Below are positions 1 to 64,000 of a DNA stretch of 64,000 bases, piece by piece. The DNA comes from Thermomicrobium sp. 4228-Ro. Lineage in GTDB: Bacteria; Chloroflexota; Chloroflexia; Thermomicrobiales; Thermomicrobiaceae. Below the pieces are notes generated by a model. The model did no database searches. It had not been told where the DNA came from and saw only the letters and a list, made by a program, of their open reading frames with translations. The stretch is taken from positions 868,001 to 932,000 of the forward strand of contig NZ_JAPFQM010000001.1 in assembly GCF_026241205.1 (NCBI RefSeq). The letters run 5' to 3'. A program made the position numbers and the translations under genes. Numbering within the stretch: position 1 is the first letter of the stretch; each line of letters opens with the position of its first letter.

Positions 1-225
1 GAGCGGGATGGTCAAGCGACCAGGGCCTGCTCCCGCATCGAGGAGGTGCATCCCTGGCTGCACCTCGAGGAGCTTCGCCAACTCTTCGGGCCGGGCGATC
101 GCCCGCGCTCCGGGCAGCGTCAGGAACCAGGCGAACCGCGCCGAGAAGGGTCGCCGCCGGGCGAGGGCCCAACCGAGACCGATCCCGAGCGCGAAGATGC
201 CGACAACCAACCACCGACGTCGCAC
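1..225 (-). CDS. SAM-dependent methyltransferase, N-terminal part (runs off left edge)
   Basis: The first 75 codons are visible, from a GTG at 225; the rest lies beyond the window. The product begins with a basic stretch (RRRW) and a hydrophobic segment (about residues 5-20) that could anchor it in the membrane. The glycine-rich motif LDAGAGPGR near residue 65 is motif I of class I SAM-dependent methyltransferases. The start lies 10 bases after the argC stop, and GTGAGGA upstream can act as ribosome binding site, so the gene is probably the last visible member of the LysW operon. The substrate cannot be told from this fragment. Confidence 0.6.
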   Translation of the reverse strand, partial: MRRRWLVVGIFALGIGLGWALARRRPFSARFAWFLTLPGARAIARPEELAKLLEVQPGMHLLDAGAGPGRLTIPL

Positions 226-235
226 GCTTCTGTCC

Positions 236-1294
236 TCACAGCGGGTGGAGTCCGGGGAACTCCAGACCGAGCGTCTCCGGAAAGCCCAACCGGATATTCA
301 TCGCCTGGACCGCCTGGCCGGCCGCACCCTTCATCAGGTTGTCGATCGCGGACATCACGACCACACGCTGGCGTCCACCCGGCAGTTCGTCCAGCTCCCA
401 GCCGATGTCGCAGTAATTGGATCCGGCCAGGATCTTCGGCTCAGGATAACGGTGGAGACCGCTCGTCTCCTTGACCAGGCGGACGAACGGCTCCTGCCCG
501 TAGGCAGAGCGGTATACCTGCCAGAGGTCACGGTCGGTGAGCAGCCGGTTCGGGAAGACGTGGGCGGTCGCCAGGATACCGCGGACTGCTTCGACGCTCG
601 TGACCGAGAGGCCGAGCGACGGCGTCTTGCCGCACACCGTCAGTTCCTGGAGCACCTCGGCGGTGTGCCGGTGGCCGCCCGGCTTGAACGGCCGGATCAC
701 GCCGCTCCGCTCCGGGTGATGGCTGGCGGGCCCAGCTTCACCGCCAGCGCCCGACGAGCCCACCTTGCACTCGACCGTGACCGGCATGTCGAGGTCGACC
801 AGCCCGGCCCGGAAGAGCGGCGCCAGACCCAGGATCACGGCAGTCGAGTTGCAGCCTGGCGAAGCGATGTAGCGCGCTGTCTTGATCTCCTCGCGATGGA
901 GTTCCGGGAGGCCGTACACCGCCTGGCTCAAAAGCTCCGGCCTGGGATGCGACCAGCGATACCAGACTTCATAGGCCTGCGGATCGCGCAACCGGAAATC
1001 GGCCGAGAGATCGATCACGACCGGCGCGCGTTCCAGCAAGCGATCGACGATCGGTGCCGTCTCTCCGTGCGGCAAGCAAGCGAAGAGCACATCGACCGGT
1101 TCCAGCGCCTCCGGCGGGACGAACTTGAGCGTCGTCCGCTTGCGCAAGTTCGGGTGCACCGTGTGCACGAACTTGCCGGCGCGCGACCGCGAGGTGACCT
1201 GCTTGACTTCCACTTCCGGGTGGCTCAAGAGCAACCGCAAGAGTTCCCCACCGGTATAGCCGGAGCCGCCCAGGATCGAAACCGTGACCGTCAT
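236..1294 (-). CDS. argC: N-acetyl-gamma-glutamyl-phosphate / LysW-aminoadipyl-phosphate reductase (ArgC/LysY)
   Basis: 352 aa, the usual family length. It reduces an acyl phosphate to the semialdehyde with NADPH. The N-terminal Rossmann motif is GGSGYTGGE (residues 9-17), and the catalytic Cys is C148 in SPGCNST. Because it sits in an operon with lysW, lysX and lysK, the likely substrate is the LysW-bound aminoadipyl or glutamyl phosphate (LysY or bifunctional role) rather than free N-acetylglutamyl phosphate. Sequence alone does not separate ArgC from LysY. The ATG start is preceded by GGGAGG, and the gap to lysX is 34 bases. The kinase (LysZ) and aminotransferase (LysJ) of the pathway are not in this window. 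Confidence 0.88.
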   Translation of the reverse strand: MTVTVSILGGSGYTGGELLRLLLSHPEVEVKQVTSRSRAGKFVHTVHPNLRKRTTLKFVPPEALEPVDVLFACLPHGETAPIVDRLLERAPVVIDLSADFRLRDPQAYEVWYRWSHPRPELLSQAVYGLPELHREEIKTARYIASPGCNSTAVILGLAPLFRAGLVDLDMPVTVECKVGSSGAGGEAGPASHHPERSGVIRPFKPGGHRHTAEVLQELTVCGKTPSLGLSVTSVEAVRGILATAHVFPNRLLTDRDLWQVYRSAYGQEPFVRLVKETSGLHRYPEPKILAGSNYCDIGWELDELPGGRQRVVVMSAIDNLMKGAAGQAVQAMNIRLGFPETLGLEFPGLHPL

Positions 1295-1328
1295 CCAGGT
1301 ACCGCCTCTCCCTCCCAGTCGGATGACA

Positions 1329-2213
1329 TCAGTGGCTCAGAACCATCACAGGCGACGCTCCCTGCGTCGCCCGTGCCAGCACGTACTCCGCGATCAGCCC
1401 AGCCACATCGACATGGGTTGTCCGCATCAGCCCCTTGAACTCGACTCCGCCGTTGACTTCCAGAACCTTCAGACCGTCAGCCGTCTCGACCAGGTCGACG
1501 CCCGCGATATCGAGTCCGATCGTCCGTACGGCGCGCAAGGCGGCGCTCTCGATTTCCGGTGTCACCGGGCACGGCTGCGAGACAGCACCGCGCGCCACAT
1601 TGGTCACCCAGTGATCGGCCATCCGGTAGGATGCCGCGACCACCCGATCCCCTACTACGAAGACGCGGATATCCCGCCCCGGCTTCTCGACGTATTCCTG
1701 AAGATAGAAGACACCGTGGTGGAACGAGCCGAGCGTCCGCTTGTGCTGCAGGATCGCCCGCGCTGCAGCCGGCGAGTTGACGCGAGCGAGCAGCCGGCCC
1801 CACGAACCGGTGACCGGCTTGATCACCGCCGGGTATCCCAGCCGCTCCAGCGCAGCGAGTGCGCTCTCGACGTCGAACGCGACCATCGTGCGCAAGGTCG
1901 GCACGCCAGCTGCTGCGAGGAGACGCGTCGTGAGCACCTTGTCATCGGCGATCGCTGTCGCCTGACTCCGATTGATCGTCGGCACTCCGGCCGACTCGAA
2001 TAGGTGCAAGGCGACCTGGCCACGGCTGTGCGCCATGCAGCGGTCCAGGACCAGGTCGATCTGTGGCCACGAGCCCTCGTCGGTGAGATCGAAGACGAGC
2101 TGCCGGTCATAGAGGCGGATCACTTCCGCGCCACGCTCGGCGAGCGCACGCAGCAAGAGCTTCTCTTCTTCCCGGACATGCGAGAGCAGAACCCCGATCC
2201 GTGCTGCGCTCAC
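1329..2213 (-). CDS. lysX: LysX/ArgX, LysW-amino acid ligase (RimK-type ATP-grasp)
   Basis: About 294 aa. An ATP-grasp ligase that joins the amino group of aminoadipate or glutamate to the C-terminal Glu of LysW, protecting it for later steps. The ATP-grasp elements are intact: the Lys in [18 protein letters not shown], and the metal-binding motif [10 protein letters not shown] near the C-terminus. The GTG start at 2213 overlaps the lysK stop by four bases (GTGA) and has GGGGGGAC upstream; an ATG at 2228 is possible but lies inside lysK. Whether the enzyme prefers aminoadipate (lysine route) or glutamate (ornithine route) cannot be decided from motifs alone. Confidence 0.85.
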
Positions 2214-3304
2214 GACTCGTCCCCCCATCGCCCACCCACGATCTGATGCGCAACGCGCTCGATCGCACGTTGCAGAACCGCAATGCCACGCACGAATTCG
2301 TCGATCGCGATATGCTCGTTCGGTGTATGGTCCAGCCGCGAATCGCCCGGTCCATAGGCCACGATCGGGCAGCCCCAGGCTGGACCGACGATGTTCATGT
2401 CGGACGTGCCGGTCTTCACCTTGAGTTTCGGCTCGCCGCCGAGCTCGCGGATCGCCGACAGGAACGCCGAGACGAGCGGCGACCGCTTGTCGACCCGGAA
2501 CCCCGCTGCATTCACGGTGGCCACGACCTCACCGGAGCCGGCCAGCCGCTGCGCCGCCGCGACCGCCTTCTCCGGCGCGAAGCCGGGCGGAAGGCGCAAG
2601 TTCGCGCGCAGCCAGGCCTGCTCGGTCAGTCCATCACCGCTCGTCACGATACTCAGGAGCGTCGGCGTGACTCGATCGAACTCCCGCGTTCGGCCAGCGC
2701 TCTGCTCCTCGCACCAGGCCACGAGCGCGTTCCAGAACGCGACAGCGTCTTCGGCTGCTGTAGTGCTGGGTCCGGCTGCATGTGCCGAGGGGCGCACGAT
2801 CCGGTACTCGATCGCGACCGAGCCCTTGTAGCCGAGTACCACGCCGTCCCAACCGCTCGGCTCACCGATGATCACTGCATCGGGCCGCGGGTGATGCTCG
2901 ACCAACCAGTTCGCTCCTCGCGAACTCATCACTTCCTCTTCGACCGCTCCGACGACCGTCAGGCGAAGGCCCGGAGGTAACTGCGCACGAGCTCCAGCGA
3001 GCACGAAGGCTGCCAGCGGGCCCTTCGCATCGACAGCACCACGGCCGTAGAGTAGTCCATCCACCTGCCGGACCGGAATACGACCCGGAACGGTATCGAT
3101 GTGACCGAGCAACATCAACTCGCGGGGGCCGCTCCCGCGGACACCGATCGCGTTGCCCGCTTCGTCGGGGCCAGCCTCGTAACCGAGTTCTGCCATCCGG
3201 GTGCAGAGCCACTCGACGGCAGCAGCTTCTTGCCCCGACAGGCTCGGGATCCGGAGGAAGGCTTCGAGAAACGCAGCAGCCTCGACAGCGAGTTCCGTCG
3301 TCAT
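2210..3304 (-). CDS. lysK: [LysW]-lysine/ornithine hydrolase (M20 family, LysK)
   Basis: 364 aa. A zinc peptidase of the M20/ArgE-DapE family that releases lysine or ornithine from the LysW carrier in the last step. Metal-binding motifs are GHIDTVPG (H68, D70), GAVDAKG (D92) and the acidic EEEV around residues 122-124. A further conserved segment GTSDMN lies towards the C-terminus. ATG at 3304 overlaps the stop of the upstream ATP-grasp gene (ATGA). The neighbours, with lysW in the same operon, make LysK much more likely than a general deacylase such as ArgE. Confidence 0.85.
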
Positions 3305-4143
3305 GCCGTTCCCCCGCGTTCCGCTTGTTCCTCGTGCACCTGCTCGATCACGAACGCTGCGATCCGCTCGGCCACCGGAAGACCATGCTCAGCCAACTCG
3401 CGGAAATGGACGAGGTTCTCGGCCGAGACGACAATCGGCCCACGCTCAGTGTCGACCGCATCGACGGCATACACACCACTGCCGAGTCGGCTGACCAGGG
3501 CCATCGCCAGCGTCTGCCACCGGTCACGGTCTTCGAGCACGAGCGGTTGCTCGCCACCGCGCCCTCGGATGACTGCGAGCAGTTCCGTTCCGACGACAAC
3601 CAGTCGTCGCAGTGCTTCCGGTTCAGCAACCGCCTTCTGGACGAGCACCGCCCGCTCGTCACCCAATACCCGACGGTGCTCGACGAGTGCCTCGGCGGCA
3701 TCCGGGTCCTCGACATACGCGACCGGCATGGTCGGATCGACCACGAGGGACTTGAGATAGACCGGATAGCCGAGTGACGCGATCGCCCGCAACGTCGCTG
3801 CCTCGCCGAAGGCGACCACGGTCGGCGGAGTCGGTATACCCGCGACGATGAGGTGGCGCAAGAAGGCCAACCGGTCGGCCAAAAGACGCGTCGTCGCTGG
3901 GCGGTTCACCACCGTCCCACCGCGTGCCGCCAGGAGCGCCGCGAGAGCGGTCGACTCGCTCGTCGCACGCTCTCGATCGAGCGAGACCGACGGCAACGGC
4001 TCGGCGGTCTCCTGCAGTGGAATCGCGAGGTCGTTCGGATCGCACAGCTGCGCCTCCCAGCCGACGGCAGCGAACGCTTGCTGGAGCAACCGCTCTTCGA
4101 CGCGAAGCCGCTCGGCCAGGAGGGCAACCGTCTTCATCGTCAC
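3301..4143 (-). CDS. Degenerate RimK/LysX-like ATP-grasp protein
   Basis: 280 aa from GTG 4143 (overlapping the lysW stop) or 278 aa from ATG 4137. It is collinear with LysX: the Lys of GYPVYLKS aligns with the ATP-contacting Lys, and the C-terminal block aligns too. However, the metal-binding motif is changed. Where LysX has [10 protein letters not shown], this protein has [10 protein letters not shown], so the acidic and Asn ligands are lost, and the GRDIR block is ALRRL. A second LysX-family gene (such as ArgX) occurs in other LysW operons, but those enzymes keep the motif. I infer a catalytically dead paralog that may regulate or bind LysW; a divergent active ligase is the alternative. 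Confidence 0.6.
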
Positions 4144-4295
4144 TCACCCCAGTCCTCTTCTTCGGCCGGAGCGAGCCCGAGCTGCAACGGATCGACCGAG
4201 AGGACCTCGAGATCGGCTCCACACTCCGGACAGGAGACGATCTCCCCGACCTCGACATCCGTGAGACCGAGATCCGCACCACACTCCGGGCACAT
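4140..4295 (-). CDS. lysW: LysW amino-group carrier protein
   Basis: 51 aa. LysW carries the amino-protected intermediates of lysine and/or arginine synthesis through its C-terminal Glu. The protein has two CPECGAD motifs (residues 2-8 and 22-28), giving four Cys for a zinc knuckle, then an acidic tail ending in EEEDWGE, the diagnostic carrier terminus. A ribosome binding site GGAGGGAG lies about 8 bases before the ATG. It is first in the operon, behind a long leader with a terminator, and its stop overlaps the next gene. Confidence 0.93.
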
Positions 4296-4607
4296 CGTTC
4301 GACACTCCCTCCACAACCTTGCGTTCCGCCACTCGTCCGAGAAAACAAAATCGGCGGTGAGCTGCTGGGCTCACCGCCGCTCCGGACTCTCCGTTGGCGC
4401 GTCAGGTCAATCGGACCATCCGCCCACGCTTCCGGTTGCGGCAGGAGCCCCCAGAGGCCTGGGGGCGGGGATAGGTGCGGGGATCACCGCGCAGCGCACG
4501 GCGAACGGCCGGAGCATCGGTTTCTCGGTTGGCAACCAGCTTCCTAACACCGTTCGCTGCCCCATCGTGATCCCGCTCCGCTCACCGCACCGGAGCGTCC
4601 ACGTGCC
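4296..4607 (-). other. Structured 5' leader of the lysW operon, class not recognised
   Basis: About 310 nt lie between the predicted transcription start and the lysW ATG. The leader holds a GCTCCG/CGGAGC hairpin near its 5' end, a CCCCCAG/CTGGGGG hairpin around 4450-4465, and an intrinsic terminator at 4341-4379. A 52-codon reading frame (4565 to 4407, ATG with GGAGCGGG upstream) ends 28 bases before the terminator stem, but it has no run of Lys or Arg codons. I find no lysine-riboswitch or T-box signature. The layout suggests transcription attenuation by an unidentified ligand or by translation of the leader frame. Confidence 0.5.
4341..4379 (-). terminator. Intrinsic terminator/attenuator in the lysW leader
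   Basis: On the minus strand an 11-bp perfect stem (CGGCGGTGAGC paired with GCTCACCGCCG, loop CCAGCA) is followed by ATTTTGTTTTC. It lies 46 bases before the lysW start and downstream of the promoter, so it would stop transcription before the operon unless overcome. Confidence 0.75.
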
Positions 4608-4636
4608 ACTCTACCACAGGTGCGCCTCGAAGGCAA
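4608..4636 (-). promoter_or_regulatory. Sigma70-like promoter of the lysW operon
   Basis: Minus strand: TTGCCT at 4636-4631, a 17-base spacer, and TAGAGT at 4613-4608. It lies about 110 bases after the lon stop and so gives the LysW operon its own start. Confidence 0.6.
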
Positions 4637-4748
4637 GTCCGATCCACCTTGACCGCCGTTCCGTACCGCATCGAGAACGAGACTCGAGAGGTTCCGGGCA
4701 TGCGGCCTTATCCGTTCGGGACCGACCTCTCCGAAGGTACCGGCTGAC

Positions 4749-7118
4749 CTACTCTTCCTGAGCCGGCGACGCGAACTCGTGACCCGCTCGTGCTGGCTCG
4801 ACACGGTCGAGCAGGGCGAGCGACAGCGTCTGCTCGACGCTCTCGACCCAGTGAATCGTCAGCCGACGTGTCACACCCGCCGGGAAGCGCGCCAGCTCGG
4901 CTCGGTTACCGATCGGCGCGACCAATCCACGCAGGCCAGCTCGCTGTGCGGCCAGCACCTTCTGCCGCAAGCCACCGACTGGGAGCACCCGTCCGCGCAA
5001 GGTGATCTCCCCGGTCAGCGCCAAATCGGCACGCACCGGCCGCTCGGTCACCGCGGACACCAGAGCCACCACGAGCGCGAGACCAGCCGACGGGCCGTCT
5101 TTGGGCAGTGCCCCTTCCGGCAGATGGACGTGGACGTCCAGTCGCTCGGCGAAGTCTCTCGCGAGTCCGAAACGTTGCGCGTGCGCTCGCACCCAGCTCA
5201 GCGCTGCCCGGGCCGACTCCTGCAGGATCTCGCCAGCCTGTCCGGTGACGAGGAGCTCGCCGCGCCCCGGCATGACCAAGACCTCGACCGGTACGAGCAT
5301 CCCACCGAGCGGCGTCGCCCCGAGTCCGTAAGCCACGCCGATCTGCGGTTCCGGATGCGCCACCAGTTCGCGGTAGGGCGCTGGACCGAGGTATCGGCGC
5401 AAGACCGCCGGGGTCACCCGGCGACGCGCGAGCTGGCCGTTCGCCTGTCCGCACTCGATCGCCTCGCGGGCGACCTTCCGGCACAGCGCCGCCAGTTGTC
5501 GTTCGAGCTCCCGTACCCCCGCCTCGCGGGTATAGCCGGTGATGAGCTCGTACCAAGCGGCATCGGTCAAGTCGAGCATGCCTTCCGGAAGACCATGCAG
5601 AGCCAGCTGGCGGGGGAGCAAGTAGCGCCGACCGATCTCCCGCTTCTCCTCCTCGCTGTACCCCTCGATGACGATCGCTTCCAGCCGGTCACGCAAGGGG
5701 CGCGGCAACGGCTCGAGCGAGTTGGCCGTCGCGATGAAGAGCACCGACGAGAGGTCGACAGGAAGATCCAGATAGTGGTCGAGGAAGTACCGATTTTGCT
5801 CAGGATCGAGGACTTCGAGCAAGGCAGCAGCCGGATCGCCCCGGTAGTCCACCACCAGCTTGTCGATCTCGTCGAGCAGGATGACCGGATTGCGTGCTCC
5901 CGCCCGTCGCAACGCCTCGACGATGCGACCGGGATAGGCCCCGAGATACGTGCGCCGATGCCCACGGATCTCGGCCTCGTCACGGACGCCCCCGAGACTC
6001 ACCGTGACGAAACGACGACCCAGCGCTTCGGCGATCGAGCGCGCGAGGCTCGTCTTCCCGACACCGGGCGGGCCGACGAAACAGAGCACCATCGTCCCGT
6101 GTGCGCGACCACCCGTGAGCGCCCGCACCGCCAGGTAGTCGAGCAGCCGTTCCTTCACCTGGTCGAGCCCGAAATGGTCGCGCTCGAGAATCGCCCGCGC
6201 CCGCTCGAGATCGAGTGTTTCCGGTGTTTCGACGGCCCACGGTACGCTGAGCACCGTCTCGATATAAGTGCGTGCGACTGTCGCTTCCGCGGTCATCCGC
6301 GGCATCCGGGACAGACGGTCGATCTCCTGCTCGATCCGCTCGCGCACGTGTGGCGGCGCCCCGCACTCGGCCAGACGGCGGCGCAGGAGCTCCGCTTCCT
6401 CGCGGGCGTCGCTCGGTTCGTCGGTGAACGGCACAGCTTCACTGGCGAGCCGTGACCCGCTCGAGCCGCCGTTGGTTACCGGCACAGGCTCGGGCGCGTT
6501 GTTCCGGCGTGCGAGTTCGCGCTCGATCAGCGCTGCCAGCTGCTCGAGCCGGTCGTGCGGATCGACGAGTTCCAGGAGACGCTGGCGGTAGGAGAGATCG
6601 CGGACGAGCTGCGTGGCGAGGAGATCGGCGAACCGGTCAGGATCGTCGGTCTCGTCGAGTGTCCGCCGGCAGTCGTCGTCCGGAACACCGAGGTACTGGG
6701 CGAGTTCCCCCAGACGCTGTCGCAGCCGCTCGACAACCTGATGCGTATCAGGCCTGACCTCGGCGATGAGCTGCTGAACGCGTGCTTGCGGGACAGAGGC
6801 GGAAAGATCGGCCGTCAAGAGACGAACCCGCCGGATCCCCTCGAGGCGAACCTGGAGACGGTGGCCAGCTTGCGCCGTCACCTCGGCGATTCGTGCCAGC
6901 GTGCCGATCTGGTGCGTCAGCGCTGTCGGAGCTCGACCATCAGCGTACACTACGACGATGAGCGCGGCCTGTTGTTGCCGGGCCAGCTCGATCGCCCGGC
7001 GAGCCTCAGTCCGACCGACCGCGATCGTGATCGCGTTGCCAGGAAGGAGCACGGCACTCTGGAGGACGAGCAGCGGGAAACGGGACGCATACAGATCAGC
7101 GCGGCTCGGACTCGCCAT
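4749..7118 (-). CDS. lon: ATP-dependent Lon protease
   Basis: 789 aa, typical for LonA. A cytosolic AAA+ serine protease that degrades misfolded and regulatory proteins. The order is N-terminal substrate-binding domain, AAA+ module with Walker A GPPGVGKTS (Lys about 355), and C-terminal protease with PKDGPSAGLAL (catalytic Ser about 677) and the dyad Lys about 40 residues later. I chose ATG 7118 (MASPSRAD) because GGGAGGGAAGGG precedes it and homology begins there; the frame stays open to 7223 without family features. It is transcribed alone, divergent from rpsP. Confidence 0.95.
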   Translation of the reverse strand: MASPSRADLYASRFPLLVLQSAVLLPGNAITIAVGRTEARRAIELARQQQAALIVVVYADGRAPTALTHQIGTLARIAEVTAQAGHRLQVRLEGIRRVRLLTADLSASVPQARVQQLIAEVRPDTHQVVERLRQRLGELAQYLGVPDDDCRRTLDETDDPDRFADLLATQLVRDLSYRQRLLELVDPHDRLEQLAALIERELARRNNAPEPVPVTNGGSSGSRLASEAVPFTDEPSDAREEAELLRRRLAECGAPPHVRERIEQEIDRLSRMPRMTAEATVARTYIETVLSVPWAVETPETLDLERARAILERDHFGLDQVKERLLDYLAVRALTGGRAHGTMVLCFVGPPGVGKTSLARSIAEALGRRFVTVSLGGVRDEAEIRGHRRTYLGAYPGRIVEALRRAGARNPVILLDEIDKLVVDYRGDPAAALLEVLDPEQNRYFLDHYLDLPVDLSSVLFIATANSLEPLPRPLRDRLEAIVIEGYSEEEKREIGRRYLLPRQLALHGLPEGMLDLTDAAWYELITGYTREAGVRELERQLAALCRKVAREAIECGQANGQLARRRVTPAVLRRYLGPAPYRELVAHPEPQIGVAYGLGATPLGGMLVPVEVLVMPGRGELLVTGQAGEILQESARAALSWVRAHAQRFGLARDFAERLDVHVHLPEGALPKDGPSAGLALVVALVSAVTERPVRADLALTGEITLRGRVLPVGGLRQKVLAAQRAGLRGLVAPIGNRAELARFPAGVTRRLTIHWVESVEQTLSLALLDRVEPARAGHEFASPAQEE

Positions 7119-7194
7119 GCCCAGCCCTTCCCTCCCGTCTGTCCCACACCCCAGCTGGGCGTATGCCAGTCGGTCTCCCCTCTGGGCACCTGCC

Positions 7195-7223
7195 AGTGTG
7201 CCAACTCGACACGCCAGCGGCAA
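7195..7223 (-). promoter_or_regulatory. Probable lon promoter
   Basis: Minus strand: TTGCCG (7223-7218), 17-base spacer, CACACT (7200-7195), about 75 bases before the lon ATG. The -10 box is imperfect. Confidence 0.35.
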
Positions 7224-7257
7224 CCTGCTCGCTCCGCGTTCGTGCCGAATGCCCCGA

Positions 7258-7287
7258 TTGACGGAGCGGTCTCGGCGCTGCTACAGT
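7258..7287 (+). promoter_or_regulatory. Promoter of rpsP-khpA-rimM
   Basis: TTGACG at 7258-7263, an 18-base spacer and TACAGT at 7282-7287, about 95 bases upstream of rpsP. Confidence 0.5.
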
Positions 7288-7381
7288 TTGCAAGTGCGCA
7301 TCGGCCGTCGGGTCGATGATTTGCCGTAGTACGAGTATGGACGCTCGGTGCGAGAGTGACGGAGGGTGGAGCGAACCGACC

Positions 7382-7705
7382 ATGATCAAACTGCGTCTAC
7401 GCCGAATGGGCAAGAAGAAGCAGCCACACTATCGTATCGTCGCGGCGGAAGCACGCTGGCCGCGGGACGGTCGATTCATCGAGGTGATCGGCTATTACAA
7501 TCCGCGAACCGATCCGTACACGCTCGAAGTGAACGTCGAGCGCGCACGCTGGTGGCTCGAGCACGGCGCGCAACCGACCGATACGGTGCGGGCTCTTCTC
7601 GTGCGTGCCGGTGTTCTCCCGCCACGCCAAGCGGGGCAGGGCACCGTGCAGCAGGCACGACCCGAAGCCTCCACCGAGTCAGCCAATCAGGAATCGAATG
7701 CCTAG
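7382..7705 (+). CDS. rpsP: 30S ribosomal protein S16
   Basis: 107 aa. It starts [20 protein letters not shown], the conserved S16 N-terminus, and continues with [14 protein letters not shown]; a Gln/Glu-rich tail of about 20 residues extends past the usual core. A primary 30S assembly protein. ATG 7382 has GGAGG-type sequence (ACGGAGGGTGGAG) upstream; the longer frame from 7316 has no family support. Followed after 12 bases by khpA and then rimM, a common bacterial order for 30S maturation functions. Confidence 0.95.
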
Positions 7706-7717
7706 AGGGGGTTGACC

Positions 7718-8074
7718 GTGCAACGCCGCGACGCCCAGCGTCCGCGCAACCGCCCACCACGACGCGAGCAGCCGATCGTCGATCCGGAACTTGCCATGTC
7801 GCGCCTGGCGACCCTCGTTCGATACATCGCCGGCCAGCTCGTCGACGATCCGGATGCCATCCAGGTGCGCACCCGGCGTCGCGGCCGCACCGTCATCTTG
7901 CGCCTGTCCGTCCCGCACGACCAGCTCGGGAAGGTAATCGGTCGCGAGGGACGGATAGCGCGAGCGATCCGCACGATGCTCGCGATTTCGGCCGTGCGAC
8001 AAGGTGTCCACGCGAGCCTCACGATCGATGACCAGGTCGAACCACAGTCACCAGCGGCGACCGGAACGACCTGA
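7718..8074 (+). CDS. khpA: KH-domain RNA-binding protein KhpA
   Basis: About 118 aa. A single KH domain with the motif GKVIGREGRIARAIR, in which GREG is the GxxG loop. KhpA proteins bind RNA, often together with KhpB, and are usually encoded between rpsP and rimM as here. GTG at 7718 is favoured, since AGAGGGGG precedes it at proper spacing; TTG 7712 is too close. The basic N-terminal extension (RRDAQRPRNRPPRR) is longer than in many KhpA proteins. Confidence 0.85.
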   Translation: MQRRDAQRPRNRPPRREQPIVDPELAMSRLATLVRYIAGQLVDDPDAIQVRTRRRGRTVILRLSVPHDQLGKVIGREGRIARAIRTMLAISAVRQGVHASLTIDDQVEPQSPAATGTT

Positions 8075-8075
8075 T

Positions 8076-8582
8076 TTGCCCGAGCGCCTCTCGATCGGCC
8101 GGATCGTCGGTGCGCATGGTGTTCGGGGAACGGTCAAGCTCCGCATCTGGACGCACTTTCCCGAGCGGATACCCGAACTCGACCACGTCTACCTCGACGA
8201 GGAGCCGACACCGCGTCGCCTGCTTCGCGCCCAGCTCGTGGGCGACATGGCACTCCTCCAGATCGAGGGTATTTCGACACGCAACGACGCTGAGGCCTTG
8301 CGCGGTACGGTGGTGCGGATCGACCGGAGCCAGGCAGCTCCGCTCGGGGAGGACGAGTATTATCACTTCGAGATTCTCGGTCTCCGGGTCGTCGACGAGA
8401 CAGGGAACGACCTCGGCACGGTCGTCGAGATCCTCGAAACGGGCGCGAACGACGTCTACGTCGTCCAGCAACCGGACGGCAGCGAACTTCTGCTTCCGGC
8501 TATCCGCTCGGTGATCCTCGAAGTCGACCTCGAGCGTCAGCGCCTGGTCGTTCGCCCACCGCAGTATTACGGTGAAGAGTGA
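8076..8582 (+). CDS. rimM: 16S rRNA-processing protein RimM
   Basis: 168 aa from TTG 8076, the usual length. It assists maturation of the 30S head and binds S19. The N-terminal domain contains [18 protein letters not shown], and the C-terminal PRC-barrel part has [11 protein letters not shown] and [12 protein letters not shown] was chosen because the family begins right there and it follows the khpA stop by one base; no good ATG is near. Its 3' end overlaps the convergent hisIE by 16 bases. Confidence 0.92.
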
Positions 8583-9220
8583 CCACGCCGCTCGCGCAAG
8601 ACCTGCCAGACCTGCTCGACTGGAACGCCGCATGCCTGCAGCAGGACGAGCAGGTGGTACAGCAGGTCGGCCGCTTCGCGCGCGAGCGGCTCCGGCTCGC
8701 CATTCTTGGCCGCGACGATCACTTCGGCCGCTTCCTCGCCGATCTTGCGCGCGATCCGGTCGACCCCGGCAGCGAGCAGCGCACTCGTGTAGGAACCAGG
8801 CTGGGGATCGGCTGCCCGCGCCGCGATGACACGGGCGACTTCGTCGACGATCGCAGCGCTTTCTGGTGCCGCTTCGAGACGCGCCAGTGGTTCGGTATCG
8901 AAGCAGCTCGTCTTCCCGGTGTGGCAGGTCGGTCCATGCGGTCGCACACGAGCGAGCAGCGCATCACCATCGCAGTCGACACGCAACTCGACCAGTTCGA
9001 GGACGTGGCCGGACGTCTCGCCCTTCATCCAGAGTCGCTGGCGACTCCGACTCCAGAAATGGACGCGACCCGTCTCCAGGGTACGGCGTACCGCCTCGGC
9101 GTTCGCGTAGCCGACCATCCGCACCTGGCCGGTCGCTGCGTCCTGCACGATCACCGGAACGAGGCCATCGGCACCGAACCGGATGGCACTCAGCACACTT
9201 GCGACCGTCTCTTCGGCCAT
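8567..9220 (-). CDS. hisIE: Bifunctional phosphoribosyl-AMP cyclohydrolase / phosphoribosyl-ATP pyrophosphatase
   Basis: About 217 aa, a HisI-HisE fusion catalysing steps 2 and 3 of histidine synthesis. HisI part: [26 protein letters not shown] and GPTCHTG, holding the zinc/magnesium ligands. HisE part: [15 protein letters not shown] and [11 protein letters not shown]. Start ATG 9220 has GATGGGAAAC upstream; ATG 9232, which overlaps the aroF stop, and TTG 9235 are alternatives. It is the last gene of the trp-aro operon, apart from the other his genes at 19.6-22.9 kb, so it is probably co-transcribed with tryptophan genes. Confidence 0.92.
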
Positions 9221-9231
9221 CACGTTTCCCA

Positions 9232-10290
9232 TCAATCGGCTGGCGACAAGCTCGGTTCGGCAGTCGGCACGCCGCGCACGCTCCGGCCGATCGCGCGCGC
9301 CACTGCCGCGAGCTTGGGCATGACAGCTGCGAAGTTCTCCGGTGTGAGCGATTGTGCACCGTCGGAGAGTGCGTGGTCAGGGTTCGGATGCACCTCGACG
9401 ATGATCCCATCGGCACCAGCGGCCACGGCCGCCAGCATCATCGGCGGGACGAGATACCAGCGCCCCGTCCCATGGCTCGGATCGACGATGATCGGGAGAT
9501 GGCTCAGGTGCTTGACAGCTGGGACAGCGTTGAGATCGAGCGTATTGCGCGTGAACGTCTCGAAGGTGCGGATACCCCGCTCGCACAGGATGACCTGCTC
9601 GTTCCCTTGCGCGGCGATGTACTCAGCCGCGAGCAACCACTCTTCGATCTGCACCGACATACCACGCTTGAGCAAGACCGGCTTCTTGGCGCGACCGACC
9701 GCCTCCAGGAGCAGGTAGTTCTGGCAATTCCGGGCACCGATCTGGAGCACGTCCGCATATTCCGCAACCAGATCGACGTGCTCGGGGCTGAGTACTTCCG
9801 TCACGATCGGGAGTCCCGTTTCCTCGCGAGCCTTGGCCAGTAACTTGAGCCCCTGCTCGCCGAGCCCGCGGAATTCATAAGGGGACGTCCGGGGCTTGAA
9901 GGCACCACCGCGTAGCATACTGGCTCCGGCCGCCTTGACGGCCTGCGCCGTCTCGATGATCTGGCGTTCGTTCTCGACCGAGCAGGGCCCGGCGATGACG
10001 ACCACCTCGTTCCCGCCGATCGTGACATCGCGGACCTGGATCACGGTATCGAGCGGATAGAACTCGCGGCTGACGAGCTTGTACCGCTTGCTGACACGGA
10101 TCACCTCCTCGACACCGGGCAGGCGCTCCAGCGCCTCCTTGAGCGTATCGGGAAGCGGCGATCCCACGACACCGATCACCATCCGCTCTGCACCCGGTGC
10201 CAGCTTCGTCTGAAAACCGAACTCGGCGACCCGATCGATGACCGCTTGGATCTGCTCCTTCGTCGCCCCTGGCTGCATCACGACGATCAT
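9232..10290 (-). CDS. aroF: 3-deoxy-7-phosphoheptulonate (DAHP) synthase, AroQ/AroF I-beta type
   Basis: 352 aa. First enzyme of the shikimate pathway: phosphoenolpyruvate plus erythrose 4-phosphate to DAHP. An N-terminal ferredoxin-like regulatory domain (about residues 1-70, [13 protein letters not shown]) precedes the TIM barrel with [31 protein letters not shown] and DPSHGTGR, the pattern of the I-beta family. ATG 10290 overlaps the aroH stop (ATGA); the frame extends upstream to 10503 without similarity. Chorismate mutase lies directly upstream, so carbon entry to aromatics is coupled to the trp genes. Confidence 0.93.
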
Positions 10291-10703
10291 CGGTCCATCC
10301 CTCCCGCTCCTCGACGGTCTTCGCTGATCCACGTCGGTTCGTGGCCGAATTCTGGCCGCAACACTCGCGCCCCGCGCAGATAGACGTGCCGGATCTCGCG
10401 CGGCGATTTTTCCGTGTTGACGTGCATGAGGACCCGCACGACCCCTTGCGGTGCGCCGGGTACGTCCATCTCGTGGGCACAGAGAAGCGGCACGTGTACC
10501 CAACCGAGTTCCCGCGCAGCGACCGCCGGAAAGGCCGCATTGAGGTCGCGCGTCGTGGTGAAGATGATGCTGGCGATCTGGTCCGGTTCGATGTCATTCG
10601 CTTCCACGAGTGCGAGGAGCAACTCGCGGGTCGCGCTCACGATCGCTTCAGCGGTGTTCGCCTCCACGGTCGTCGCACCGCGGATACCACGGCACTGGAG
10701 CAT
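10287..10703 (-). CDS. aroH: Chorismate mutase, AroH class
   Basis: 138 aa. Converts chorismate to prephenate for Phe/Tyr. Family features are [13 protein letters not shown] at the N-terminus, [10 protein letters not shown], and [10 protein letters not shown], in which the Arg and Cys/Glu positions of the trimeric AroH active site lie. Starts 7 bases after the trpA stop and overlaps aroF at its end. A chorismate mutase inside a T-box-controlled trp operon means Phe/Tyr branch capacity follows tRNA-Trp charging. Confidence 0.92.
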
Positions 10704-10709
10704 CGTCGC

Positions 10710-11533
10710 CTACGACCCCTCCCCCACCGTCGCGGCGGTACCCGTTCGCAACCAGGCGATGAACGCTTCGGCTGCCGCTGCACGCTCGCCTGGATCGGCT
10801 GTCGCGATCCGATCCAGAAGCGCACTCCCGACCACGACCGCATCGACCAGCTCGCGTGCCTGGGCCACGTGTTCCGGTCGCGAGATGCCGAAACCGAGCG
10901 CAAGCGGCAAATCTGTCACAGCACGGACGCGTCCCAGGAATTCGGGAAGATCCTCCGGCAAGCGATCGCGCGCGCCAGTGACCCCCGTCAGGGAGACACA
11001 GTAGAGAAAGCCGCTCGCACGAACAGCAACTTCGCGAAGATGCCGCTCCGTACTGGTCGGCGCGACCATGAAGATCAGATCGCGCCCCGCTGCCCGACAC
11101 AAGGCATGCAGTTCATCGCTCTCGATCGGTGGTAGGTCCGGCACGATCACACCGTCGACGCCGACTTCGACGCACGCACGCACGAACCGCTCCAGCCCAT
11201 ACTGGAGCAGTGGGTTGAAGTATCCCATGAAGACGAACGGTACGTCAACACCTGCTTCGCGCAGCCGCGCCGCGGTGTCCAGGCAATACCGGACCGTCAC
11301 GCCGTTGTGGAGCGCGACGTGGCTCGCCCGCTGGATCGTTACACCGTCCGCCAACGGATCGGAGAACGGGATACCGAGTTCGATCGCACAGGCACCACCA
11401 CGGACCAATGCCGGTACCAGCTCCAGCACACTCTCCCGCTCCGGGTACCCGATGGTGAGATAGGGAATGATCCCGAGTTCACCCCGTGCCCGCAGCGCGG
11501 CGAACGTCTCGGCGATCCGGCTCTCGTTCCTGG

Positions 11534-11537
<4 letters not shown>
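10710..11537 (-). CDS. trpA: Tryptophan synthase alpha subunit
   Basis: 275 aa. Cleaves indole-3-glycerol phosphate to indole and glyceraldehyde 3-phosphate within the alpha2beta2 complex. Catalytic Glu is E53 in [11 protein letters not shown], followed by the Asp of PLADG; the phosphate loop region [10 protein letters not shown] is present. GTG start overlaps the trpB stop (GTGA). Confidence 0.96.
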
Positions 11538-12744
<1,207 letters not shown>

Positions 12745-12748
<4 letters not shown>

Positions 12749-13437
12749 CTCGTTCCTCCACTTTCCGTTCGTGCCGTCTCGAAAAGGCGCGCGAAAGCGG
12801 TACGCGCCGCTGCCACGAACGCGTGCATCCGGTCAGGGTCCTTTTTCCCGACAACTTCGATACCGCTCGAGACGTCCACTCCGAAGGGCCGTACCGCCGC
12901 GATCGCCTCGGCGACATTCTCCGCTCGCAGTCCACCGGCCAGGATCACGGGGAACTCGCGAGCGATTGCGGCAGCGACCGACCAGTCGAACGTCTCTCCT
13001 GTTCCCCCAGCCATTCGCGGATGGTAGGTATCGAGGACGACCGCGTACGGTGTCGGCTCACCAGCGAAATACGACGCGACCCGCTGCCGAACGGCCTCGA
13101 CCGTCTCGCCAACTCGCACCCGGATGGCCTTGAGCACTGGCCAACCGAGTACGCGCACCACCTCAGGCGGCTCGCTCCCGTGCAGTTGCACCGCGTCGAG
13201 TTGCAGGAGCACGGCGACCTGCTGAATCTCCTCGACCGGTGCATCGACGAAGAGGCCGACGATCCGCGGCGGCTGCGACACTGCACGGACCACCCGACAA
13301 ATGACCGCCGCTTCCTCGAGCGTGACACGTCGCGGGCTCGGTGCGAAGACCAGTCCGATGAAGTCGGCCCCCGCTTCGGCCGCAGCGAGAGCATCCTCCG
13401 GCGTGCGCATGCCGCAGAGTTTCACGATTCCCGGCAT
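12745..13437 (-). CDS. trpF: Phosphoribosylanthranilate isomerase
   Basis: 230 aa. Amadori rearrangement of phosphoribosylanthranilate in Trp synthesis. Motifs are [12 protein letters not shown] (catalytic Cys in KLCG), [21 protein letters not shown] and the C-terminal GVDVSSGIE phosphate loop. It is separate from trpC, overlapping its 3' end by 16 bases. Confidence 0.95.
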
Positions 13438-14243
13438 CGCTGTACCTCCACGCCGGCCAGCGCAGCGGTTGCTGCCCGGCGATCGCGCGCCGTGATGAGC
13501 GACTCCCCGACCAGGATGGCATCGATACCCGCCCGGGCGAGCCGTTCGACATCCTCGCGCGTGTGGATGCCGCTTTCAGCAACGACGATGCGATCGGCCG
13601 GAATACGCGGTGCCAGCCGCTCGCTGATGCCGAGATCGACGGTAAAGTTCCGGAGATCCCGGTTGTTGATCCCGATCACCCGCGCGCCGGCTCCCAGCGC
13701 GACCTCGAGCTCGGCTTCGTCGTGCACTTCGACCAGCGCCTCCAGTCCCAGCTCCCGCGTCGCAGCGAGGAGTTCAGTGAGTTGTGCTCGACTCAGCGCT
13801 GCGACGATCAGCAGCACCGCATCGGCCCCGAACGCACGCGCCTCCAGCACCTGATACGGATCGATGACGAAATCCTTCCGCAAGACCGGAACTCCCGAAG
13901 GTCGAGCCAGCGCGCCGACCGACTCCAAGTCGCGCAAATGCCCGTGAAAGAACGGCTCGTCCGTCAGGACTGAAATCGCCGCTGCCCCACCAGCCAGGTA
14001 GTCCGCCGCGACCGCCACCGCATCGGCATCCGGTGCGAAGAGGCCACGCGACGGTGACCCCCGCTTCACCTCGGCGATGAGCCGAACCTGTGTACCCCGC
14101 AACGCCGGCACGAGCGGGAGCGGTGGTGCCATCATTGCCGCACGCTGGAGGAGCTGCGCCTCCGGCACCCGAGCGCGCCGATCGACCAGGTCGCAACGCG
14201 TCCGATCGAGAATCCGGTCGAGGATCGTGCCCGTTCGCGTCAC
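13422..14243 (-). CDS. trpC: Indole-3-glycerol phosphate synthase
   Basis: 273 aa. Ring closure to indole-3-glycerol phosphate. Motifs: IAEVKRGSPSRG (catalytic Glu/Lys), PVLRKDFVIDPYQ, EALVEVHDEAEL, IGINNRDLRNFTVDL and VAESGIHTREDV. GTG start at 14243 overlaps the trpD stop by four bases. Confidence 0.96.
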   Translation of the reverse strand: MTRTGTILDRILDRTRCDLVDRRARVPEAQLLQRAAMMAPPLPLVPALRGTQVRLIAEVKRGSPSRGLFAPDADAVAVAADYLAGGAAAISVLTDEPFFHGHLRDLESVGALARPSGVPVLRKDFVIDPYQVLEARAFGADAVLLIVAALSRAQLTELLAATRELGLEALVEVHDEAELEVALGAGARVIGINNRDLRNFTVDLGISERLAPRIPADRIVVAESGIHTREDVERLARAGIDAILVGESLITARDRRAATAALAGVEVQRCRES

Positions 14244-15286
14244 GAGACCACCTCCGCCGGAGCCAGCTGGTTACTGAGCTGGATCAATCGCTCGAGCGCC
14301 GCCAATGCTGCGCCACTGTCGATCGATCGCCGCGCCAGCTCCAGGCCCTCCGCCAGCGATTCGGCTGCGTCGGCGGCCACGAGCGCGGCAGCCGCATTGA
14401 GGAGCGTCACCTCGCGCGCCGGTCCAGGTCTCCCCTCCAGGACAGCGCGGACGATCCGGGCGTTCTCTTCAGCCGTGCCGCCGCGCAACGCTTCCGTCGG
14501 CACCCGCGACATCCCGAGGCTCTCCGGCTCCACGACGTGCCGATGGACTTCGACACCGCCGTTCCGCCGGATCTCGTACACTGTCGTCGGCGCAGCCAGG
14601 CTCACCTCGTCCAGTCCGTCGGCCGCATGGACGACCAGCGCATGATCGATCTCGAGCAATGCCAGCACGCGTGCCACCGTTTCCACCAGCTCCGGCATCG
14701 CGACCCCGATCAGCTGATGCCGGACGCGCGCGGGGTTCGCCAGCGGACCGAGCACATTGAAGACTGTGCGGAAACCGAGCTCGCGGCGGACCGGCGCTGC
14801 GTGTCGCAAAGCCGGATGGAAACGCTGGGCGAACATGAAGCCGATACCAGCCTCGCTGACGCAGCGCGCCACTGCCTCGGGCCCGAGATCGATGCGGACG
14901 CCCAGCGCTTCCAGCGTGTCGGCTGCACCGGCCCGGCTCGACATAGCCCGGTTCCCGTGCTTGGCGACCGGCACGCCGGCACCTGCCACGACGAAGGCAG
15001 CCGCCGTCGAGATATTGAACGTCCTCCCTCCGTCGCCACCGGTGCCGACGACGTCGACGGCCGGGCGCTCGGTCGTCAGCTGGACCGGGATCATGTGCGC
15101 GCGGAGGGCCTGGACGAACCCTGCGATCTCCGTCTCGCGCTCACCGCGGACACGCAACGCGGTGACTAGCGCGGCGATCTGTGCTGGTGTCGCCTCGCCG
15201 GTCATCACGGCGCTCATCGCTTGCGCGGCTTCCTCGACGTCGAGCACCCCACCCGACACGATCTTCTGAAGAGTCAGAGCGATCAT
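14240..15286 (-). CDS. trpD: Anthranilate phosphoribosyltransferase
   Basis: 348 aa. Transfers phosphoribose from PRPP to anthranilate. The PRPP/glycine motif [15 protein letters not shown] and the [15 protein letters not shown] block are intact, as is [21 protein letters not shown] overlaps the trpG stop. Confidence 0.96.
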
Positions 15287-15894
15287 CGCACACCTCCCCG
15301 CGCCGTCGCGTGCGTGCGCCGGTGCACTTCCACGCTGTGGAGAAAGTTCCGGAGGAGATCCTTCCCGACCGTCGTCAGGATCGACTCCGGATGGAACTGG
15401 ACGCCTTCGACGAGCCCGGAACGGTCACGAATGCCCATGATGACACCGTCCTCGCTCCGGGCAGTGACGGTCAGCTCGTTCGGGAGCGTCGCCTCGTCGA
15501 TGACGAGCGAGTGATAGCGCGTGGCTGTGAAGGGATTGGGAAGTCCGGTGAAAACCCCCTGCCCATCGTGCTGAATGCGGCTGGTCTTCCCGTGCATCAG
15601 GCGCGGAGCCCGGACAATGCGTGCACCATAGGCGGCGCCAATCGCCTGGTGCCCGAGGCAGACGCCGAGAATCGGAACCCGACCAGCGAAGCGCTCGATC
15701 GCCGGGACGGAGACTCCAGCCTCACCCGGCGTACACGGTCCGGGCGAGATCACGATGCCGTCCGGTTCCAGTGCCTCGATCTCCTCGACCGTCACCTGGT
15801 CGTTACGGCGTACGACCAGCTCAGCACCGAGTTCCGCGAGGTACTGCACGAGGTTGTACGTGAACGAATCGTAGTTGTCGATGACCAGGATCAT
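15283..15894 (-). CDS. trpG: Anthranilate synthase component II (glutamine amidotransferase)
   Basis: 203 aa. Supplies ammonia from glutamine to TrpE. Starts [19 protein letters not shown]; nucleophile C79 in [12 protein letters not shown]; His-Glu pair in VQFHPES. ATG 15894 overlaps the trpE stop (ATGA). An upstream in-frame extension to 15975 lies within trpE. The protein may also serve folate synthesis as PabA, since no separate pabA is seen here. Confidence 0.95.
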
Positions 15895-17507
15895 ACCGTG
15901 CTCCCCCGTTGTTCGCGTTCCATCTGCTCGGCATGCTCGATCGCCCGTATCAGCGCGCGCATCTTGTGGTGGCATTCCTGGTGCTCGCGTTCCGGCACAC
16001 TATCCGCGACGATTCCAGCTCCCGCCTGGAGGAAAGCCTGTTGCCCCCGCATCACGATCGTCCGGAGCGTGATCGCCGTATCCAAGTTGCCACTGAAATC
16101 GACGTATCCGACCGCGCCAGCATATGGGCCGCGCTGCTCCTGCTCCAGTTCCGCGATGATCTCCATCGCACGAATCTTCGGTGCACCGCTCACCGTTCCG
16201 GCTGGGAAACAGCTGCGCAAGGCATCCAGTGCCGAAAGGTCGTCGCACAGGACGCCCGTCACTTCGCTCACCAGATGCATCACGTGGCTGAAACGCTCGA
16301 CGGTCATCAAGCGCGGCACGTGCACCGTTCCGGGTGCCGCGACGCGGCCGATGTCGTTCCGCGCCAGGTCGACGAGCATGATGTGCTCGGCCCGCTCCTT
16401 CTCGTCGGTCGCGAGCTCCTCCGCGAGGGCCGCGTCTTCCTCCGGAGTCCGACCACGGCGCCGCGTCCCGGCGATGGGATGGGTCGAGAGGATCCGTCCA
16501 TCGACCCGGACGAGCATCTCCGGCGACGCACCGATCAGTACATCGTCACCGAAGCGGAGGTAGTACATATACGGCGACGGGTTGATGCGTCGTAGTGCCC
16601 GGTAGATCGTGAACGGGTGCGCTCCCGTCTCTACCTCCTGCCGCTGGGAAAGCACGACCTGGATGATGTCGCCCGCGGCGATGTACTCCTTGGCGCGTTC
16701 GACCATTCCGACGTACGTCGCTCGGTCGAGGTGCGGCCGTACACGCTGCTCGACTGTCGCCGGATCCACCGGCCCGTTGCCGACCGGCACGACCGACTGC
16801 CGGCGCAACCGATCGACCAGCCGTTCGATCCGCTCGACTGCCTCGGCATACGCCCGCTCGAGCGGCATGCCGTCCGCCACATGCACGTGGCTCACGACAG
16901 CGATCGTCCGCTCGAGGTGATCGAAGACGAGCATCGAATCGACAAAGAGAAAGACCGCGTCCGGCAGACCCAGCGTATCCTGCGGTGCAGCCGGAACACG
17001 CGGTTCGAAGTAGCGGATCGTCTCGTAGCCGAGGTAGCCGACGGCTCCACCGAGGAAACGGGGCATATCGGGCAGATGCACCGTCCGATACCGCCCGAGC
17101 AGGTCCGCAAGGAAACGCAGGGGATCCTCGAACGCGACCCGCTGCTCCTGAGCAGGATGCCCGTAGTAATCCGCCCCCCCGAACGGTGCCAGAGCCGAGG
17201 CAGCGAGCGTCTCGCGTACCCCGGTACTCCGCAGTCGAGCGATCCCGTCATCCAGCTCGACCACCAGAAACGGATCAGTGCCGATGAACGAGTACCGGGC
17301 GAGCCGCTCGCCGCCTTCGACGCTCTCGAGGAGGAAGGCATACGGCCCCTGGGCGACTTTGAGGAACGCGGAAACGGGGGTTTCCAGATCGGCGTCGAGC
17401 TCACGATAGACGGGTATCACGGTCGCCTGCTGGGCGAGCGCTGCGACTTCCTCGAACGATGGCCGATAGCGCTGCGGCGAGGAGCGAATCAGCGTCGTTG
17501 TCGACAT
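15891..17507 (-). CDS. trpE: Anthranilate synthase component I
   Basis: 538 aa. Chorismate plus ammonia to anthranilate. The N-terminal domain carries [16 protein letters not shown], the segment involved in Trp feedback binding, so allosteric control is likely. The C-terminal chorismate-binding domain has [37 protein letters not shown] and the [16 protein letters not shown] signature. ATG 17507 lies 28 bases after the T-box terminator's last U; longer in-frame starts would lie in the leader. First gene of the operon. Confidence 0.96.
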
Positions 17508-17535
17508 GGTCGGCCTCCGAACGTGCATTGCCCAA

Positions 17536-17842
17536 CGAAAAACCTCCGTCCCGACAGGGACGGAGGTCTTGTTCTCCGCGGTGCCACCCTGGTTGGATGC
17601 CGCTCGCGCGAGCATCCCACCTCGACCGGTACGGGATCGCGCAATGCGCGATCCGATACCGAGCTCCGGATAACGGTGGAGCATCCGGCGCCGCCTACTT
17701 GCCGGCCGGCGTTCGGGGCGCGACTCCCGGATCCATTCCGCCCGACCGTGAGCACCGACCTCGCACCGACCGTCGGCTCGCTGAGCCCCGTGCCGAGCGT
17801 ACTCGCTCCGTTCGTCGCCTTTACGGTATCGCGTTGTCTTAC
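17536..17842 (-). ncRNA. T-box leader of the trp operon (tRNA-Trp sensing)
   Basis: The minus strand contains the T-box sequence AGGGTGGCACCGCGG at 17590-17576, whose bulge pairs with the uncharged tRNA acceptor end. Upstream lies a long Stem I region; GAATGGATCC near 17737-17728 offers a TGG (Trp) specifier at 17735-17733, which fits the operon it controls. Downstream is a strong intrinsic terminator. The leader is about 300 nt, normal for a transcriptional T-box. The specifier placement was judged by eye, without folding. Confidence 0.9.
17538..17568 (-). terminator. T-box terminator before trpE
   Basis: Stem ACCTCCGTCCC / GGGACGGAGGT with a TGTC loop, followed by TTTTTC on the minus strand. 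The 5' arm follows the T-box sequence, so binding of uncharged tRNA-Trp would favour the antiterminator. Confidence 0.88.
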
Positions 17843-17848
17843 CCACGA

Positions 17849-17877
17849 AGTGTAGTAGCCGCGTACCTCTTTGTCAA
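17849..17877 (-). promoter_or_regulatory. Promoter of the trp operon
   Basis: Minus strand: perfect TTGACA at 17877-17872, 17-base spacer, TACACT at 17854-17849. The best promoter match in the window; start of transcription is expected near 17842. Confidence 0.8.
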
Positions 17878-18026
17878 GTGAGCCGACGGCGGAGCGGATG
17901 GCACCTCGTGACCTGCCTTGTGTCCGATCGACAGCATGTTGCACCGCGACCGTGCAACGAGCGAACGACTGCGTCAGCGATCAGGCTCGCTCAGGCGCAC
18001 CCGCCCTGGCACCTTGCCGGCAGCGC

Positions 18027-18066
18027 AAAACGACAAGTCGCCCACGGCATAGAGTGCCGTGGGCGA
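18027..18066 (-). terminator. Hairpin terminator after the NlpC/P60 gene
   Basis: Minus strand: CGCCCACGGCA / TGCCGTGGGCG stem (arms 18065-18055 and 18049-18039) with a 5-base loop, followed by ACTTGTCGTTTTGC. The T-tract is imperfect. It lies 20 bases after the stop. Confidence 0.6.
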
Positions 18067-18085
18067 GCAGCCGTGCATCCGTCGA

Positions 18086-19390
18086 TCAGGGGACGATGCG
18101 CCGTGCCGTATAGTAGCGTGGCCCGTAATAGCCTCCCCACACGTCGCTGATGGTCACGCCGGTCGCGTAGTTCTCCGCGTGGATGAAACGCCCGTTACCG
18201 ATGTAGATACCGACGTGCGAGAGACCCCACTTGTATGTGTTCTGGAAGAAGACGAGGTCACCCGGTTGCAGGTGGTCAGGATCGACATACACGCCGCTCA
18301 CGGCCTGAGCCTCGAGACTACGCGGGAAGCCGCCGCCGATCACCTCGTTGACGACGAAATAGACGAACCCGGAGCAGTCGAAACCAGCCGGCGTCGTTCC
18401 ACCCCAGACGTAGGGTCGCCCGAGATACTGCATCGCCGTCGCGACGATCTGCTCACCCACCGAGCTGGGTGGCGGGGGTGTCGCCGGCACCCCCTGCTGC
18501 CCCTCGTCGGCATTCGATTCGGCCGGAATCGCGTCGACCGATTCCGGAGCACGATCGCTCGGTGCCAGATAGCCACCGTGAGCCCAGCCCTGGATACCGC
18601 GGTAGTCGACCTGCCACCAGATGATGCCCTGGCTATCCGTCTGCGGTCCGCCGATCACTCGCATCACCGTTCCCTCGGGAGCCACGGTCGCGACCGGCTG
18701 GTCGTACCCCGCACCGTACCGGATGTTGAGCCCTTGTCCGTCGGTATTCACCACCTCGACGTTCCCACCGGCCTGGATCTGAGGCTTGTCGGCCACCTGA
18801 CGTACCTCGACGACCAGCGGACTGCTCGCCGCACCGGAGCTGCTATCCACCACCACGAGATAGGCCCGCACCGCGAACCCATCGATACCGTCGTAGCGGA
18901 GCGGCACCCATTCGGTGCCGGAACCGTCAGCGACGACGGCGCCCGTGACCTCAGCCCGACCGCCTTCCGGCATGATAGCGAGAACGGCGCTGTCGAGGCT
19001 GGCCGCGGCACGCACACGCAGCCCGTGCCCGTCGGTGCCGGTCACTTGCACGGTATCACCCGCAGCCGGAACGGCTGGAGCCAGATAGTCGGCGATGACC
19101 CATCCTTCCACACCGTCAGCCTGCACCTTGTACCAGGAAGAGCCATCGGACGCGCCCTGCGGCCCTTCGACGACCCGAACGCGTGTACCGTCTGGCAGAC
19201 CACCGACTCGCGAGGCGCCCAAACCCGGCGCCGACCGAACGTTGACGCCGTCACCGTTCGTTCCAGTCACCTGGCCGAGCACGCCAGGAGTGAGACCGTT
19301 CGCAGCTGATACTGGGGAAAAGATCGAGGCGACAGCGAGGATGACCAGACACGCCGAAACCAGTCGAGCTGGAAGTCGTGTCTTTCCCAA
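18086..19390 (-). CDS. Secreted SH3b-NlpC/P60 cell-wall hydrolase
   Basis: 434 aa from TTG 19390 (GGGAAGGGGAG upstream); the frame is open further upstream. A signal peptide (ARLVSACLVILAVASIFSPVSAA) is followed by three bacterial SH3 domains, each beginning with a VTGT/VVNTxGxGLNxR-like motif (about residues 38-100, 110-175, 200-275). A Pro/Ser linker leads to an NlpC/P60 domain with catalytic Cys in GFDCSGF, His in LSHVGIYIG and the polar residue in FIHAENY. The enzyme is expected to cut peptide stems of peptidoglycan or a related wall polymer. Its leader may hold a c-di-AMP riboswitch, a common partner of such hydrolases. Confidence 0.88.
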   Translation of the reverse strand: MGKTRLPARLVSACLVILAVASIFSPVSAANGLTPGVLGQVTGTNGDGVNVRSAPGLGASRVGGLPDGTRVRVVEGPQGASDGSSWYKVQADGVEGWVIADYLAPAVPAAGDTVQVTGTDGHGLRVRAAASLDSAVLAIMPEGGRAEVTGAVVADGSGTEWVPLRYDGIDGFAVRAYLVVVDSSSGAASSPLVVEVRQVADKPQIQAGGNVEVVNTDGQGLNIRYGAGYDQPVATVAPEGTVMRVIGGPQTDSQGIIWWQVDYRGIQGWAHGGYLAPSDRAPESVDAIPAESNADEGQQGVPATPPPPSSVGEQIVATAMQYLGRPYVWGGTTPAGFDCSGFVYFVVNEVIGGGFPRSLEAQAVSGVYVDPDHLQPGDLVFFQNTYKWGLSHVGIYIGNGRFIHAENYATGVTISDVWGGYYGPRYYTARRIVP

Positions 19391-19405
19391 TCGACTCCCC
19401 TTCCC

Positions 19406-19512
19406 TCGTTCGTCCCTGGCCACTGACCGGATCGCTGACCCGGTCACCCTCAGGAGCCAATCCCAGGCTCCTGCGTCCCCCGTTCGGACGGCGAGGAGGG
19501 CCGTCCGGTCGC
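19406..19512 (-). promoter_or_regulatory. Possible ydaO/yuaA (c-di-AMP) riboswitch
   Basis: The minus-strand leader carries GCCGTCCGAACGGGGGACGC, then a GGAGCC/GGCTCC hairpin, GAGGGTGACC, and ATCCGGTCAGTGGCC, in the order of conserved ydaO blocks (GAACCGGGGGA, GGGTGAA, ATCCGTCAGCTAACC). CCCTCCTCG near the 5' end can pair with CGAACGAGGG next to the ribosome binding site, closing the structure. Some conserved bases differ. ydaO elements often precede wall hydrolases with SH3/NlpC domains. No covariance search could be run. Confidence 0.5.
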
Positions 19513-19516
19513 CCGC

Positions 19517-19546
19517 AGGCTACCACGCTCGCACCTCGGTTGTCAA
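19517..19546 (-). promoter_or_regulatory. Promoter of the NlpC/P60 gene
   Basis: Minus strand: TTGACA at 19546-19541, 18-base spacer, TAGCCT at 19522-19517. It lies between hisF and the hydrolase gene. Confidence 0.65.
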
Positions 19547-19611
19547 GATGGGCAATGGGACATTCGTGCGAGTTCGGCAAGCCGAAACGCTCGCCGAGGG
19601 AGGGACTGAGG

Positions 19612-20385
19612 TCAAGCCGGTGGAGCGGTTTGCCGTACCGGCACACCACGCTCGGCGAGATAGCGTTTCGCATCGGCGATGGAGTAGTGACCGTAGTGGA
19701 AGATCGAGGCCGCGAGCACTGCATGTGCGCCGCCGACCGTGAACGCCTGGTACAGGTGCTCGAGTGTACCGGCACCACCCGAGGCGATCACGGGAACAGG
19801 TACCGCGTCGACGACTGCCCGCAGGAGTTCGAGATCGTACCCGCTCTGCGTTCCATCGGTATCCATGCTGGTCAACAGGATCTCGCCCGCTCCGAGCTCG
19901 ACACCACGGCGGGCCCATGCGACCGCATCGAGACCGGTCGGCTTGCGCCCACCGTGCGTGTAGACCTCCCAGACACCGTCCGCGCGTCGCCGTGCATCGA
20001 TCGCGAGGACGACGCACTGATTCCCGAAACGCTGTGCGCACACCCGGATCAACTCAGGATTCTGTACTGCCGCGGTGTTCACGCTGACCTTATCAGCACC
20101 TGCCCGCAGCAGGCGGTACATATCGTCGGGAGTCCGTACGCCACCACCGACGGTCAGCGGGATGAACACTTCCTTGGCTGTCCGCCGCACCACCTCGACC
20201 ATCGTGTCGCGCCCCTCGGCCGAGGCCGTGATGTCGAGAAACACGAGCTCGTCGGCCCCCTCCGCATCGTAGCGAGCAGCCAGTTCCACCGGATCACCGG
20301 CGTCACGGAGTTCCTGGAAGCGCACACCCTTCACGACCCGCCCAGCAGTGACGTCGAGACAAGGGATGATCCGTCGCTTCAGCAT
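19612..20385 (-). CDS. hisF: Imidazole glycerol phosphate synthase, cyclase subunit
   Basis: 257 aa. TIM-barrel cyclase that with HisH makes imidazole glycerol phosphate and AICAR. Starts [20 protein letters not shown] with catalytic D11; second-half motifs are VLAIDARR (catalytic Asp), [15 protein letters not shown] and VIASGGAG. Its ATG overlaps the stop of the coiled-coil gene by one base (TGATG). Confidence 0.96.
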
Positions 20386-21497
20386 CAGTTCGCCGTACCG
20401 TCTCCTCGCTCAGCCTTCTGGCGTTGTTCCATGAACTGCTCGAGCTCTTGTTGTGCCTGCTCGAAGCGCAGGCGGACACGCTGCTCGATGAGGCGCCAGA
20501 GTTCAGCCCGCAGCTGCCGGTCGATTTCCCGGAGCTCCTCGAGTTTCACCTCGATGAGATCGATACGGTACCGCAACTCGCGATCGACGGCCTCGAGCTG
20601 CTCGAACTCCTGATTGACCCGCTCGGCCCGCTGATCTTCCACAGCCGCCAGGTCACGCAGGGCTTGATCGAACTGCTGGCGCAGCTCCTCGACCCGCTCG
20701 AGCAACAGGTCGTCCCGCTCGCTGGTATGGCTCCGCACCCGTTCCAGTTCGGCGGCGAGCCGTTGCGCGAGCTCATGCACCTGCTGGAACTGCGGAGGGA
20801 TCGCAGCGAGGCCCTCCTGCACGCGCTCCAGTTCCTCCTCCAGCCGGGTATCGCGTGCGACACCCTCCTTGAGCTGTACCTGCATCGTCTCGATCACCTG
20901 CAACACCTCAGCGACACGCCGCCGGACATCCTGCTCGACGATACGGATGGCATCATGCAGACGCGTCACTTCCCGGCCGAGTCGCTCGACCTCTGTCGTG
21001 ATGGCCTCCAGCCCCCCGCGGAGCGACTGGTCGGTGGCAGCGAGTCGCTCCACGTACGCAGCCAGATGCTCGATCAACACCCGCAGCTCGTCATAACGCC
21101 GGGTATCCTGTCCAGTATCCTCGCGCTGCCGCCGCACCGCCTCCAGGAGCTCGGCGACCTGTGCTTGCAAGGTGCGGATCGGCCGCATCAGCTCGTCGAC
21201 CCGCACGGCGAGCTCGGTCAGCTGTTGCCGGAAACGAGCCTCTTCGAGCTGTCGCGCCTGCTGGGCCTGTTGCACCTCGTGCCGGTGCTGCTCGAGCGCA
21301 TGCCGTTGCTCGGCCCAATCGGCTTCGGCCGCTTTCAGCTCCTCTTCCAGGCGCAACTGACGCGCCGCCAGCTCGCGCACGCGATGCCGGAGCTCGTCCA
21401 GCTGGCTCTGCATCGCTTGCTGACGGGCCTCTTCGCGTCGCCGCCGCTCCTCTTCACGCGCTTGCTGGATGAATTCCGGATCGGAACGACGATCCAT
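20385..21497 (-). CDS. Long coiled-coil protein encoded between hisA and hisF
   Basis: 370 aa, almost wholly predicted heptad-repeat coiled coil: very rich in Glu, Arg, Gln and Leu, with no Cys or Trp-rich globular part, no signal peptide and no membrane segment. It starts [17 protein letters not shown] and has many LEEEL- and RVEELR-like heptads. Its ATG overlaps the hisA stop by one base and its stop overlaps the hisF ATG by one base, so it is translationally coupled to histidine genes. I do not recognise a family; it resembles SMC-like or cytoskeletal coiled coils only in composition. A role with the HisH-HisF complex is possible but unsupported. Confidence 0.75.
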
Positions 21498-22228
21498 CAA
21501 CCAGCTCCTCCGACGACCCAGTCCGTTGCGCGTTGCGGGCACCACCGACCCTCGTACAGTGCCCGGCCGACGATCGCCGCCTCCACGCCCGAGATCCCCG
21601 CCAGTGCGACGAGGTCCTCGTACCGGCCCACGCCTCCTGACGCGATCACTGTCACACCACTTCGCGCGAGACGCGCCATGAGCTCCACGTTCGGACAGGT
21701 CATGGTTCCGTCTCGTGCAATATCGGTCGCGAGAATCCGCCGCACTCCAACGCTCGCCATCTGCTGCGCCACAGTTTCGGCACGGACCGGTGCCATCGTT
21801 TCCCAGCCGCGAGTGGCGACCCAACCGTCGCGCGAGTCGATCGCGACGACCAGCTGGTCGGCCCCGAAACGGTCGATCGCCTGGGCAACGAGTTCCGGCT
21901 GCTCCAGTGCCACGGTCCCGATCACGACGCGGGCAACACCGAGGGCGAGCAACCGCTCGATCGCTTCCAGCGACCGCACGCCTCCACCGGCCTGCACCGA
22001 AACACCCGGCACGGCGCGAACGATCGCGCTGACCAGCTCGAGCTGCACCGGCTGCCCGGTCCGCGCACCGTCGAGATCGACGACGTGGAGCCAGGGCGCC
22101 CCGAGATCCGCCCAGTGGCGCGCCATCGCGACCGGGTCGTCCGCGTAGACGGTCTCGCGCGCGAAATCACCCTGGAGGAGACGGACGCACCGCCCTGCTC
22201 GAATATCGACGGCTGGGATAACGATCAC
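21497..22228 (-). CDS. hisA: Phosphoribosylformimino-5-aminoimidazole carboxamide ribotide isomerase
   Basis: 243 aa. Starts MIVIPAVDIRAGRCVRLLQG with catalytic D8; second catalytic Asp lies in ILATDIARDGTM. GTG 22228 overlaps the hisH stop (GTGA); the longer frame to 22405 lies inside hisH. No trpF motif suggests a bifunctional PriA, and a separate trpF is present. Confidence 0.95.
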   Translation of the reverse strand: MIVIPAVDIRAGRCVRLLQGDFARETVYADDPVAMARHWADLGAPWLHVVDLDGARTGQPVQLELVSAIVRAVPGVSVQAGGGVRSLEAIERLLALGVARVVIGTVALEQPELVAQAIDRFGADQLVVAIDSRDGWVATRGWETMAPVRAETVAQQMASVGVRRILATDIARDGTMTCPNVELMARLARSGVTVIASGGVGRYEDLVALAGISGVEAAIVGRALYEGRWCPQRATDWVVGGAG

Positions 22229-22869
22229 GCACTGGCCTCCACCGCCATGCCCTGCCGGGTGCGCTCGACGATCGCGACGAAGTTCGCGAGCAAACGCAGC
22301 CCCCATTGCCCGCTCTTTTCCGGATGGAACTGCGTGGCCATCACGTTCCCCCGGGCGAGAACACTGGCGAAGCGCACGCCGTAGTCGGTCTCGCCGAGAA
22401 TCCACGCGTCGTCGCTCGGATCAGCGTAGAACGAGTGGACGAAGTAGAAATCCGTGCTATCCGGAATACCCGCGAAGAGCGGGTGCGGCCGACGCAGCAG
22501 AACCTCGTTCCAACCCATGTGCGGCACCGTGACGGACTCGGGCAAACGACGCACGACTCCGGGTACGACACCGAGACAACGGTGCTCGCCACCCTCGTAA
22601 CTCACTTCGAGGAGCACCTGCAACCCCATGCAGATACCGAGGAACGGGATACCGTTCGCGATGATGGATCGCAAGCTCGAAACGAAACCGAGCTCGCTGA
22701 GATGCCGCATCGTGTCGGCAGCGGCACCGACGCCCGGCACGATGACGCCATCGGCCTCAGCGAGTGCTGCCGGATCCCGACTCACGAAGGCCGGAGCACC
22801 GACCCGCTCGAGCGCGTTGACCACGCTCGCTAAGTTCCCGGCTCCGTAGTCGACGACAACGATCTTCAT
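22225..22869 (-). CDS. hisH: Imidazole glycerol phosphate synthase, glutaminase subunit
   Basis: 214 aa. Class I amidotransferase feeding ammonia to HisF. Nucleophile C80 in FLGICMGLQ, oxyanion-related GVGAAADTM, and the His-Glu pair in ATQFHPEKSG. Separated from the upstream HDAC-like gene by 27 bases. Confidence 0.95.
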   Translation of the reverse strand: MKIVVVDYGAGNLASVVNALERVGAPAFVSRDPAALAEADGVIVPGVGAAADTMRHLSELGFVSSLRSIIANGIPFLGICMGLQVLLEVSYEGGEHRCLGVVPGVVRRLPESVTVPHMGWNEVLLRRPHPLFAGIPDSTDFYFVHSFYADPSDDAWILGETDYGVRFASVLARGNVMATQFHPEKSGQWGLRLLANFVAIVERTRQGMAVEASA

Positions 22870-22896
22870 CGTTCACCCTCTCGCTGGTGCTGGCGG

Positions 22897-23847
22897 CTAG
22901 GCTCCGCCATCCAGCACATCCAGCGTCGCGGCGACACTGGATGCCAGCGCGCTCAGATTGTAACCGCCCTCGAGGACGAGCACGAGCCGACCGTTGCACC
23001 ATTCGTGTGCCCAGGCGAGCACGCGTCCTGCCATCGCTCCGAATCCCTGTTCCGTCACCGCCATCGCTGCGAGCGGATCGGCGTAGTGCGCATCGTAGCC
23101 AGCCGAGACGAGCAGGAGTTCCGGGCGGTACGTCCGCAGCCGTGGCTCGATCTGCTCATCGAACGCGCGGAGATACGCCGCATCGTCGCTCCGGGGCGGC
23201 AAGGGGATGTTCAGCGTGTAGCCGCGCCCTGGTCCCTCGCCGATCTCGTCGGCGCGCCCGGTACCCGGATAGAGCGGCCACTGGTGGATCGACACGAAGA
23301 AGACACGGTCGGTCCAGTAGAACGCTGCTTGCGTCCCATTGCCGTGGTGGACGTCCCAATCGACGATCGCGATCCGCTCGAGCCCATGATGCTGGAGCGC
23401 CCACGCCGCAGCGACGGCGATATTGTTGAACAGGCAGAACCCCATACCTCGATCGGGTTCGGCATGATGGCCCGGCGGCCGAACGAGCGCGAAGGCGCGA
23501 GGCACTTCACCCCGGAGCACGAGATCGACCGCGTGGACCGCCGCGCCGACAGCGAGTCGTGCCACCTCGAAGGAGCGAGGAGAAACGACAGTATCGGCAT
23601 CCAACCAGCCACCACCACGGGCAGCGAAGGCACGCAGTTCCTCGATGTAGGCGCGGTCGTGCACGAGCGCGATCGTCTCCTCGTCGGCTGGATCGGGCTC
23701 GATCACCCGGCGATCGTCCAGCCGCCCTGTCCGTTCCAGATAGCGAAAGATCGCCTCCAGGCGTTCCGGGCGTTCGGGGTGATCACCGGTCTCGTGCTCG
23801 AGGAAGATCCGCGACGTTACCAGCGCGGTCAGGCTGTAGGTCGTCAC
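22897..23847 (-). CDS. Histone deacetylase-family (AcuC-like) zinc hydrolase
   Basis: 316 aa. Members remove acyl groups from lysine side chains or polyamines. The active-site segments are complete: LVRPPGHHAEPD (His pair), IVDWDVHHGNGTQ (metal Asp and His), SIHQWPLYPGTG, VSAGYDAHYADPL (metal Asp) and LEGGYNLSAL (catalytic Tyr in GGY). GTG 23847 overlaps the upstream gene's stop. Substrate unknown; acetylated metabolic enzymes (AcuC role) or acetylpolyamines are the usual options. Confidence 0.87.
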   Translation of the reverse strand: MTTYSLTALVTSRIFLEHETGDHPERPERLEAIFRYLERTGRLDDRRVIEPDPADEETIALVHDRAYIEELRAFAARGGGWLDADTVVSPRSFEVARLAVGAAVHAVDLVLRGEVPRAFALVRPPGHHAEPDRGMGFCLFNNIAVAAAWALQHHGLERIAIVDWDVHHGNGTQAAFYWTDRVFFVSIHQWPLYPGTGRADEIGEGPGRGYTLNIPLPPRSDDAAYLRAFDEQIEPRLRTYRPELLLVSAGYDAHYADPLAAMAVTEQGFGAMAGRVLAWAHEWCNGRLVLVLEGGYNLSALASSVAATLDVLDGGA

Positions 23848-24632
23848 GCTGCCCCCTCGTCGTTACCGGCAATGAGCCCGAGCATCGCCTGGTGGATCAG
23901 TCCGTTCGAAGCCACACACGTACCTTGCAAGAAGCTGTAGGGCTTGCCATCGTAGTCCGTGACTGTGCCACCAGCTTCCTCGACGAGCAGCACCCCAGCC
24001 GCCGTATCCCACGGGGAGAGCTCCTGCTCCCAAAATCCGTCGAAACGGCCAGCCGCGACGTAAGCGAGATTCAAGGCGGCGCTCCCGTCGCGCCGCACCG
24101 CACGCGCCGTCAGTGTGAAGCGTGCGAACGCGGCCAGCGCCTGGCGACGTCGCTCGAGATCGTAGGGGAATCCGGTTGCCAGCAGTGCGCTGCGCAGCTC
24201 TCGGTGCGTCGAGACACGGATCCGCTCGCCGTTGAGGAACGCGCCGGTACCGCGCTCAGCGAGGAAGAGCTCGTCGAGTAGCGGTTGGTAGATCACGCCG
24301 AGCTCCGGACGGCCGTTGCGCAGGAAAGCGATGGAGACGCAGAACATCGGGTAGCCGTGCGCGAAATTGGTCGTGCCGTCCAGGGGATCGATGACCCAGA
24401 GCGCAGGCGCCTCGAGCCCGTCGCGCCCGCTCCCCTCCTCGGTCAGGAAAGCATGATCGGGGAAAGCCGAGCGGATCGCCTCGACGATCAGTCGCTCGCT
24501 CGCGATGTCGATCTCGGTCACGAGATTCACCGCGCCTTTGTAGCGGATCTCGCGGACGCGCCCGACGTGTTCGCGGAGGAGTCGCCCTGCCGCCAGTGCG
24601 GCCGCGACCGCGACATTCCGGATCGTCGCCAT
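23844..24632 (-). CDS. Inositol monophosphatase-family phosphatase
   Basis: 262 aa. Mg2+-dependent, Li+-sensitive phosphatase fold. Metal motifs: LTEEGSG (Glu pair), WVIDPLDGTTNFAHGYP, and C-terminal WDTAAGVLLVEEAGG. Substrate could be inositol phosphate, histidinol phosphate or fructose bisphosphate. The nearness of his genes makes a HisN-type histidinol-phosphatase worth considering, but motifs do not discriminate. Overlaps the HDAC-like gene downstream. Confidence 0.85.
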   Translation of the reverse strand: MATIRNVAVAAALAAGRLLREHVGRVREIRYKGAVNLVTEIDIASERLIVEAIRSAFPDHAFLTEEGSGRDGLEAPALWVIDPLDGTTNFAHGYPMFCVSIAFLRNGRPELGVIYQPLLDELFLAERGTGAFLNGERIRVSTHRELRSALLATGFPYDLERRRQALAAFARFTLTARAVRRDGSAALNLAYVAAGRFDGFWEQELSPWDTAAGVLLVEEAGGTVTDYDGKPYSFLQGTCVASNGLIHQAMLGLIAGNDEGAA

Positions 24633-24634
24633 CG

Positions 24635-25741
24635 CTACGCCTCTCGCAGGGATGCTGCCTGAAGCAGGGTGCGCGTCACCAGTGGGAGCTGGGCCTGTAC
24701 GTCGAGATCCAGTCCAGCGCGGACGCCACGCTGAGCCAGGTAGTACGCAGCACCGGCGATCATCGCCGCGTTGTCGGTACAGAGGATCGGCGGCGGATAG
24801 CGGACCGGCACCGGGCTGATTTCGCTCAAGTACTGGCGCAGCGCGGCGTTGGCCGCCACACCGCCCGCCAAAAGGACCATCGTCGCACCGAACTCACGGG
24901 CAGCACGAGCTGTCTTCTCAGCCAACACCTCGACGACCGCAGCCTGGAATTCGGCTGCGAGATCCGCGATCGGGACGTTGGGTCCGTATTCGGGCGCCAC
25001 GTACTCGGGAAACGGCTCCTGCTTGGCGACCCGTCGCTGCGGCCGGCGCTGATAGTGCTCGAGGATGCGCAGCAGCGCTGTCTTGAGCCCGCTGAAGCTG
25101 AAGTCGTAGCTGTCGCCGAGCCAGGCCCGGGGCAGCTGGAACCGTCCAGGACGCCCTTGGGCTGCCGCCCGCTGGATCGCCGGACCACCGGGAAAGCCGA
25201 GACCGAGGACACGCGCGGCCTTATCGAATGCCTCGCCCGCCGCGTCGTCGAGCGTTCGGCCGAGCAGTACGTAGTCCCCATGGCCGCGCATCAGGACGAG
25301 TTCGGTGTGCCCACCGGAGACGATCAGGCAGACGAGCGGAAAGGTCGGTTCCGGTACTTCCTCCTGCCCCGGCAAGGTGAGCCAGTTCGCGTAGATATGA
25401 CCTTCCAGGTGATTCACCGGAATGAGCGGCTTGTTCCAGACGAAAGCGAGCGTCTTGGCGACGTTGATCCCGACGAGAAGCGAGCCAGCAAGGCCTGGAC
25501 CTTCGGTGACGGCGATCGCGTCGATCGAGGACGGTCCCACCCCGGCTTCTTCCAGTGCCAGGTCGAGGACCGGCACGATCGCCGTCACGTGCCGGCGCGA
25601 GGCGAGCTCGGGTACCACACCACCGTACCGCTCGTGGAGGTCGACCTGCGAGCGGATGATGTTGGACAGCACGAATCGTCCGTCGCGGACGACTGCCGCT
25701 GCCGTTTCGTCGCAAGACGTCTCGATACCCAGGATGATCAC
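24635..25741 (-). CDS. tsaD: tRNA N6-threonylcarbamoyladenosine transferase TsaD
   Basis: 368 aa. Transfers threonylcarbamoyl to A37 of ANN-decoding tRNAs. Starts [18 protein letters not shown]; the metal motif HLEGH is in [42 protein letters not shown] and [15 protein letters not shown] follow. GTG start overlaps the rimI stop. It forms one run with tsaE, tsaB and rimI. Confidence 0.95.
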
Positions 25742-26418
25742 GCCGCCTCCTCCAGGATCTCGATTCCTTCCGCCGCCAGCCGTGCCAGGAGCTGGTCCCG
25801 CAGCTGCAGCAGCTGCTGGCGGTAGGCCGGATCACGCAACGGCGGCGACGTCATGATGTACGCGTCCTCCAGGTTGTCGCTGTAATAGCGAGGGCGCACA
25901 CCGCGCTGGGTGAACCCGTATTTCGTGTAGAGCCCCTGCGCCGCCGTGTTCGAGACGCGGACCTCGAGCGTCACGAACTCGGCACCGCGCCGGATCGCCT
26001 CGCTGATGAGCGTCAGGAAGAGCACTTCGCCGAGACCGAGCCGACGGTGCTCCGGTGCCACCGCGATCGTCGTGACGTGCGCCTCACCGTAGATCACCCA
26101 CATCCCCGCGAACCCGACGATCGGATGGGGACTCGTCCGCGGGCGCACCGGGCGGAACAGTCGCGCGAGGGGACCGCCGGTAACGACAGGCTCCGGCTCG
26201 CTCTCCGCTCCACTCGCTTGCCAGCGCAAGACGATGTAGTAATTTCGGTCCGGTTCGCGCAACTCCCGGTAATACGCCGATTCCGGCCAGGGATTGGTGA
26301 AGCATCGTCGCTCGAGTCGCGAGACTTCGGGAACGTCGTCGCTCCGCATCGGCGCCAGTACATACTGCCGCACCTCGCTCTGCGGCTCGGCGCCCGATTG
26401 CCGGACCATTTCTTCCAC
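25738..26418 (-). CDS. rimI: RimI-like GNAT N-acetyltransferase
   Basis: About 226 aa from GTG 26418, which follows CAGGAG overlapping the tsaB stop. The GNAT fold is visible: [21 protein letters not shown] (acetyl-CoA loop) and [15 protein letters not shown]. RimI acetylates ribosomal protein S18 and other N-termini and is usually next to tsaB/tsaD. An insertion of about 25 residues rich in Glu, Pro and Arg lies before the core strands, and a C-terminal Gln/Leu-rich helix of about 30 residues is added. Confidence 0.82.
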
Positions 26419-26422
26419 GTCG

Positions 26423-27151
26423 TCACTCCTGACCGGACCGCGCGTCGTAGCTCTCCGGCAATTGTACCGAAGGAACCGTTGCCGACCCGCCCCCGTGAAC
26501 GTAGATCGGTTCCAACGCAGCGACCGGGTCGCTTTCGCCAGCACGCCACCGCCGATAGGCGAGCTCGGCCACCCAGGCAGGACGCAACTCGCGCAAGGAC
26601 GGAACCGGCAGGATGACCGACGGATGTCGCCGCACGATCTCCTCATGCTCCGGCGCCAGTGGACCGGCGAGCACCGTGCGGGCGATCAGGCCCATCGTCA
26701 GCTCGTCGAGACGTGCCGAGCGCAAGATCGATTCGCGCGTCCACTGTGCGCCGGCACGACGATAGTCTGCGTAGACGACCCGTCCACGTCCCGCCGGAAC
26801 GAATGCCCGGATCGGAAAGCCGAGCGCGGTATGCGGGTAGGCGAGCGCATCGAGCGTCAACACGCCGAACAACGGAACATCCAGCGCGTAACACAGTGCC
26901 TTGGCGATACTCATTCCAACGCGCAGGCCATTGAAGCTCCCCGGACCGGTCGTGACAGCCACCGCACCGATTTCCTCGACACGTCGTCGGTTCGCTCTGA
27001 GAAGGTGCTGAATAGCCGGTAACACGGTCGCGGTGTGCTCGCGACCGGCATCGTAGGTGAACTCCCCGACGATCTGCCCGTCATACAGTGCGAGCGCGAC
27101 TCGTTCGCCCCCTGTGTCAAGCGCTAGGAGCAGCCGGCCGTTTCGTGCCAC
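26423..27151 (-). CDS. tsaB: tRNA threonylcarbamoyladenosine biosynthesis protein TsaB
   Basis: About 242 aa. Inactive TsaD paralog that scaffolds the TsaBDE complex. Starts LLLALDTGGERVALALYDG and has VTTGPGSFNGLRVGMSIAKAL. GTG 27151 with GGAAGGAGG upstream is preferred, overlapping the tsaE 3' end by 35 bases. Confidence 0.9.
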   Translation of the reverse strand: MARNGRLLLALDTGGERVALALYDGQIVGEFTYDAGREHTATVLPAIQHLLRANRRRVEEIGAVAVTTGPGSFNGLRVGMSIAKALCYALDVPLFGVLTLDALAYPHTALGFPIRAFVPAGRGRVVYADYRRAGAQWTRESILRSARLDELTMGLIARTVLAGPLAPEHEEIVRRHPSVILPVPSLRELRPAWVAELAYRRWRAGESDPVAALEPIYVHGGGSATVPSVQLPESYDARSGQE

Positions 27152-27653
27152 CGGCCACCTCCTTCCGCAACGTTTCGACGATTTCGCGAGGACGCGCACC
27201 GAACGGGTAGAATGCGATCCGTCGCTTGGTCTCGGCAAGGGGTTCGAACCGGACGACCAGGTACTCGTCGACCCACTGCGCGGGTAACCGTTCCGACCAC
27301 TCGATGACGACGATACCCGCTGGATCGCTCAGACAGTCCTCGAGCCCGAAAGTCGTGAGCTCGTGCTGCTCCTCCAGTCGGTAGAGATCGATGTGGTAGA
27401 GCCGCACCGGCGTACCATCGGCGAGCACACCGCGGTACTCCATCACCAGAATGAATGTCGGGCTCTGGACATACTCGCGCACCCCCAGCCCACGTGCCAA
27501 GCCTTGCACGAACGTTGTCTTGCCCGAGCCGAGCGGTCCTTGCAGAAAGAGGACATCGCCTCCCCGCAGGAGCCGCGCCAGCGTCGACGCGAACTGACGC
27601 GTCTGATCGGGACTATGACTGACGAGATCGAGCGCGGGCACGCGGCTCGTCAT
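27117..27653 (-). CDS. tsaE: tRNA threonylcarbamoyladenosine biosynthesis ATPase TsaE
   Basis: 178 aa. P-loop ATPase that drives the t6A cycle. Walker A is GPLGSGKTTFV, followed by SPTFILVMEY and the YHIDLYRL and VVIEWSERLP blocks. ATG overlaps the amidase stop (ATGA). Confidence 0.93.
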   Translation of the reverse strand: MTSRVPALDLVSHSPDQTRQFASTLARLLRGGDVLFLQGPLGSGKTTFVQGLARGLGVREYVQSPTFILVMEYRGVLADGTPVRLYHIDLYRLEEQHELTTFGLEDCLSDPAGIVVIEWSERLPAQWVDEYLVVRFEPLAETKRRIAFYPFGARPREIVETLRKEVAGGTKRPAAPSA

Positions 27654-29080
27654 CGGCTCGTCCCTCCCTCGGTCACGACCGGTGGCCAGCGATGCCGCCA
27701 GGGGCGCAGACGCTCGAAGGCAGAGGCAGCGCGCAGGGTTCCGAGATCGTCGCGCCAGCGCCCGACGATCTGCAGCCCGACCGGCAGGCCGGTGCTGGTG
27801 AAGCCAGCTGGGACGCTGACCGCCGGCTGTCCGGTGAGGTTGAACGGATAGGTGAACGGTGTCCAGTTCAGGTACGTCGTCGGATACCCGTCGATCGAAC
27901 CAGGGTGGTCCGCGCCAGCGGCAAATGCCGTCACCGGTGTCGTCGGGCTCAACACGAAGTCGTATGCCTCGATTTCTCGGCGGAGACGGTCAGCGTAGCG
28001 ACTCCGCTCGGCCAGCGCCCATGCCACGTCGACTCCTCGCCAGCCGAACCCGCGTTCGATCACGGTGCACCGGCCAGGATCGAGCAACTCCCGGACCTGT
28101 TCGTAGTCGTCGCGGTGAACCGCCGCCATCGCGCTCGACCAGAGGATATCGAGGGCGGGATACGGGTCTTCGAGCGGCTCGGTCCGCTCGTCGATGACAC
28201 AGCCGAGTTCCTCGAACGCCGCGGCTGCTCGTCGCGCGATCTCGGCGACTTCACGCTCGACCGGAACCTCACCGACGCGAGCCAGCCAGAGCAGCCGCTT
28301 GCCGCGGAAGTCGTCCTCCAGCCTGGCGAAATCCGCTCCCGTATCCGGCAAGGAGTTCCGATCGCGCGGATCCGGCCCGGCCATCACGGCCAGCATCAGC
28401 GCGGCATCAGCCACGGTCCGCGTCATCGGGCCGACATGCGCGAGGAGTTCGACTGCGCTCGGTGGGTAATAGGGCACCAGCCCGAACGAAGGTTTGAACC
28501 CGACGATTCCACAGAACGAGGCCGGAATCCGCACCGACCCCGCTCCATCTGTTCCCTGGGCCAGCGGGCCCATCCCAGCTGCGACCGCAGCAGCAGCACC
28601 GCCACTCGAACCACCTGCTGTCCGCTCGAGGTTCCACGGATTCCGCGTGGGCCCGATGAGCCGGTTCCCCGAGTCACCTTTCCACCCGAGTTCCGGTGTG
28701 TTCGTCTTGCCGATGATGACCGCTCCAGCGGCACGCAGGCGCTCGACGATCGGCGCATCTTCGGTCGCGATCCGGTCCTGCCAGAGCAGCGATCCGCTCG
28801 TCCAGCGCACACCGGCGACCGGTGTCACGTCCTTGATCGAGACCGGCACGCCGAGCAACGGGCGTCGATCACCGTGCGCGTAGGCGTACTCGGCCTCGAG
28901 CGCCTGTTGCCGCGCCTCCTCAGCCGTAACCGTGATGAAGGCATGAAGCAGCGAGTCGAGCCGTTCGATCTGCTCGAGTACCGCATCGACGACCTCGACC
29001 GGCGAAAGAGCTCGACGGCGATACTCGGCGAGGAGTTCGGTCGCCGAGAGGAAACACACTTCGAGGCCTCCGGAATCCAT
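27650..29080 (-). CDS. Amidase-signature family hydrolase
   Basis: 476 aa. Ser-Ser-Lys amidase: catalytic Lys in VSIKDVTPVAG, Ser in GGSSGGAAAA and the second Ser in GTDGAGSVRIPAS. It resembles general amidases and GatA; without gatB/gatC beside it and with distinct C-terminal sequence I call it a stand-alone amidase with unknown substrate. ATG 29080 with GGAGCGAGC upstream is used. Overlaps tsaE downstream. Confidence 0.85.
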   Translation of the reverse strand: MDSGGLEVCFLSATELLAEYRRRALSPVEVVDAVLEQIERLDSLLHAFITVTAEEARQQALEAEYAYAHGDRRPLLGVPVSIKDVTPVAGVRWTSGSLLWQDRIATEDAPIVERLRAAGAVIIGKTNTPELGWKGDSGNRLIGPTRNPWNLERTAGGSSGGAAAAVAAGMGPLAQGTDGAGSVRIPASFCGIVGFKPSFGLVPYYPPSAVELLAHVGPMTRTVADAALMLAVMAGPDPRDRNSLPDTGADFARLEDDFRGKRLLWLARVGEVPVEREVAEIARRAAAAFEELGCVIDERTEPLEDPYPALDILWSSAMAAVHRDDYEQVRELLDPGRCTVIERGFGWRGVDVAWALAERSRYADRLRREIEAYDFVLSPTTPVTAFAAGADHPGSIDGYPTTYLNWTPFTYPFNLTGQPAVSVPAGFTSTGLPVGLQIVGRWRDDLGTLRAASAFERLRPWRHRWPPVVTEGGTSR

Positions 29081-29144
29081 CGCTCGCTCCACTCCGCGTG
29101 TCGTCGTTTGACGGCATGCTACCACGCCTCACGTTGCCACACGA

Positions 29145-30170
29145 TCAACTGGTACGGAAGTGGTCGTACCCGCGTGCTTCGGCAGGCCGGCAGCGGCCCG
29201 CTGCGTCGCGGAGCTGGATCACCGGCCCAGCTGGTCCGGCATCGACGATCTCGCCGATGACAGAAGGCGGCAGGAGGCCGGCCCGCCGGAACGCGCGGAC
29301 AACTCGTTCGAAGATCGCTGGCGGCGCGGTGAAGAGCAGCTCGTAATCGTCACCACCACGCAGCGCGATCTCCTCCCAGTCCGGGAAGGCCCACTTCACA
29401 GCGTTGGGCACAGGCACGCGCAGGAGATCGACAACGGCCGAGACGCCACTGGCCTGACACAGCTTCTCGAGATCGCCCAGGAGCCCATCGCTGATGTCCA
29501 TCGCTGCCCGGACACCGCACCGGCGGAGCAGCAACGCTTCGCGCACCCGCGGTTGCGGGCGGTGATAGCGCTCCTGCATGGTCGGGTTCCCGTCCAGCGT
29601 CTTCAATCCCCGTTCCAGAACCCGCAGGCCAGCCGCGGCGAGTCCCAGTGGCCCAGTCACACCGATGAGGTCACCAGGACGCGCCGCATCGCGCCGCAGT
29701 ACGTGACGTCCGTCGAGCGGGCTTTCGCCGATCACGGTGACCGAGATCGCCACACCGAGGGGCGACCGCGTCGTATCACCGCCGATGATCGCGACGCCGA
29801 AACGGCGCGCGAGCGCCTGTGCGCCCCGGTAGAACTCGGCGATATCACGGTCGCGTTCGGTGCCGCGGACCGCGAGGTCAACGAGTGCGAGGCGGGGCAG
29901 TGCGCCCATCGCCGCGATGTCGCTCAGGTTGACGGCCAGAGCCTTGTGGCCCAGCGTCGCCCAGTCCGTCCACTCGAGCCGGAAGTGCACCCGCTCGATC
30001 AGCGTATCGGTCGTGACGACGAGCTCGTGTCCGGCCCGTGGTCGCCAGACCGCTGCGTCGTCTCCGATCCCAATATGGACACGCGGGTGCCGGTCTCCGA
30101 CCAAGCGCGCGATCTGCTCGATCAGCGCTGCTTCACCCGCCTCACGGAGCGGGCGTCCACCGCTCGTCAT
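29145..30170 (-). CDS. thiL: Thiamine-monophosphate kinase
   Basis: 341 aa. Phosphorylates thiamine monophosphate to the diphosphate. Features: IGDDAAVW, TTDTLIERVHF, KALAVNLSDIAAMGA, GGDTTRSP, AAMDISDGLLGDL and LRGGDDYELLFT. ATG 30170 overlaps the glycosyltransferase stop; the upstream open frame to 31355 is a shadow of that gene. No other thiamine gene is in the window. Confidence 0.94.
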   Translation of the reverse strand: MTSGGRPLREAGEAALIEQIARLVGDRHPRVHIGIGDDAAVWRPRAGHELVVTTDTLIERVHFRLEWTDWATLGHKALAVNLSDIAAMGALPRLALVDLAVRGTERDRDIAEFYRGAQALARRFGVAIIGGDTTRSPLGVAISVTVIGESPLDGRHVLRRDAARPGDLIGVTGPLGLAAAGLRVLERGLKTLDGNPTMQERYHRPQPRVREALLLRRCGVRAAMDISDGLLGDLEKLCQASGVSAVVDLLRVPVPNAVKWAFPDWEEIALRGGDDYELLFTAPPAIFERVVRAFRRAGLLPPSVIGEIVDAGPAGPVIQLRDAAGRCRPAEARGYDHFRTS

Positions 30171-31324
30171 CGATCTCTTCCTCCTCGCTGGTGCACTGCT
30201 CGACGCGCAACCATCCGATAGATCTCCGCGGTGTCTCGTGCTGTTCGCTCCCAGGTGAACGAATGTGCCCGGGACTGGCCGACCTGTGCCAGCATCGCTC
30301 GCCGGTACTCGTCGGCCGCCAGTTCCGCGATCGCTGCAGCGAGCGCTCCCGCATCGCTCGGGTCGACCAGCAGCGCAGCCCCACCAGCGACTTCCGGTAA
30401 GGACGACCGGTCGGACGTGATGACCGGCGTCCCACAAGCCATCGCCTCGAGCACCGGCAGCCCGAACCCCTCGTAGAGCGAGGGATAGACGAAGAGCGTG
30501 GCTGCACTGTACCAGTACCGCAGCTCTTCCGGTGGCGCATAACCGACGAACACGACACGCTGCTCGAGACCGAGTTCCCGCACCGCACGGTAGACCGGAC
30601 TGTCCTTCCAGCCACGCGCGCCGACGACGTACAGCGGCCAGTCCACTTCGTCCGGTAAGTGCCTGATGGCTCGAAGCAGTGTCAGCAGGTTCTTGCGCGG
30701 CTGGATAGTCCCGACGAAGAGGAGAAACCGTTCGGGCAAGCCACGCTCGGCACGCCAGCGAGCGAGCTCGCTCTCCGGGACACGCGTCCAGTCGGCATCG
30801 ATGCCGTTCGGAATGACGATGACCTTCTCGGGAGCGACACCGTAGGCCAGCACGACGTCGCGCCGGGTATGCTCCGAAACCGCGATCACGCACCGGGCAC
30901 GCCGGACACTCATTCCTGTCATCAAGCGCAGATACCACCGCTTCGCAACTGGATAGTGCTCGGGAAAATGGAGAAAAGCGAGATCGTGCACGGTTACGAT
31001 ACCCGGTTTGGCCAGTGCCAGCGGGAGGACATTGACCGGGCCATGGACGACATCGCAGTCGAGCGTGACCCACGGGGCGATGAGCTGTTCCCAGGCGATG
31101 CGGACGACCGGACGTTCGGTTGGCCAGCGTGTGCAGCGCCAGTCGATACCGGAGAACGCACGGGAGACCGCCTGACCGACTGATCGTGGGAGGTACGCGA
31201 GCAGGTGCACGTCGGGAGCCGTACCCGGAATACAGGTCAAAAGCGCCTCGATGTAGCGACTGACCCCTGCCCGACGGTACCCCGATCGGTGACTCAACAA
31301 CGATGCCAAGAGCCCGACACGCAC
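30167..31324 (-). CDS. Glycosyltransferase family 4 (GT-B)
   Basis: 385 aa. GT-B fold: N-terminal MRVGLLASLL, GHP-like VTVHDLAFLHFPEHYP, VSEHTRRDV, VIPNGID, LFVGTIQPRKNL, and the donor motif EGFGLPVLEAMACGTPVITSD. It probably adds mannose or glucose to a lipid or wall polymer; acceptor unknown. GTG start with GGGAGG upstream. It begins the long minus-strand run that ends with hisF. Confidence 0.85.
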   Translation of the reverse strand: MRVGLLASLLSHRSGYRRAGVSRYIEALLTCIPGTAPDVHLLAYLPRSVGQAVSRAFSGIDWRCTRWPTERPVVRIAWEQLIAPWVTLDCDVVHGPVNVLPLALAKPGIVTVHDLAFLHFPEHYPVAKRWYLRLMTGMSVRRARCVIAVSEHTRRDVVLAYGVAPEKVIVIPNGIDADWTRVPESELARWRAERGLPERFLLFVGTIQPRKNLLTLLRAIRHLPDEVDWPLYVVGARGWKDSPVYRAVRELGLEQRVVFVGYAPPEELRYWYSAATLFVYPSLYEGFGLPVLEAMACGTPVITSDRSSLPEVAGGAALLVDPSDAGALAAAIAELAADEYRRAMLAQVGQSRAHSFTWERTARDTAEIYRMVARRAVHQRGGRDR

Positions 31325-31389
31325 GCACGACCTCCCGGCCGATTCTACTGATCATGGAGCCGAGCAGAGCAGAAGCGAGAAAACGCTCC

Positions 31390-31398
31390 TGCTATACT
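31390..31398 (+). promoter_or_regulatory. Extended -10 promoter of the helicase gene
   Basis: TGCTATACT at 31390-31398, an extended -10 box; no clear -35. It lies about 45 bases before the helicase ATG. Confidence 0.45.
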
Positions 31399-31443
31399 CG
31401 TCGAGATACGGGTTCACGAGCGGAGAACGCTCGGGCAGGAATC

Positions 31444-34272
31444 ATGGCCGAGACGATTTCGCTACCAGAGAGCATCGAACAGTTTTCAGTCTTCTATCCC
31501 TTCCAGTTCGACCCCTTCCAACTCGAGGCGATGCTCGCCTTCCTGGAAGGACAGTCGGTCATGGTCGCCGCGCCGACCGGTACGGGCAAGACGGTCGTGG
31601 CCGAGTTCGGCGTGTACGAAACGTTCAGGCGCGGTGCCCGCGTCATGTACACGACACCGATCAAGGCGCTCAGCAACCAGAAGTTCCGTGACCTCCGCGC
31701 GATCTACGGTGACAACGTCGGTCTGCTCACCGGTGACGTCACCGAGAACCCCCGGGCATCGATCCTCGTCATGACGACCGAGGTGCTCCGCAACATGCTG
31801 CTCCAGACCCCCTGGGAACTGGACAGCGTCGAGTGCGTCATCTTCGATGAAATCCACTATCTGGCGGATCCGGATCGCGGGACGACCTGGGAGGAGTCGA
31901 TCATCCTCTGCCCGCAACACATCCAGCTCATCTGCCTCTCGGCGACCGTTTCCAACGCACAGGAGATCGCGGACTGGATCAGCCGCACGCACCGACCGAT
32001 CAAACTGATCGTCCACACCGAGCGTGCTGTTCCTCTGGCGCTCTGGTACTTCTACGACAAGAAGCTCCGGCTGGTCATCGACCATCACGGTCGCCAGGTC
32101 GCCGACTACTCCAACGTCGGTGGCGAGATCCGTGCCCTGCTCGCACGTGGTGGCCTTACGGCGGAACGGCGGCGCGAGGCGGAAGAAGCCGAACCGCCAC
32201 CCTGGGAGATCGTCCAGGCGCTCGCCGCCGAGGACATGTTGCCGGCTATCTACTTCCTCTTCAATCGTCGTGACTGCGAGGACTACGCCACTCGCCTGGC
32301 GATGATGCGGGTCAATCTCGTCCGCGACCGGGCGACGCGCCAGCGGATCGCTCAGGTCATCGATTCGTTTCTCGCCGGGCTGCGCCCCGAAGACCGCGAG
32401 CTGAGCCAAGTCCAAACGATCGTGCAGCTGGCCAGCAAGGGGATCGGTTTTCATCACGCTGGGCTCCTGCCGGTGCTCAAGCAGCTCGTGGAAGTGCTCT
32501 TCAGTCAGGGACTCATGAAGGTCGTTTTCGCGACCGATACGCTCGCGCTCGGCGTCAACATGCCAGCGCGGACGGTCGTCATCGGGCGCATGACGAAGTG
32601 GGACGGTCGTCGCCGGCGCTTGCTGACGCCGAACGAGTTCCAGCAGATGGCCGGACGCGCTGGCCGCCGCGGGATGGACGAACGCGGCAACGTCGTCGTC
32701 CCCTATAGCCCCTGGATTTCCTTCAAGGAAGTCCTGGCGGTCGCGACCGGTGAGCTCGAGCCGGTCCGCTCGGCTTTCACGATCCGGTACAACACCGTGC
32801 TCAACCTGTGGGATCCGCCGCGTGGTGATCGCGTCCGCCAGCTCTTCCAGAAGAGTCTCGCCCAGTACCAGGCTGCCCAGCGAGTCCGGCTCCTGGAAGA
32901 GGAGATCCTCCAGATCGGCCACGAGATCGAAGCGATCCCGCGCGGCTGCCTCATCGGGCTCGACGGCGACGAGCTGCTCTACGACTACCGGAACATCGTC
33001 GCCCAGCTCAACCAGGCCAAGAGCCAGGAGCGGCATCTCGAGCAAGACCTCGCGGAACTCCAGGCGGATCTCGACGACCGCCCGTGGGCCGTTCCCTCCC
33101 GGCCTGTCCTCCGGCGACTGGTGCGCGAGATGGCGCCCGGTACACCGCTCCACACCCGCGAGCGCGGCTGGGTACTGTTCCTGAACCGCCTCCCGTACGG
33201 GGGAATCGCGCTCGTGCTGACCCGCGAGGGCTCAGCCGAACTGCTGACCGAGTACCGGCAGATCGACTACGTGCCGCACGATGTCGAGCCGGTCACGATA
33301 CCGGAGACACTGGCGCGGCTGCCCGAACCGGTCAGCGATGTCCGCGGCATCGTGAGCGAGGAGGCGTTCGGAGCCATCTGGCACGAGGTCGACCAGCTCG
33401 GGCTACCCGATCTCGACGCCATGCTGGCCGAGTACCGTCGTCAGGTAGAAGCCCGAATGGCACCCGAACGGCGCCGCCTGGAGGAGCGACTCGCCGCGGT
33501 GCGCCAGGCCGTCCACGACCTCACGCAGCAGCGCTTCCGCCATCCCTGTCACGCCTGCCACCGGCGCAAGGAGCACCAGCGCAACCTGCAGCGGATCGCA
33601 CGACTCGAGCAGGAACGGGCTGACCTGGAAGCACAGCTGGGGAGCGAGATCGCCGCCGAGGAACGACGCGTCCGCGAACTCCTGCGTGGCATCCGGAACG
33701 TCCTCGAATACTTCGGTTACCTGCACCGCGGCTATCCGACGAACAAAGCCGATACCCTTGCCGATGTGTTCGACACCAACGGGCTCATCATCTGCGAGAT
33801 GCTCGACCGCGACTTCTTCAAGGGGCTCGATCCTGCAGACGTCGCCGAGGTCTTTTCCTGGTTCGCGTTCGACCGCGAGACACGCTTCGCCAACCACTTC
33901 ACGCTCCCGACCAAGCTGGTATTGTTACGGCGTCGTCTGGAAAGCCTCGAGCAGGAAGTCTTCGAAATCGAGCGCCGCAACGGTCTCGCGCTCTCGACCG
34001 GCCACCACGAAGGCTTCTACGGCGCGATGCGCGCCTGGTGCAACGGCGCGACGATGGCGGAAATCACCCAGCTCATCGAGCTGAGCGAGGGTGATCTCGT
34101 GCTCACCTTCAACAAGACGCTCGACCTGATGCGGCAAGTCCGCGAGATGCTCGAGAAGCTCTACCCGGACCATCCACTGCGCTGGACGATCGCCAGCGCC
34201 GAGGCCTTGGCTCGCCGCGACATCATCGAGCAGTCGCTCATGATCGGGTTACTGCCGCCCGTCGGATCGTGA
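31444..34272 (+). CDS. Ski2/Mtr4-like DExH RNA helicase
   Basis: 942 aa. Superfamily 2 helicase: Q-like FDPFQLEAML, Walker A APTGTGKTVVAE, TPIKALSNQKF, Walker B IFDEIHYL, CLSATVSN, FHHAGLLPV, ATDTLALGVNMPAR and QMAGRAGRRG. A coiled-coil middle with a CHACHRRKEH segment (CxxC plus His, possible metal site) leads to a C-terminal DSHCT-like domain. Such helicases occur in Actinobacteria and Chloroflexota (HelY) and are thought to act in RNA processing or decay. ATG 31444 with AGGA upstream. The 3' end overlaps convergent lipB by 35 bases. Confidence 0.88.
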   Translation: MAETISLPESIEQFSVFYPFQFDPFQLEAMLAFLEGQSVMVAAPTGTGKTVVAEFGVYETFRRGARVMYTTPIKALSNQKFRDLRAIYGDNVGLLTGDVTENPRASILVMTTEVLRNMLLQTPWELDSVECVIFDEIHYLADPDRGTTWEESIILCPQHIQLICLSATVSNAQEIADWISRTHRPIKLIVHTERAVPLALWYFYDKKLRLVIDHHGRQVADYSNVGGEIRALLARGGLTAERRREAEEAEPPPWEIVQALAAEDMLPAIYFLFNRRDCEDYATRLAMMRVNLVRDRATRQRIAQVIDSFLAGLRPEDRELSQVQTIVQLASKGIGFHHAGLLPVLKQLVEVLFSQGLMKVVFATDTLALGVNMPARTVVIGRMTKWDGRRRRLLTPNEFQQMAGRAGRRGMDERGNVVVPYSPWISFKEVLAVATGELEPVRSAFTIRYNTVLNLWDPPRGDRVRQLFQKSLAQYQAAQRVRLLEEEILQIGHEIEAIPRGCLIGLDGDELLYDYRNIVAQLNQAKSQERHLEQDLAELQADLDDRPWAVPSRPVLRRLVREMAPGTPLHTRERGWVLFLNRLPYGGIALVLTREGSAELLTEYRQIDYVPHDVEPVTIPETLARLPEPVSDVRGIVSEEAFGAIWHEVDQLGLPDLDAMLAEYRRQVEARMAPERRRLEERLAAVRQAVHDLTQQRFRHPCHACHRRKEHQRNLQRIARLEQERADLEAQLGSEIAAEERRVRELLRGIRNVLEYFGYLHRGYPTNKADTLADVFDTNGLIICEMLDRDFFKGLDPADVAEVFSWFAFDRETRFANHFTLPTKLVLLRRRLESLEQEVFEIERRNGLALSTGHHEGFYGAMRAWCNGATMAEITQLIELSEGDLVLTFNKTLDLMRQVREMLEKLYPDHPLRWTIASAEALARRDIIEQSLMIGLLPPVGS

Positions 34273-34972
34273 GCCGCTCGAGCACGGCCGCTAGTGACGG
34301 CACCGGTTCGGGATCGAGCTGGACATCGCGCTCGAAACGCTGGGCGAACGCGTCCAGCCAGCGCCGGGCGACTTCGCCGAGCTCGACCGGACGCCCGAGC
34401 TGCTGGGCGAGCGAGGTCACGCCGCGGTCAGCGATGCCGCAGGGCACGATCCAGCTGTACGGTTCCAGGTCGGTCGTCACGTTCAGCGCGATCCCATGGT
34501 ACGTGACGCCATGGTGGATCGCGATACCGATCGCCGCGATCTTGTCGTTCCCGACCCACACCCCCGGATGCGCTGGGTCGAGCCAGCCCGCGAGCCCGTA
34601 CGCCGCCAGGACATCGAGCACGGTCGCTTCCAGGCATTCGACGAACCGGCGCACCCGACGCTGCCCGTCGCCGAGCCGCAGGATGACATAGGCGACCAGC
34701 TGCCCTGGCCCGTGATAGGTCACGTCGCCGCCCCGGTCGGTCACGTAGTAGGGAACGCCGCGAGCCGCCAGTTCCGCGAGCGAGAGACGCAGGTTGTGCG
34801 TTCCCCCGCGGCGTCCCGTCGTGAACACCGGTTCGTGCTCGAGCAGTAGTACGGTGTCGGGAATCGTCCCGGCACGCCGTGCGGCAGCCAGCTGCCGCTG
34901 GAGTTCCCAGGTCTCGCGATACTCGACGCGCCCAAGCTGCAGGACGACGACCGGTTCGCTCGCCATGGCCAC
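34238..34972 (-). CDS. lipB: Octanoyl-[ACP]:protein N-octanoyltransferase LipB
   Basis: 244 aa. Moves octanoate from ACP to lipoyl domains, the first step of de novo lipoylation. Motifs: LLLEHEPVFTTGRRG, DRGGDVTYHGPGQLVAY, catalytic Lys in NDKIAAIGI and catalytic Cys in WIVPCGIADRGVTS. GTG 34972 or ATG 34966; lipA ends immediately upstream. With lipA it forms the classical pathway, separate from the ligase in the sulfur cluster. Confidence 0.93.
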   Translation of the reverse strand: MAMASEPVVVLQLGRVEYRETWELQRQLAAARRAGTIPDTVLLLEHEPVFTTGRRGGTHNLRLSLAELAARGVPYYVTDRGGDVTYHGPGQLVAYVILRLGDGQRRVRRFVECLEATVLDVLAAYGLAGWLDPAHPGVWVGNDKIAAIGIAIHHGVTYHGIALNVTTDLEPYSWIVPCGIADRGVTSLAQQLGRPVELGEVARRWLDAFAQRFERDVQLDPEPVPSLAAVLERLTIRRAAVTRS

Positions 34973-35884
34973 TCATCCCGCTCGTGCCCCGAGCCGTCGC
35001 AGGCGGTACCGTTCGTACTGCTCTTTCGCATGATACGACGAGCGCACCAGGGGGCCCGACTCCACGTAGACGTAGCCGAGCTCCTCCTCGCCGATCCGTC
35101 GGAGCGCCTCGAACTCCTCGAGCGTGTAGTAGCGATCGAGCGGATAGTGTCGCGGCGTGGGCGGCAGGTACTGGCCGATCGTCAGGATCTCGACCCCGAC
35201 CGCGCGCAGGTCGCGCATCACCGCCAACACCTCGTCCCACGTTTCCCCCATACCGACGATGAGGCCGGACTTGAGGGCGATCGTCGGATCCATCGCGCGC
35301 ACCTGGCGGAACAGCTCGAGGCTGCGGCCGTAGTCGTCCCACGGTTGAATCTGCCGGAAGAGCCGAGGCACCGTTTCCATGTTGTGTGCGATGACCTCTG
35401 GCTTGGCTTCGACCACGATGCGCAGGGCATCCCAGTTGCCCTGGAAGTCCGGGATGAGCACCTCGATGCCGCACGAAGGGATGCGGGTGCGGATCTCGCG
35501 GATAGTGGCCGCGAAAATGCTCGCGCCACCATCGGGCAGGTCGTCCCGGTTGACCGACGTGATCACCGCGAAGTCAAGACCGAGCCGCTCGACTGCGTCG
35601 GCTACGCGGCGCGGTTCGTCCAGGTCGACAGTACCGCTACGGCCCCAGCGGACATTGCAGAAGCGGCAGGCCCGGGTGCACCGGTCACCGAGGATCATGA
35701 AGGTCGCCGTCCGCTGGTTCCAGCATTCGTAGATGTTCGGGCACCGTGCCTCCTGGCAGACGGTATGGAGACCCTCCTGGAGGACGAGGCGACGCAGCTC
35801 GAGATAGTTCGGCCCGTGCTCGCGCCGGACGCGGAACCACTCCGGCTTCTTCTGGAGCAGAATCGGTTGCCGTGCGGTCGTCAT
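34973..35884 (-). CDS. lipA: Lipoyl synthase
   Basis: 303 aa. Radical SAM enzyme inserting two sulfurs at C6 and C8 of the octanoyl chain. The auxiliary cluster uses C43, C48 and C54 (CQEARCPNIYEC), the radical SAM cluster C69, C73, C76 (CTRACRFC); the C-terminal RSSYHAKEQY holds the conserved RSSY Ser. Overlaps the GNAT gene upstream by four bases. Confidence 0.96.
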   Translation of the reverse strand: MTTARQPILLQKKPEWFRVRREHGPNYLELRRLVLQEGLHTVCQEARCPNIYECWNQRTATFMILGDRCTRACRFCNVRWGRSGTVDLDEPRRVADAVERLGLDFAVITSVNRDDLPDGGASIFAATIREIRTRIPSCGIEVLIPDFQGNWDALRIVVEAKPEVIAHNMETVPRLFRQIQPWDDYGRSLELFRQVRAMDPTIALKSGLIVGMGETWDEVLAVMRDLRAVGVEILTIGQYLPPTPRHYPLDRYYTLEEFEALRRIGEEELGYVYVESGPLVRSSYHAKEQYERYRLRRLGARAG

Positions 35885-36375
35885 GTCGCTCCTCCTTCCG
35901 CACGAGGCTGCAGCTCGCGTTCCATGAGCTGGTGCTCGATATGGGCCATGAAGAACGGACGTCCGATCGGACGAAAACCGAGCTTGCGGTAAAACTCCAG
36001 CGCATGCGTCTGGGCATTGAGCGTCGCGACGCGGGCACCTCGCTCCTGGCCCCAGCGCAGCAGATGCTCCATGATCGCGCGCCCTATCCCGCGGCCCCGG
36101 TACGGACGACGCACAGCGACCCAGGCGATCTGCGCCTCGTCACCCCACAGCGAGACACGGCCGGTACCGACCGCCTCGCCGTCGAGCCAGGCGAGGACGT
36201 TGAGACTCCGCGAATCCTCGGGATAGTCGCGCACCCAGGTCGTGAGGTGCTGCTCGCGATCGAAGACCTCGCTCCGGATCGCGTAAACGAGTTCGAGTTC
36301 CTCGCTCGTCCGCACCGGTTCGACGCGGATGCGCTCTCGGTCGACGGATCGCGCCTCCGGCTCGACGCTCGTCAT
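35881..36375 (-). CDS. GNAT-family N-acetyltransferase
   Basis: 164 aa from ATG 36375, which overlaps the argH stop (ATGA). The acetyl-CoA motif is VRRPYRGRGIGRAIMEHLL, preceded by VGTGRVSL and followed by ALEFYRKLGFRPIG, near the ElaA/YjcF-like subgroup. Placement right after argH is compatible with an N-acetylglutamate synthase role, but this is inference only. Confidence 0.8.
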   Translation of the reverse strand: MTSVEPEARSVDRERIRVEPVRTSEELELVYAIRSEVFDREQHLTTWVRDYPEDSRSLNVLAWLDGEAVGTGRVSLWGDEAQIAWVAVRRPYRGRGIGRAIMEHLLRWGQERGARVATLNAQTHALEFYRKLGFRPIGRPFFMAHIEHQLMERELQPRAEGGAT

Positions 36376-37829
36376 GGCAGTTCCTCGCTCAGGAGGCGCC
36401 GGAATGCCTGCTCGACACGCTCCCGCTGTCTCGTGATCCACTCGCTGGCCTCGTCGAGTCGCTGGCGACTCACCCTGAGCGCGCTGGCGACATGCTGCGT
36501 CCCGGTTCCACCGGGATGCTCACGCGACCGAATGGCGTCCCACGCCGTACGCGGGAGGGCGATCGCGGCGAGCTGCGGGTGGAAGCGTTCCAGTTCGTCC
36601 CGGTCGAGATCCGCGAACGTCTTTCCGCTCGCGAGACAGTAGGCGACCATCCGCCCGACGACCTCGTGCGCCTCGCGGAACGGCACCCCAGCCCGGACGA
36701 GCGCATCCGCCACATCGGTCGCCAGCGTGAAGTTCGCCTCAGCTGCCAGCGCCATCCGCTCTCGATCGATGCGCATCGTCCTCAGCATCGGTGGCAACAC
36801 ACGCAGGAGCAGGCTCACGGTGTCGGCAGCGTCGAAGACGCCCTCCTTGTCTTCCTGCAGATCCTTGTTGTACGCGAGCGGAAGCCCCTTGACGACCGCG
36901 AGCAGACCGATGAGGTGCCCGAACACGCGTCCGCTCTTGCCGCGCAGGAGTTCGGCGACATCCGGATTCTTCTTCTGCGGCATGATCGAGGAACCAGTCG
37001 CGAACGCGTCGTCGAACTCGATGAAGCCGAACTCGCTGCTCGACCAGAGTACGAGCTCCTCCGCCAACCGCGACAGGTGAGCCATGAGGATCGCCAGAAC
37101 CGCCAGGAACTCCAGGGCGAAGTCGCGGTCAGAAACCGCGTCGATGCTGTTCTCCAGAATCCCGTCCATCGCCAGGAGCGCAGCGACCAGTTCCCGATCG
37201 ATCGGGTACGGCACGCCAGCGAGCGCACCGGAGCCGAGCGGCGACCGGTTGACGCGCCCATAGAGTTCCCGCAGCCGGGCGAGGTCGCGATCGAGCATCG
37301 TCACGTAGGCATGCAGGTGATGCGCGAGCAGCACTGGTTGTGCCCGCTGCAGGTGGGTATAACCCGGCATGACGACATCGTGGTGCGCCTCGGCCACGTC
37401 GAGCAGCGCCCGAGCCGTCTCGACGATCCCCGCCGCGATATCGAGGATGGTGTCGCGCAGCCAGAGCCGGAAGTCGAGGGCGACCTGGTCGTTGCGGCTG
37501 CGTGCCGTATGGAGCCGGCCAGCAGCCGGGCCGATCAGTTCGCGGAGCCGTCGCTCGACGCTGAGGTGGATGTCCTCGTCAGTAAGGCGAAAAGTGAACC
37601 GCTGCTCCTCGATCTCCCGCAAGATCGTTCGCAGGCCCTGGGCGATCGCTCGCGCGTCTTCCAGGGGAACGATCCCCTGCCGCGCCAGCATCGTGACGTG
37701 CGCGAGCGACCCGAGGATGTCGTGGTGGGCCAGACGCTGGTCGAACGGTAGCGACGCATTGAGCTGATCGACGAGTTCATGGGTCGGCTTCTGGAACCGT
37801 CCGCCCCAGAGCTTCGCGCTCGTACTCAT
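36372..37829 (-). CDS. argH: Argininosuccinate lyase
   Basis: 485 aa. Last step of arginine synthesis: argininosuccinate to arginine and fumarate. Starts KLWGGRFQKPTHELV; TARSRNDQVALDFR; MPGYTHLQRAQP; the signature GSSIMPQKKNPDVAEL with the catalytic Ser; and C-terminal GRMVAYCLASGKTF. ATG 37829 overlaps the DUF1385 stop. Shows that the organism makes arginine, so the LysW operon may serve ornithine, lysine or both. Confidence 0.95.
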   Translation of the reverse strand: MSTSAKLWGGRFQKPTHELVDQLNASLPFDQRLAHHDILGSLAHVTMLARQGIVPLEDARAIAQGLRTILREIEEQRFTFRLTDEDIHLSVERRLRELIGPAAGRLHTARSRNDQVALDFRLWLRDTILDIAAGIVETARALLDVAEAHHDVVMPGYTHLQRAQPVLLAHHLHAYVTMLDRDLARLRELYGRVNRSPLGSGALAGVPYPIDRELVAALLAMDGILENSIDAVSDRDFALEFLAVLAILMAHLSRLAEELVLWSSSEFGFIEFDDAFATGSSIMPQKKNPDVAELLRGKSGRVFGHLIGLLAVVKGLPLAYNKDLQEDKEGVFDAADTVSLLLRVLPPMLRTMRIDRERMALAAEANFTLATDVADALVRAGVPFREAHEVVGRMVAYCLASGKTFADLDRDELERFHPQLAAIALPRTAWDAIRSREHPGGTGTQHVASALRVSRQRLDEASEWITRQRERVEQAFRRLLSEELP

Positions 37830-38833
37830 TCCCCTGCCTCTCTCCCGACCGGAACCTCGCGGGAACGCTCCGCACCGAGACCATCGACCATGATCACTGG
37901 ACGTCCGATCTCCGGTGCCGGAACGGTGTGCCCCTCGGCGACCAGAACCCGGTGGAGCGCGACCACCGCCGTCTCGAGCATCGCATCGTCCGGCTCGCGG
38001 GTCGTCAGGCGCTGGAGCGCCAGACTCGGCCACAGGAGCGCTCGTACTGGCCACAATCGATACCAGCGCGCCCCCAGCCGGATCACCTCGTAGGCCAGCG
38101 CAGCGATCACCGGGATCAAGGCGACCCGCGAGACGACCCGCCAGAGCAGAGACGGCCAGCCGAGAAAGGCGAAGACGATGACCGAGAGGGCGACGACGAT
38201 GAGGAGGAAACCGGTGCCACACCGCGGGTGCAACACGCTGAACGGTCGTGCTCCCTCAACCGTGAGCGGCGCACCGCGCTCCCAGGCGTGGATCGTCTTG
38301 TGCTCGGCCCCGTGATAGCCGAAGACCCGCGCGATGTCCGGCGTGCGACCGATGAGCGCCAGATATCCGAGCAGTATGCCGAGCCGGAGTGTCCCCTCGA
38401 CCAGGTGGATCGCCCAGCCGGTGCTCACCCACCGGGCCACGACGCTCGCCAGGCCGAGCGGAAGCAGGAAGAAGAGCCCGACCGAGAGCGCGAGCGAGAG
38501 CGCGACGGTGCCCCAGAGGAGACCGCGGAGCGAGCTCGCCGAGGGCGCTTCACCAGGTGCGTTCTGGAGCTCCGGATCGTAACGCATCGCCACATGAGCC
38601 GAAAAAACGAGCGCCCGCACGCCGAGGACAAGCGTTTCCCAGAGCGCGAACACACCACGGACGAACGGGATACCGCGGACGCGCACTGTCCAGCGCTCAG
38701 GGTCGAGCGGCTGCTCCCAGACGGCGATGCGCCCATCCGGCAAGCGCACCGCCGTCGCCAGATGGCGGACACCGCGCATCATCACGCCCTCGAGGACTGC
38801 CTGGCCACCGTAGATCGCGCGCTCGTCCGCCAC
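37826..38833 (-). CDS. DUF1385 membrane protein
   Basis: 335 aa, GTG start. The opening IYGGQAVLEGVMMRGVRHLATAVRLPDG and the YHGAEHKTIHAWERG and HPRCGTGFLLIVVALSV blocks are typical of the DUF1385 family (often annotated as metal-dependent enzyme). Four or five membrane segments lie around residues 60-85, 105-135, 145-165, 205-250. Function is unknown. It leads the minus operon with argH. Confidence 0.85.
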   Translation of the reverse strand: MADERAIYGGQAVLEGVMMRGVRHLATAVRLPDGRIAVWEQPLDPERWTVRVRGIPFVRGVFALWETLVLGVRALVFSAHVAMRYDPELQNAPGEAPSASSLRGLLWGTVALSLALSVGLFFLLPLGLASVVARWVSTGWAIHLVEGTLRLGILLGYLALIGRTPDIARVFGYHGAEHKTIHAWERGAPLTVEGARPFSVLHPRCGTGFLLIVVALSVIVFAFLGWPSLLWRVVSRVALIPVIAALAYEVIRLGARWYRLWPVRALLWPSLALQRLTTREPDDAMLETAVVALHRVLVAEGHTVPAPEIGRPVIMVDGLGAERSREVPVGREAGE

Positions 38834-38869
38834 TGTTTCGACTCCACGCTGCTCCGCTCGCTCACGCCG

Positions 38870-38878
38870 ATTCTAGCA
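38870..38878 (-). promoter_or_regulatory. Extended -10 promoter of the DUF1385-argH-lipA operon
   Basis: Minus strand TGCTAGAAT at 38878-38870, about 37 bases before the GTG. The -35 region is poor (GACTGG 16 bases upstream). Confidence 0.45.
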
Positions 38879-38950
38879 CCCCGCCCGACAACCAGTCGGA
38901 CTCCGGCGGCACACTGAACGACCGCTTCGCTTCCGGCACGGTGTCCCTGA

Positions 38951-38979
38951 TTGCTGGACGCCTCGGGACATGCTAGGCT
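38951..38979 (+). promoter_or_regulatory. Promoter of gcvPB
   Basis: TTGCTG at 38951-38956, 17-base spacer, TAGGCT at 38974-38979; ATG follows 38 bases later. No glycine riboswitch is present in between. Confidence 0.55.
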
Positions 38980-39017
38980 ACCGGCTAGGCTGGGAACTCG
39001 CGGAGGAGGACAGGTAC

Positions 39018-40484
39018 ATGCGCGTCGAGCCGCTCATTTTCGAACTCTCGAAACCGGGTCGACGAGGGACCAGTGTGCCCGAACTCGATGTACCCGAAGC
39101 ACCGTTGCCGGAAGCACACCTGCGGGACGACCTCCCGCTTCCCGAAGTCAGCGAGATCGATGTCGTCCGGCACTTCACGCGGCTTTCGCAGCTCAACCAT
39201 GCGGTCGATATCGATTTCTACCCGCTCGGCTCCTGCACGATGAAGTACAACCCGAAGATCAACGAGGTCGTGGCTCGCTTGCCCGGTTTCGCCCACCTGC
39301 ACCCCTTGCAGGATCCACGAACCGTACAAGGGATCATGCAGGTCATGTACGAGTTGCAGCAGTTTCTCGCCGAGATCGCTGGGTTCGACGCCGTCTCGCT
39401 GCAACCCGCTGCCGGAGCCCACGGCGAACTCACCGGCATCCTGATCGCACGGGCCTACTTCGACGCGCGTGGTGAGCACCAGCGCCGCACCGTGATCATC
39501 CCCGACTCGGCCCACGGCACGAACCCGGCAACGGCCGCGATGGCCGGCTTCCGTGTCGTCGAGGTCAAGTCCGACGCTCGCGGCAATGTCGATATCGACC
39601 AGCTGCGACAGCTCGTCGGTCCGGATACCGCAGCCATCATGATCACCAACCCCAATACGCTCGGGTTATGGGACGAGAACATCACGGAGATCGTCGACCT
39701 GATCCACAGCGTCGGCGGGCTGGTCTACAACGATGGCGCCAACTTCAACGCGTTGCTCGGGATCGCTCGCCCCGGCGACTTCGGTGTCGACATCATGCAC
39801 TTCAACCTGCACAAGACGTTCTCGACACCGCATGGGGGCGGTGGGCCAGGCAGTGGCCCGGTCGGTGTCAAAGCGCACCTGGCCGATTTCCTGCCCGGTC
39901 CGGTCGTCGTCCGGCGGCCTGGTGAGGATCCCGAATACACCTGGCACTGGCCGGAGCGATCGATCGGCAAGATTCATTCGTTCCACGGCAACGTCGGCAT
40001 GCACATCCGCGCCTGGGCCTATATCCGCATGCACGGGGCGGAAGGGCTCCGTCGCGTGAGCGAGGATGCCGTCCTCGCTGCCAACTACCTCTTGGCTCGC
40101 CTGCGCGACGTCTACGAGGTGCCGTACGAACGCACCTGCATGCACGAGTTCGTGCTCTCGGCCGTCCGCCAAAAGCGGCACGGCGTGCGTGCGATGGATA
40201 TCGCGAAGCGGCTCCTCGATTTCGGACTCCATCCACCCACCGTCGCCTTCCCGCTCATCGTGCCCGAGGCGCTCATGATCGAGCCGACCGAGACGGAAAG
40301 CCTGGAAACGCTCGACCGTTTCGTCGCGGCGATGCGGCAGATCGCGGAAGAGGTCGAACGCGACCCGGAGTTCGTGCGCCAGGCACCGCACACCACGTTC
40401 TACAAGCGACTGGACGACGTGCGGGCGAACCGCGAGCTCGACCTGCGCTGGCAGCCCGAGCGCGCGACAGCAGCAGCGACGTGA
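39018..40484 (+). CDS. gcvPB: Glycine dehydrogenase (decarboxylating) subunit 2
   Basis: 488 aa. C-terminal half of the split P-protein, carrying PLP. Starts with the family segment [49 protein letters not shown]; the PLP Lys is K266 in [30 protein letters not shown] precedes ATG 39018. The partner gcvPA and the T- and H-proteins are not in the window; the H-like proteins at 48 and 59 kb belong to the sulfur cluster. Confidence 0.94.
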
Positions 40485-40535
40485 CGCTCGCTCAGCTATA
40501 CTGGCGGCGTCGGCTCACAGGGAAGGAGAGAGCTC

Positions 40536-40958
40536 ATGGACAAGAAGACGCTGATCGACGGTCTGAACCGCGATCTGGCAGGCGAATTCCAGGCGATCAT
40601 CATGTACATCCACTACGCGGCTGCAGCGACTGGTGTCGACCGGATCGAGCTGGCCGAGTTCTTCGAGAAGGAGATTCAGGACGAGCTGCGTCACGCGCTG
40701 TTCCTCGCCAACAAGATCACCGCGCTCGGCGGTGTCCCGGTGGACGAGCCACTGCCGGTTCCGAAAGCCAGCTCGAACCGCGAGATGATCGAGCGCGTCC
40801 TCGAGGCCGAGGAGCGGACGATCCAGAACTACGTCGAGCGGATGAAGCAGGCCGAGGAGTTCGGCGACTACGGCCTGGCGAACGACCTCCAGGAGATCAT
40901 CTCCGACGAGACTCGTCACAAGGAAGAGTGCGAAAAGCTGCTCCGCGGCGTCGCCTGA
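40536..40958 (+). CDS. Ferritin-like diiron (bacterioferritin-type) protein
   Basis: 140 aa. Four-helix bundle with two E-(30)-ExxH half sites: E17 region GEFQAIIMY, EIQDELRHA, then EAEERTIQNY and ISDETRHKEECEKLL. No haem or iron-core Met motif is obvious. It could store iron or detoxify peroxide (DPS/bacterioferritin-like). ATG with AAGGAGAGAG upstream; TATACT at 40497-40502 may be its own -10. Its end lies 12 bases from the convergent translin. Confidence 0.82.
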   Translation: MDKKTLIDGLNRDLAGEFQAIIMYIHYAAAATGVDRIELAEFFEKEIQDELRHALFLANKITALGGVPVDEPLPVPKASSNREMIERVLEAEERTIQNYVERMKQAEEFGDYGLANDLQEIISDETRHKEECEKLLRGVA

Positions 40959-40970
40959 GCCGCGGTGCGA

Positions 40971-41630
40971 TCAGCTCGACTGGCCCGCCTCGGTGAGGCC
41001 GAAAGCCCGCCGAGCGCGGGCCAAGGCGTCGTTCAGCTTCTGGTGCTCGACCGCCAACGTGAGGTCGCCGCGCGTCCGTTCCAATACCCCGCGGACCATA
41101 TCGGTCGTCCGGCGCAGGCCGTTCGTTACCGCGTCCGGATAGTCGACCTGCACGAGCACCCCGTAGATTTCGTCCATGACGGCCAGGATCGCCTCTGCGC
41201 GCTCGAGGTCGCCAGTGCGAATGACATCGAGGATGTGACGACGCAGCTCACCGCACGCTTCGCCGAGCGCGTTGAGATAGACGGCATCCTCCACCTGGAG
41301 CGTCTCCGGTCCCGGTAGTGGTCGCCCTGCTACCAGGGCGAGCGTCAAGCTGGCTTCGGCGAACTCCTTGTGCGCGTCCTGCACGTAACCGGACCAGTAG
41401 ATCGAAGGGTAGTCCGCGAGGTGCGCAGTGAGGGCATCCTTGATCCGGCGCGCTTCTTCCAGCAGCGCCTCCGCTTCCGAGAACTGGCCGCGGTGAACCG
41501 CGCGCACCGCGTTGGCGCTCAGCCGGGTGATCTGGCGCGTCTCGGCGAGCGCCCGCTCACGGGCAGTGTTGAGCAGATCGAGGCGGGACAACACGCGTTC
41601 GGTGATGCGTGTGATTTCGTTCGATTGCAT
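40971..41630 (-). CDS. Translin-family protein
   Basis: 219 aa, all-helical. The C-terminal block YPDAVTNGLRRTTDMVRGVL followed by ERTRGDLTLAVEHQKL matches the eukaryotic and archaeal translin signature (PD-x-GLRRK/T-D-xxRGxxExTRGDLT). The catalytic acidic residues of TRAX-type nucleases (E..E) are represented by VMDEIYGVLVQVD. Translins bind single-stranded nucleic acids and may form octamers; bacterial members are rare. Encoded alone. Confidence 0.8.
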   Translation of the reverse strand: MQSNEITRITERVLSRLDLLNTARERALAETRQITRLSANAVRAVHRGQFSEAEALLEEARRIKDALTAHLADYPSIYWSGYVQDAHKEFAEASLTLALVAGRPLPGPETLQVEDAVYLNALGEACGELRRHILDVIRTGDLERAEAILAVMDEIYGVLVQVDYPDAVTNGLRRTTDMVRGVLERTRGDLTLAVEHQKLNDALARARRAFGLTEAGQSS

Positions 41631-41910
41631 GCAACACTCCCTTCACGTTGCTCGCGGCGCTCGCGCGACGTTGCTGCTGCCCAGAGGTGCACTGAGACGA
41701 TCGAGTAGTCGCGGTACTGGCACTCCGACGCTCGGTGCCTGACCGCGTCGCCGTGTTCCTTGCTGTTAGCTTATCGCGTGCGCTGAGCGATTCCCTCGCA
41801 GCCTCTCGCTGGCCCCCTCACGAAACCGAGATAATCGGATGCACAGGGGACGAAGACGCTCATCGTGGCTCTGGCTCGGTAGCCGTTCAGCAGATGCTCG
41901 AGGAGGAGGA
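41631..41910. other. Intergenic stretch between translin and csoR genes
   Basis: A 280-base non-coding stretch between divergent genes. I see no tRNA, no strong terminator and no credible small gene; a weak AT-richer spot (GCTTATCGCG, 41768-41777) may belong to the translin promoter. The csoR promoter begins at 41911. Confidence 0.4.
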
Positions 41911-41940
41911 TTGACAGCTGTCCGAAGACCGTGTTACCGT
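41911..41940 (+). promoter_or_regulatory. Promoter of the csoR-molybdoenzyme operon
   Basis: Perfect TTGACA at 41911-41916; TACCGT at 41935-41940 with an 18-base spacer is the likely -10 (TTACCG with 17 is the alternative). The operator-like motif follows at once. Confidence 0.6.
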
Positions 41941-41943
41941 GTG

Positions 41944-41956
41944 ACTGTACCCGGGT
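41944..41956 (+). promoter_or_regulatory. Candidate operator for the CsoR-family repressor (site A)
   Basis: ACTGTACCCGGGT sits at the expected transcription start just after the -10 box. Its first ten bases recur exactly at 47048-47057 in the tusA leader. ACCCGGGT is palindromic. Confidence 0.5.
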
Positions 41957-41979
41957 TGAGTATCGGGAAAGGAGAGCTG

Positions 41980-42258
41980 ATGACTTCGATCGCTCAGCTC
42001 GACGAGATGACGCGGACGGACCTCCTCGAGCGCTTGCGACGCATCGAAGGGCAAGCCCGTGGTATCGCGCGCATGATCGAGGAAGGCCGGGAATGCGTCG
42101 ATGTCGTGCAGCAACTCGTGGCGATGCGCGCGGCGACCGATAGTCTGTGCGCCGAACTCGTGCAAGCGATGCTCGAGCGCTGCTTTCTCGATGGGACACC
42201 ACCAGCACCGCAGCAACTCGCCCGGGTGCTGAAGGCAGTGATGCGGGGCGGACGATGA
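41980..42258 (+). CDS. CsoR-family repressor with Cys-only site (CstR-like persulfide sensor)
   Basis: 92 aa, all-helical DUF156 fold. It starts MTSIAQLDEMTR; the DNA-binding helix RLRRIEGQARGIARMIEEG is typical. CsoR binds Cu(I) through Cys-His-Cys. Here C39 and C68 are kept with the 29-residue spacing, but the His four residues before the second Cys is Met64 (AMLERC). The Cys-only pattern is that of CstR, which senses persulfides. ATG 41980 has GGAAAGGAGAGC upstream. It opens an operon for a molybdoenzyme and lies before the sulfur-oxidation cluster, so a sulfur-sensing role is likely. A copper or nickel sensor is less likely without His. Confidence 0.83.
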   Translation: MTSIAQLDEMTRTDLLERLRRIEGQARGIARMIEEGRECVDVVQQLVAMRAATDSLCAELVQAMLERCFLDGTPPAPQQLARVLKAVMRGGR

Positions 42259-42271
42259 GAAGGGGGAACCG

Positions 42272-43810
42272 GTGGCGCGGTACGGCTTCGTCATCGACCA
42301 GCGCAAGTGCATCGGGTGTCATGCGTGTACCGTCGCCTGTAAGTCCGAGAACCTCGTTCCCCTCGGGGTCTACCGGACGTGGGTGAAGTATGTCGAAAAG
42401 GGAACGTTTCCGCACACACGCCGCTCTTTCACCGTCCTTCGGTGCAACCACTGCGATGACGCTCCATGCGTCACTATCTGCCCGACCAAGGCACTGTTTC
42501 GCCGCCCGGACGGCATCGTCGACTTCGATCCCCAGCGCTGTATCGGCTGCAAGTCGTGCATGCAAGCCTGCCCGTACGACGCCATCTACATCGATCCCCT
42601 CACGAACACGGCCGCCAAGTGCAACTACTGCAGTCACCGGGTCGACCAGGGCCTGTTACCAGCGTGTGTCGTCGTCTGTCCCGAGAAGGCAATCATCGCA
42701 GGCGACCTCGACGATCCGACCAGCGAGATCCATCAGCTGGTCGCTCGCGAGCCGGTAACCGTGCGCAAGCCGGAGCAGGGAACACGGCCCAAGCTCTTCT
42801 ACCTCGGGGCCGATGAGGCGAACTTGACACCCGAAGTCCAAACGCGTCCCACGAGCTACCTCTGGGCCGAGGTGAGGCCCGATGACCGGCCACCGGAGGC
42901 GGTTCGCTCCGCGGAGTATCTCCCCGGGCCGGCGGACGCTCGGGTCGTCTACGACGTCTGGCATCCCAAGCCCTGGGGCTGGAAGGTGGCCAGTTACCTC
43001 TGGACGAAGTCGATCGCGAGCGGTGCGCTCGGTCTCGGTGGGCCGTTCCTCGCTGCCGGGCTGTTGCACGACCAGCTCGCGCTGTCGCTCGGAGCGCCCG
43101 TGATCGCGATGGTCTTCCTCGCCCTGACCGCACTCCTGCTGATCTGGGACCTCAAGCGACCGGAGCGGTTCTGGTATCTCCTCCTCAAGCCCAATCCCCG
43201 CAGCTGGCTCGTCTGGGGTGGGTACATCTTGCTGGTCGCTGGTGCCCTGGCATTCGCCTGGGCGGTGGCGTCGCTGTTCGGATGGACAGGAGCCCAGCGC
43301 GCGCTCGCCTGGCTCGCTTTGCCGGGTGGGATCGCGGCAGCGGGATATACAGCGTTCTTGTTCGGCCAAGCAGAGGGCCGGGACTTCTGGCAGAGCCCGC
43401 TCTTGTTCCCAGCCCTCCTGGCCCAGGCTGCCGTTGCGGGAGGCGCGGTACTGCTGCTTCTGACGAATATCGCCGGCAGCCCGTACGAGCAACAACGCTG
43501 GTTGGCTCTCGCGACACTCGCTGGCTTGCTGACCTTGGCGGTACTCGTCGCCAGCGAACTCCTGCTGCCGCACCCCAACCTGCACGTCGCCAAGGCGGCG
43601 CACCTGTTGACGCACGGCCCGTACCGGGTGGAGCTGCTCGGTCTCGGCGTGAGTGTCGGCGTCCTCGTCCCGACGCTCGCGCTCGCACTGGGGTGGGCAG
43701 CTGGTGATCTGACGGTCTGGGGAACGATCGCGGCGGTGGCAGCGCTCGTCGGTCTCTGGAGTTACGAGCGAATCTGGGTCGCAGCCGGTCAGGACGTGCC
43801 ATTGAGCTAG
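42272..43810 (+). CDS. Fused four-cluster ferredoxin / NrfD-type membrane subunit (SoeBC-like)
   Basis: 512 aa. The N-terminal half (about 1-160) has four Cys groups for [4Fe-4S] clusters: C13-C16-C19-C23, C58-C61-C66-C70, C90-C93-C96-C100 and C117-C120-C132-C136, as in DmsB/PsrB/SoeB. The C-terminal half (about 230-510) has eight or so hydrophobic helices with a conserved WDLKRPERFWY-like segment, the NrfD/PsrC/SoeC quinone subunit. The two subunits are fused, which is unusual. GTG with GAAGGGGGAACC upstream; precedes the catalytic subunit by 10 bases. It should pass electrons between the molybdoenzyme and menaquinone. Confidence 0.86.
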   Translation: MARYGFVIDQRKCIGCHACTVACKSENLVPLGVYRTWVKYVEKGTFPHTRRSFTVLRCNHCDDAPCVTICPTKALFRRPDGIVDFDPQRCIGCKSCMQACPYDAIYIDPLTNTAAKCNYCSHRVDQGLLPACVVVCPEKAIIAGDLDDPTSEIHQLVAREPVTVRKPEQGTRPKLFYLGADEANLTPEVQTRPTSYLWAEVRPDDRPPEAVRSAEYLPGPADARVVYDVWHPKPWGWKVASYLWTKSIASGALGLGGPFLAAGLLHDQLALSLGAPVIAMVFLALTALLLIWDLKRPERFWYLLLKPNPRSWLVWGGYILLVAGALAFAWAVASLFGWTGAQRALAWLALPGGIAAAGYTAFLFGQAEGRDFWQSPLLFPALLAQAAVAGGAVLLLLTNIAGSPYEQQRWLALATLAGLLTLAVLVASELLLPHPNLHVAKAAHLLTHGPYRVELLGLGVSVGVLVPTLALALGWAAGDLTVWGTIAAVAALVGLWSYERIWVAAGQDVPLS

Positions 43811-43820
43811 GGAGGCAGCT

Positions 43821-46748
43821 ATGCTCAGTGAACCGAGCGTGACCGGGACGACGCGGGCAGGCGAACAGCGGGCGGTGCGCGAACCGTTCGTTGCCGAGCG
43901 CACGAGCGGGCTGGCGAGCTATCCGCCACCGGAGCGGTGGGACGACTGGGAAGAACGGGGGCCGGACGGCCGCGTGCGGCGCTACTTTCTGATCCCGACC
44001 GTCTGCTTCAACTGCGAAGCTGCCTGCGGCCTCCTCGCCTACGTCGACAAGGAAACGCTGGACATCCGCAAGCTGGAGGGACACCCCTTCCACCCCGGAA
44101 GCCGCGGACGCAACTGCGCCAAGGGCCCGGCGACCATCAATCAAGTGAAGGATCCCGACCGCATCCTCTACCCGCTCCGTCGCGTGGGACCGCGTGGCTC
44201 CGGCCAGTGGCAACGGGTCAGCTGGGACGAGGTTCTGGACGATATCGCGAGCCGCATTCGGCAGGCGCTGATCGAGGGGCGCCAGAACGAAGTGATGTAT
44301 CACGTGGGACGGCCCGGCGAAGACGGCTTCATGGAGCGCGTGCTCTGGTCGTGGGGTGTCGATGGGCACAACTCCCATACCAACGTCTGCTCCTCCGGAG
44401 GGCGGTTCGGCTACGCCGTCTGGATGGGAGCAGACCGCCCATCGCCCGATCACGCCAATGCGCGCTTCATCTTCTTGGTGAGCGCGCATCTGGAGAGCGG
44501 TCACTACTTCAACCCGCATGCCCAACGCATCATGGAGGCGAAGCAGCGCGGGGCCAAGCTCGCCGTGATGGATCCGCGGCTCTCCAATACTGCAGCCATG
44601 GCGGACTACTGGCTCCCGGCTGCACCGGGAACCGAGGCTTTCGTGCTCCTGGCCATTGCCAACGTCCTCATCCAGGAAGACTGGTTCGACCGGGAGTTCG
44701 TACGCCGGTGGACGAACTGGGACGAGTATCTGCGCGTGGTCCATCCGGGTTGTCCCGTTACCTTCGAGGAGTTCGTGACTCGCTTGAAGGAACTCTACGC
44801 ACGCTACACGCCCGAGGCCGCCGAGCAACTCAGCGGCATACCGGCAACGACGATCGTCGAGCTGGCGCGGGAGCTGGCACGTGCTGCACCGGCTGTCTCG
44901 ACCCACAACTGGCGCGCAGCTGCGGCAGCGCACCTCGGTGGTTGGACAGTCCCCCGGGCGCTCTTCTTCCTCAACGTCCTGACCGGCAGCGTCGGGACGC
45001 CGGGCGGTACACAACCCAATATTTGGGATAAGCACGTACCGCGACCGTTCGCTGAACCGCCACGCCAGAAGGTCTGGAACGAGCTGACCTGGCCCAAGGA
45101 GTACCCACTCGCTCACCACGAGATGAGTTTTCTCCTGCCCCACTTCTTGAAAGAGGGGCGAGGGAAACTCGCGGTCTACTTCACGCGGGTCTACAACCCG
45201 GTCTGGACGAACCCTGACGGCTTTACCTGGCTCGAAGTGCTGCAGGACGAGTCGCTCATCGAACTGCACGCCTGCCTCACCCCGATCTGGAGCGAGACGG
45301 CATGGTACGCGGACTACGTGTTACCGATGGGCCACGCGCCGGAGCGGCACGACACGCATTCCTACGAGACGCACGCCGCCCGCTGGATCGGCTTCCGTCA
45401 GCCCGTTCTGCGAGTCGCGCGGGAGAAGCTCGGTCAGCCGGTGCGGACGACCTACGAAGCGAACCCCGGTGAGGTGTGGGAGGAGAACGAGTTTTGGATC
45501 GAGCTCTCCTGGCGCATCGATCCGGACGGCTCGCTCGGCATCCGGCGGTTCTACGAGTCACCCTACCGGCCAGGTGAGCGAATCACCGTGGACGAATACT
45601 ACCGATGGATCTTCGAACATTCCGTGCCGGGGCTGCCGGAAGCAGCGGCAGCGGAAGGGCTCACGCCCCTCCAGTACATGCGCCGGTACGGCGCGTTCGA
45701 ACTCGAGAAGCAGCGGTATCGGCAATACGAGGACCCGGTTCCGGCGGAGGAGATGGCGCAATCGTGGGTGGATCCCGAAAGTGGACGAATCTGGACGACA
45801 GCCCCCGCGCCACCGACCAGCAACATCGTTCCCGTACCAGGGGTGCCACCGGGTCCGCAGGGACGTTGGGCAGGCGTCATGGTCGATGGCGAGCCGAAGC
45901 GCGGATTCCCGACCCCCTCGGGGAAGCTCGAATTCTTCTCCCGGACGCTGTGGGAGTGGGGCTGGCCGGAGTACGCTGTTCCCTGCACCATCGAGAGCCA
46001 TGTCGGCCCCAGTCAGCTCGATCACGCAGCGGGTGAGATGGTGCTCCTCCCGAACTTCCGCGTGCCCACGCTGATCCATACCCGCTCCGGCAACGCCAAG
46101 TGGCTCAACGAACTCACCCACTCCAACCCCTTGTGGCTGCATCCGAGCGATGCCGAGCGGATCGGCGTGCAGACCGGCGACCTGGTGCGGGTGGAAACGG
46201 AGATCGGCTACTTCGTCGATCGGGTATGGGTGACAGAAGCGATCCGACCAGGGGTGGCAGCCTGTTCGCATCACCTGGGACGCTGGCGCCTCGCCGAGGG
46301 GACGGGCGGCGAGCGATGGTCGACAGCATTGGTCGACATCGAACGCTTGCCGGACGGCCGCTACCGCTTGCGACAGCGAGCGGGAGTGCGTCCGTTCGCG
46401 AGCGAGGATCCCGACTCGCAACTCGTCTTCTGGAGCGATGCGGGTGTGCACCAGAACTTGACCTTTCCGGTGCAGCCTGATCCGATCAGCGGACAGCACT
46501 GTTGGCACCAGAAAGTCCGCGTGGTCAAGGCCGGTCCGGACGACCGGTACGGCGACGTCGTCGTCGACACCAGGAAATCGATGGAAGTCTACCGGCGCTG
46601 GCTGGCCCTGACGCGTCCAGCGCCGGGGCCAGACGGGACACGTCGCCCCATCTGGATGCTGCGCCCGTACAAGCCGGACCCGAGCGCGTACCGGATCGAT
46701 AGCCCGACGGGTCGGGGCGACGGCCCGCGCCCCCTGTCGAGTGGCTAG
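43821..46748 (+). CDS. Molybdopterin oxidoreductase, SoeA/PsrA-type catalytic subunit
   Basis: 975 aa. CISM-family catalytic subunit with an N-terminal [4Fe-4S] motif (C62, C65, C69, C99), Cys190 in TNVCSSGGR as likely molybdenum ligand, and the C-terminal molybdopterin dinucleotide-binding domain (about 700-900). The 70 residues before the cluster hold no twin-Arg motif and no hydrophobic signal, so it should stay in the cytoplasm, as SoeA does and PsrA/PhsA do not. Next to the sHdr cluster, which releases sulfite inside the cell, a cytoplasmic sulfite dehydrogenase is the best guess; polysulfide or tetrathionate reductase remain possible. Confidence 0.78.
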   Translation: MLSEPSVTGTTRAGEQRAVREPFVAERTSGLASYPPPERWDDWEERGPDGRVRRYFLIPTVCFNCEAACGLLAYVDKETLDIRKLEGHPFHPGSRGRNCAKGPATINQVKDPDRILYPLRRVGPRGSGQWQRVSWDEVLDDIASRIRQALIEGRQNEVMYHVGRPGEDGFMERVLWSWGVDGHNSHTNVCSSGGRFGYAVWMGADRPSPDHANARFIFLVSAHLESGHYFNPHAQRIMEAKQRGAKLAVMDPRLSNTAAMADYWLPAAPGTEAFVLLAIANVLIQEDWFDREFVRRWTNWDEYLRVVHPGCPVTFEEFVTRLKELYARYTPEAAEQLSGIPATTIVELARELARAAPAVSTHNWRAAAAAHLGGWTVPRALFFLNVLTGSVGTPGGTQPNIWDKHVPRPFAEPPRQKVWNELTWPKEYPLAHHEMSFLLPHFLKEGRGKLAVYFTRVYNPVWTNPDGFTWLEVLQDESLIELHACLTPIWSETAWYADYVLPMGHAPERHDTHSYETHAARWIGFRQPVLRVAREKLGQPVRTTYEANPGEVWEENEFWIELSWRIDPDGSLGIRRFYESPYRPGERITVDEYYRWIFEHSVPGLPEAAAAEGLTPLQYMRRYGAFELEKQRYRQYEDPVPAEEMAQSWVDPESGRIWTTAPAPPTSNIVPVPGVPPGPQGRWAGVMVDGEPKRGFPTPSGKLEFFSRTLWEWGWPEYAVPCTIESHVGPSQLDHAAGEMVLLPNFRVPTLIHTRSGNAKWLNELTHSNPLWLHPSDAERIGVQTGDLVRVETEIGYFVDRVWVTEAIRPGVAACSHHLGRWRLAEGTGGERWSTALVDIERLPDGRYRLRQRAGVRPFASEDPDSQLVFWSDAGVHQNLTFPVQPDPISGQHCWHQKVRVVKAGPDDRYGDVVVDTRKSMEVYRRWLALTRPAPGPDGTRRPIWMLRPYKPDPSAYRIDSPTGRGDGPRPLSSG

Positions 46749-46977
46749 GAATCGTCCGCTGCATGCCGGCCGTCTGGGATGAGGGTGCTGTGAGACTGTC
46801 TTCGCATCATGGATCTCAACATCGCCAAAGCGTGGCGGAAGGCGAGGAGCGCACGGCGCGCGAAAGTCGGCCGATGCAGCTGCCGTTCGGTGACGACTGG
46901 ACCGACGGCGCGTGACCACTCGAGCCGGAGCGGGGCGCGAGTGCACGGCACGAGTGGTCGGATCAAGAGGAAACCCG
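46749..46977. other. Intergenic region upstream of tusA
   Basis: 229 bases without a convincing gene. An ATG at 46809 opens a 59-codon frame, but it lacks a ribosome binding site and a recognisable product. No terminator with a T-run follows the molybdoenzyme gene, so readthrough into the next operon is possible. Confidence 0.4.
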
Positions 46978-47006
46978 TTGACGGTTGACCAGTCAGCTGA
47001 TATACT
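46978..47006 (+). promoter_or_regulatory. Promoter of the sHdr-LbpA operon
   Basis: TTGACG at 46978-46983, 17-base spacer, TATACT at 47001-47006. Start expected near 47013, about 75 bases before tusA. Confidence 0.7.
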
Positions 47007-47043
47007 GAGGGCGAATCCCACTGTTGGGTTTGGGGCAGATGAG

Positions 47044-47066
47044 GGGTACTGTACCCGAGTAGGGTG
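47044..47066 (+). promoter_or_regulatory. Candidate operator for the CsoR-family repressor (site B)
   Basis: Perfect inverted repeat GGGTAC-T-GTACCC (47044-47056) overlapping TACCC-GAGTA-GGGTG (47052-47066), in the leader of tusA. It contains ACTGTACCCG, shared with the site at the csoR promoter. TACCC/GGGTA half sites are the usual form of CsoR-family operators. Confidence 0.5.
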
Positions 47067-47086
47067 CAAGCAGAGGAGACGACGGC

Positions 47087-47329
47087 ATGGCGGACGTGTT
47101 GCAGCCGGACCGGGTGCTCGATTGCAGCGGTCTACTCTGTCCGCTTCCGGTCATCCGGACTTCCAAAGCGATCAAGGAGATCGCGATCGGTCAGGTGCTG
47201 AAAGTGATCGCGACCGATCCCGGTGCGCCTGCCGACATGGAAGCGTGGGCACGCCAGACTGGGAATGAGCTCCTCGATGCCCACGAGGAAGATGGCAAAT
47301 ATGTCTTCTTCTTCCGACGCGTGCGCTAG
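47087..47329 (+). CDS. tusA: TusA-family sulfur carrier protein
   Basis: 80 aa. Carries sulfane sulfur as a persulfide on the conserved Cys (C18 in LLCPLPVIRT; C13 is extra). Begins the 19-gene sulfur operon. In sHdr organisms TusA hands sulfur to DsrE-type proteins and then to LbpA. ATG is preceded by AGAGGAGACG. Confidence 0.93.
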   Translation: MADVLQPDRVLDCSGLLCPLPVIRTSKAIKEIAIGQVLKVIATDPGAPADMEAWARQTGNELLDAHEEDGKYVFFFRRVR

Positions 47330-47347
47330 TGGCGAGAGGAGGGAACC

Positions 47348-47869
47348 ATGGCCCGCCGCGATCCAGAAGCACCCCGACGTCTCGCCATCATCGCGAGCAA
47401 GGGAACGCTCGACTTCGCCTATCCCCCCTTCATTCTCGGGTCGACCGCTGCCGCGATGGGCTGGGAGGTCGGGATCTTCTTCACCTTTTATGGGTTACCG
47501 CTGCTCCTCCGCAATTACGAGCCGAAGGTGAGCCCGCTCGGGAACCCGGCCATGCCGCTCAAGATGCCCTTCGGCCCGCCAGCCTTGCGCGAGGTCTCCT
47601 GGCCGATCCCCGCGCTCGTCGAAGCGCTGCCCGGTTTTTCGCATCTGGCAACGACGCTCATGCAGCAAACCTTCAAGGAAAAGGGAGTGCCGTCGCTCCT
47701 CGAGTTACGGCAGTTGTGCATCGACGCTGGCGTCAACCTGATCGCTTGTCAGATGACGATGGACGTTTTCGGCTTCAAAAAGGAGGACTTCATCCCCGAA
47801 TGCACCGTCGGCGGTGCAGCGACGTTCCTCGAGTTCGCCGCCGACGCCGATGTGTCGCTCTTCATCTGA
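47348..47869 (+). CDS. dsrE3A: DsrE3A-like sulfurtransferase
   Basis: 173 aa. DsrE/F-like fold protein of the kind that follows tusA in sHdr clusters. FILGSTAAAMGWEVGIFFTFYGLPLL is the fold's core; the persulfide-carrying Cys is probably C134 in LIACQMTMDVFG, with C124 and C152 nearby. It should exchange sulfur with TusA. GAGGAGGGAACC precedes the ATG. Confidence 0.85.
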   Translation: MARRDPEAPRRLAIIASKGTLDFAYPPFILGSTAAAMGWEVGIFFTFYGLPLLLRNYEPKVSPLGNPAMPLKMPFGPPALREVSWPIPALVEALPGFSHLATTLMQQTFKEKGVPSLLELRQLCIDAGVNLIACQMTMDVFGFKKEDFIPECTVGGAATFLEFAADADVSLFI

Positions 47870-47890
47870 CGGCCGGTGGAGGAGCCAGGC

Positions 47891-48274
47891 ATGAGCGAGG
47901 AGACCAAGAAGATCCTCTACGTCCAGACCCACGGCGTGGATACACCGGAGCGGAGTGCCACCCCCTTCTTTCTGGCAGCGGCTGCCGCAGCCATGGAAAT
48001 CGAGGCTGCCATCTACTTCACGATGAACGGACCGACGCTCCTCAAGAAGGGTGTGCCGGAAACGTTGGTCGTCCCGAAAGCCGGGGGCGGAGGGGCGAAG
48101 CTCAAGCACTTCATCGACCAGGCGCTCGATCTCGGTGTCAAGCTCTACGTGTGCCAACCCTCTCTCGACCTCCACGGCCTCACCATGGACGACCTGATCG
48201 ACGGCGTGCAGATGATCGGTGGCGCAGCCTTCAACCTGATGGCGCTCGAAGCGGATGCAGTGGTGGCGTTCTGA
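47891..48274 (+). CDS. DsrE-family protein, second paralog
   Basis: 127 aa from ATG 47891 (GGAGGAGCCAGGC upstream; GTG 47876 would sit in the site itself). The DsrE-like fold is seen in FFLAAAAAAMEIEAAIYFTMNGPTLL, with a single Cys C88 in LYVCQPSLDLHG. Likely relays sulfur between DsrE3A/TusA and the lipoate-binding proteins. Its stop overlaps the next ATG by one base. Confidence 0.82.
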   Translation: MSEETKKILYVQTHGVDTPERSATPFFLAAAAAAMEIEAAIYFTMNGPTLLKKGVPETLVVPKAGGGGAKLKHFIDQALDLGVKLYVCQPSLDLHGLTMDDLIDGVQMIGGAAFNLMALEADAVVAF

Positions 48275-48759
48275 TGTCGCGCGGTACGCCCGCTTACGCG
48301 ATCGTGCACAGCTGCATCCTCCCGCTCGACCTCTTCTACCGCGTCGAGCACCACCAGTGGGTGCGGGTGGAGACTGATGGCGTCGTCACGCTCGGTTACA
48401 CCGATGTCGCGCAGACGGTCGCAGGACGGATCCTCCACGTTACGTTTCGCCCCGCCGGTCGCTCGTATGCCCGCGACGCGACCGTCGCTGTTGTCGAGAG
48501 CGCTAAGTGGCTCGGTGCCTTTCGCACGCCGATCGCTGGCGAACTCGTGGAGACGAATGCCGCTCTCCTCGCCGATCCGGAGTTAGTCAACCGCAGCCCC
48601 TATCGGCGCGGCTGGCTCGTCCGGATGGTACCGGAGCAGCTGGAACGTGACCTGGCCGGGCTGCTCACCGGGCAGGACGCTGTCGTGGCCTACGATGCCT
48701 TGATGACCCGTCGTCACCTCGATGACTGTGTCCACTGTGAGGGGTACGAGTTGCCATGA
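48274..48759 (+). CDS. lbpA: Lipoate-binding protein LbpA, paralog 1
   Basis: 161 aa, GcvH-like fold. Lipoyl Lys is K78 in VESAKWLG (ESxKW in place of the GcvH ESVKA motif). The N-terminus has C14 (HSCILPLDLFY) and the C-terminus ends with a CxxC pair (DDCVHC). LbpA holds the sulfur intermediate on lipoate for the Hdr-like complex. It lies between dsrE and hdrC1, as expected for LbpA. A glycine-cleavage H-protein is less likely: the context is sulfur and the motif differs. Confidence 0.87.
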   Translation: MSRGTPAYAIVHSCILPLDLFYRVEHHQWVRVETDGVVTLGYTDVAQTVAGRILHVTFRPAGRSYARDATVAVVESAKWLGAFRTPIAGELVETNAALLADPELVNRSPYRRGWLVRMVPEQLERDLAGLLTGQDAVVAYDALMTRRHLDDCVHCEGYELP

Positions 48760-49025
48760 CGCGCTTGCGGCTCTTCACGCACCCGATCTGTCACGGCTGC
48801 ACCGAGGCTGTGGCGGTCATCCAGCAGCTAGCGAGCGAGGAGCCGTCGCTCGTCGTCGAAGTGGTCAGCCTGGCAACGCCCGCGGGCCGGGCAGCAGCAC
48901 AGGAAGCCGGAGTCGTCGTCGTGCCGACGGTGGTGATCGACGGCGAGCGGATCGAGGGTGTCCCGGACCTCGAGGAACTCCGGGCTCGTCTCCGCGCGAC
49001 CAGTCGAACAGGAGGTCGACCGTGA
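48756..49025 (+). CDS. Thioredoxin/glutaredoxin-like small protein
   Basis: 89 aa. Thioredoxin fold: LRLFTHPICHGC with the CxxC at C12-C15 (CHGC), then VVVVPTVVIDGERIEGVP containing the cis-Pro. Overlaps lbpA upstream (ATGA) and hdrC1 downstream (GTGA). It could reduce the CxxC tails of LbpA or lipoamide; this is inference. Confidence 0.8.
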   Translation: MTRLRLFTHPICHGCTEAVAVIQQLASEEPSLVVEVVSLATPAGRAAAQEAGVVVVPTVVIDGERIEGVPDLEELRARLRATSRTGGRP

Positions 49026-49726
49026 GTGCCGTGACCTGGAGCCCGACCAAGAGCGGACAGCGATACGCGGACGTTCCGGAAGCGGAAAAGCGGGCGCTCT
49101 TCGAGGAAGTGAAGAGCGATCCCCGGTATCCGGACTTTTTGTACGGCTGCTACGAGTGTGGCATCTGCGTGTCCGCTTGCCCGTCGGCTCGTTTCTACGA
49201 CTTCAGCCCCCGGGTCATCGCCCAAGCCCTCGCGCGCGAGGACGTCGATCGCTTCTATGAGATTCTCATGGAAGATATCTGGAACTGTGCGCAGTGTTTC
49301 TCCTGCGTCCGTTGTCCACGCGGCAACAATCCGGGTGGGCTCGTCACCCTCATGCGCGAGGTCGCTGTCCGGCATGGGCTGGAGCGTGCCCAGCAAGCGC
49401 TCCAGGGGTATAGCCGGGTGATCTACAAGATCATGCTCAAAGGCAACCAGGTCTCTCCCGACATGCTGCAGCCGGACTTCTTCCCCGACTGGGGTCCCTG
49501 GGTGCGCGAGTTCAGCCGCAACATGGCCGCTTGGCGCAAGGCGATCCCGGTCGACACCTTGCGCAACGTCACCGACGCCGCCTGGCGGACCGACGACAAG
49601 ACCCTCCGTGAACTCTACAGGATCTGGTTCGAGACCGGGAACATGGAGGTGATCCGCGAGGTCGACGAAGGCCTCTACGAACTGCTGGTCGAGATCATGG
49701 AAGAAGAACTGGAGGCAGGGTCATGA
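49022..49726 (+). CDS. hdrC1: sHdrC1, Hdr-like [4Fe-4S] subunit C
   Basis: 234 aa from GTG 49022. Two cluster motifs: C43-C46-C49-C53 (CYECGICVSACP) and C89-C92-C95-C98 (CAQCFSCVRCP). The remaining C-terminal half is helical. HdrC1 passes electrons from the catalytic B subunit. Its stop overlaps the next start. Confidence 0.9.
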   Translation: MSAVTWSPTKSGQRYADVPEAEKRALFEEVKSDPRYPDFLYGCYECGICVSACPSARFYDFSPRVIAQALAREDVDRFYEILMEDIWNCAQCFSCVRCPRGNNPGGLVTLMREVAVRHGLERAQQALQGYSRVIYKIMLKGNQVSPDMLQPDFFPDWGPWVREFSRNMAAWRKAIPVDTLRNVTDAAWRTDDKTLRELYRIWFETGNMEVIREVDEGLYELLVEIMEEELEAGS

Positions 49727-50940
49727 GCGAGCAGATGATCCCCCTCACGGAAATCCGCGAGAAGAAGGCACGTGGCGTCCGTCCGAGCCCCGAGGAGGCA
49801 CCACATCCCGACCTCCGCGAGGAACTGTTCGAGCTGGAGGCCCGCGGCGAGCTGATCGTCCAGCGCGTTCCCGAACCGTACGTGGAAGTCACGACCAAGT
49901 TCGGGCGGACGAAGAAGGTCCCGATCGATCATTTGTGGCATCATAAGTCGTGCGGTCAGTGTGGTCACATTCCAGGCTATACGACATCGATCCTCTGGCT
50001 CAACCGGCAGTTCGGGATCGACTACCTCGATCCGACCGATCAGACGTCCTGCACCGGTTGGAACTACTACGCCTCGGCGACCTCCAATGCGGTGGCGCAG
50101 CTCTTGGTGATGTGCCGCAATTTCGCCGCAGCCTACGAGACCGGCTACTATCCGTTGATCCACTGTGGAACGAGTTACGGCCACTACAAGGAACTGCGCG
50201 AGCAGCTGGTGCACCACAAGGAGTTGCGCGACCAGGTGCGTCGCGTCCTCGACAAGCTCGGGAAGCCGCTCGTCGTCCCGGAGGAGATCGTCCACTACAG
50301 CGAATGGGTGCACGTGATGCGGCACCGGATCGCCGAGCGGCAGGTCATCGACATGCGCGGGATCACGGCCTGCGTCCATCCAGCCTGCCATTACTACAAG
50401 ATCGTCGCCGAGGACGCGATCTACGACCCGGATATCTACGGCGGCCAACGGACCGCCACGGTCACGGCGCTCCTGCAAGCGCTCGGGATTACCGTCGCTG
50501 ACTACTCGACCTGGTTCGATTGCTGCGGCTTCGGTTTCCGCCACATCCTCGTCCAGCGTGACTTCACGCGCTCCTTCGCTGTCCTCCGCAAGATCGAGGT
50601 CATGAAGGACGAGGCGAACCCGGACATGACTGTCACGCACGATACCGGTTGCGTGACGACGCTCGACAAGAGCCAGTTCGCAGCCCGAGCCCATCAGCGC
50701 CGAGTCGGCGTGCCAGTTCTGGCGGACTCCCAAGTCGCGGCACTTGCCATGGGTGCCCATCCTTTCCGGGTCCTCCAACTGCACTGGCACTCCACCGACT
50801 GGCGTCCGCTTCTCGAGAAGCTGGGCATCGATTGGCAGAAGTACTGGGCCGAGTTCGAGGAGGACCTGGCTGCGATCGAACGCGGCGAGAAACCCGGCCT
50901 GACCTGGGAAGATGCCGAACAGCCGATCGCGATGCGGTGA
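49723..50940 (+). CDS. hdrB1: sHdrB1, Hdr-like CCG-domain catalytic subunit
   Basis: 405 aa. A CCG-domain protein for a noncubane iron-sulfur cluster. The second motif is complete: C217, C222, C267-C268 (FDCCGFG) and C310. The first shows C77, C80, C110, C131, C148, with SCTG in place of CCG, so the first Cys of that motif is Ser. In sHdr, B1 works with HdrA and HdrC1 on LbpA-bound sulfur. A 70-residue N-terminal extension precedes the domain. Confidence 0.9.
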   Translation: MSEQMIPLTEIREKKARGVRPSPEEAPHPDLREELFELEARGELIVQRVPEPYVEVTTKFGRTKKVPIDHLWHHKSCGQCGHIPGYTTSILWLNRQFGIDYLDPTDQTSCTGWNYYASATSNAVAQLLVMCRNFAAAYETGYYPLIHCGTSYGHYKELREQLVHHKELRDQVRRVLDKLGKPLVVPEEIVHYSEWVHVMRHRIAERQVIDMRGITACVHPACHYYKIVAEDAIYDPDIYGGQRTATVTALLQALGITVADYSTWFDCCGFGFRHILVQRDFTRSFAVLRKIEVMKDEANPDMTVTHDTGCVTTLDKSQFAARAHQRRVGVPVLADSQVAALAMGAHPFRVLQLHWHSTDWRPLLEKLGIDWQKYWAEFEEDLAAIERGEKPGLTWEDAEQPIAMR

Positions 50941-50952
50941 GGAGGGAAGGCT

Positions 50953-52020
50953 GTGCAGGACACGATGCGACCGATCCTGGTCATCGGCGGTGGCCCGGGA
51001 GGGCTCGAAGCGGCACGCACGGTCGCCGCGCTCGGTCACCCCGTCGTTCTGGTCGAGCGCCGGCAGCGCCTCGGCGGCACGCCGGATGCCGAGCGCTACG
51101 CGAAGCTCACCCATCACTTCCGCGATGCCGAGGAGGCGATCGGCGAACTGGTCGCCAGTGTGACGGAAAATCCGCTCGTCGAGATACTGACCAGAAGCGA
51201 AGTCACCGGTTGCGAAGGAGAACCGGGTCATTTCCGCGTCACACTCACCACACCCTCGGGGGCACAGGAGCGAGTGTTCGGTGCGATCATCGTCGCTACG
51301 GGCTTCCAGCACTTCGACCCCGGTCGCGAGACGCAGCTCTATAACTACTACTCGTTTCCCGACGTCGTGACCCTGAGCGATATGGAAGCGATGCTCAAGG
51401 CGCACCAGGTCGTGCGCCCCTCCAATGGGCAGCCTCCGGAGCGCGTCGCCTTCATCCAGTGCGTCGGCTCGCGCGACCGGCAGATCGGGAACGAGTTCTG
51501 TTCGAAGGTCTGTTGTGGTATCGCCTCGAAGCAGGCGATCGAAATCAAGCAACAGCTGCCGGATGCGCGTGTCTTCATCTTCTATATCGACATGCGCATG
51601 TACGGCTACTGGGAAAACGAGCTGTATTGGCCCGCGCAAGAGCAATACAAGGTCAATTACGTGAAAGGGATCGTCAGCGAGATCCTGCCCAAAGGGGATC
51701 GGCTCCTCATCCGTGGTGAGGACACGACGATGGGCCGGCCGATGGAGGTCACTGTTGACCTCGTCGTCCTCTCGGTCGGTATGGAACCGAGCAGTGGCAC
51801 GCGCCAGATGGCCAAGTTGCTCGGGCTGGCGCAGAACAAGTACGGCTACATCGAGGCTGGGGGTCCGACAGGGCTCGACCCGGTCGCGACTTCCCGACCC
51901 GGCATCTTCGTCGTCGGTGCCGCGGCACGGCCCGCTGATCTGGACGATACCTTCGCGACGGCAGGGCTGGCCGCGGCACGGGCCATCGCGACCGTTCGAC
52001 AGGCAGCGGTGGTCCGATGA
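50953..52020 (+). CDS. hdrA: sHdrA, FAD-containing Hdr-like subunit
   Basis: 355 aa, GTG start with GGAGGGAAGGC upstream. N-terminal Rossmann motif GGGPGGLEAA with E35 for the FAD ribose, and one [4Fe-4S] set C170, C183, C187-C188 (CVGSRD, FCSKVCCG). The short length, without the ferredoxin domains of methanogen HdrA, marks it as the sHdr type. It is the electron hub between B/C subunits and acceptors. Confidence 0.9.
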   Translation: MQDTMRPILVIGGGPGGLEAARTVAALGHPVVLVERRQRLGGTPDAERYAKLTHHFRDAEEAIGELVASVTENPLVEILTRSEVTGCEGEPGHFRVTLTTPSGAQERVFGAIIVATGFQHFDPGRETQLYNYYSFPDVVTLSDMEAMLKAHQVVRPSNGQPPERVAFIQCVGSRDRQIGNEFCSKVCCGIASKQAIEIKQQLPDARVFIFYIDMRMYGYWENELYWPAQEQYKVNYVKGIVSEILPKGDRLLIRGEDTTMGRPMEVTVDLVVLSVGMEPSSGTRQMAKLLGLAQNKYGYIEAGGPTGLDPVATSRPGIFVVGAAARPADLDDTFATAGLAAARAIATVRQAAVVR

Positions 52021-52079
52021 AGCTGGACAGTCACGACACCCGGGTGAGGACGGACCATCGACGAGGGAGGTGGGACAGC

Positions 52080-52325
52080 ATGGCTACACCGAAGAGTCAG
52101 AATCCGTTCGTCGCCTTCATGGCGAGCGGTGCCGGTCGCCTGCTCCGCGCTGTCGCCGGAGTCGTGCTCATCCTCATCGGGCTCCTCGTCGTGAAAGGGA
52201 CGTGGGGCTGGGTCCTGACAGTTGTCGGGCTCGTTCCGCTCGCGGCCGGGCTGTTCGACTTCTGCTTGCTCGGACCCCTGTTCGGAGCCGGTTTCTGGGG
52301 GCGGGATATCCGGCGCGCCCGGTAG
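52080..52325 (+). CDS. Small DUF2892-like membrane protein
   Basis: 81 aa from ATG 52080 with GGGAGGTGGGACAGC upstream. Two membrane helices, LLRAVAGVVLILIGLLVV and WVLTVVGLVPLAAGLFDFC, and a Cys in FDFCLLGPLFG, like the YgaP rhodanese membrane tail and related DUF2892 proteins. It sits between hdrA and hdrH. It might bring sulfane sulfur or the Hdr-like complex to the membrane; function is unproven. Confidence 0.75.
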   Translation: MATPKSQNPFVAFMASGAGRLLRAVAGVVLILIGLLVVKGTWGWVLTVVGLVPLAAGLFDFCLLGPLFGAGFWGRDIRRAR

Positions 52326-52335
52326 GAGGGAGCCG

Positions 52336-53130
52336 ATGAAACAGCCGAGTCGCCCCAGCCATCTCATCAAGCCGAAGACCGGTCCGGAGGATCCGGAGTT
52401 GCAGGAGACCCTGCTCGAGGGTCTCGGGCAGGTCGCGCCGGACGACGTGGAAGCGATCGCCACCGAACTCGCGGCGCGGCGCGAGCGATTGGCCCCACTC
52501 GTGGATGCCGTGACCAGCGGCGGAGCAGGAGAACCCGACTTCTGGCATGAGCTGACCCGGGCAGTGACCGCAACAGCACGCCAGGCGGAGGCACTGTGCG
52601 ATCCAGCAGCAAGCGAGCGCACACGTGCAGCTCTGCCATTGCTCGTCGCGGAAGGAATGCCCGTGGAGGAGCGCCTCGAAGCGTTCATCGCGCGTTGTGG
52701 CCTCGATACTCGGTTGGCTCTCGAACTCGCCACGGGCGTGCTTCACCTCCGAGCCCCCTGGCATTACTGGCTGTGGACCCGCTGGCTTTGGGACGCCCGC
52801 TATGGCACCGGTATCCTGCCGCTGCTGGCCTCATCGAGTCATGCCCTGGAGGGGCAGAGCATCGGTGTCCAGTATCGTCAGTTGCGTCCGCTCATTGCCT
52901 TAGGGGCCGAGTTGGGGCGCAACAGTGGGCTGATCTGCGCCGACCTCGCTGACGATCCCCATATCGGTCCCTTCGCGACAGATGCATTCCTCGCTATCGC
53001 CTACAGCGTCTATCTGTACGGGATCACCAACTGGCGCTTGAGTCGGGAGTTCAACCGGTTGCTGCCATCGGTGCCGCAGCTGGCACGACGCTTGCTCGGT
53101 TTACCCAAGCTCGCTGAGTCTCGGCCATGA
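52336..53130 (+). CDS. hdrH: sHdrH, conserved helical protein of sHdr clusters
   Basis: 264 aa, mainly helical, no cofactor motif. Placed after hdrA and before the second HdrC/B unit, the usual place of the hypothetical gene found in sHdr loci. WHYWLWTRWLWDARYGTG and LYGITNWRLSREFN are Trp/Arg-rich stretches. TAGGAGGGAG precedes the ATG. Role unknown; probably structural in the complex. Confidence 0.72.
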   Translation: MKQPSRPSHLIKPKTGPEDPELQETLLEGLGQVAPDDVEAIATELAARRERLAPLVDAVTSGGAGEPDFWHELTRAVTATARQAEALCDPAASERTRAALPLLVAEGMPVEERLEAFIARCGLDTRLALELATGVLHLRAPWHYWLWTRWLWDARYGTGILPLLASSSHALEGQSIGVQYRQLRPLIALGAELGRNSGLICADLADDPHIGPFATDAFLAIAYSVYLYGITNWRLSREFNRLLPSVPQLARRLLGLPKLAESRP

Positions 53131-53142
53131 GAGGAGTCAGCG

Positions 53143-54444
53143 ATGGACCCCAGCCTGGAGAAGGTGCAAGAAGTCTGGGAACGTGAAACAGCGATCGTCG
53201 AAGGGGTCGATATTTCCGGCCCCTGGAACCGGATGTTCGGACAGCGGGTGATCTGGGACTACACCCCTGACCTCATCGAGGAGATCGCCCAGCTTCCCGG
53301 CGGCGAGTCGTTCGCCTGGTGCTACCAATGCGGCAAGTGCGTCCCGGTCTGTCCGGTCGATGTCGTGGGCGACTATGGCCCGCGCAAGTTGTACCGTCGG
53401 GCACAGACAGGGATCAGTCTCCTCGATTCGCCCGATCTCTGGCTGTGCACGACCTGCGCCAACTGCCTGCGGGTCTGCCCGAAGCAAGTCGATATGATCC
53501 AGATCATGCCGGCGGCGCGCGAACAGGCGATGCTGAGCGGTCGATCGATTCCCGCCGAGCTCCAGGAGGCGCTCGAGAACACCGCGAAGTACGGGAACCC
53601 GCTCGGCCAGCCGGCACGAAAGCGCGAAGCGTGGGTCAAGGACGCCGGCGTGCCGGTGCCGATCCTGCACCAGATTCAGCGCCCGGTGGAGTGGTTGTGG
53701 TGGGTCGAATGTTACCCCTCGTATCACCCGCGCGGGATCGACGCCTCCATCGCGCTCGCTCGCATCTTCCACGCTCTCGGTCTCGATTTCGCCATCCTCG
53801 GTCGTGAGGAGAAGTGCGCGGGCGATTCTCAGCGGCTGGCTGGTGAGCGCGGTCTCTTCGAAATGCTGGCGGAGGAGAACATCCGCACGCTGTCCAAGTA
53901 TGAGTTCCAGCACATCGTCGTGACTGACCCGCATGCGCTCAATGCCTTCCGCAAGCACTATCCGAAGTTCGGTGGTCACTACGACGTCTGGCACTATACG
54001 ACGCTCCTGGCCCGGGAACTGCCGCGTTTGCGACCGCTGTTGACGCGAGCGCTCCCGTACCGTGTGACCTTCCACGACCCCTGTTATCTCGGACGGCACA
54101 ACGGTGAGTACGATGCGCCGCGCCAGCTCATCCAAGCGCTGCCGGGTGTGGAATTCGTCGAAATGCTGCGCTGTCGTGAGAACTCCTACTGCTGCGGTGG
54201 CGGTGGTGGCGGGATGTGGCTGGACAGCTTCGCAGCCGGTCGCCAGCGGCGGCGCCTCTCCGAAGAGCGCGTTCTCGAAGCGGTGAGCACCGGTGCCGAC
54301 ACGCTGGTGGTGTGCTGTCCGTACGAAGTCTCACGCTTCGAGGATGCTGTCAAGGCCACCGGCAACGAGGGACGGCTTCAGGTGCGCGATATCGCTGAAC
54401 TACTCGCCGAGGCGATGGGGCTGAGCGGGGAGGCAGCAGAATGA
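53143..54444 (+). CDS. Fused HdrC2-HdrB-like protein (HdrD-type, sHdrB3)
   Basis: 433 aa. N-terminal two [4Fe-4S] motifs (C60, C63, C66, C70 and C102, C105, C108, C112), then one C-terminal CCG domain (HDPCYLG, YCCGGGGG, CCPYE). It replaces separate hdrC2 and hdrB2 genes, the arrangement that goes with etfAB in type II sHdr loci. It should accept electrons from LbpA or HdrA and hand them to EtfAB, encoded next with a 4-base overlap. Confidence 0.85.
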   Translation: MDPSLEKVQEVWERETAIVEGVDISGPWNRMFGQRVIWDYTPDLIEEIAQLPGGESFAWCYQCGKCVPVCPVDVVGDYGPRKLYRRAQTGISLLDSPDLWLCTTCANCLRVCPKQVDMIQIMPAAREQAMLSGRSIPAELQEALENTAKYGNPLGQPARKREAWVKDAGVPVPILHQIQRPVEWLWWVECYPSYHPRGIDASIALARIFHALGLDFAILGREEKCAGDSQRLAGERGLFEMLAEENIRTLSKYEFQHIVVTDPHALNAFRKHYPKFGGHYDVWHYTTLLARELPRLRPLLTRALPYRVTFHDPCYLGRHNGEYDAPRQLIQALPGVEFVEMLRCRENSYCCGGGGGGMWLDSFAAGRQRRRLSEERVLEAVSTGADTLVVCCPYEVSRFEDAVKATGNEGRLQVRDIAELLAEAMGLSGEAAE

Positions 54445-55208
54445 CCATCGCAGTCATTCTCGAGCAGGTTCCGGACGTTGTCGAGGAACTGGAGATCGCA
54501 CCCTCGGGAACCGATCTCGACCGGGATACCGTGACCTACGTGCTGAACGAGTACGACGATCATGCGCTCGAGGAGGCTCTCCTGCTGGCCGAAGCGAGCG
54601 GGGACACCGTCGTCGCGATCGGTATCGAGACGACAGGCGAGATCGACCAGGCCCTCTATACCGCGCTGGCCAAAGGCGCACACCGTGCCATCAAGCTGGT
54701 GGGCGACTTCGAGGGAAGCTGGCTGAGCACGCGGGCGACCGCCGAACTGCTCGTCCCGGTGCTGCGCGACCTCGCGCCGCAGCTCGTCCTGACCGGCGTG
54801 CAAGCGCCTGACGACCTCGACGGTCAGCTGGCACCAACGCTCGCTGCCCTGCTCGACTGGCCGCACGCCAGCGTGGTGATCGGTACCGAGTTCGCCAACG
54901 GGCACGTGCGGGCACGCAAGGAACTGTGGGGCGGCATGACACTCACCGTTGAGTTCGTACCGCCCGCAGTTCTCGGTATCCAGGCTGCTCGCCAAGCACC
55001 GCGCTACGTACCGGTGAGCCGTGTTCGGCAGGTCATGCGGGAGGCGACGATCGAAGAAATCGAGGTCGCGTTGCCACCCCATGCCTCCATCACGGTCGAA
55101 CGCCTTTATGTGCCGGAAGCATCAGGCCAAGCTGAGCTCCTCACGGGAAGCCCAGCCGAGATCGCCGATCGCATCCTCGAACTCTTGCGTACGCGCGGAC
55201 TGCTGTGA
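54441..55208 (+). CDS. etfB: Electron transfer flavoprotein beta subunit
   Basis: 255 aa. EtfB fold: IAVILEQVPDVVEEL, LNEYDDHALEEALLLAEA, LTGVQAPDDLDGQLAPTLAALLDWP and EVALPPHASI. ATG overlaps the upstream stop. Within an sHdr operon it carries electrons from the Hdr-like complex. Confidence 0.92.
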   Translation: MTIAVILEQVPDVVEELEIAPSGTDLDRDTVTYVLNEYDDHALEEALLLAEASGDTVVAIGIETTGEIDQALYTALAKGAHRAIKLVGDFEGSWLSTRATAELLVPVLRDLAPQLVLTGVQAPDDLDGQLAPTLAALLDWPHASVVIGTEFANGHVRARKELWGGMTLTVEFVPPAVLGIQAARQAPRYVPVSRVRQVMREATIEEIEVALPPHASITVERLYVPEASGQAELLTGSPAEIADRILELLRTRGLL

Positions 55209-55223
55209 GCGAGGAGGGAGACG

Positions 55224-56189
55224 ATGGGCCAGCGAATCGTCGTTCTCGTCGAACACCTGGCAGGCGAAGCGACCGACGTCACCTATGAGCTGCTGGGCCT
55301 TGCGCGTCGCATCGCCAATGCCGACGGTGCGGTGGTCGAGGCGGTGGTCCTCGGCGAAGCGGTCGGCCACTTGGCGGAGCGTCTGCCAGCCGATCGCGTT
55401 CTCCTCCTCGAGCACCCATCGCTCCACTTCCTGGCCCCGGAGCCGGCTGCACGAGCGCTGGCTCACGTACTCGGGAGTACCCCACCGCGGTTGACCATCG
55501 TCCCCAACACCTCACTGGGGATGGACGTCGCAGCCTGGGTCGCCACACGCCTGGGGTGGCCGCTCATCAGCTACTGCCGAGCACTGGAGCACCGGGATGG
55601 CCGCTGGGTAGCGACCGCGCAGCTCTTCGGTGGAAAGATCCTGGCTGACGTCCCGCTCGGTGATGAGCCGAGCGTCGTGGCCATACTCGCCGGAGCCTTC
55701 TCGGCTGACGCGGTCGAGCCCGGATCCCCGGGAACGATCGAACGGGTCGCTGCACCTGCAGAACTCGAGCAGCTCCGGAGCCGGGTCGTCGCGCTCGAGC
55801 GCCCGGAAGCAGCCGACGTCGATATCACACGGGCGGAAAAGATCGTCGCGGTCGGGCGAGGTATCGAGAGCAAAGACAACGTGGAACTAGCCGAACAGCT
55901 GGCGCAGGCACTCGGTGCCGTCCTCGCTGCCTCGCGCCCGCTCGTCGATGCTGGTTGGTTGCCGCGCTCACGCCAAGTAGGGAAATCGGGACTCAAGGTC
56001 AAACCGAAGCTGTACATGGCGCTCGGTATCAGCGGCGCTCCCGAACATCTCGAGGGGATGAAGGACGCTGAACTCATCATCGCGGTCAACAAGGATCCGA
56101 AGGCACCGATCTTCACGGTCGCCGACTATGGAGCGGTCGCTGACCTGTTCGACGTTGCCGAGGCGCTGCTCGAGCGACTGGAGGGTTGA
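55224..56189 (+). CDS. etfA: Electron transfer flavoprotein alpha subunit
   Basis: 321 aa. C-terminal FAD domain with SRPLVDAGWLPRSRQVG, KPKLYMALGISGAPEHLEGM and IIAVNKDPKAPIF. GTG-free ATG start 15 bases after etfB. The partner of the membrane oxidoreductase encoded next. Confidence 0.94.
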   Translation: MGQRIVVLVEHLAGEATDVTYELLGLARRIANADGAVVEAVVLGEAVGHLAERLPADRVLLLEHPSLHFLAPEPAARALAHVLGSTPPRLTIVPNTSLGMDVAAWVATRLGWPLISYCRALEHRDGRWVATAQLFGGKILADVPLGDEPSVVAILAGAFSADAVEPGSPGTIERVAAPAELEQLRSRVVALERPEAADVDITRAEKIVAVGRGIESKDNVELAEQLAQALGAVLAASRPLVDAGWLPRSRQVGKSGLKVKPKLYMALGISGAPEHLEGMKDAELIIAVNKDPKAPIFTVADYGAVADLFDVAEALLERLEG

Positions 56190-56193
56190 ACCT

Positions 56194-58230
56194 GTGCTGA
56201 GTACACCGGAACGGCTGGCGTTCGTTCTCCTCGCCCTGACCTCGCTCCTGCTGGCGGCCCACGGGGTCTCTCGCATCGTGCGTGCGATCGGACGCGGGTA
56301 TGGGCGACCGCGCTGGTCGCTGTTCGTGCGGCGGGTGGTTCCGGTGAGCATCGACATCCTGCTGCAGCGGCCGATCTTCCGAACTCGTCCGCTCGTGAGC
56401 CTGCTCCATGCTGGCGTCTTCTTCGCATTTGTCTTTTACGGTCTCGTGAACGTGCTCGATCTCCTGGAGGGGTTCACGGGATTCACCACGCTCCATCGTG
56501 GCGGTCTGTTCGCGGCCTATAACCTGGTCGCCGATCTCCTGAGTGTCGCTGCTCTCGCCGGCATGCTCGGTCTCCTGTTTCGCCGGTTCGGCCTACGACC
56601 GTTCCGCTTCAACGAGCGCGTGCTGCTCCTGCCGAGCGTTCGCTTCGGGATCGCGCGTGACTCCGCCATTGTCGGCGGTTTCATCCTGCTCCATGTGGGA
56701 TCGCGCTGGATCGGTCAGGCGGTGCGCATCGCCGAGAGTGGTCAGCCTGACTGGAGCCAGCCGACAGCGAGTGTCGTCGCGACACTGTTCGACCGGTGGT
56801 CACCGGAATCGTTGACGGTGGCGAGCCATGTGACCTGGTGGCTCGCGCTCGGGCTCATCTTGGCATTCCTCCCCTATTTCCCGTACTCGAAACACATCCA
56901 CCTCTTCATGGCACCGATCAACTTGATCCTCCGGGAAGAGCGCCCGCTCGGCCAACTCGAGCCACCGGTTGCCCGCGATGGTCAGCTGGGAGGCGAACGC
57001 CTCGAGCAGTTACGCTGGTTCCAGCTCCTCGATGCCTACGCCTGCATCATGTGCAACCGGTGCCAGGATGTCTGCCCGGCACACGGTACTGGTCGGTCAC
57101 TCAGCCCAGCGGCACTGGAAATCAACAAGCGCTACTACTTGAACCGGAACCTCGCAACCTTCGCTGGCGGTACGAGTTCTCCCCCTCTGCTCGAGATCGT
57201 GACCTCGAAAGATGCGGTCTGGTCTTGCACTACGTGTGCTGCCTGCGTTCGCATCTGCCCGGTCGGCAACCGTCCCATGCTCGACCTCATCGATATCCGG
57301 CGAGCACTGATCAGCCAAGGGGATCCGCTCGATCCGAACCTGCAGGCAGCACTCGAGAGCTTGGCACGCTACGGGAACTCGTTCGGCAGGCCGGCTCGTC
57401 AGCGAGCCCGCTGGGCTAAGGAACTATCCTTCCCGATCAAGGATGCGCGGAAGGAGCCGGTCGAGTATCTCTGGTTCGTGGGCGACTTCGCCTCGTTCGA
57501 CCCCCGCATGCAGGAGAATACGAAGACGGTCGCCCAACTTTTCCACGTAGCCGGACTCGACTTCGGCTTACTCTACGAGGACGAACGGAACGCGGGGAAC
57601 GATGTCCGCCGGGTCGGCGAGGAAGGACTGTTCGAACTCCTCGCCGAACAGAACCTCCGCGCGTTCGAGAAAGCGCAGTTCCGCGCCATCGTCACGACCG
57701 ATCCGCACAGCTACAACGCGCTCAAGAACGAGTATGCGGCCTTCGGCTTCTCGGTACCGGTCTACCACTACACGGAACTCTTGGCTGAGCTGTTGGAGTC
57801 CGGCCGCTTACCGCTTCGGCGAGCGGTCGATGCTGCCGTGACCTATCACGATCCTTGCTATCTCGGCCGCTACAACCGGATCACTGCCGCGCCGCGGCGC
57901 ATCCTGCGTGCGCTCGGTGCCGATCTGCGGGAGATGCCGCGCCATGGTGAGAATACCTACTGCTGTGGTGCCGGTGGTGGGCAGATCTGGATGGACAGTG
58001 GCGGGCAGGAGCGACCGAGCGAGCAACGGATCCGCGAAGCGGTGAGCCTGGGTGAGGACGTCCGTTACTTCGTCGTCGCCTGTCCCAAGGACATGGCCAT
58101 GTACAGCGATGCGGTCAAGACGACCGGCTACGAGGGACGCCTCGTCGTCACCGATATCGCGCGCCTGGTGGCGGCCGCCGTCGGACTCGAAGGAGCGACG
58201 ACCCCAACAGTGGCGCAGGAGGTCTCGTGA
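56194..58230 (+). CDS. Membrane ETF:(methyl)menaquinone oxidoreductase-like protein (EMO)
   Basis: 678 aa from GTG 56194 with GGAGGG upstream. Five membrane helices (about 5-27, 66-92, 108-130, 156-178, 208-232) of NarI-like type with His residues (H23, H72, H167, H212, H234) for haem b. Then C284, C287, C290, C294 and C345, C348, C351, C355 for two [4Fe-4S] clusters, and a C-terminal CCG domain (HDPCYLG, YCCGAGG). It couples EtfAB to the menaquinone pool. Its soluble half resembles the fused HdrC-HdrB at 53143, so the two genes may share ancestry. Confidence 0.86.
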   Translation: MLSTPERLAFVLLALTSLLLAAHGVSRIVRAIGRGYGRPRWSLFVRRVVPVSIDILLQRPIFRTRPLVSLLHAGVFFAFVFYGLVNVLDLLEGFTGFTTLHRGGLFAAYNLVADLLSVAALAGMLGLLFRRFGLRPFRFNERVLLLPSVRFGIARDSAIVGGFILLHVGSRWIGQAVRIAESGQPDWSQPTASVVATLFDRWSPESLTVASHVTWWLALGLILAFLPYFPYSKHIHLFMAPINLILREERPLGQLEPPVARDGQLGGERLEQLRWFQLLDAYACIMCNRCQDVCPAHGTGRSLSPAALEINKRYYLNRNLATFAGGTSSPPLLEIVTSKDAVWSCTTCAACVRICPVGNRPMLDLIDIRRALISQGDPLDPNLQAALESLARYGNSFGRPARQRARWAKELSFPIKDARKEPVEYLWFVGDFASFDPRMQENTKTVAQLFHVAGLDFGLLYEDERNAGNDVRRVGEEGLFELLAEQNLRAFEKAQFRAIVTTDPHSYNALKNEYAAFGFSVPVYHYTELLAELLESGRLPLRRAVDAAVTYHDPCYLGRYNRITAAPRRILRALGADLREMPRHGENTYCCGAGGGQIWMDSGGQERPSEQRIREAVSLGEDVRYFVVACPKDMAMYSDAVKTTGYEGRLVVTDIARLVAAAVGLEGATTPTVAQEVS

Positions 58231-58694
58231 ACAGCAGCGCACGGTTGGCTCACGAATTGGCGATGCGCTTCCGCGTCGTGGCTCGCGCCCTCGATCGGCT
58301 CGATCGCTTGGAAGGCGAGCGTACATTTGCGGGCTGGCTCCAACAGGTGGGAGAGCGCCCGGATGTGCTTCGGGCAATCAGCGAGGCCTTGCTCCGCCAG
58401 ACACTGCACGCCGCGAGCGGTGACGTGAACCTCGCGCTGTTGCGCCAGCTCCGACTCGATGAGGCGGCACCCCTCGCGACGCTTGCCGGAGCGGTCGGCC
58501 TCGACCGGCTCGCGCTCTACCTTCGCTTGGGGGAACTGGCGCATGCGGGCCTGGTGACGCTGGAGCTGGAGCGGGAGGCGGCACGCCTCACCTCGCTCGG
58601 CGAAGCGACGCTGGCTTGGCTCGACGAAGTCCTGCGCTGCACGGAGGAACGGATCGCGGAGTGGTTGGAGCTGGTACGGAGCACTCAACCATGA
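58227..58694 (+). CDS. Winged-helix-like protein of the sHdr operon, unknown
   Basis: 155 aa, GTG start overlapping the upstream stop (GTGA). The C-terminal 70 residues (PLATLAGAVGLDRLALYLRLGELAHAGLVTLELE) look like a winged helix-turn-helix domain; the N-terminal part is helical and Leu/Ala/Arg-rich. No ligand residues are visible and no Cys except one in LRCTEE. It could regulate the operon or be an adaptor. I do not recognise a family. Confidence 0.65.
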   Translation: MNSSARLAHELAMRFRVVARALDRLDRLEGERTFAGWLQQVGERPDVLRAISEALLRQTLHAASGDVNLALLRQLRLDEAAPLATLAGAVGLDRLALYLRLGELAHAGLVTLELEREAARLTSLGEATLAWLDEVLRCTEERIAEWLELVRSTQP

Positions 58695-58975
58695 GCACGC
58701 AGTGCCCATATTGCGACCTGTGCACCGATCGCAGCACGCTCCATGCCCATCTCGCCGAGGAACATGGCGATCGGCTCGCCTTCAGCTGGCACGAGCGTTC
58801 CGGTTATGCCATCGCGACGGTGACGTGTCCGATCTGTGGCGCGAGCTGGGATCAGCCGTTGCGCAAGGCCCGACGCGATCCACGCTTTCTCGACGAGTTC
58901 GCGTACGAGATCAGGCTCGTCCTGTTCGATTTGCTTCTCCATCACATCCGCGGGGAACACGAAAAGGGAAGGTGA
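58691..58975 (+). CDS. Small C2H2-type zinc-finger protein, unknown
   Basis: 94 aa, ATG overlapping the upstream stop. C5-x2-C8-x11-H20-x4-H25 fits a C2H2 zinc finger, and C46-x2-C49 (CPICG) may be a second half site. The rest is helical. It lies directly before lbpA paralog 2. I do not recognise the family; Zn binding is inferred from spacing. Confidence 0.65.
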   Translation: MSTQCPYCDLCTDRSTLHAHLAEEHGDRLAFSWHERSGYAIATVTCPICGASWDQPLRKARRDPRFLDEFAYEIRLVLFDLLLHHIRGEHEKGR

Positions 58976-58983
58976 GGCGGAGG

Positions 58984-59421
58984 ATGACGGAGATCCGTGG
59001 CTGCTCGATTCCCGAGGATCGCTATTACTGGCCCGAGAAACACGTCTGGGCTCGCCCAGAGCCCGACGGGACAGTGACGATCGGCATCACCGATGTCGCG
59101 CAGCACCTGGCGAAGACGATCATCAGTGTGACACCGCGCGGGGTTGGACGCAAGGTGCAGCGCGGCAAGAGTGCCGGGACGCTCGAGAGTGGTAAATGGG
59201 TGGGGCCAGTCACCTCGCCCATTTCTGGGGAGATCGTCGCCGTCAATGAGGCAGCGATCGCCGATCCGAAACTCCTGAACGAAGACCCGTACGGGGCAGG
59301 CTGGTTCGCGCGCCTGCGCCCGGACGATTGGGAAAACGAGTCGAAGCTACTCCTGACCGGCCAAGAGGCCGTCGAAGCCTATCGTCAGGTGCTCGAGCAA
59401 GAGGGGATCTCGTGCACGTGA
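58984..59421 (+). CDS. lbpA: Lipoate-binding protein LbpA, paralog 2
   Basis: 145 aa. Lipoyl Lys is K71 in LESGKWVG; the fold includes TIGITDVAQHLAKTIISVTP and ISGEIVAVNEA, as in GcvH. The N-terminus has C7 (RGCSIPEDRYYWP) and the C-terminus ends SCT with a single Cys. GGCGGAGG precedes ATG 58984. Overlaps paralog 3. Confidence 0.87.
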   Translation: MTEIRGCSIPEDRYYWPEKHVWARPEPDGTVTIGITDVAQHLAKTIISVTPRGVGRKVQRGKSAGTLESGKWVGPVTSPISGEIVAVNEAAIADPKLLNEDPYGAGWFARLRPDDWENESKLLLTGQEAVEAYRQVLEQEGISCT

Positions 59422-59882
59422 GCCTCATCGAGTCGACCCGTGTCTACCGCGGCTGTGTCATTCCACTCGACCTCCTCTACGATGTCGACCGCGACGTTTG
59501 GGTCCGTCTCGAGGGCGAGGTAGCGACGCTCGGCATGACCGACCCGGCCCAAACGAGAGCCGGCAAGCTGGTCGCGATTCGTTTCCGGCGCCCTGGTACC
59601 GTCGTCGAGCAGGGACGCGCGCTGGCGACGATCGAAAGCGGCAAATGGGTTGGCCCGTTCCCCGCACCGTTTCGTTGCGAAATCGTCGAGACCAACCAGG
59701 CTGCATTCGAGCGCGATATGCTCATCGCCAATCGCGATCCGTATGGCGATGGATGGTTAGTACGGGTACGCCCGCTCGCTCCCGAACAGCTCCAAGAGCT
59801 CGTCACCGGGGAGGAAGCGTTCGCGCGCTATCAGAAGCGGATCGATCAGCTCGACCTCCATTGCTTCCGGTGCGCAGAGTGA
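59412..59882 (+). CDS. lbpA: Lipoate-binding protein LbpA, paralog 3
   Basis: 156 aa. Lipoyl Lys is K78 in IESGKWVG. Like paralog 1 it has an N-terminal CVIPLDLLY segment and a C-terminal CxxC pair (HCFRC), not seen in GcvH. GTG 59412 has GAGGGG at good spacing; GTG 59418 (GTGA overlap with the upstream stop) is possible. Paralogs 1 and 3 look most similar, paralog 2 is more like the standard H-protein. Confidence 0.87.
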   Translation: MHVSLIESTRVYRGCVIPLDLLYDVDRDVWVRLEGEVATLGMTDPAQTRAGKLVAIRFRRPGTVVEQGRALATIESGKWVGPFPAPFRCEIVETNQAAFERDMLIANRDPYGDGWLVRVRPLAPEQLQELVTGEEAFARYQKRIDQLDLHCFRCAE

Positions 59883-59895
59883 GAAGGAGCGTCGC

Positions 59896-60969
59896 ATGCG
59901 TCTCCGTGTGGTCGATCTCGGCCTGGTCAGTCCTGTCCGCTCGCAGAGCGTGTACCATGCGGTCGGGTACGCCTTCCACCGGGAGACCCCTCCGACGATC
60001 CTGCTCGTTTCGACGACGTCACCGTACGTCTCGATCGGGTTCCATCAGGATGCCGAGCGGGAAGTCGATCTCACCTACTGTCAGCGCGAGGGACTGCCGG
60101 TGATCCGACGTGAGGTCGGCGGGGGTGCCGTGTATCTCGACCACAATCAAGTCTTCACCCAATGGATCTTTCCCCGTGACCTCGTACCACTGCGGCTGGA
60201 AGAGCGTTTCGCCTGGTACGTGCGTCCACTGATCGAGACCTACCGGCAGTGGGGCATCGACGCCACCTGGCGACCGATCAACGACATCCACGTGCGCGGG
60301 CGCAAGATCGGTGGAACGGGAGCAGCCAGCATCGGTGAGGCAGAAATCCTCGTCGGTAGTTTGATGCTCGACTTCGATACGCAGCGCATGTCGCGTGTCC
60401 TCAAGGTCGCGTCCGAGAAGATGCGCGACAAGCTGTTCGAAAGTCTCGAGGAATACATGACGACCATGCGTCGGGAACTCGGCACGCTCCCGGATCGCGA
60501 TGCGGTCGTGCACACCTATCTGGAGTGCTGCGCGGCCTGGCTCGGAGCTGAACTCGAGGTCGGATCGCTGACGCCGGACGAAGAAGCGATAGCAGCGGAA
60601 CTCGATGAGCGTTTCGCCTCCGAGGAATGGCTGTATCAGAAGGGTGGACTCCGTCAGCCAGGAATCACGATCCAGGCTGACGTCCGCCTGCACGAAGCAG
60701 CCCTCAAGGTGCCAGGCGGTCTCATTCGCGTCATCGTGCGCACGCACCGCGGTCGCATCGACGACGTCAGCATCAGCGGCGACTTCACGCTGCTTCCCGC
60801 GCTCGGGCTGGCCGCGATCGAACAGGCACTCCGTGGTTTGCGTGCGCGGCGCGAGGAGCTGGCCGCTCGGGTCCGCGAAGTCTATCGCGCGCTCGGTCTC
60901 CAGTCCCCCGGTGTGAGTGCGGACGATTTCGCAGCTGCCGTCATGCTCGCGCTGGAGAGCAGGAGCTGA
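59896..60969 (+). CDS. lplA: Lipoate-protein ligase, LplA with C-terminal accessory domain (sLpl)
   Basis: 357 aa. Activates lipoate or octanoate and attaches it to the LbpA lysine. RREVGGGAVYLDHNQ is the substrate-binding motif and K137 in GRKIGGTGAA the catalytic Lys; the C-terminal 100 residues form the LplB-type domain. GAGAAGGAG precedes the ATG. sHdr loci use such a ligase (sLpl) together with lipoyl synthases LipS1/LipS2; those two are not encoded in this window, while lipA/lipB are. Confidence 0.88.
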   Translation: MRLRVVDLGLVSPVRSQSVYHAVGYAFHRETPPTILLVSTTSPYVSIGFHQDAEREVDLTYCQREGLPVIRREVGGGAVYLDHNQVFTQWIFPRDLVPLRLEERFAWYVRPLIETYRQWGIDATWRPINDIHVRGRKIGGTGAASIGEAEILVGSLMLDFDTQRMSRVLKVASEKMRDKLFESLEEYMTTMRRELGTLPDRDAVVHTYLECCAAWLGAELEVGSLTPDEEAIAAELDERFASEEWLYQKGGLRQPGITIQADVRLHEAALKVPGGLIRVIVRTHRGRIDDVSISGDFTLLPALGLAAIEQALRGLRARREELAARVREVYRALGLQSPGVSADDFAAAVMLALESRS

Positions 60970-61226
60970 ACAACCGGCCGTGACACGGCAGGTGGAATCG
61001 GCCGGCCACTCCGGTCGTGCACGACCACGGCCATTCGGTTCTCCCCTTTCCGGCAGCCCCATGCACCAGTGAGCAAGCGCTGACGAAAGACTGATCATGT
61101 ACTGGGAGCGCTTCCTCGACATACTCGAGGAAGAGGCTCCATGCGGCAGGTGCACAGTGTCGTTCTCTCCGCAGCGCACCGTCCCATCGAGCTGATACCC
61201 GATAGGGTTTCTGGAAGGAAAGCCTC
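60970..61226. other. Intergenic region before the secreted phosphoesterase
   Basis: 257 bases. Contains CCGGCCG...CGGCCGG arms (60975-61003) without a T-run, a CCTCGAC/CTCGAGG mini-hairpin near 61120, and ATACCCGATAGGGTTT (61195-61210), similar to CsoR-type operator halves. I find no convincing promoter boxes or small gene. Confidence 0.4.
61195..61210 (+). promoter_or_regulatory. Possible third CsoR-type operator-like site
   Basis: TACCC-GATA-GGGTT, an imperfect inverted repeat 17 bases before the phosphoesterase ATG. Half sites match those at 47052-47066. Confidence 0.25.
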
Positions 61227-64000
61227 ATGACGGATGCGCGCGAACCTCGATCGCCCCGCCCTGTGCACCGGTTCAGACGGAACGTGATAGCGAGCCTGCT
61301 CACCGTCACCCTGCTCGTCGTCATGCTCGGCATCTCGCCTGTGCCAGTGGCTGCGGCAAGCTGTGCGACCAGTGGTCCGGCGAGCGGCACCTACATCGTC
61401 ACCGTTTGCTTGACGCAACCGGTGAGCGGTGCGCTCGTGTCCGGCGACGTGACGGTGACAGCCAGTGTCACGACGAGCGGTGCCGCGCCCCTCGTCCAGC
61501 GGATGATCTACACCCTGGACGGGCAGTACCTCCTCACGGAGTTCTCCGCACCCTACCGCTTCACGTTGCCGACCGCGCAGTTCGTCGACGGACAGCATAC
61601 CCTCTCCGTCGCTGCGCTGATGAGCGACGGTTTCACGACCGGCTCGACCAGTAGCACGCTCTTCTTCCAAAACGGCATCACGGCACCACCACCCATTCCG
61701 AGCGGCTTCCAACCTACGAGCGGATCGGCACCGCCGAGTGGGCAACCGTTCCGTGTCGTCGCGGTCGGTGACGGCGGTGACGATGGCACGTACTCGGCAC
61801 AAGTCGCCCAACTGATCGGTTCGCAGGCACCGAACCTGGTCCTCTATCTCGGTGATCTCTATGAAGAGGGGAGTTACACCGAGTTTCTGAACTACTACGG
61901 TAGTGCTGGCCAGCTCTTCGCTGCCTACCGCTCGATCACCAATCCAGTCGTCGGGAATCACGAGTACGAAGGCGGGATCGCCGCAGGCTACCTCCGCTAC
62001 TGGCAGTCACCGCCTGACTACTATAGCGTCGATGCCGGCGGCTGGCACGTCATCGTGCTCAATTCCAACAGCCGGTTCGGACAATACGGACCGGGCTCAC
62101 CACAATACGAGTGGCTCCTGCGTGACCTCCAGACGCACCGAGATGCTTGCACGATCGTCGCTTTCCATCACCCACGCTTCAGCATCGGCCCGCAAGGGGA
62201 CACGCCAGCGCTCCAAGCGATGTGGGAACTCTTGTACCAGTTCGGCGTGGAACTCGTCGTCGTCGGGCATGACCACAACTACCAGCGCTGGGTTCCGCTC
62301 GACCGCAACGGGCAGCCGGACCCGAACGGCATCGTCCAGATCGTTTCCGGTACGGGCGGACACGGCATCCGTGCCTTCGTACGGAGCGACGCACGGGTCG
62401 CTGCGGGGTACGACCAGCCACCCGATGGGTTCGGAGTCCTTGTCGCGTCCCTCGCTACCGGCCGAGCTGACCTCTCTTTCGTCGACCTGAGCGGCCGCGT
62501 CCGCGACACGACCAGTCTTACCTGCCACGGCCCAAACGATACGACTCCGCCGACTGCGCCGACCGGCGTGACCGCGAGCCTGATCTCGAGCCAGGAAGTG
62601 GCAGTGTTTTGGGCACCAGGAACCGACGATTACGCAGTCACCGCGTACGAAGTCCTGCGTGACGGGTCCACCGTGGCCACGGTCTCGGGTACCCAGCGTA
62701 CGTTCGTAGACCGGAGCCTACAGCCTGCCCGCACCTATACCTACCAAGTGGTCGCACTCGATGCGGTCGGCAACCGCTCGGCAGCGAGTGCGCCCGTGAC
62801 GATCTCGACGGACACCACCGTCTTCCTCGACGATTTCGAGAGCGGGTCACTCGGACGCTGGAGTACCGTGAACGGCCTCACCGTGACGAACCTCCAACCC
62901 CGAAGTGGACAATACGCCGCGCAGGCACAATCGACGCAACGGACGGCCGCTTATGGAGTGGCACACTGGCCCTCGGCACTGACTGACGGCACGGTGGAGA
63001 GCTGGGTGTTCATCGCCGCGCGCGGCAACCATCAGCTGACTCTCCTCCGCATGCGTGCGCCCGATGGGACAGGACTCGGTAGCGTCCAAATCAACACGAA
63101 CGGGCTCCTCGCGTTTCGCAACGAAGTGGCGGGCACAACGACGACGACATCCGTATCGGTGGCCATGAATTCGTGGCATCGGATCGTGCTCCATCTCAGC
63201 ACTGGCACGAACGGTCGCGTCGACCTCTGGTACGACGGAACACAGCTCATCGGTCGGGCGCAGAGCTTCGGGTCCTCCGCGATCGGCCAGCTCCAGATCG
63301 GGGACCACGTGACCGGTCGAACGTTCGACGTCCGCTTCGACGACGTGCGTGTCACCGCGGGAGCTACCTCTCCACCGGACACCTCGCCTCCTGAGACGAC
63401 CCTCACCAGCACACCACCGGCTTCGACGGACCAGACGTCCGCGACCTTCGCCTTCACGGCGAGCGAGCCCGCGACCTTCCGCTGCAGTCTCGACGGGGCA
63501 CCAGGGCAGCCGTGCACGAGTCCGGTCAACTTTAGCGGGCTGGCAATCGGGACACACACGTTCAGCGTGGTAGCAGTCGACGCCGCAGGGAATGTCGACC
63601 CCACGCCCGCCTCGTACGCGTGGGACGTCATCGCACCTGCGACACCCGAAACGACCCTGCTCTCGACTCCGCCGGCACTCACGAACCTCGCCAGTGCGAC
63701 CTTTACATTCAGCTCGAGTGATGCAGCGGCAACCTTCGAATGCCAGCTCGACAGCACGTCGAGTGTCGTCTGCTCGACTCCCTGGACCGTCAACGGCCTC
63801 GCTGAGGGGACACATACCTTCACCGTCCGGGCGATCGACGGTGAGGGCAATCCGGATCCGACACCAGCGAGCTGGTCGTGGACGGTCGACCTCACCCCTC
63901 CGACGCCGCCTCCGAGCCTCACTGCCACGCCATTGAACGGCACGCAAGTGAGTCTCTCCTGGTCCAGCGTCAGCGATGCGAACGGTATCGCCGGGTACGA
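61227..64000 (+). CDS. Secreted multidomain metallophosphoesterase (runs off right edge)
   Basis: At least 924 codons, open at the right edge. A signal peptide (VIASLLTVTLLVVMLGISPVPVA) is followed by an Ig-like region (about 60-150), then a calcineurin-like phosphoesterase domain (about 170-430) with AVGDGGDDG, YLGDLYEEG, VGNHEYEG, AFHHPRF and VGHDHNYQRW as the metal and active-site motifs. A fibronectin type III-like domain (about 450-530), a LamG/concanavalin-like domain (about 540-710) and two Ig-like repeats follow. It likely removes phosphate from extracellular substrates. GGAAGGAAAG precedes the ATG. Confidence 0.8.
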   Translation, partial: MTDAREPRSPRPVHRFRRNVIASLLTVTLLVVMLGISPVPVAAASCATSGPASGTYIVTVCLTQPVSGALVSGDVTVTASVTTSGAAPLVQRMIYTLDGQYLLTEFSAPYRFTLPTAQFVDGQHTLSVAALMSDGFTTGSTSSTLFFQNGITAPPPIPSGFQPTSGSAPPSGQPFRVVAVGDGGDDGTYSAQVAQLIGSQAPNLVLYLGDLYEEGSYTEFLNYYGSAGQLFAAYRSITNPVVGNHEYEGGIAAGYLRYWQSPPDYYSVDAGGWHVIVLNSNSRFGQYGPGSPQYEWLLRDLQTHRDACTIVAFHHPRFSIGPQGDTPALQAMWELLYQFGVELVVVGHDHNYQRWVPLDRNGQPDPNGIVQIVSGTGGHGIRAFVRSDARVAAGYDQPPDGFGVLVASLATGRADLSFVDLSGRVRDTTSLTCHGPNDTTPPTAPTGVTASLISSQEVAVFWAPGTDDYAVTAYEVLRDGSTVATVSGTQRTFVDRSLQPARTYTYQVVALDAVGNRSAASAPVTISTDTTVFLDDFESGSLGRWSTVNGLTVTNLQPRSGQYAAQAQSTQRTAAYGVAHWPSALTDGTVESWVFIAARGNHQLTLLRMRAPDGTGLGSVQINTNGLLAFRNEVAGTTTTTSVSVAMNSWHRIVLHLSTGTNGRVDLWYDGTQLIGRAQSFGSSAIGQLQIGDHVTGRTFDVRFDDVRVTAGATSPPDTSPPETTLTSTPPASTDQTSATFAFTASEPATFRCSLDGAPGQPCTSPVNFSGLAIGTHTFSVVAVDAAGNVDPTPASYAWDVIAPATPETTLLSTPPALTNLASATFTFSSSDAAATFECQLDSTSSVVCSTPWTVNGLAEGTHTFTVRAIDGEGNPDPTPASWSWTVDLTPPTPPPSLTATPLNGTQVSLSWSSVSDANGIAGY
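63393..63898 (+). repeat. Two tandem 255-base coding repeats (Ig-like domains)
   Basis: PETTLxSTPPA begins each of two units, at 63393 and 63648, exactly 255 bases (85 aa) apart. Shared elements are the ETTL start, a CSLDG/CQLDS Cys and the GTHTFxVxAxDxxGNxDPTPAS end. The second unit runs to about 63898. Confidence 0.8.

Follow-up and report, generated by a model that had tools for sequence, protein, structure and literature searches.

Type II sHdr systems have been defined by the genes shdrC1B1AH, a fused shdrB3 and etfAB in one cluster, and in the available text of that work the definition lists no zinc-finger or winged-helix gene (PMC11582611). The regulators met in the accessible sHdr literature, in searches that did not use winged-helix itself as a query, are the ArsR-type sHdrR and SoxR, and for SoxR a requirement for two cysteines is described in the part of PMC11582611 consulted. 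In Thermomicrobium roseum, the cluster trd_0160-0142 consists of 19 genes (hdrABC, etfAB, tusA, dsrE1, dsrE2, three lbpA and "various hypothetical proteins") and, according to the sections available, rises about 45-fold on average when nutrients are limiting (PMC6776052). In the literature searched, the running text of open papers, no zinc-finger accessory protein is mentioned for sHdr clusters, and neither "zinc" nor "zinc finger" appears in the accessible text of PMC6067878, PMC10332631, PMC12423496, PMC6776052, PMC4378227 or PMC12345210.

The window analyzed here is a stretch of 64,000 nucleotides from Thermomicrobium sp. 4228-Ro, in which an sHdr operon spans 47087-60969, from tusA to lplA, and is counted as 19 genes. 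It contains shdrC1B1AH, a fused shdrB3 and etfAB (the etf labels are presumed from the sequence) in a single syntenic cluster, so that the full type II core lies in one gene run with lbpA and lplA, as in a type II sHdr-LbpA cluster. Unlike the published type II definition, so far as its text was available (PMC11582611), the operon has both a winged-helix gene (WH) and a zinc-finger gene (ZnF). Compared by description rather than gene by gene, this operon and T. roseum trd_0160-0142 have 19 genes each and the gene list fits; counterparts of WH and ZnF would then be among the hypothetical proteins of the T. roseum cluster, as that cluster is described in the text consulted (PMC6776052), and from the order of genes might be trd_0146 and trd_0145. 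An earlier note on this DNA had placed the pair in the sHdr operon and outside the known sHdr models; the first holds, and neither gene was found in the portion of the sHdr literature that could be searched. The features of the operon are collected in Table 1.

Table 1. Features of the sHdr operon in the window, in order along the forward strand.
Feature	Position	Strand	Description
Operon head	47087-49025	+	tusA, two dsrE, lbpA0, glutaredoxin-like ORF
tusA	47087-47329	+	
dsrE	47348-47869	+	
Second dsrE	47891-48274	+	
lbpA0	48274-48759	+	
Glutaredoxin-like ORF	48756-49025	+	
shdrC1	49022-49726	+	
shdrB1	49723-50940	+	marker of the sHdr system in genome searches
shdrA	50953-52020	+	
YgaP-like gene	52017-52325	+	small transmembrane protein; between shdrA and H
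H (Hyp) gene of the sHdr core	52336-53130	+	start read by eye; without Pfam match
shdrB3	53143-54444	+	fused HdrC/HdrB-like; mark of type II sHdr
etfB	54441-55208	+	presumed from sequence reading
etfA	55224-56189	+	presumed from sequence reading
EMO	56188-58230	+	predicted membrane Fe-S/CCG quinone oxidoreductase; start approximate; name presumed from the earlier note's label
WH	58227-58694	+	155 aa; predicted ArsR-like winged helix with added N-terminal helix
ZnF	58691-58975	+	94 aa; two predicted zinc sites (C5/C8/H20/H25 with H18; C46/C49/H85/H90)
lbpA1	58984-59421	+	GcvH-like lipoate-binding protein
lbpA2	59406-59882	+	second lipoate-binding protein; start approximate
lplA	59896-60969	+	lipoate-protein ligase

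Several other features of the region were observed. Upstream of tusA, 46970-47086 holds a sigma70-like promoter together with a leader block that includes GGTACTGTACCCGAGTAGGGTG and is a candidate operator; the block with GGTACTGTACCCGAGTAGGGTG is kept in four Thermomicrobium loci and has an altered form in two sister-genus loci. Directly upstream of the operon, 42272-46748 encodes a 4Fe-4S/NrfD fusion and a molybdopterin oxidoreductase, possibly a sulfite-oxidizing enzyme that would take the sHdr product. The YgaP-like gene has a match in each of the six loci of the same family in which this position is covered (L083, L084, L086, L087, L088, and L094), with no match in L089, L090, or L095. 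The glutaredoxin-like ORF, between lbpA0 and shdrC1, was read by eye as an 89-residue glutaredoxin/thioredoxin-like protein and has no Pfam match at 1e-6.

Both reading frames between EMO and lbpA1 are real genes, as first proposed, and are conserved at one fixed position in two phyla. WH starts with the GTG at 58227 and the EMO stop ends at 58230, giving a shared GTGA, and ZnF starts with the ATG at 58691 in an ATGA that it has in common with the WH stop. Two of the 4-base overlaps originally described therefore stand, and the third, between ZnF and lbpA, is doubtful: in the window it would require a start at GTG 58972, whereas homologues and the Shine-Dalgarno sequence favor ATG 58984 as the most likely start of lbpA1, 8 bases after ZnF. 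An overlap of 4 bases between ZnF and lbpA does exist in L083, L084, L085 (from coordinates), and L086. WH has a strong Shine-Dalgarno sequence of its own (AGGAGGT) and ZnF has little of one, which is consistent with translational coupling.

The homology and neighborhood search suggested in the earlier note was carried out with the question of whether homologues mostly lie away from sHdr loci. They do not: all 31 confident ZnF homologues (the window, L083-L090, L104, L124-L140, and L168-L171, every one inspected) are in sHdr loci of Chloroflexota and Methylomirabilota, as a single copy between EMO and lbpA1, and no searched genome contains a second confident copy. In the class, ZnF matches at E up to 0.001 were obtained in 11 of 158 genomes, nine of them confident and two weak and unrelated; a profile search of the phylum, in a set of genomes that overlaps the first, found ZnF in 24 of 400, all confident. 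The phylum of the Rokubacteria locus L104, which we take to be Methylomirabilota in GTDB usage, has ZnF with confidence in 5 of 95 genomes and one further partial relic. A genome-contig scan returned nine ZnF loci, of which L104 was new; its two narrow patterns were drawn from nine sequences and overlooked, among others, the f19 type, so that the scan cannot show absence from other phyla. G048 and G044 (E 2.5e-4 and 9.8e-4) were rejected as ZnF homologues, their matches being short and lying in a larger CPxC protein whose surroundings contain no sHdr gene.

Among 34 assembled EMO-lbpA1 junctions, 31 have ZnF, two lack it with EMO followed directly by lbpA1 (L095, genome G020, and L162, genome G361), and one has a relic (L172, genome G562); most of these junctions were found through the ZnF search, so the count speaks for the position and not for the frequency of ZnF. 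Twenty of the 34 also have WH, always in company with ZnF, which occurs alone at 11. The 13 junctions without WH are those of nine f19 loci (L124-L130, L134, and L137), L133, L104, L095, and L162, and the WH of L172 is a relic. In that Methylomirabilota locus, 8366-8538 holds the WH-ZnF relic in place as two short frames joined by an ATGA overlap, in which the ends of WH and the ZnF C-terminal helix are retained. Other genes move around the ZnF loci, for example lplA and HdrC1 in L131. An extra FAD/NAD-type oxidoreductase-like ORF, read by eye, lies between EMO and WH in L169 (2781-3935) and is truncated in L170, and the Methylomirabilota loci L104, L168, L171, L172, L197, and L198 have about 1.2 kb extra between shdrB3 and etfB.

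An independent search with HdrB1 shows near-perfect co-occurrence of ZnF with sHdr in Chloroflexota. Strong HdrB1 matches (E below 1e-100) were found in 11 of the 158 class genomes, nine of which have ZnF; as for the other two, the contig of G120 ends inside WH and G020 lacks ZnF. In the phylum, HdrB1 (E up to 1e-60) is present in 24 of 400 genomes and ZnF in 23 of these, G361 being the exception, and in G215, the sole genome with ZnF but no HdrB1, the contig begins inside the operon. Seven of the 95 Methylomirabilota genomes have HdrB1, three of them with ZnF; ZnF was not found in G581, G592, G593, and G594, whose contigs stop before the junction, while G576 and G577 have ZnF in loci cut before HdrB1.

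The pair had been described as inserted between EMO and lbpA, a view that the distribution does not bear out. In the HdrA tree (midpoint-rooted, without support values), ZnF-less loci nest among carriers, L095 beside Thermomicrobiaceae and L162 beside L131/L139/L140, and the relic L172 groups with L198 and L200. The history was taken from this tree because the concatenated tree is flawed by a paralogous HdrBC2 row in L085, L132, L133, L138, L169, and L170, where the true gene is off the contig. Since both genes are also found in several deep branches, an ancestral cassette with losses appears to fit better than insertion, loss being simpler than repeated insertion. A phage, plasmid or other mobile origin was rejected, as PHROGs matches are weak (best E 0.039) and no plasmid record matches ZnF at E 0.01. 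A scan of viral contigs with one pattern found none that encodes a ZnF relative, and a plasmid search with HdrBC2 returned only records below 60% identity, none covering 80% of the query.

ZnF has the 94 residues and the C2H2 motif originally reported, together with a second site that had been overlooked. Site 1, C-x2-C-x11-H-x4-H with an extra histidine between (C-x2-C-x9-H-x-H-x4-H), is present in 31 of 31 homologues. Site 2 is split, C46-x2-C49-x35-H85-x4-H90, and is present in 30 of 31; L088 has a tyrosine in place of the last histidine, and L131, L139, and L140 have H-x3-H spacing. Sixteen columns are invariant across the 31 sequences, including C5, C8, H18, H20, H25, C46, C49, and H85, and both sites are predicted to bind zinc. 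The most conserved part of the protein is the C-terminal helix, residues 71-90 (mean commonest-residue share 0.75). The first finger (CPYC..H..H) resembles the tandem C2H2 domain zf-Di19 (PF05605), a family hit by 25 of 27 homologues with E no higher than 0.01. The window protein, however, aligns with zf-Di19 at residues 3-27 alone, differs from it by a long insertion in its second finger, and scores 25.8 bits against a Pfam cut-off of 27.5. A Pfam scan at lax limits gave many sub-threshold zinc-ribbon names, which were not used. The structural model of ZnF is a confident one (pLDDT 89, pTM 0.79) but has no confident match among PDB structures (best Foldseek E 0.12; best VIA Z 4.0, rmsd 4.2, 75 aligned), and PDB sequence searches gave nothing useful (best profile E 0.021); the missing match is not proof of a new fold. 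All 27 members measured have a pI of 5.0-6.6, which does not suggest the role of a DNA binder. Between the window and the nine f19 loci, ZnF identity is 52-57%, compared with 47-52% for EMO, 36-43% for EtfB and 62-69% for LbpA1, so ZnF is about as well conserved as core subunits.

WH is not equivalent to ZnF: ZnF is nearly universal and well conserved, while WH is optional and fast-evolving (56% identity between the window and L083, against 77% for ZnF and 90% for LbpA1). Its winged-helix character was recognized from the start, and the model (pLDDT 94) predicts an ArsR-type winged helix extended by an additional helix at the N-terminus. The best structural matches are HlyU, NolR, CzrA, SqrR, and BigR, with Z from 10.7 to about 9 (HlyU 4ooi, Z 10.7, rmsd 2.3, 93 aligned; NolR 4omz, Foldseek E 4.6e-4), together with CadC, and the predicted fold would be that of the ArsR/SmtB repressors, such as HlyU, SqrR, BigR, and sHdrR. 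Because of this fold, and because ArsR-type repressors serve type I sHdr clusters in the available text of PMC12423496 and PMC11582611, the chief rival explanation is that the pair controls transcription of the operon locally, WH as a repressor of the ArsR family and ZnF as its C2H2 partner, in the role that sHdrR has in type I. The leader block with GGTACTGTACC, conserved upstream of tusA, and the more typical recognition-helix sequence of WH in L168-L170 are in keeping with such a regulator, which we nevertheless regard as unlikely on the following grounds. WH differs from ArsR/SmtB repressors in its extra N-terminal helix, its helix-turn-helix (HTH), which is incomplete in some members, its position in the middle of the operon and its cysteines, none of which is conserved (0-2 per member, 16 counted), so that the two conserved cysteines of sHdrR/SoxR-type regulators are missing. 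The HTH part is a gap in 3 of the 20 WH members (L131, L139, and L140), and the window protein scores 17.4 bits for HTH_20 against a curated cut-off of 27; of 16 homologues, 7 hit this family with E no higher than 0.05. Conservation is higher in the N-terminal helix (R14, R24, L25, and E29; mean commonest-residue share 0.66) than in the predicted recognition helix (0.53), and this, with the HTH gaps, makes DNA binding by WH less likely. The protein is also acidic (pI 4.5-5.5 in 16 members). A regulatory pair is further at odds with the 11 of 31 loci that have ZnF without WH, and with a mid-operon position from which both genes rise with the operon, whereas shdrR and soxR transcripts of Hyphomicrobium were unchanged in the part of the study available (PMC11582611). 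In the 18 genomes searched with a WH profile, off-locus matches were weak (best 9.5e-6), as expected of generic HTH proteins. G032 (E 8.8e-5) was rejected as a WH homologue, since the match lies inside a long open frame that resembles another protein.

The reading that we favor, at somewhat less than even confidence, is that WH and ZnF make up a module accessory to type II sHdr that has so far been overlooked, in which (i) ZnF would be an adaptor or assembly factor; and (ii) WH would be a co-opted helper with an ArsR fold. ZnF, a small soluble protein folded round two predicted zinc sites, would be dedicated to the EMO/LbpA module, where electrons exit the system; at EMO, the membrane oxidoreductase, it would hold or load either the lipoyl carrier LbpA or the sHdr-ETF complex. 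WH is probably no longer a classical DNA-binding repressor and may aid ZnF in the lineages that keep it. We infer these partners and the adaptor role of ZnF from its constant position, its near-complete co-occurrence with sHdr, and the strong conservation and acidity of the protein, which point to a structural or assembly role at EMO/LbpA; taken by itself, the position would also suit a regulator or a maturation factor. The absence of ZnF from G020 and G361, which keep the operon, and its relic in G562 indicate that some lineages can do without the function or replace it. A bolder form of the proposal, possible in our view and held with more reserve, makes ZnF a hitherto undescribed core subunit of the type II sHdr systems of Chloroflexota and Methylomirabilota. 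It would be a C2H2 protein with two zinc sites that serves for protein docking rather than DNA binding and links the lipoyl carrier with the quinone oxidoreductase in the membrane, the repressor-fold protein having become its structural partner.

ZnF could instead serve as a maturation factor, acting on the lipoylated carriers or on the Fe-S clusters in EMO; it might, for instance, be a chaperone handing apo-LbpA over to LplA. The gene order, in which lbpA1 always adjoins ZnF and lbpA2 and lplA are often next, is what such a factor would lead one to expect, yet lplA is often apart from the ZnF-lbpA1 pair (L126, L127, and L131), in G361, which lacks ZnF, both lbpA and an lplA-like gene are kept, and in the systems studied LbpA is lipoylated in vitro by sLpl(AB) ligases, as the accessible text of PMC10332631 describes; we consider this explanation improbable. 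That WH and ZnF are chance neighbors carried along by inheritance of the operon, without a role in sulfur oxidation, is very improbable: the genes can be lost (G020, G361, and G562), but they hold one position in two phyla, 16 columns are invariant in the 31 ZnF sequences, and no confident ZnF copy was found elsewhere in any searched genome.

As a small gene found almost without exception between the membrane oxidoreductase and the carrier, ZnF provides a direct handle on the route by which electrons and lipoyl-bound intermediates leave type II sHdr. Its T. roseum counterpart is probably within the cluster most strongly induced during persistence under nutrient limitation, as reported in the part of that study consulted (PMC6776052). 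ZnF can also serve to mark off this branch of type II sHdr, and it exemplifies C2H2-like zinc sites within a bacterial metabolic operon.
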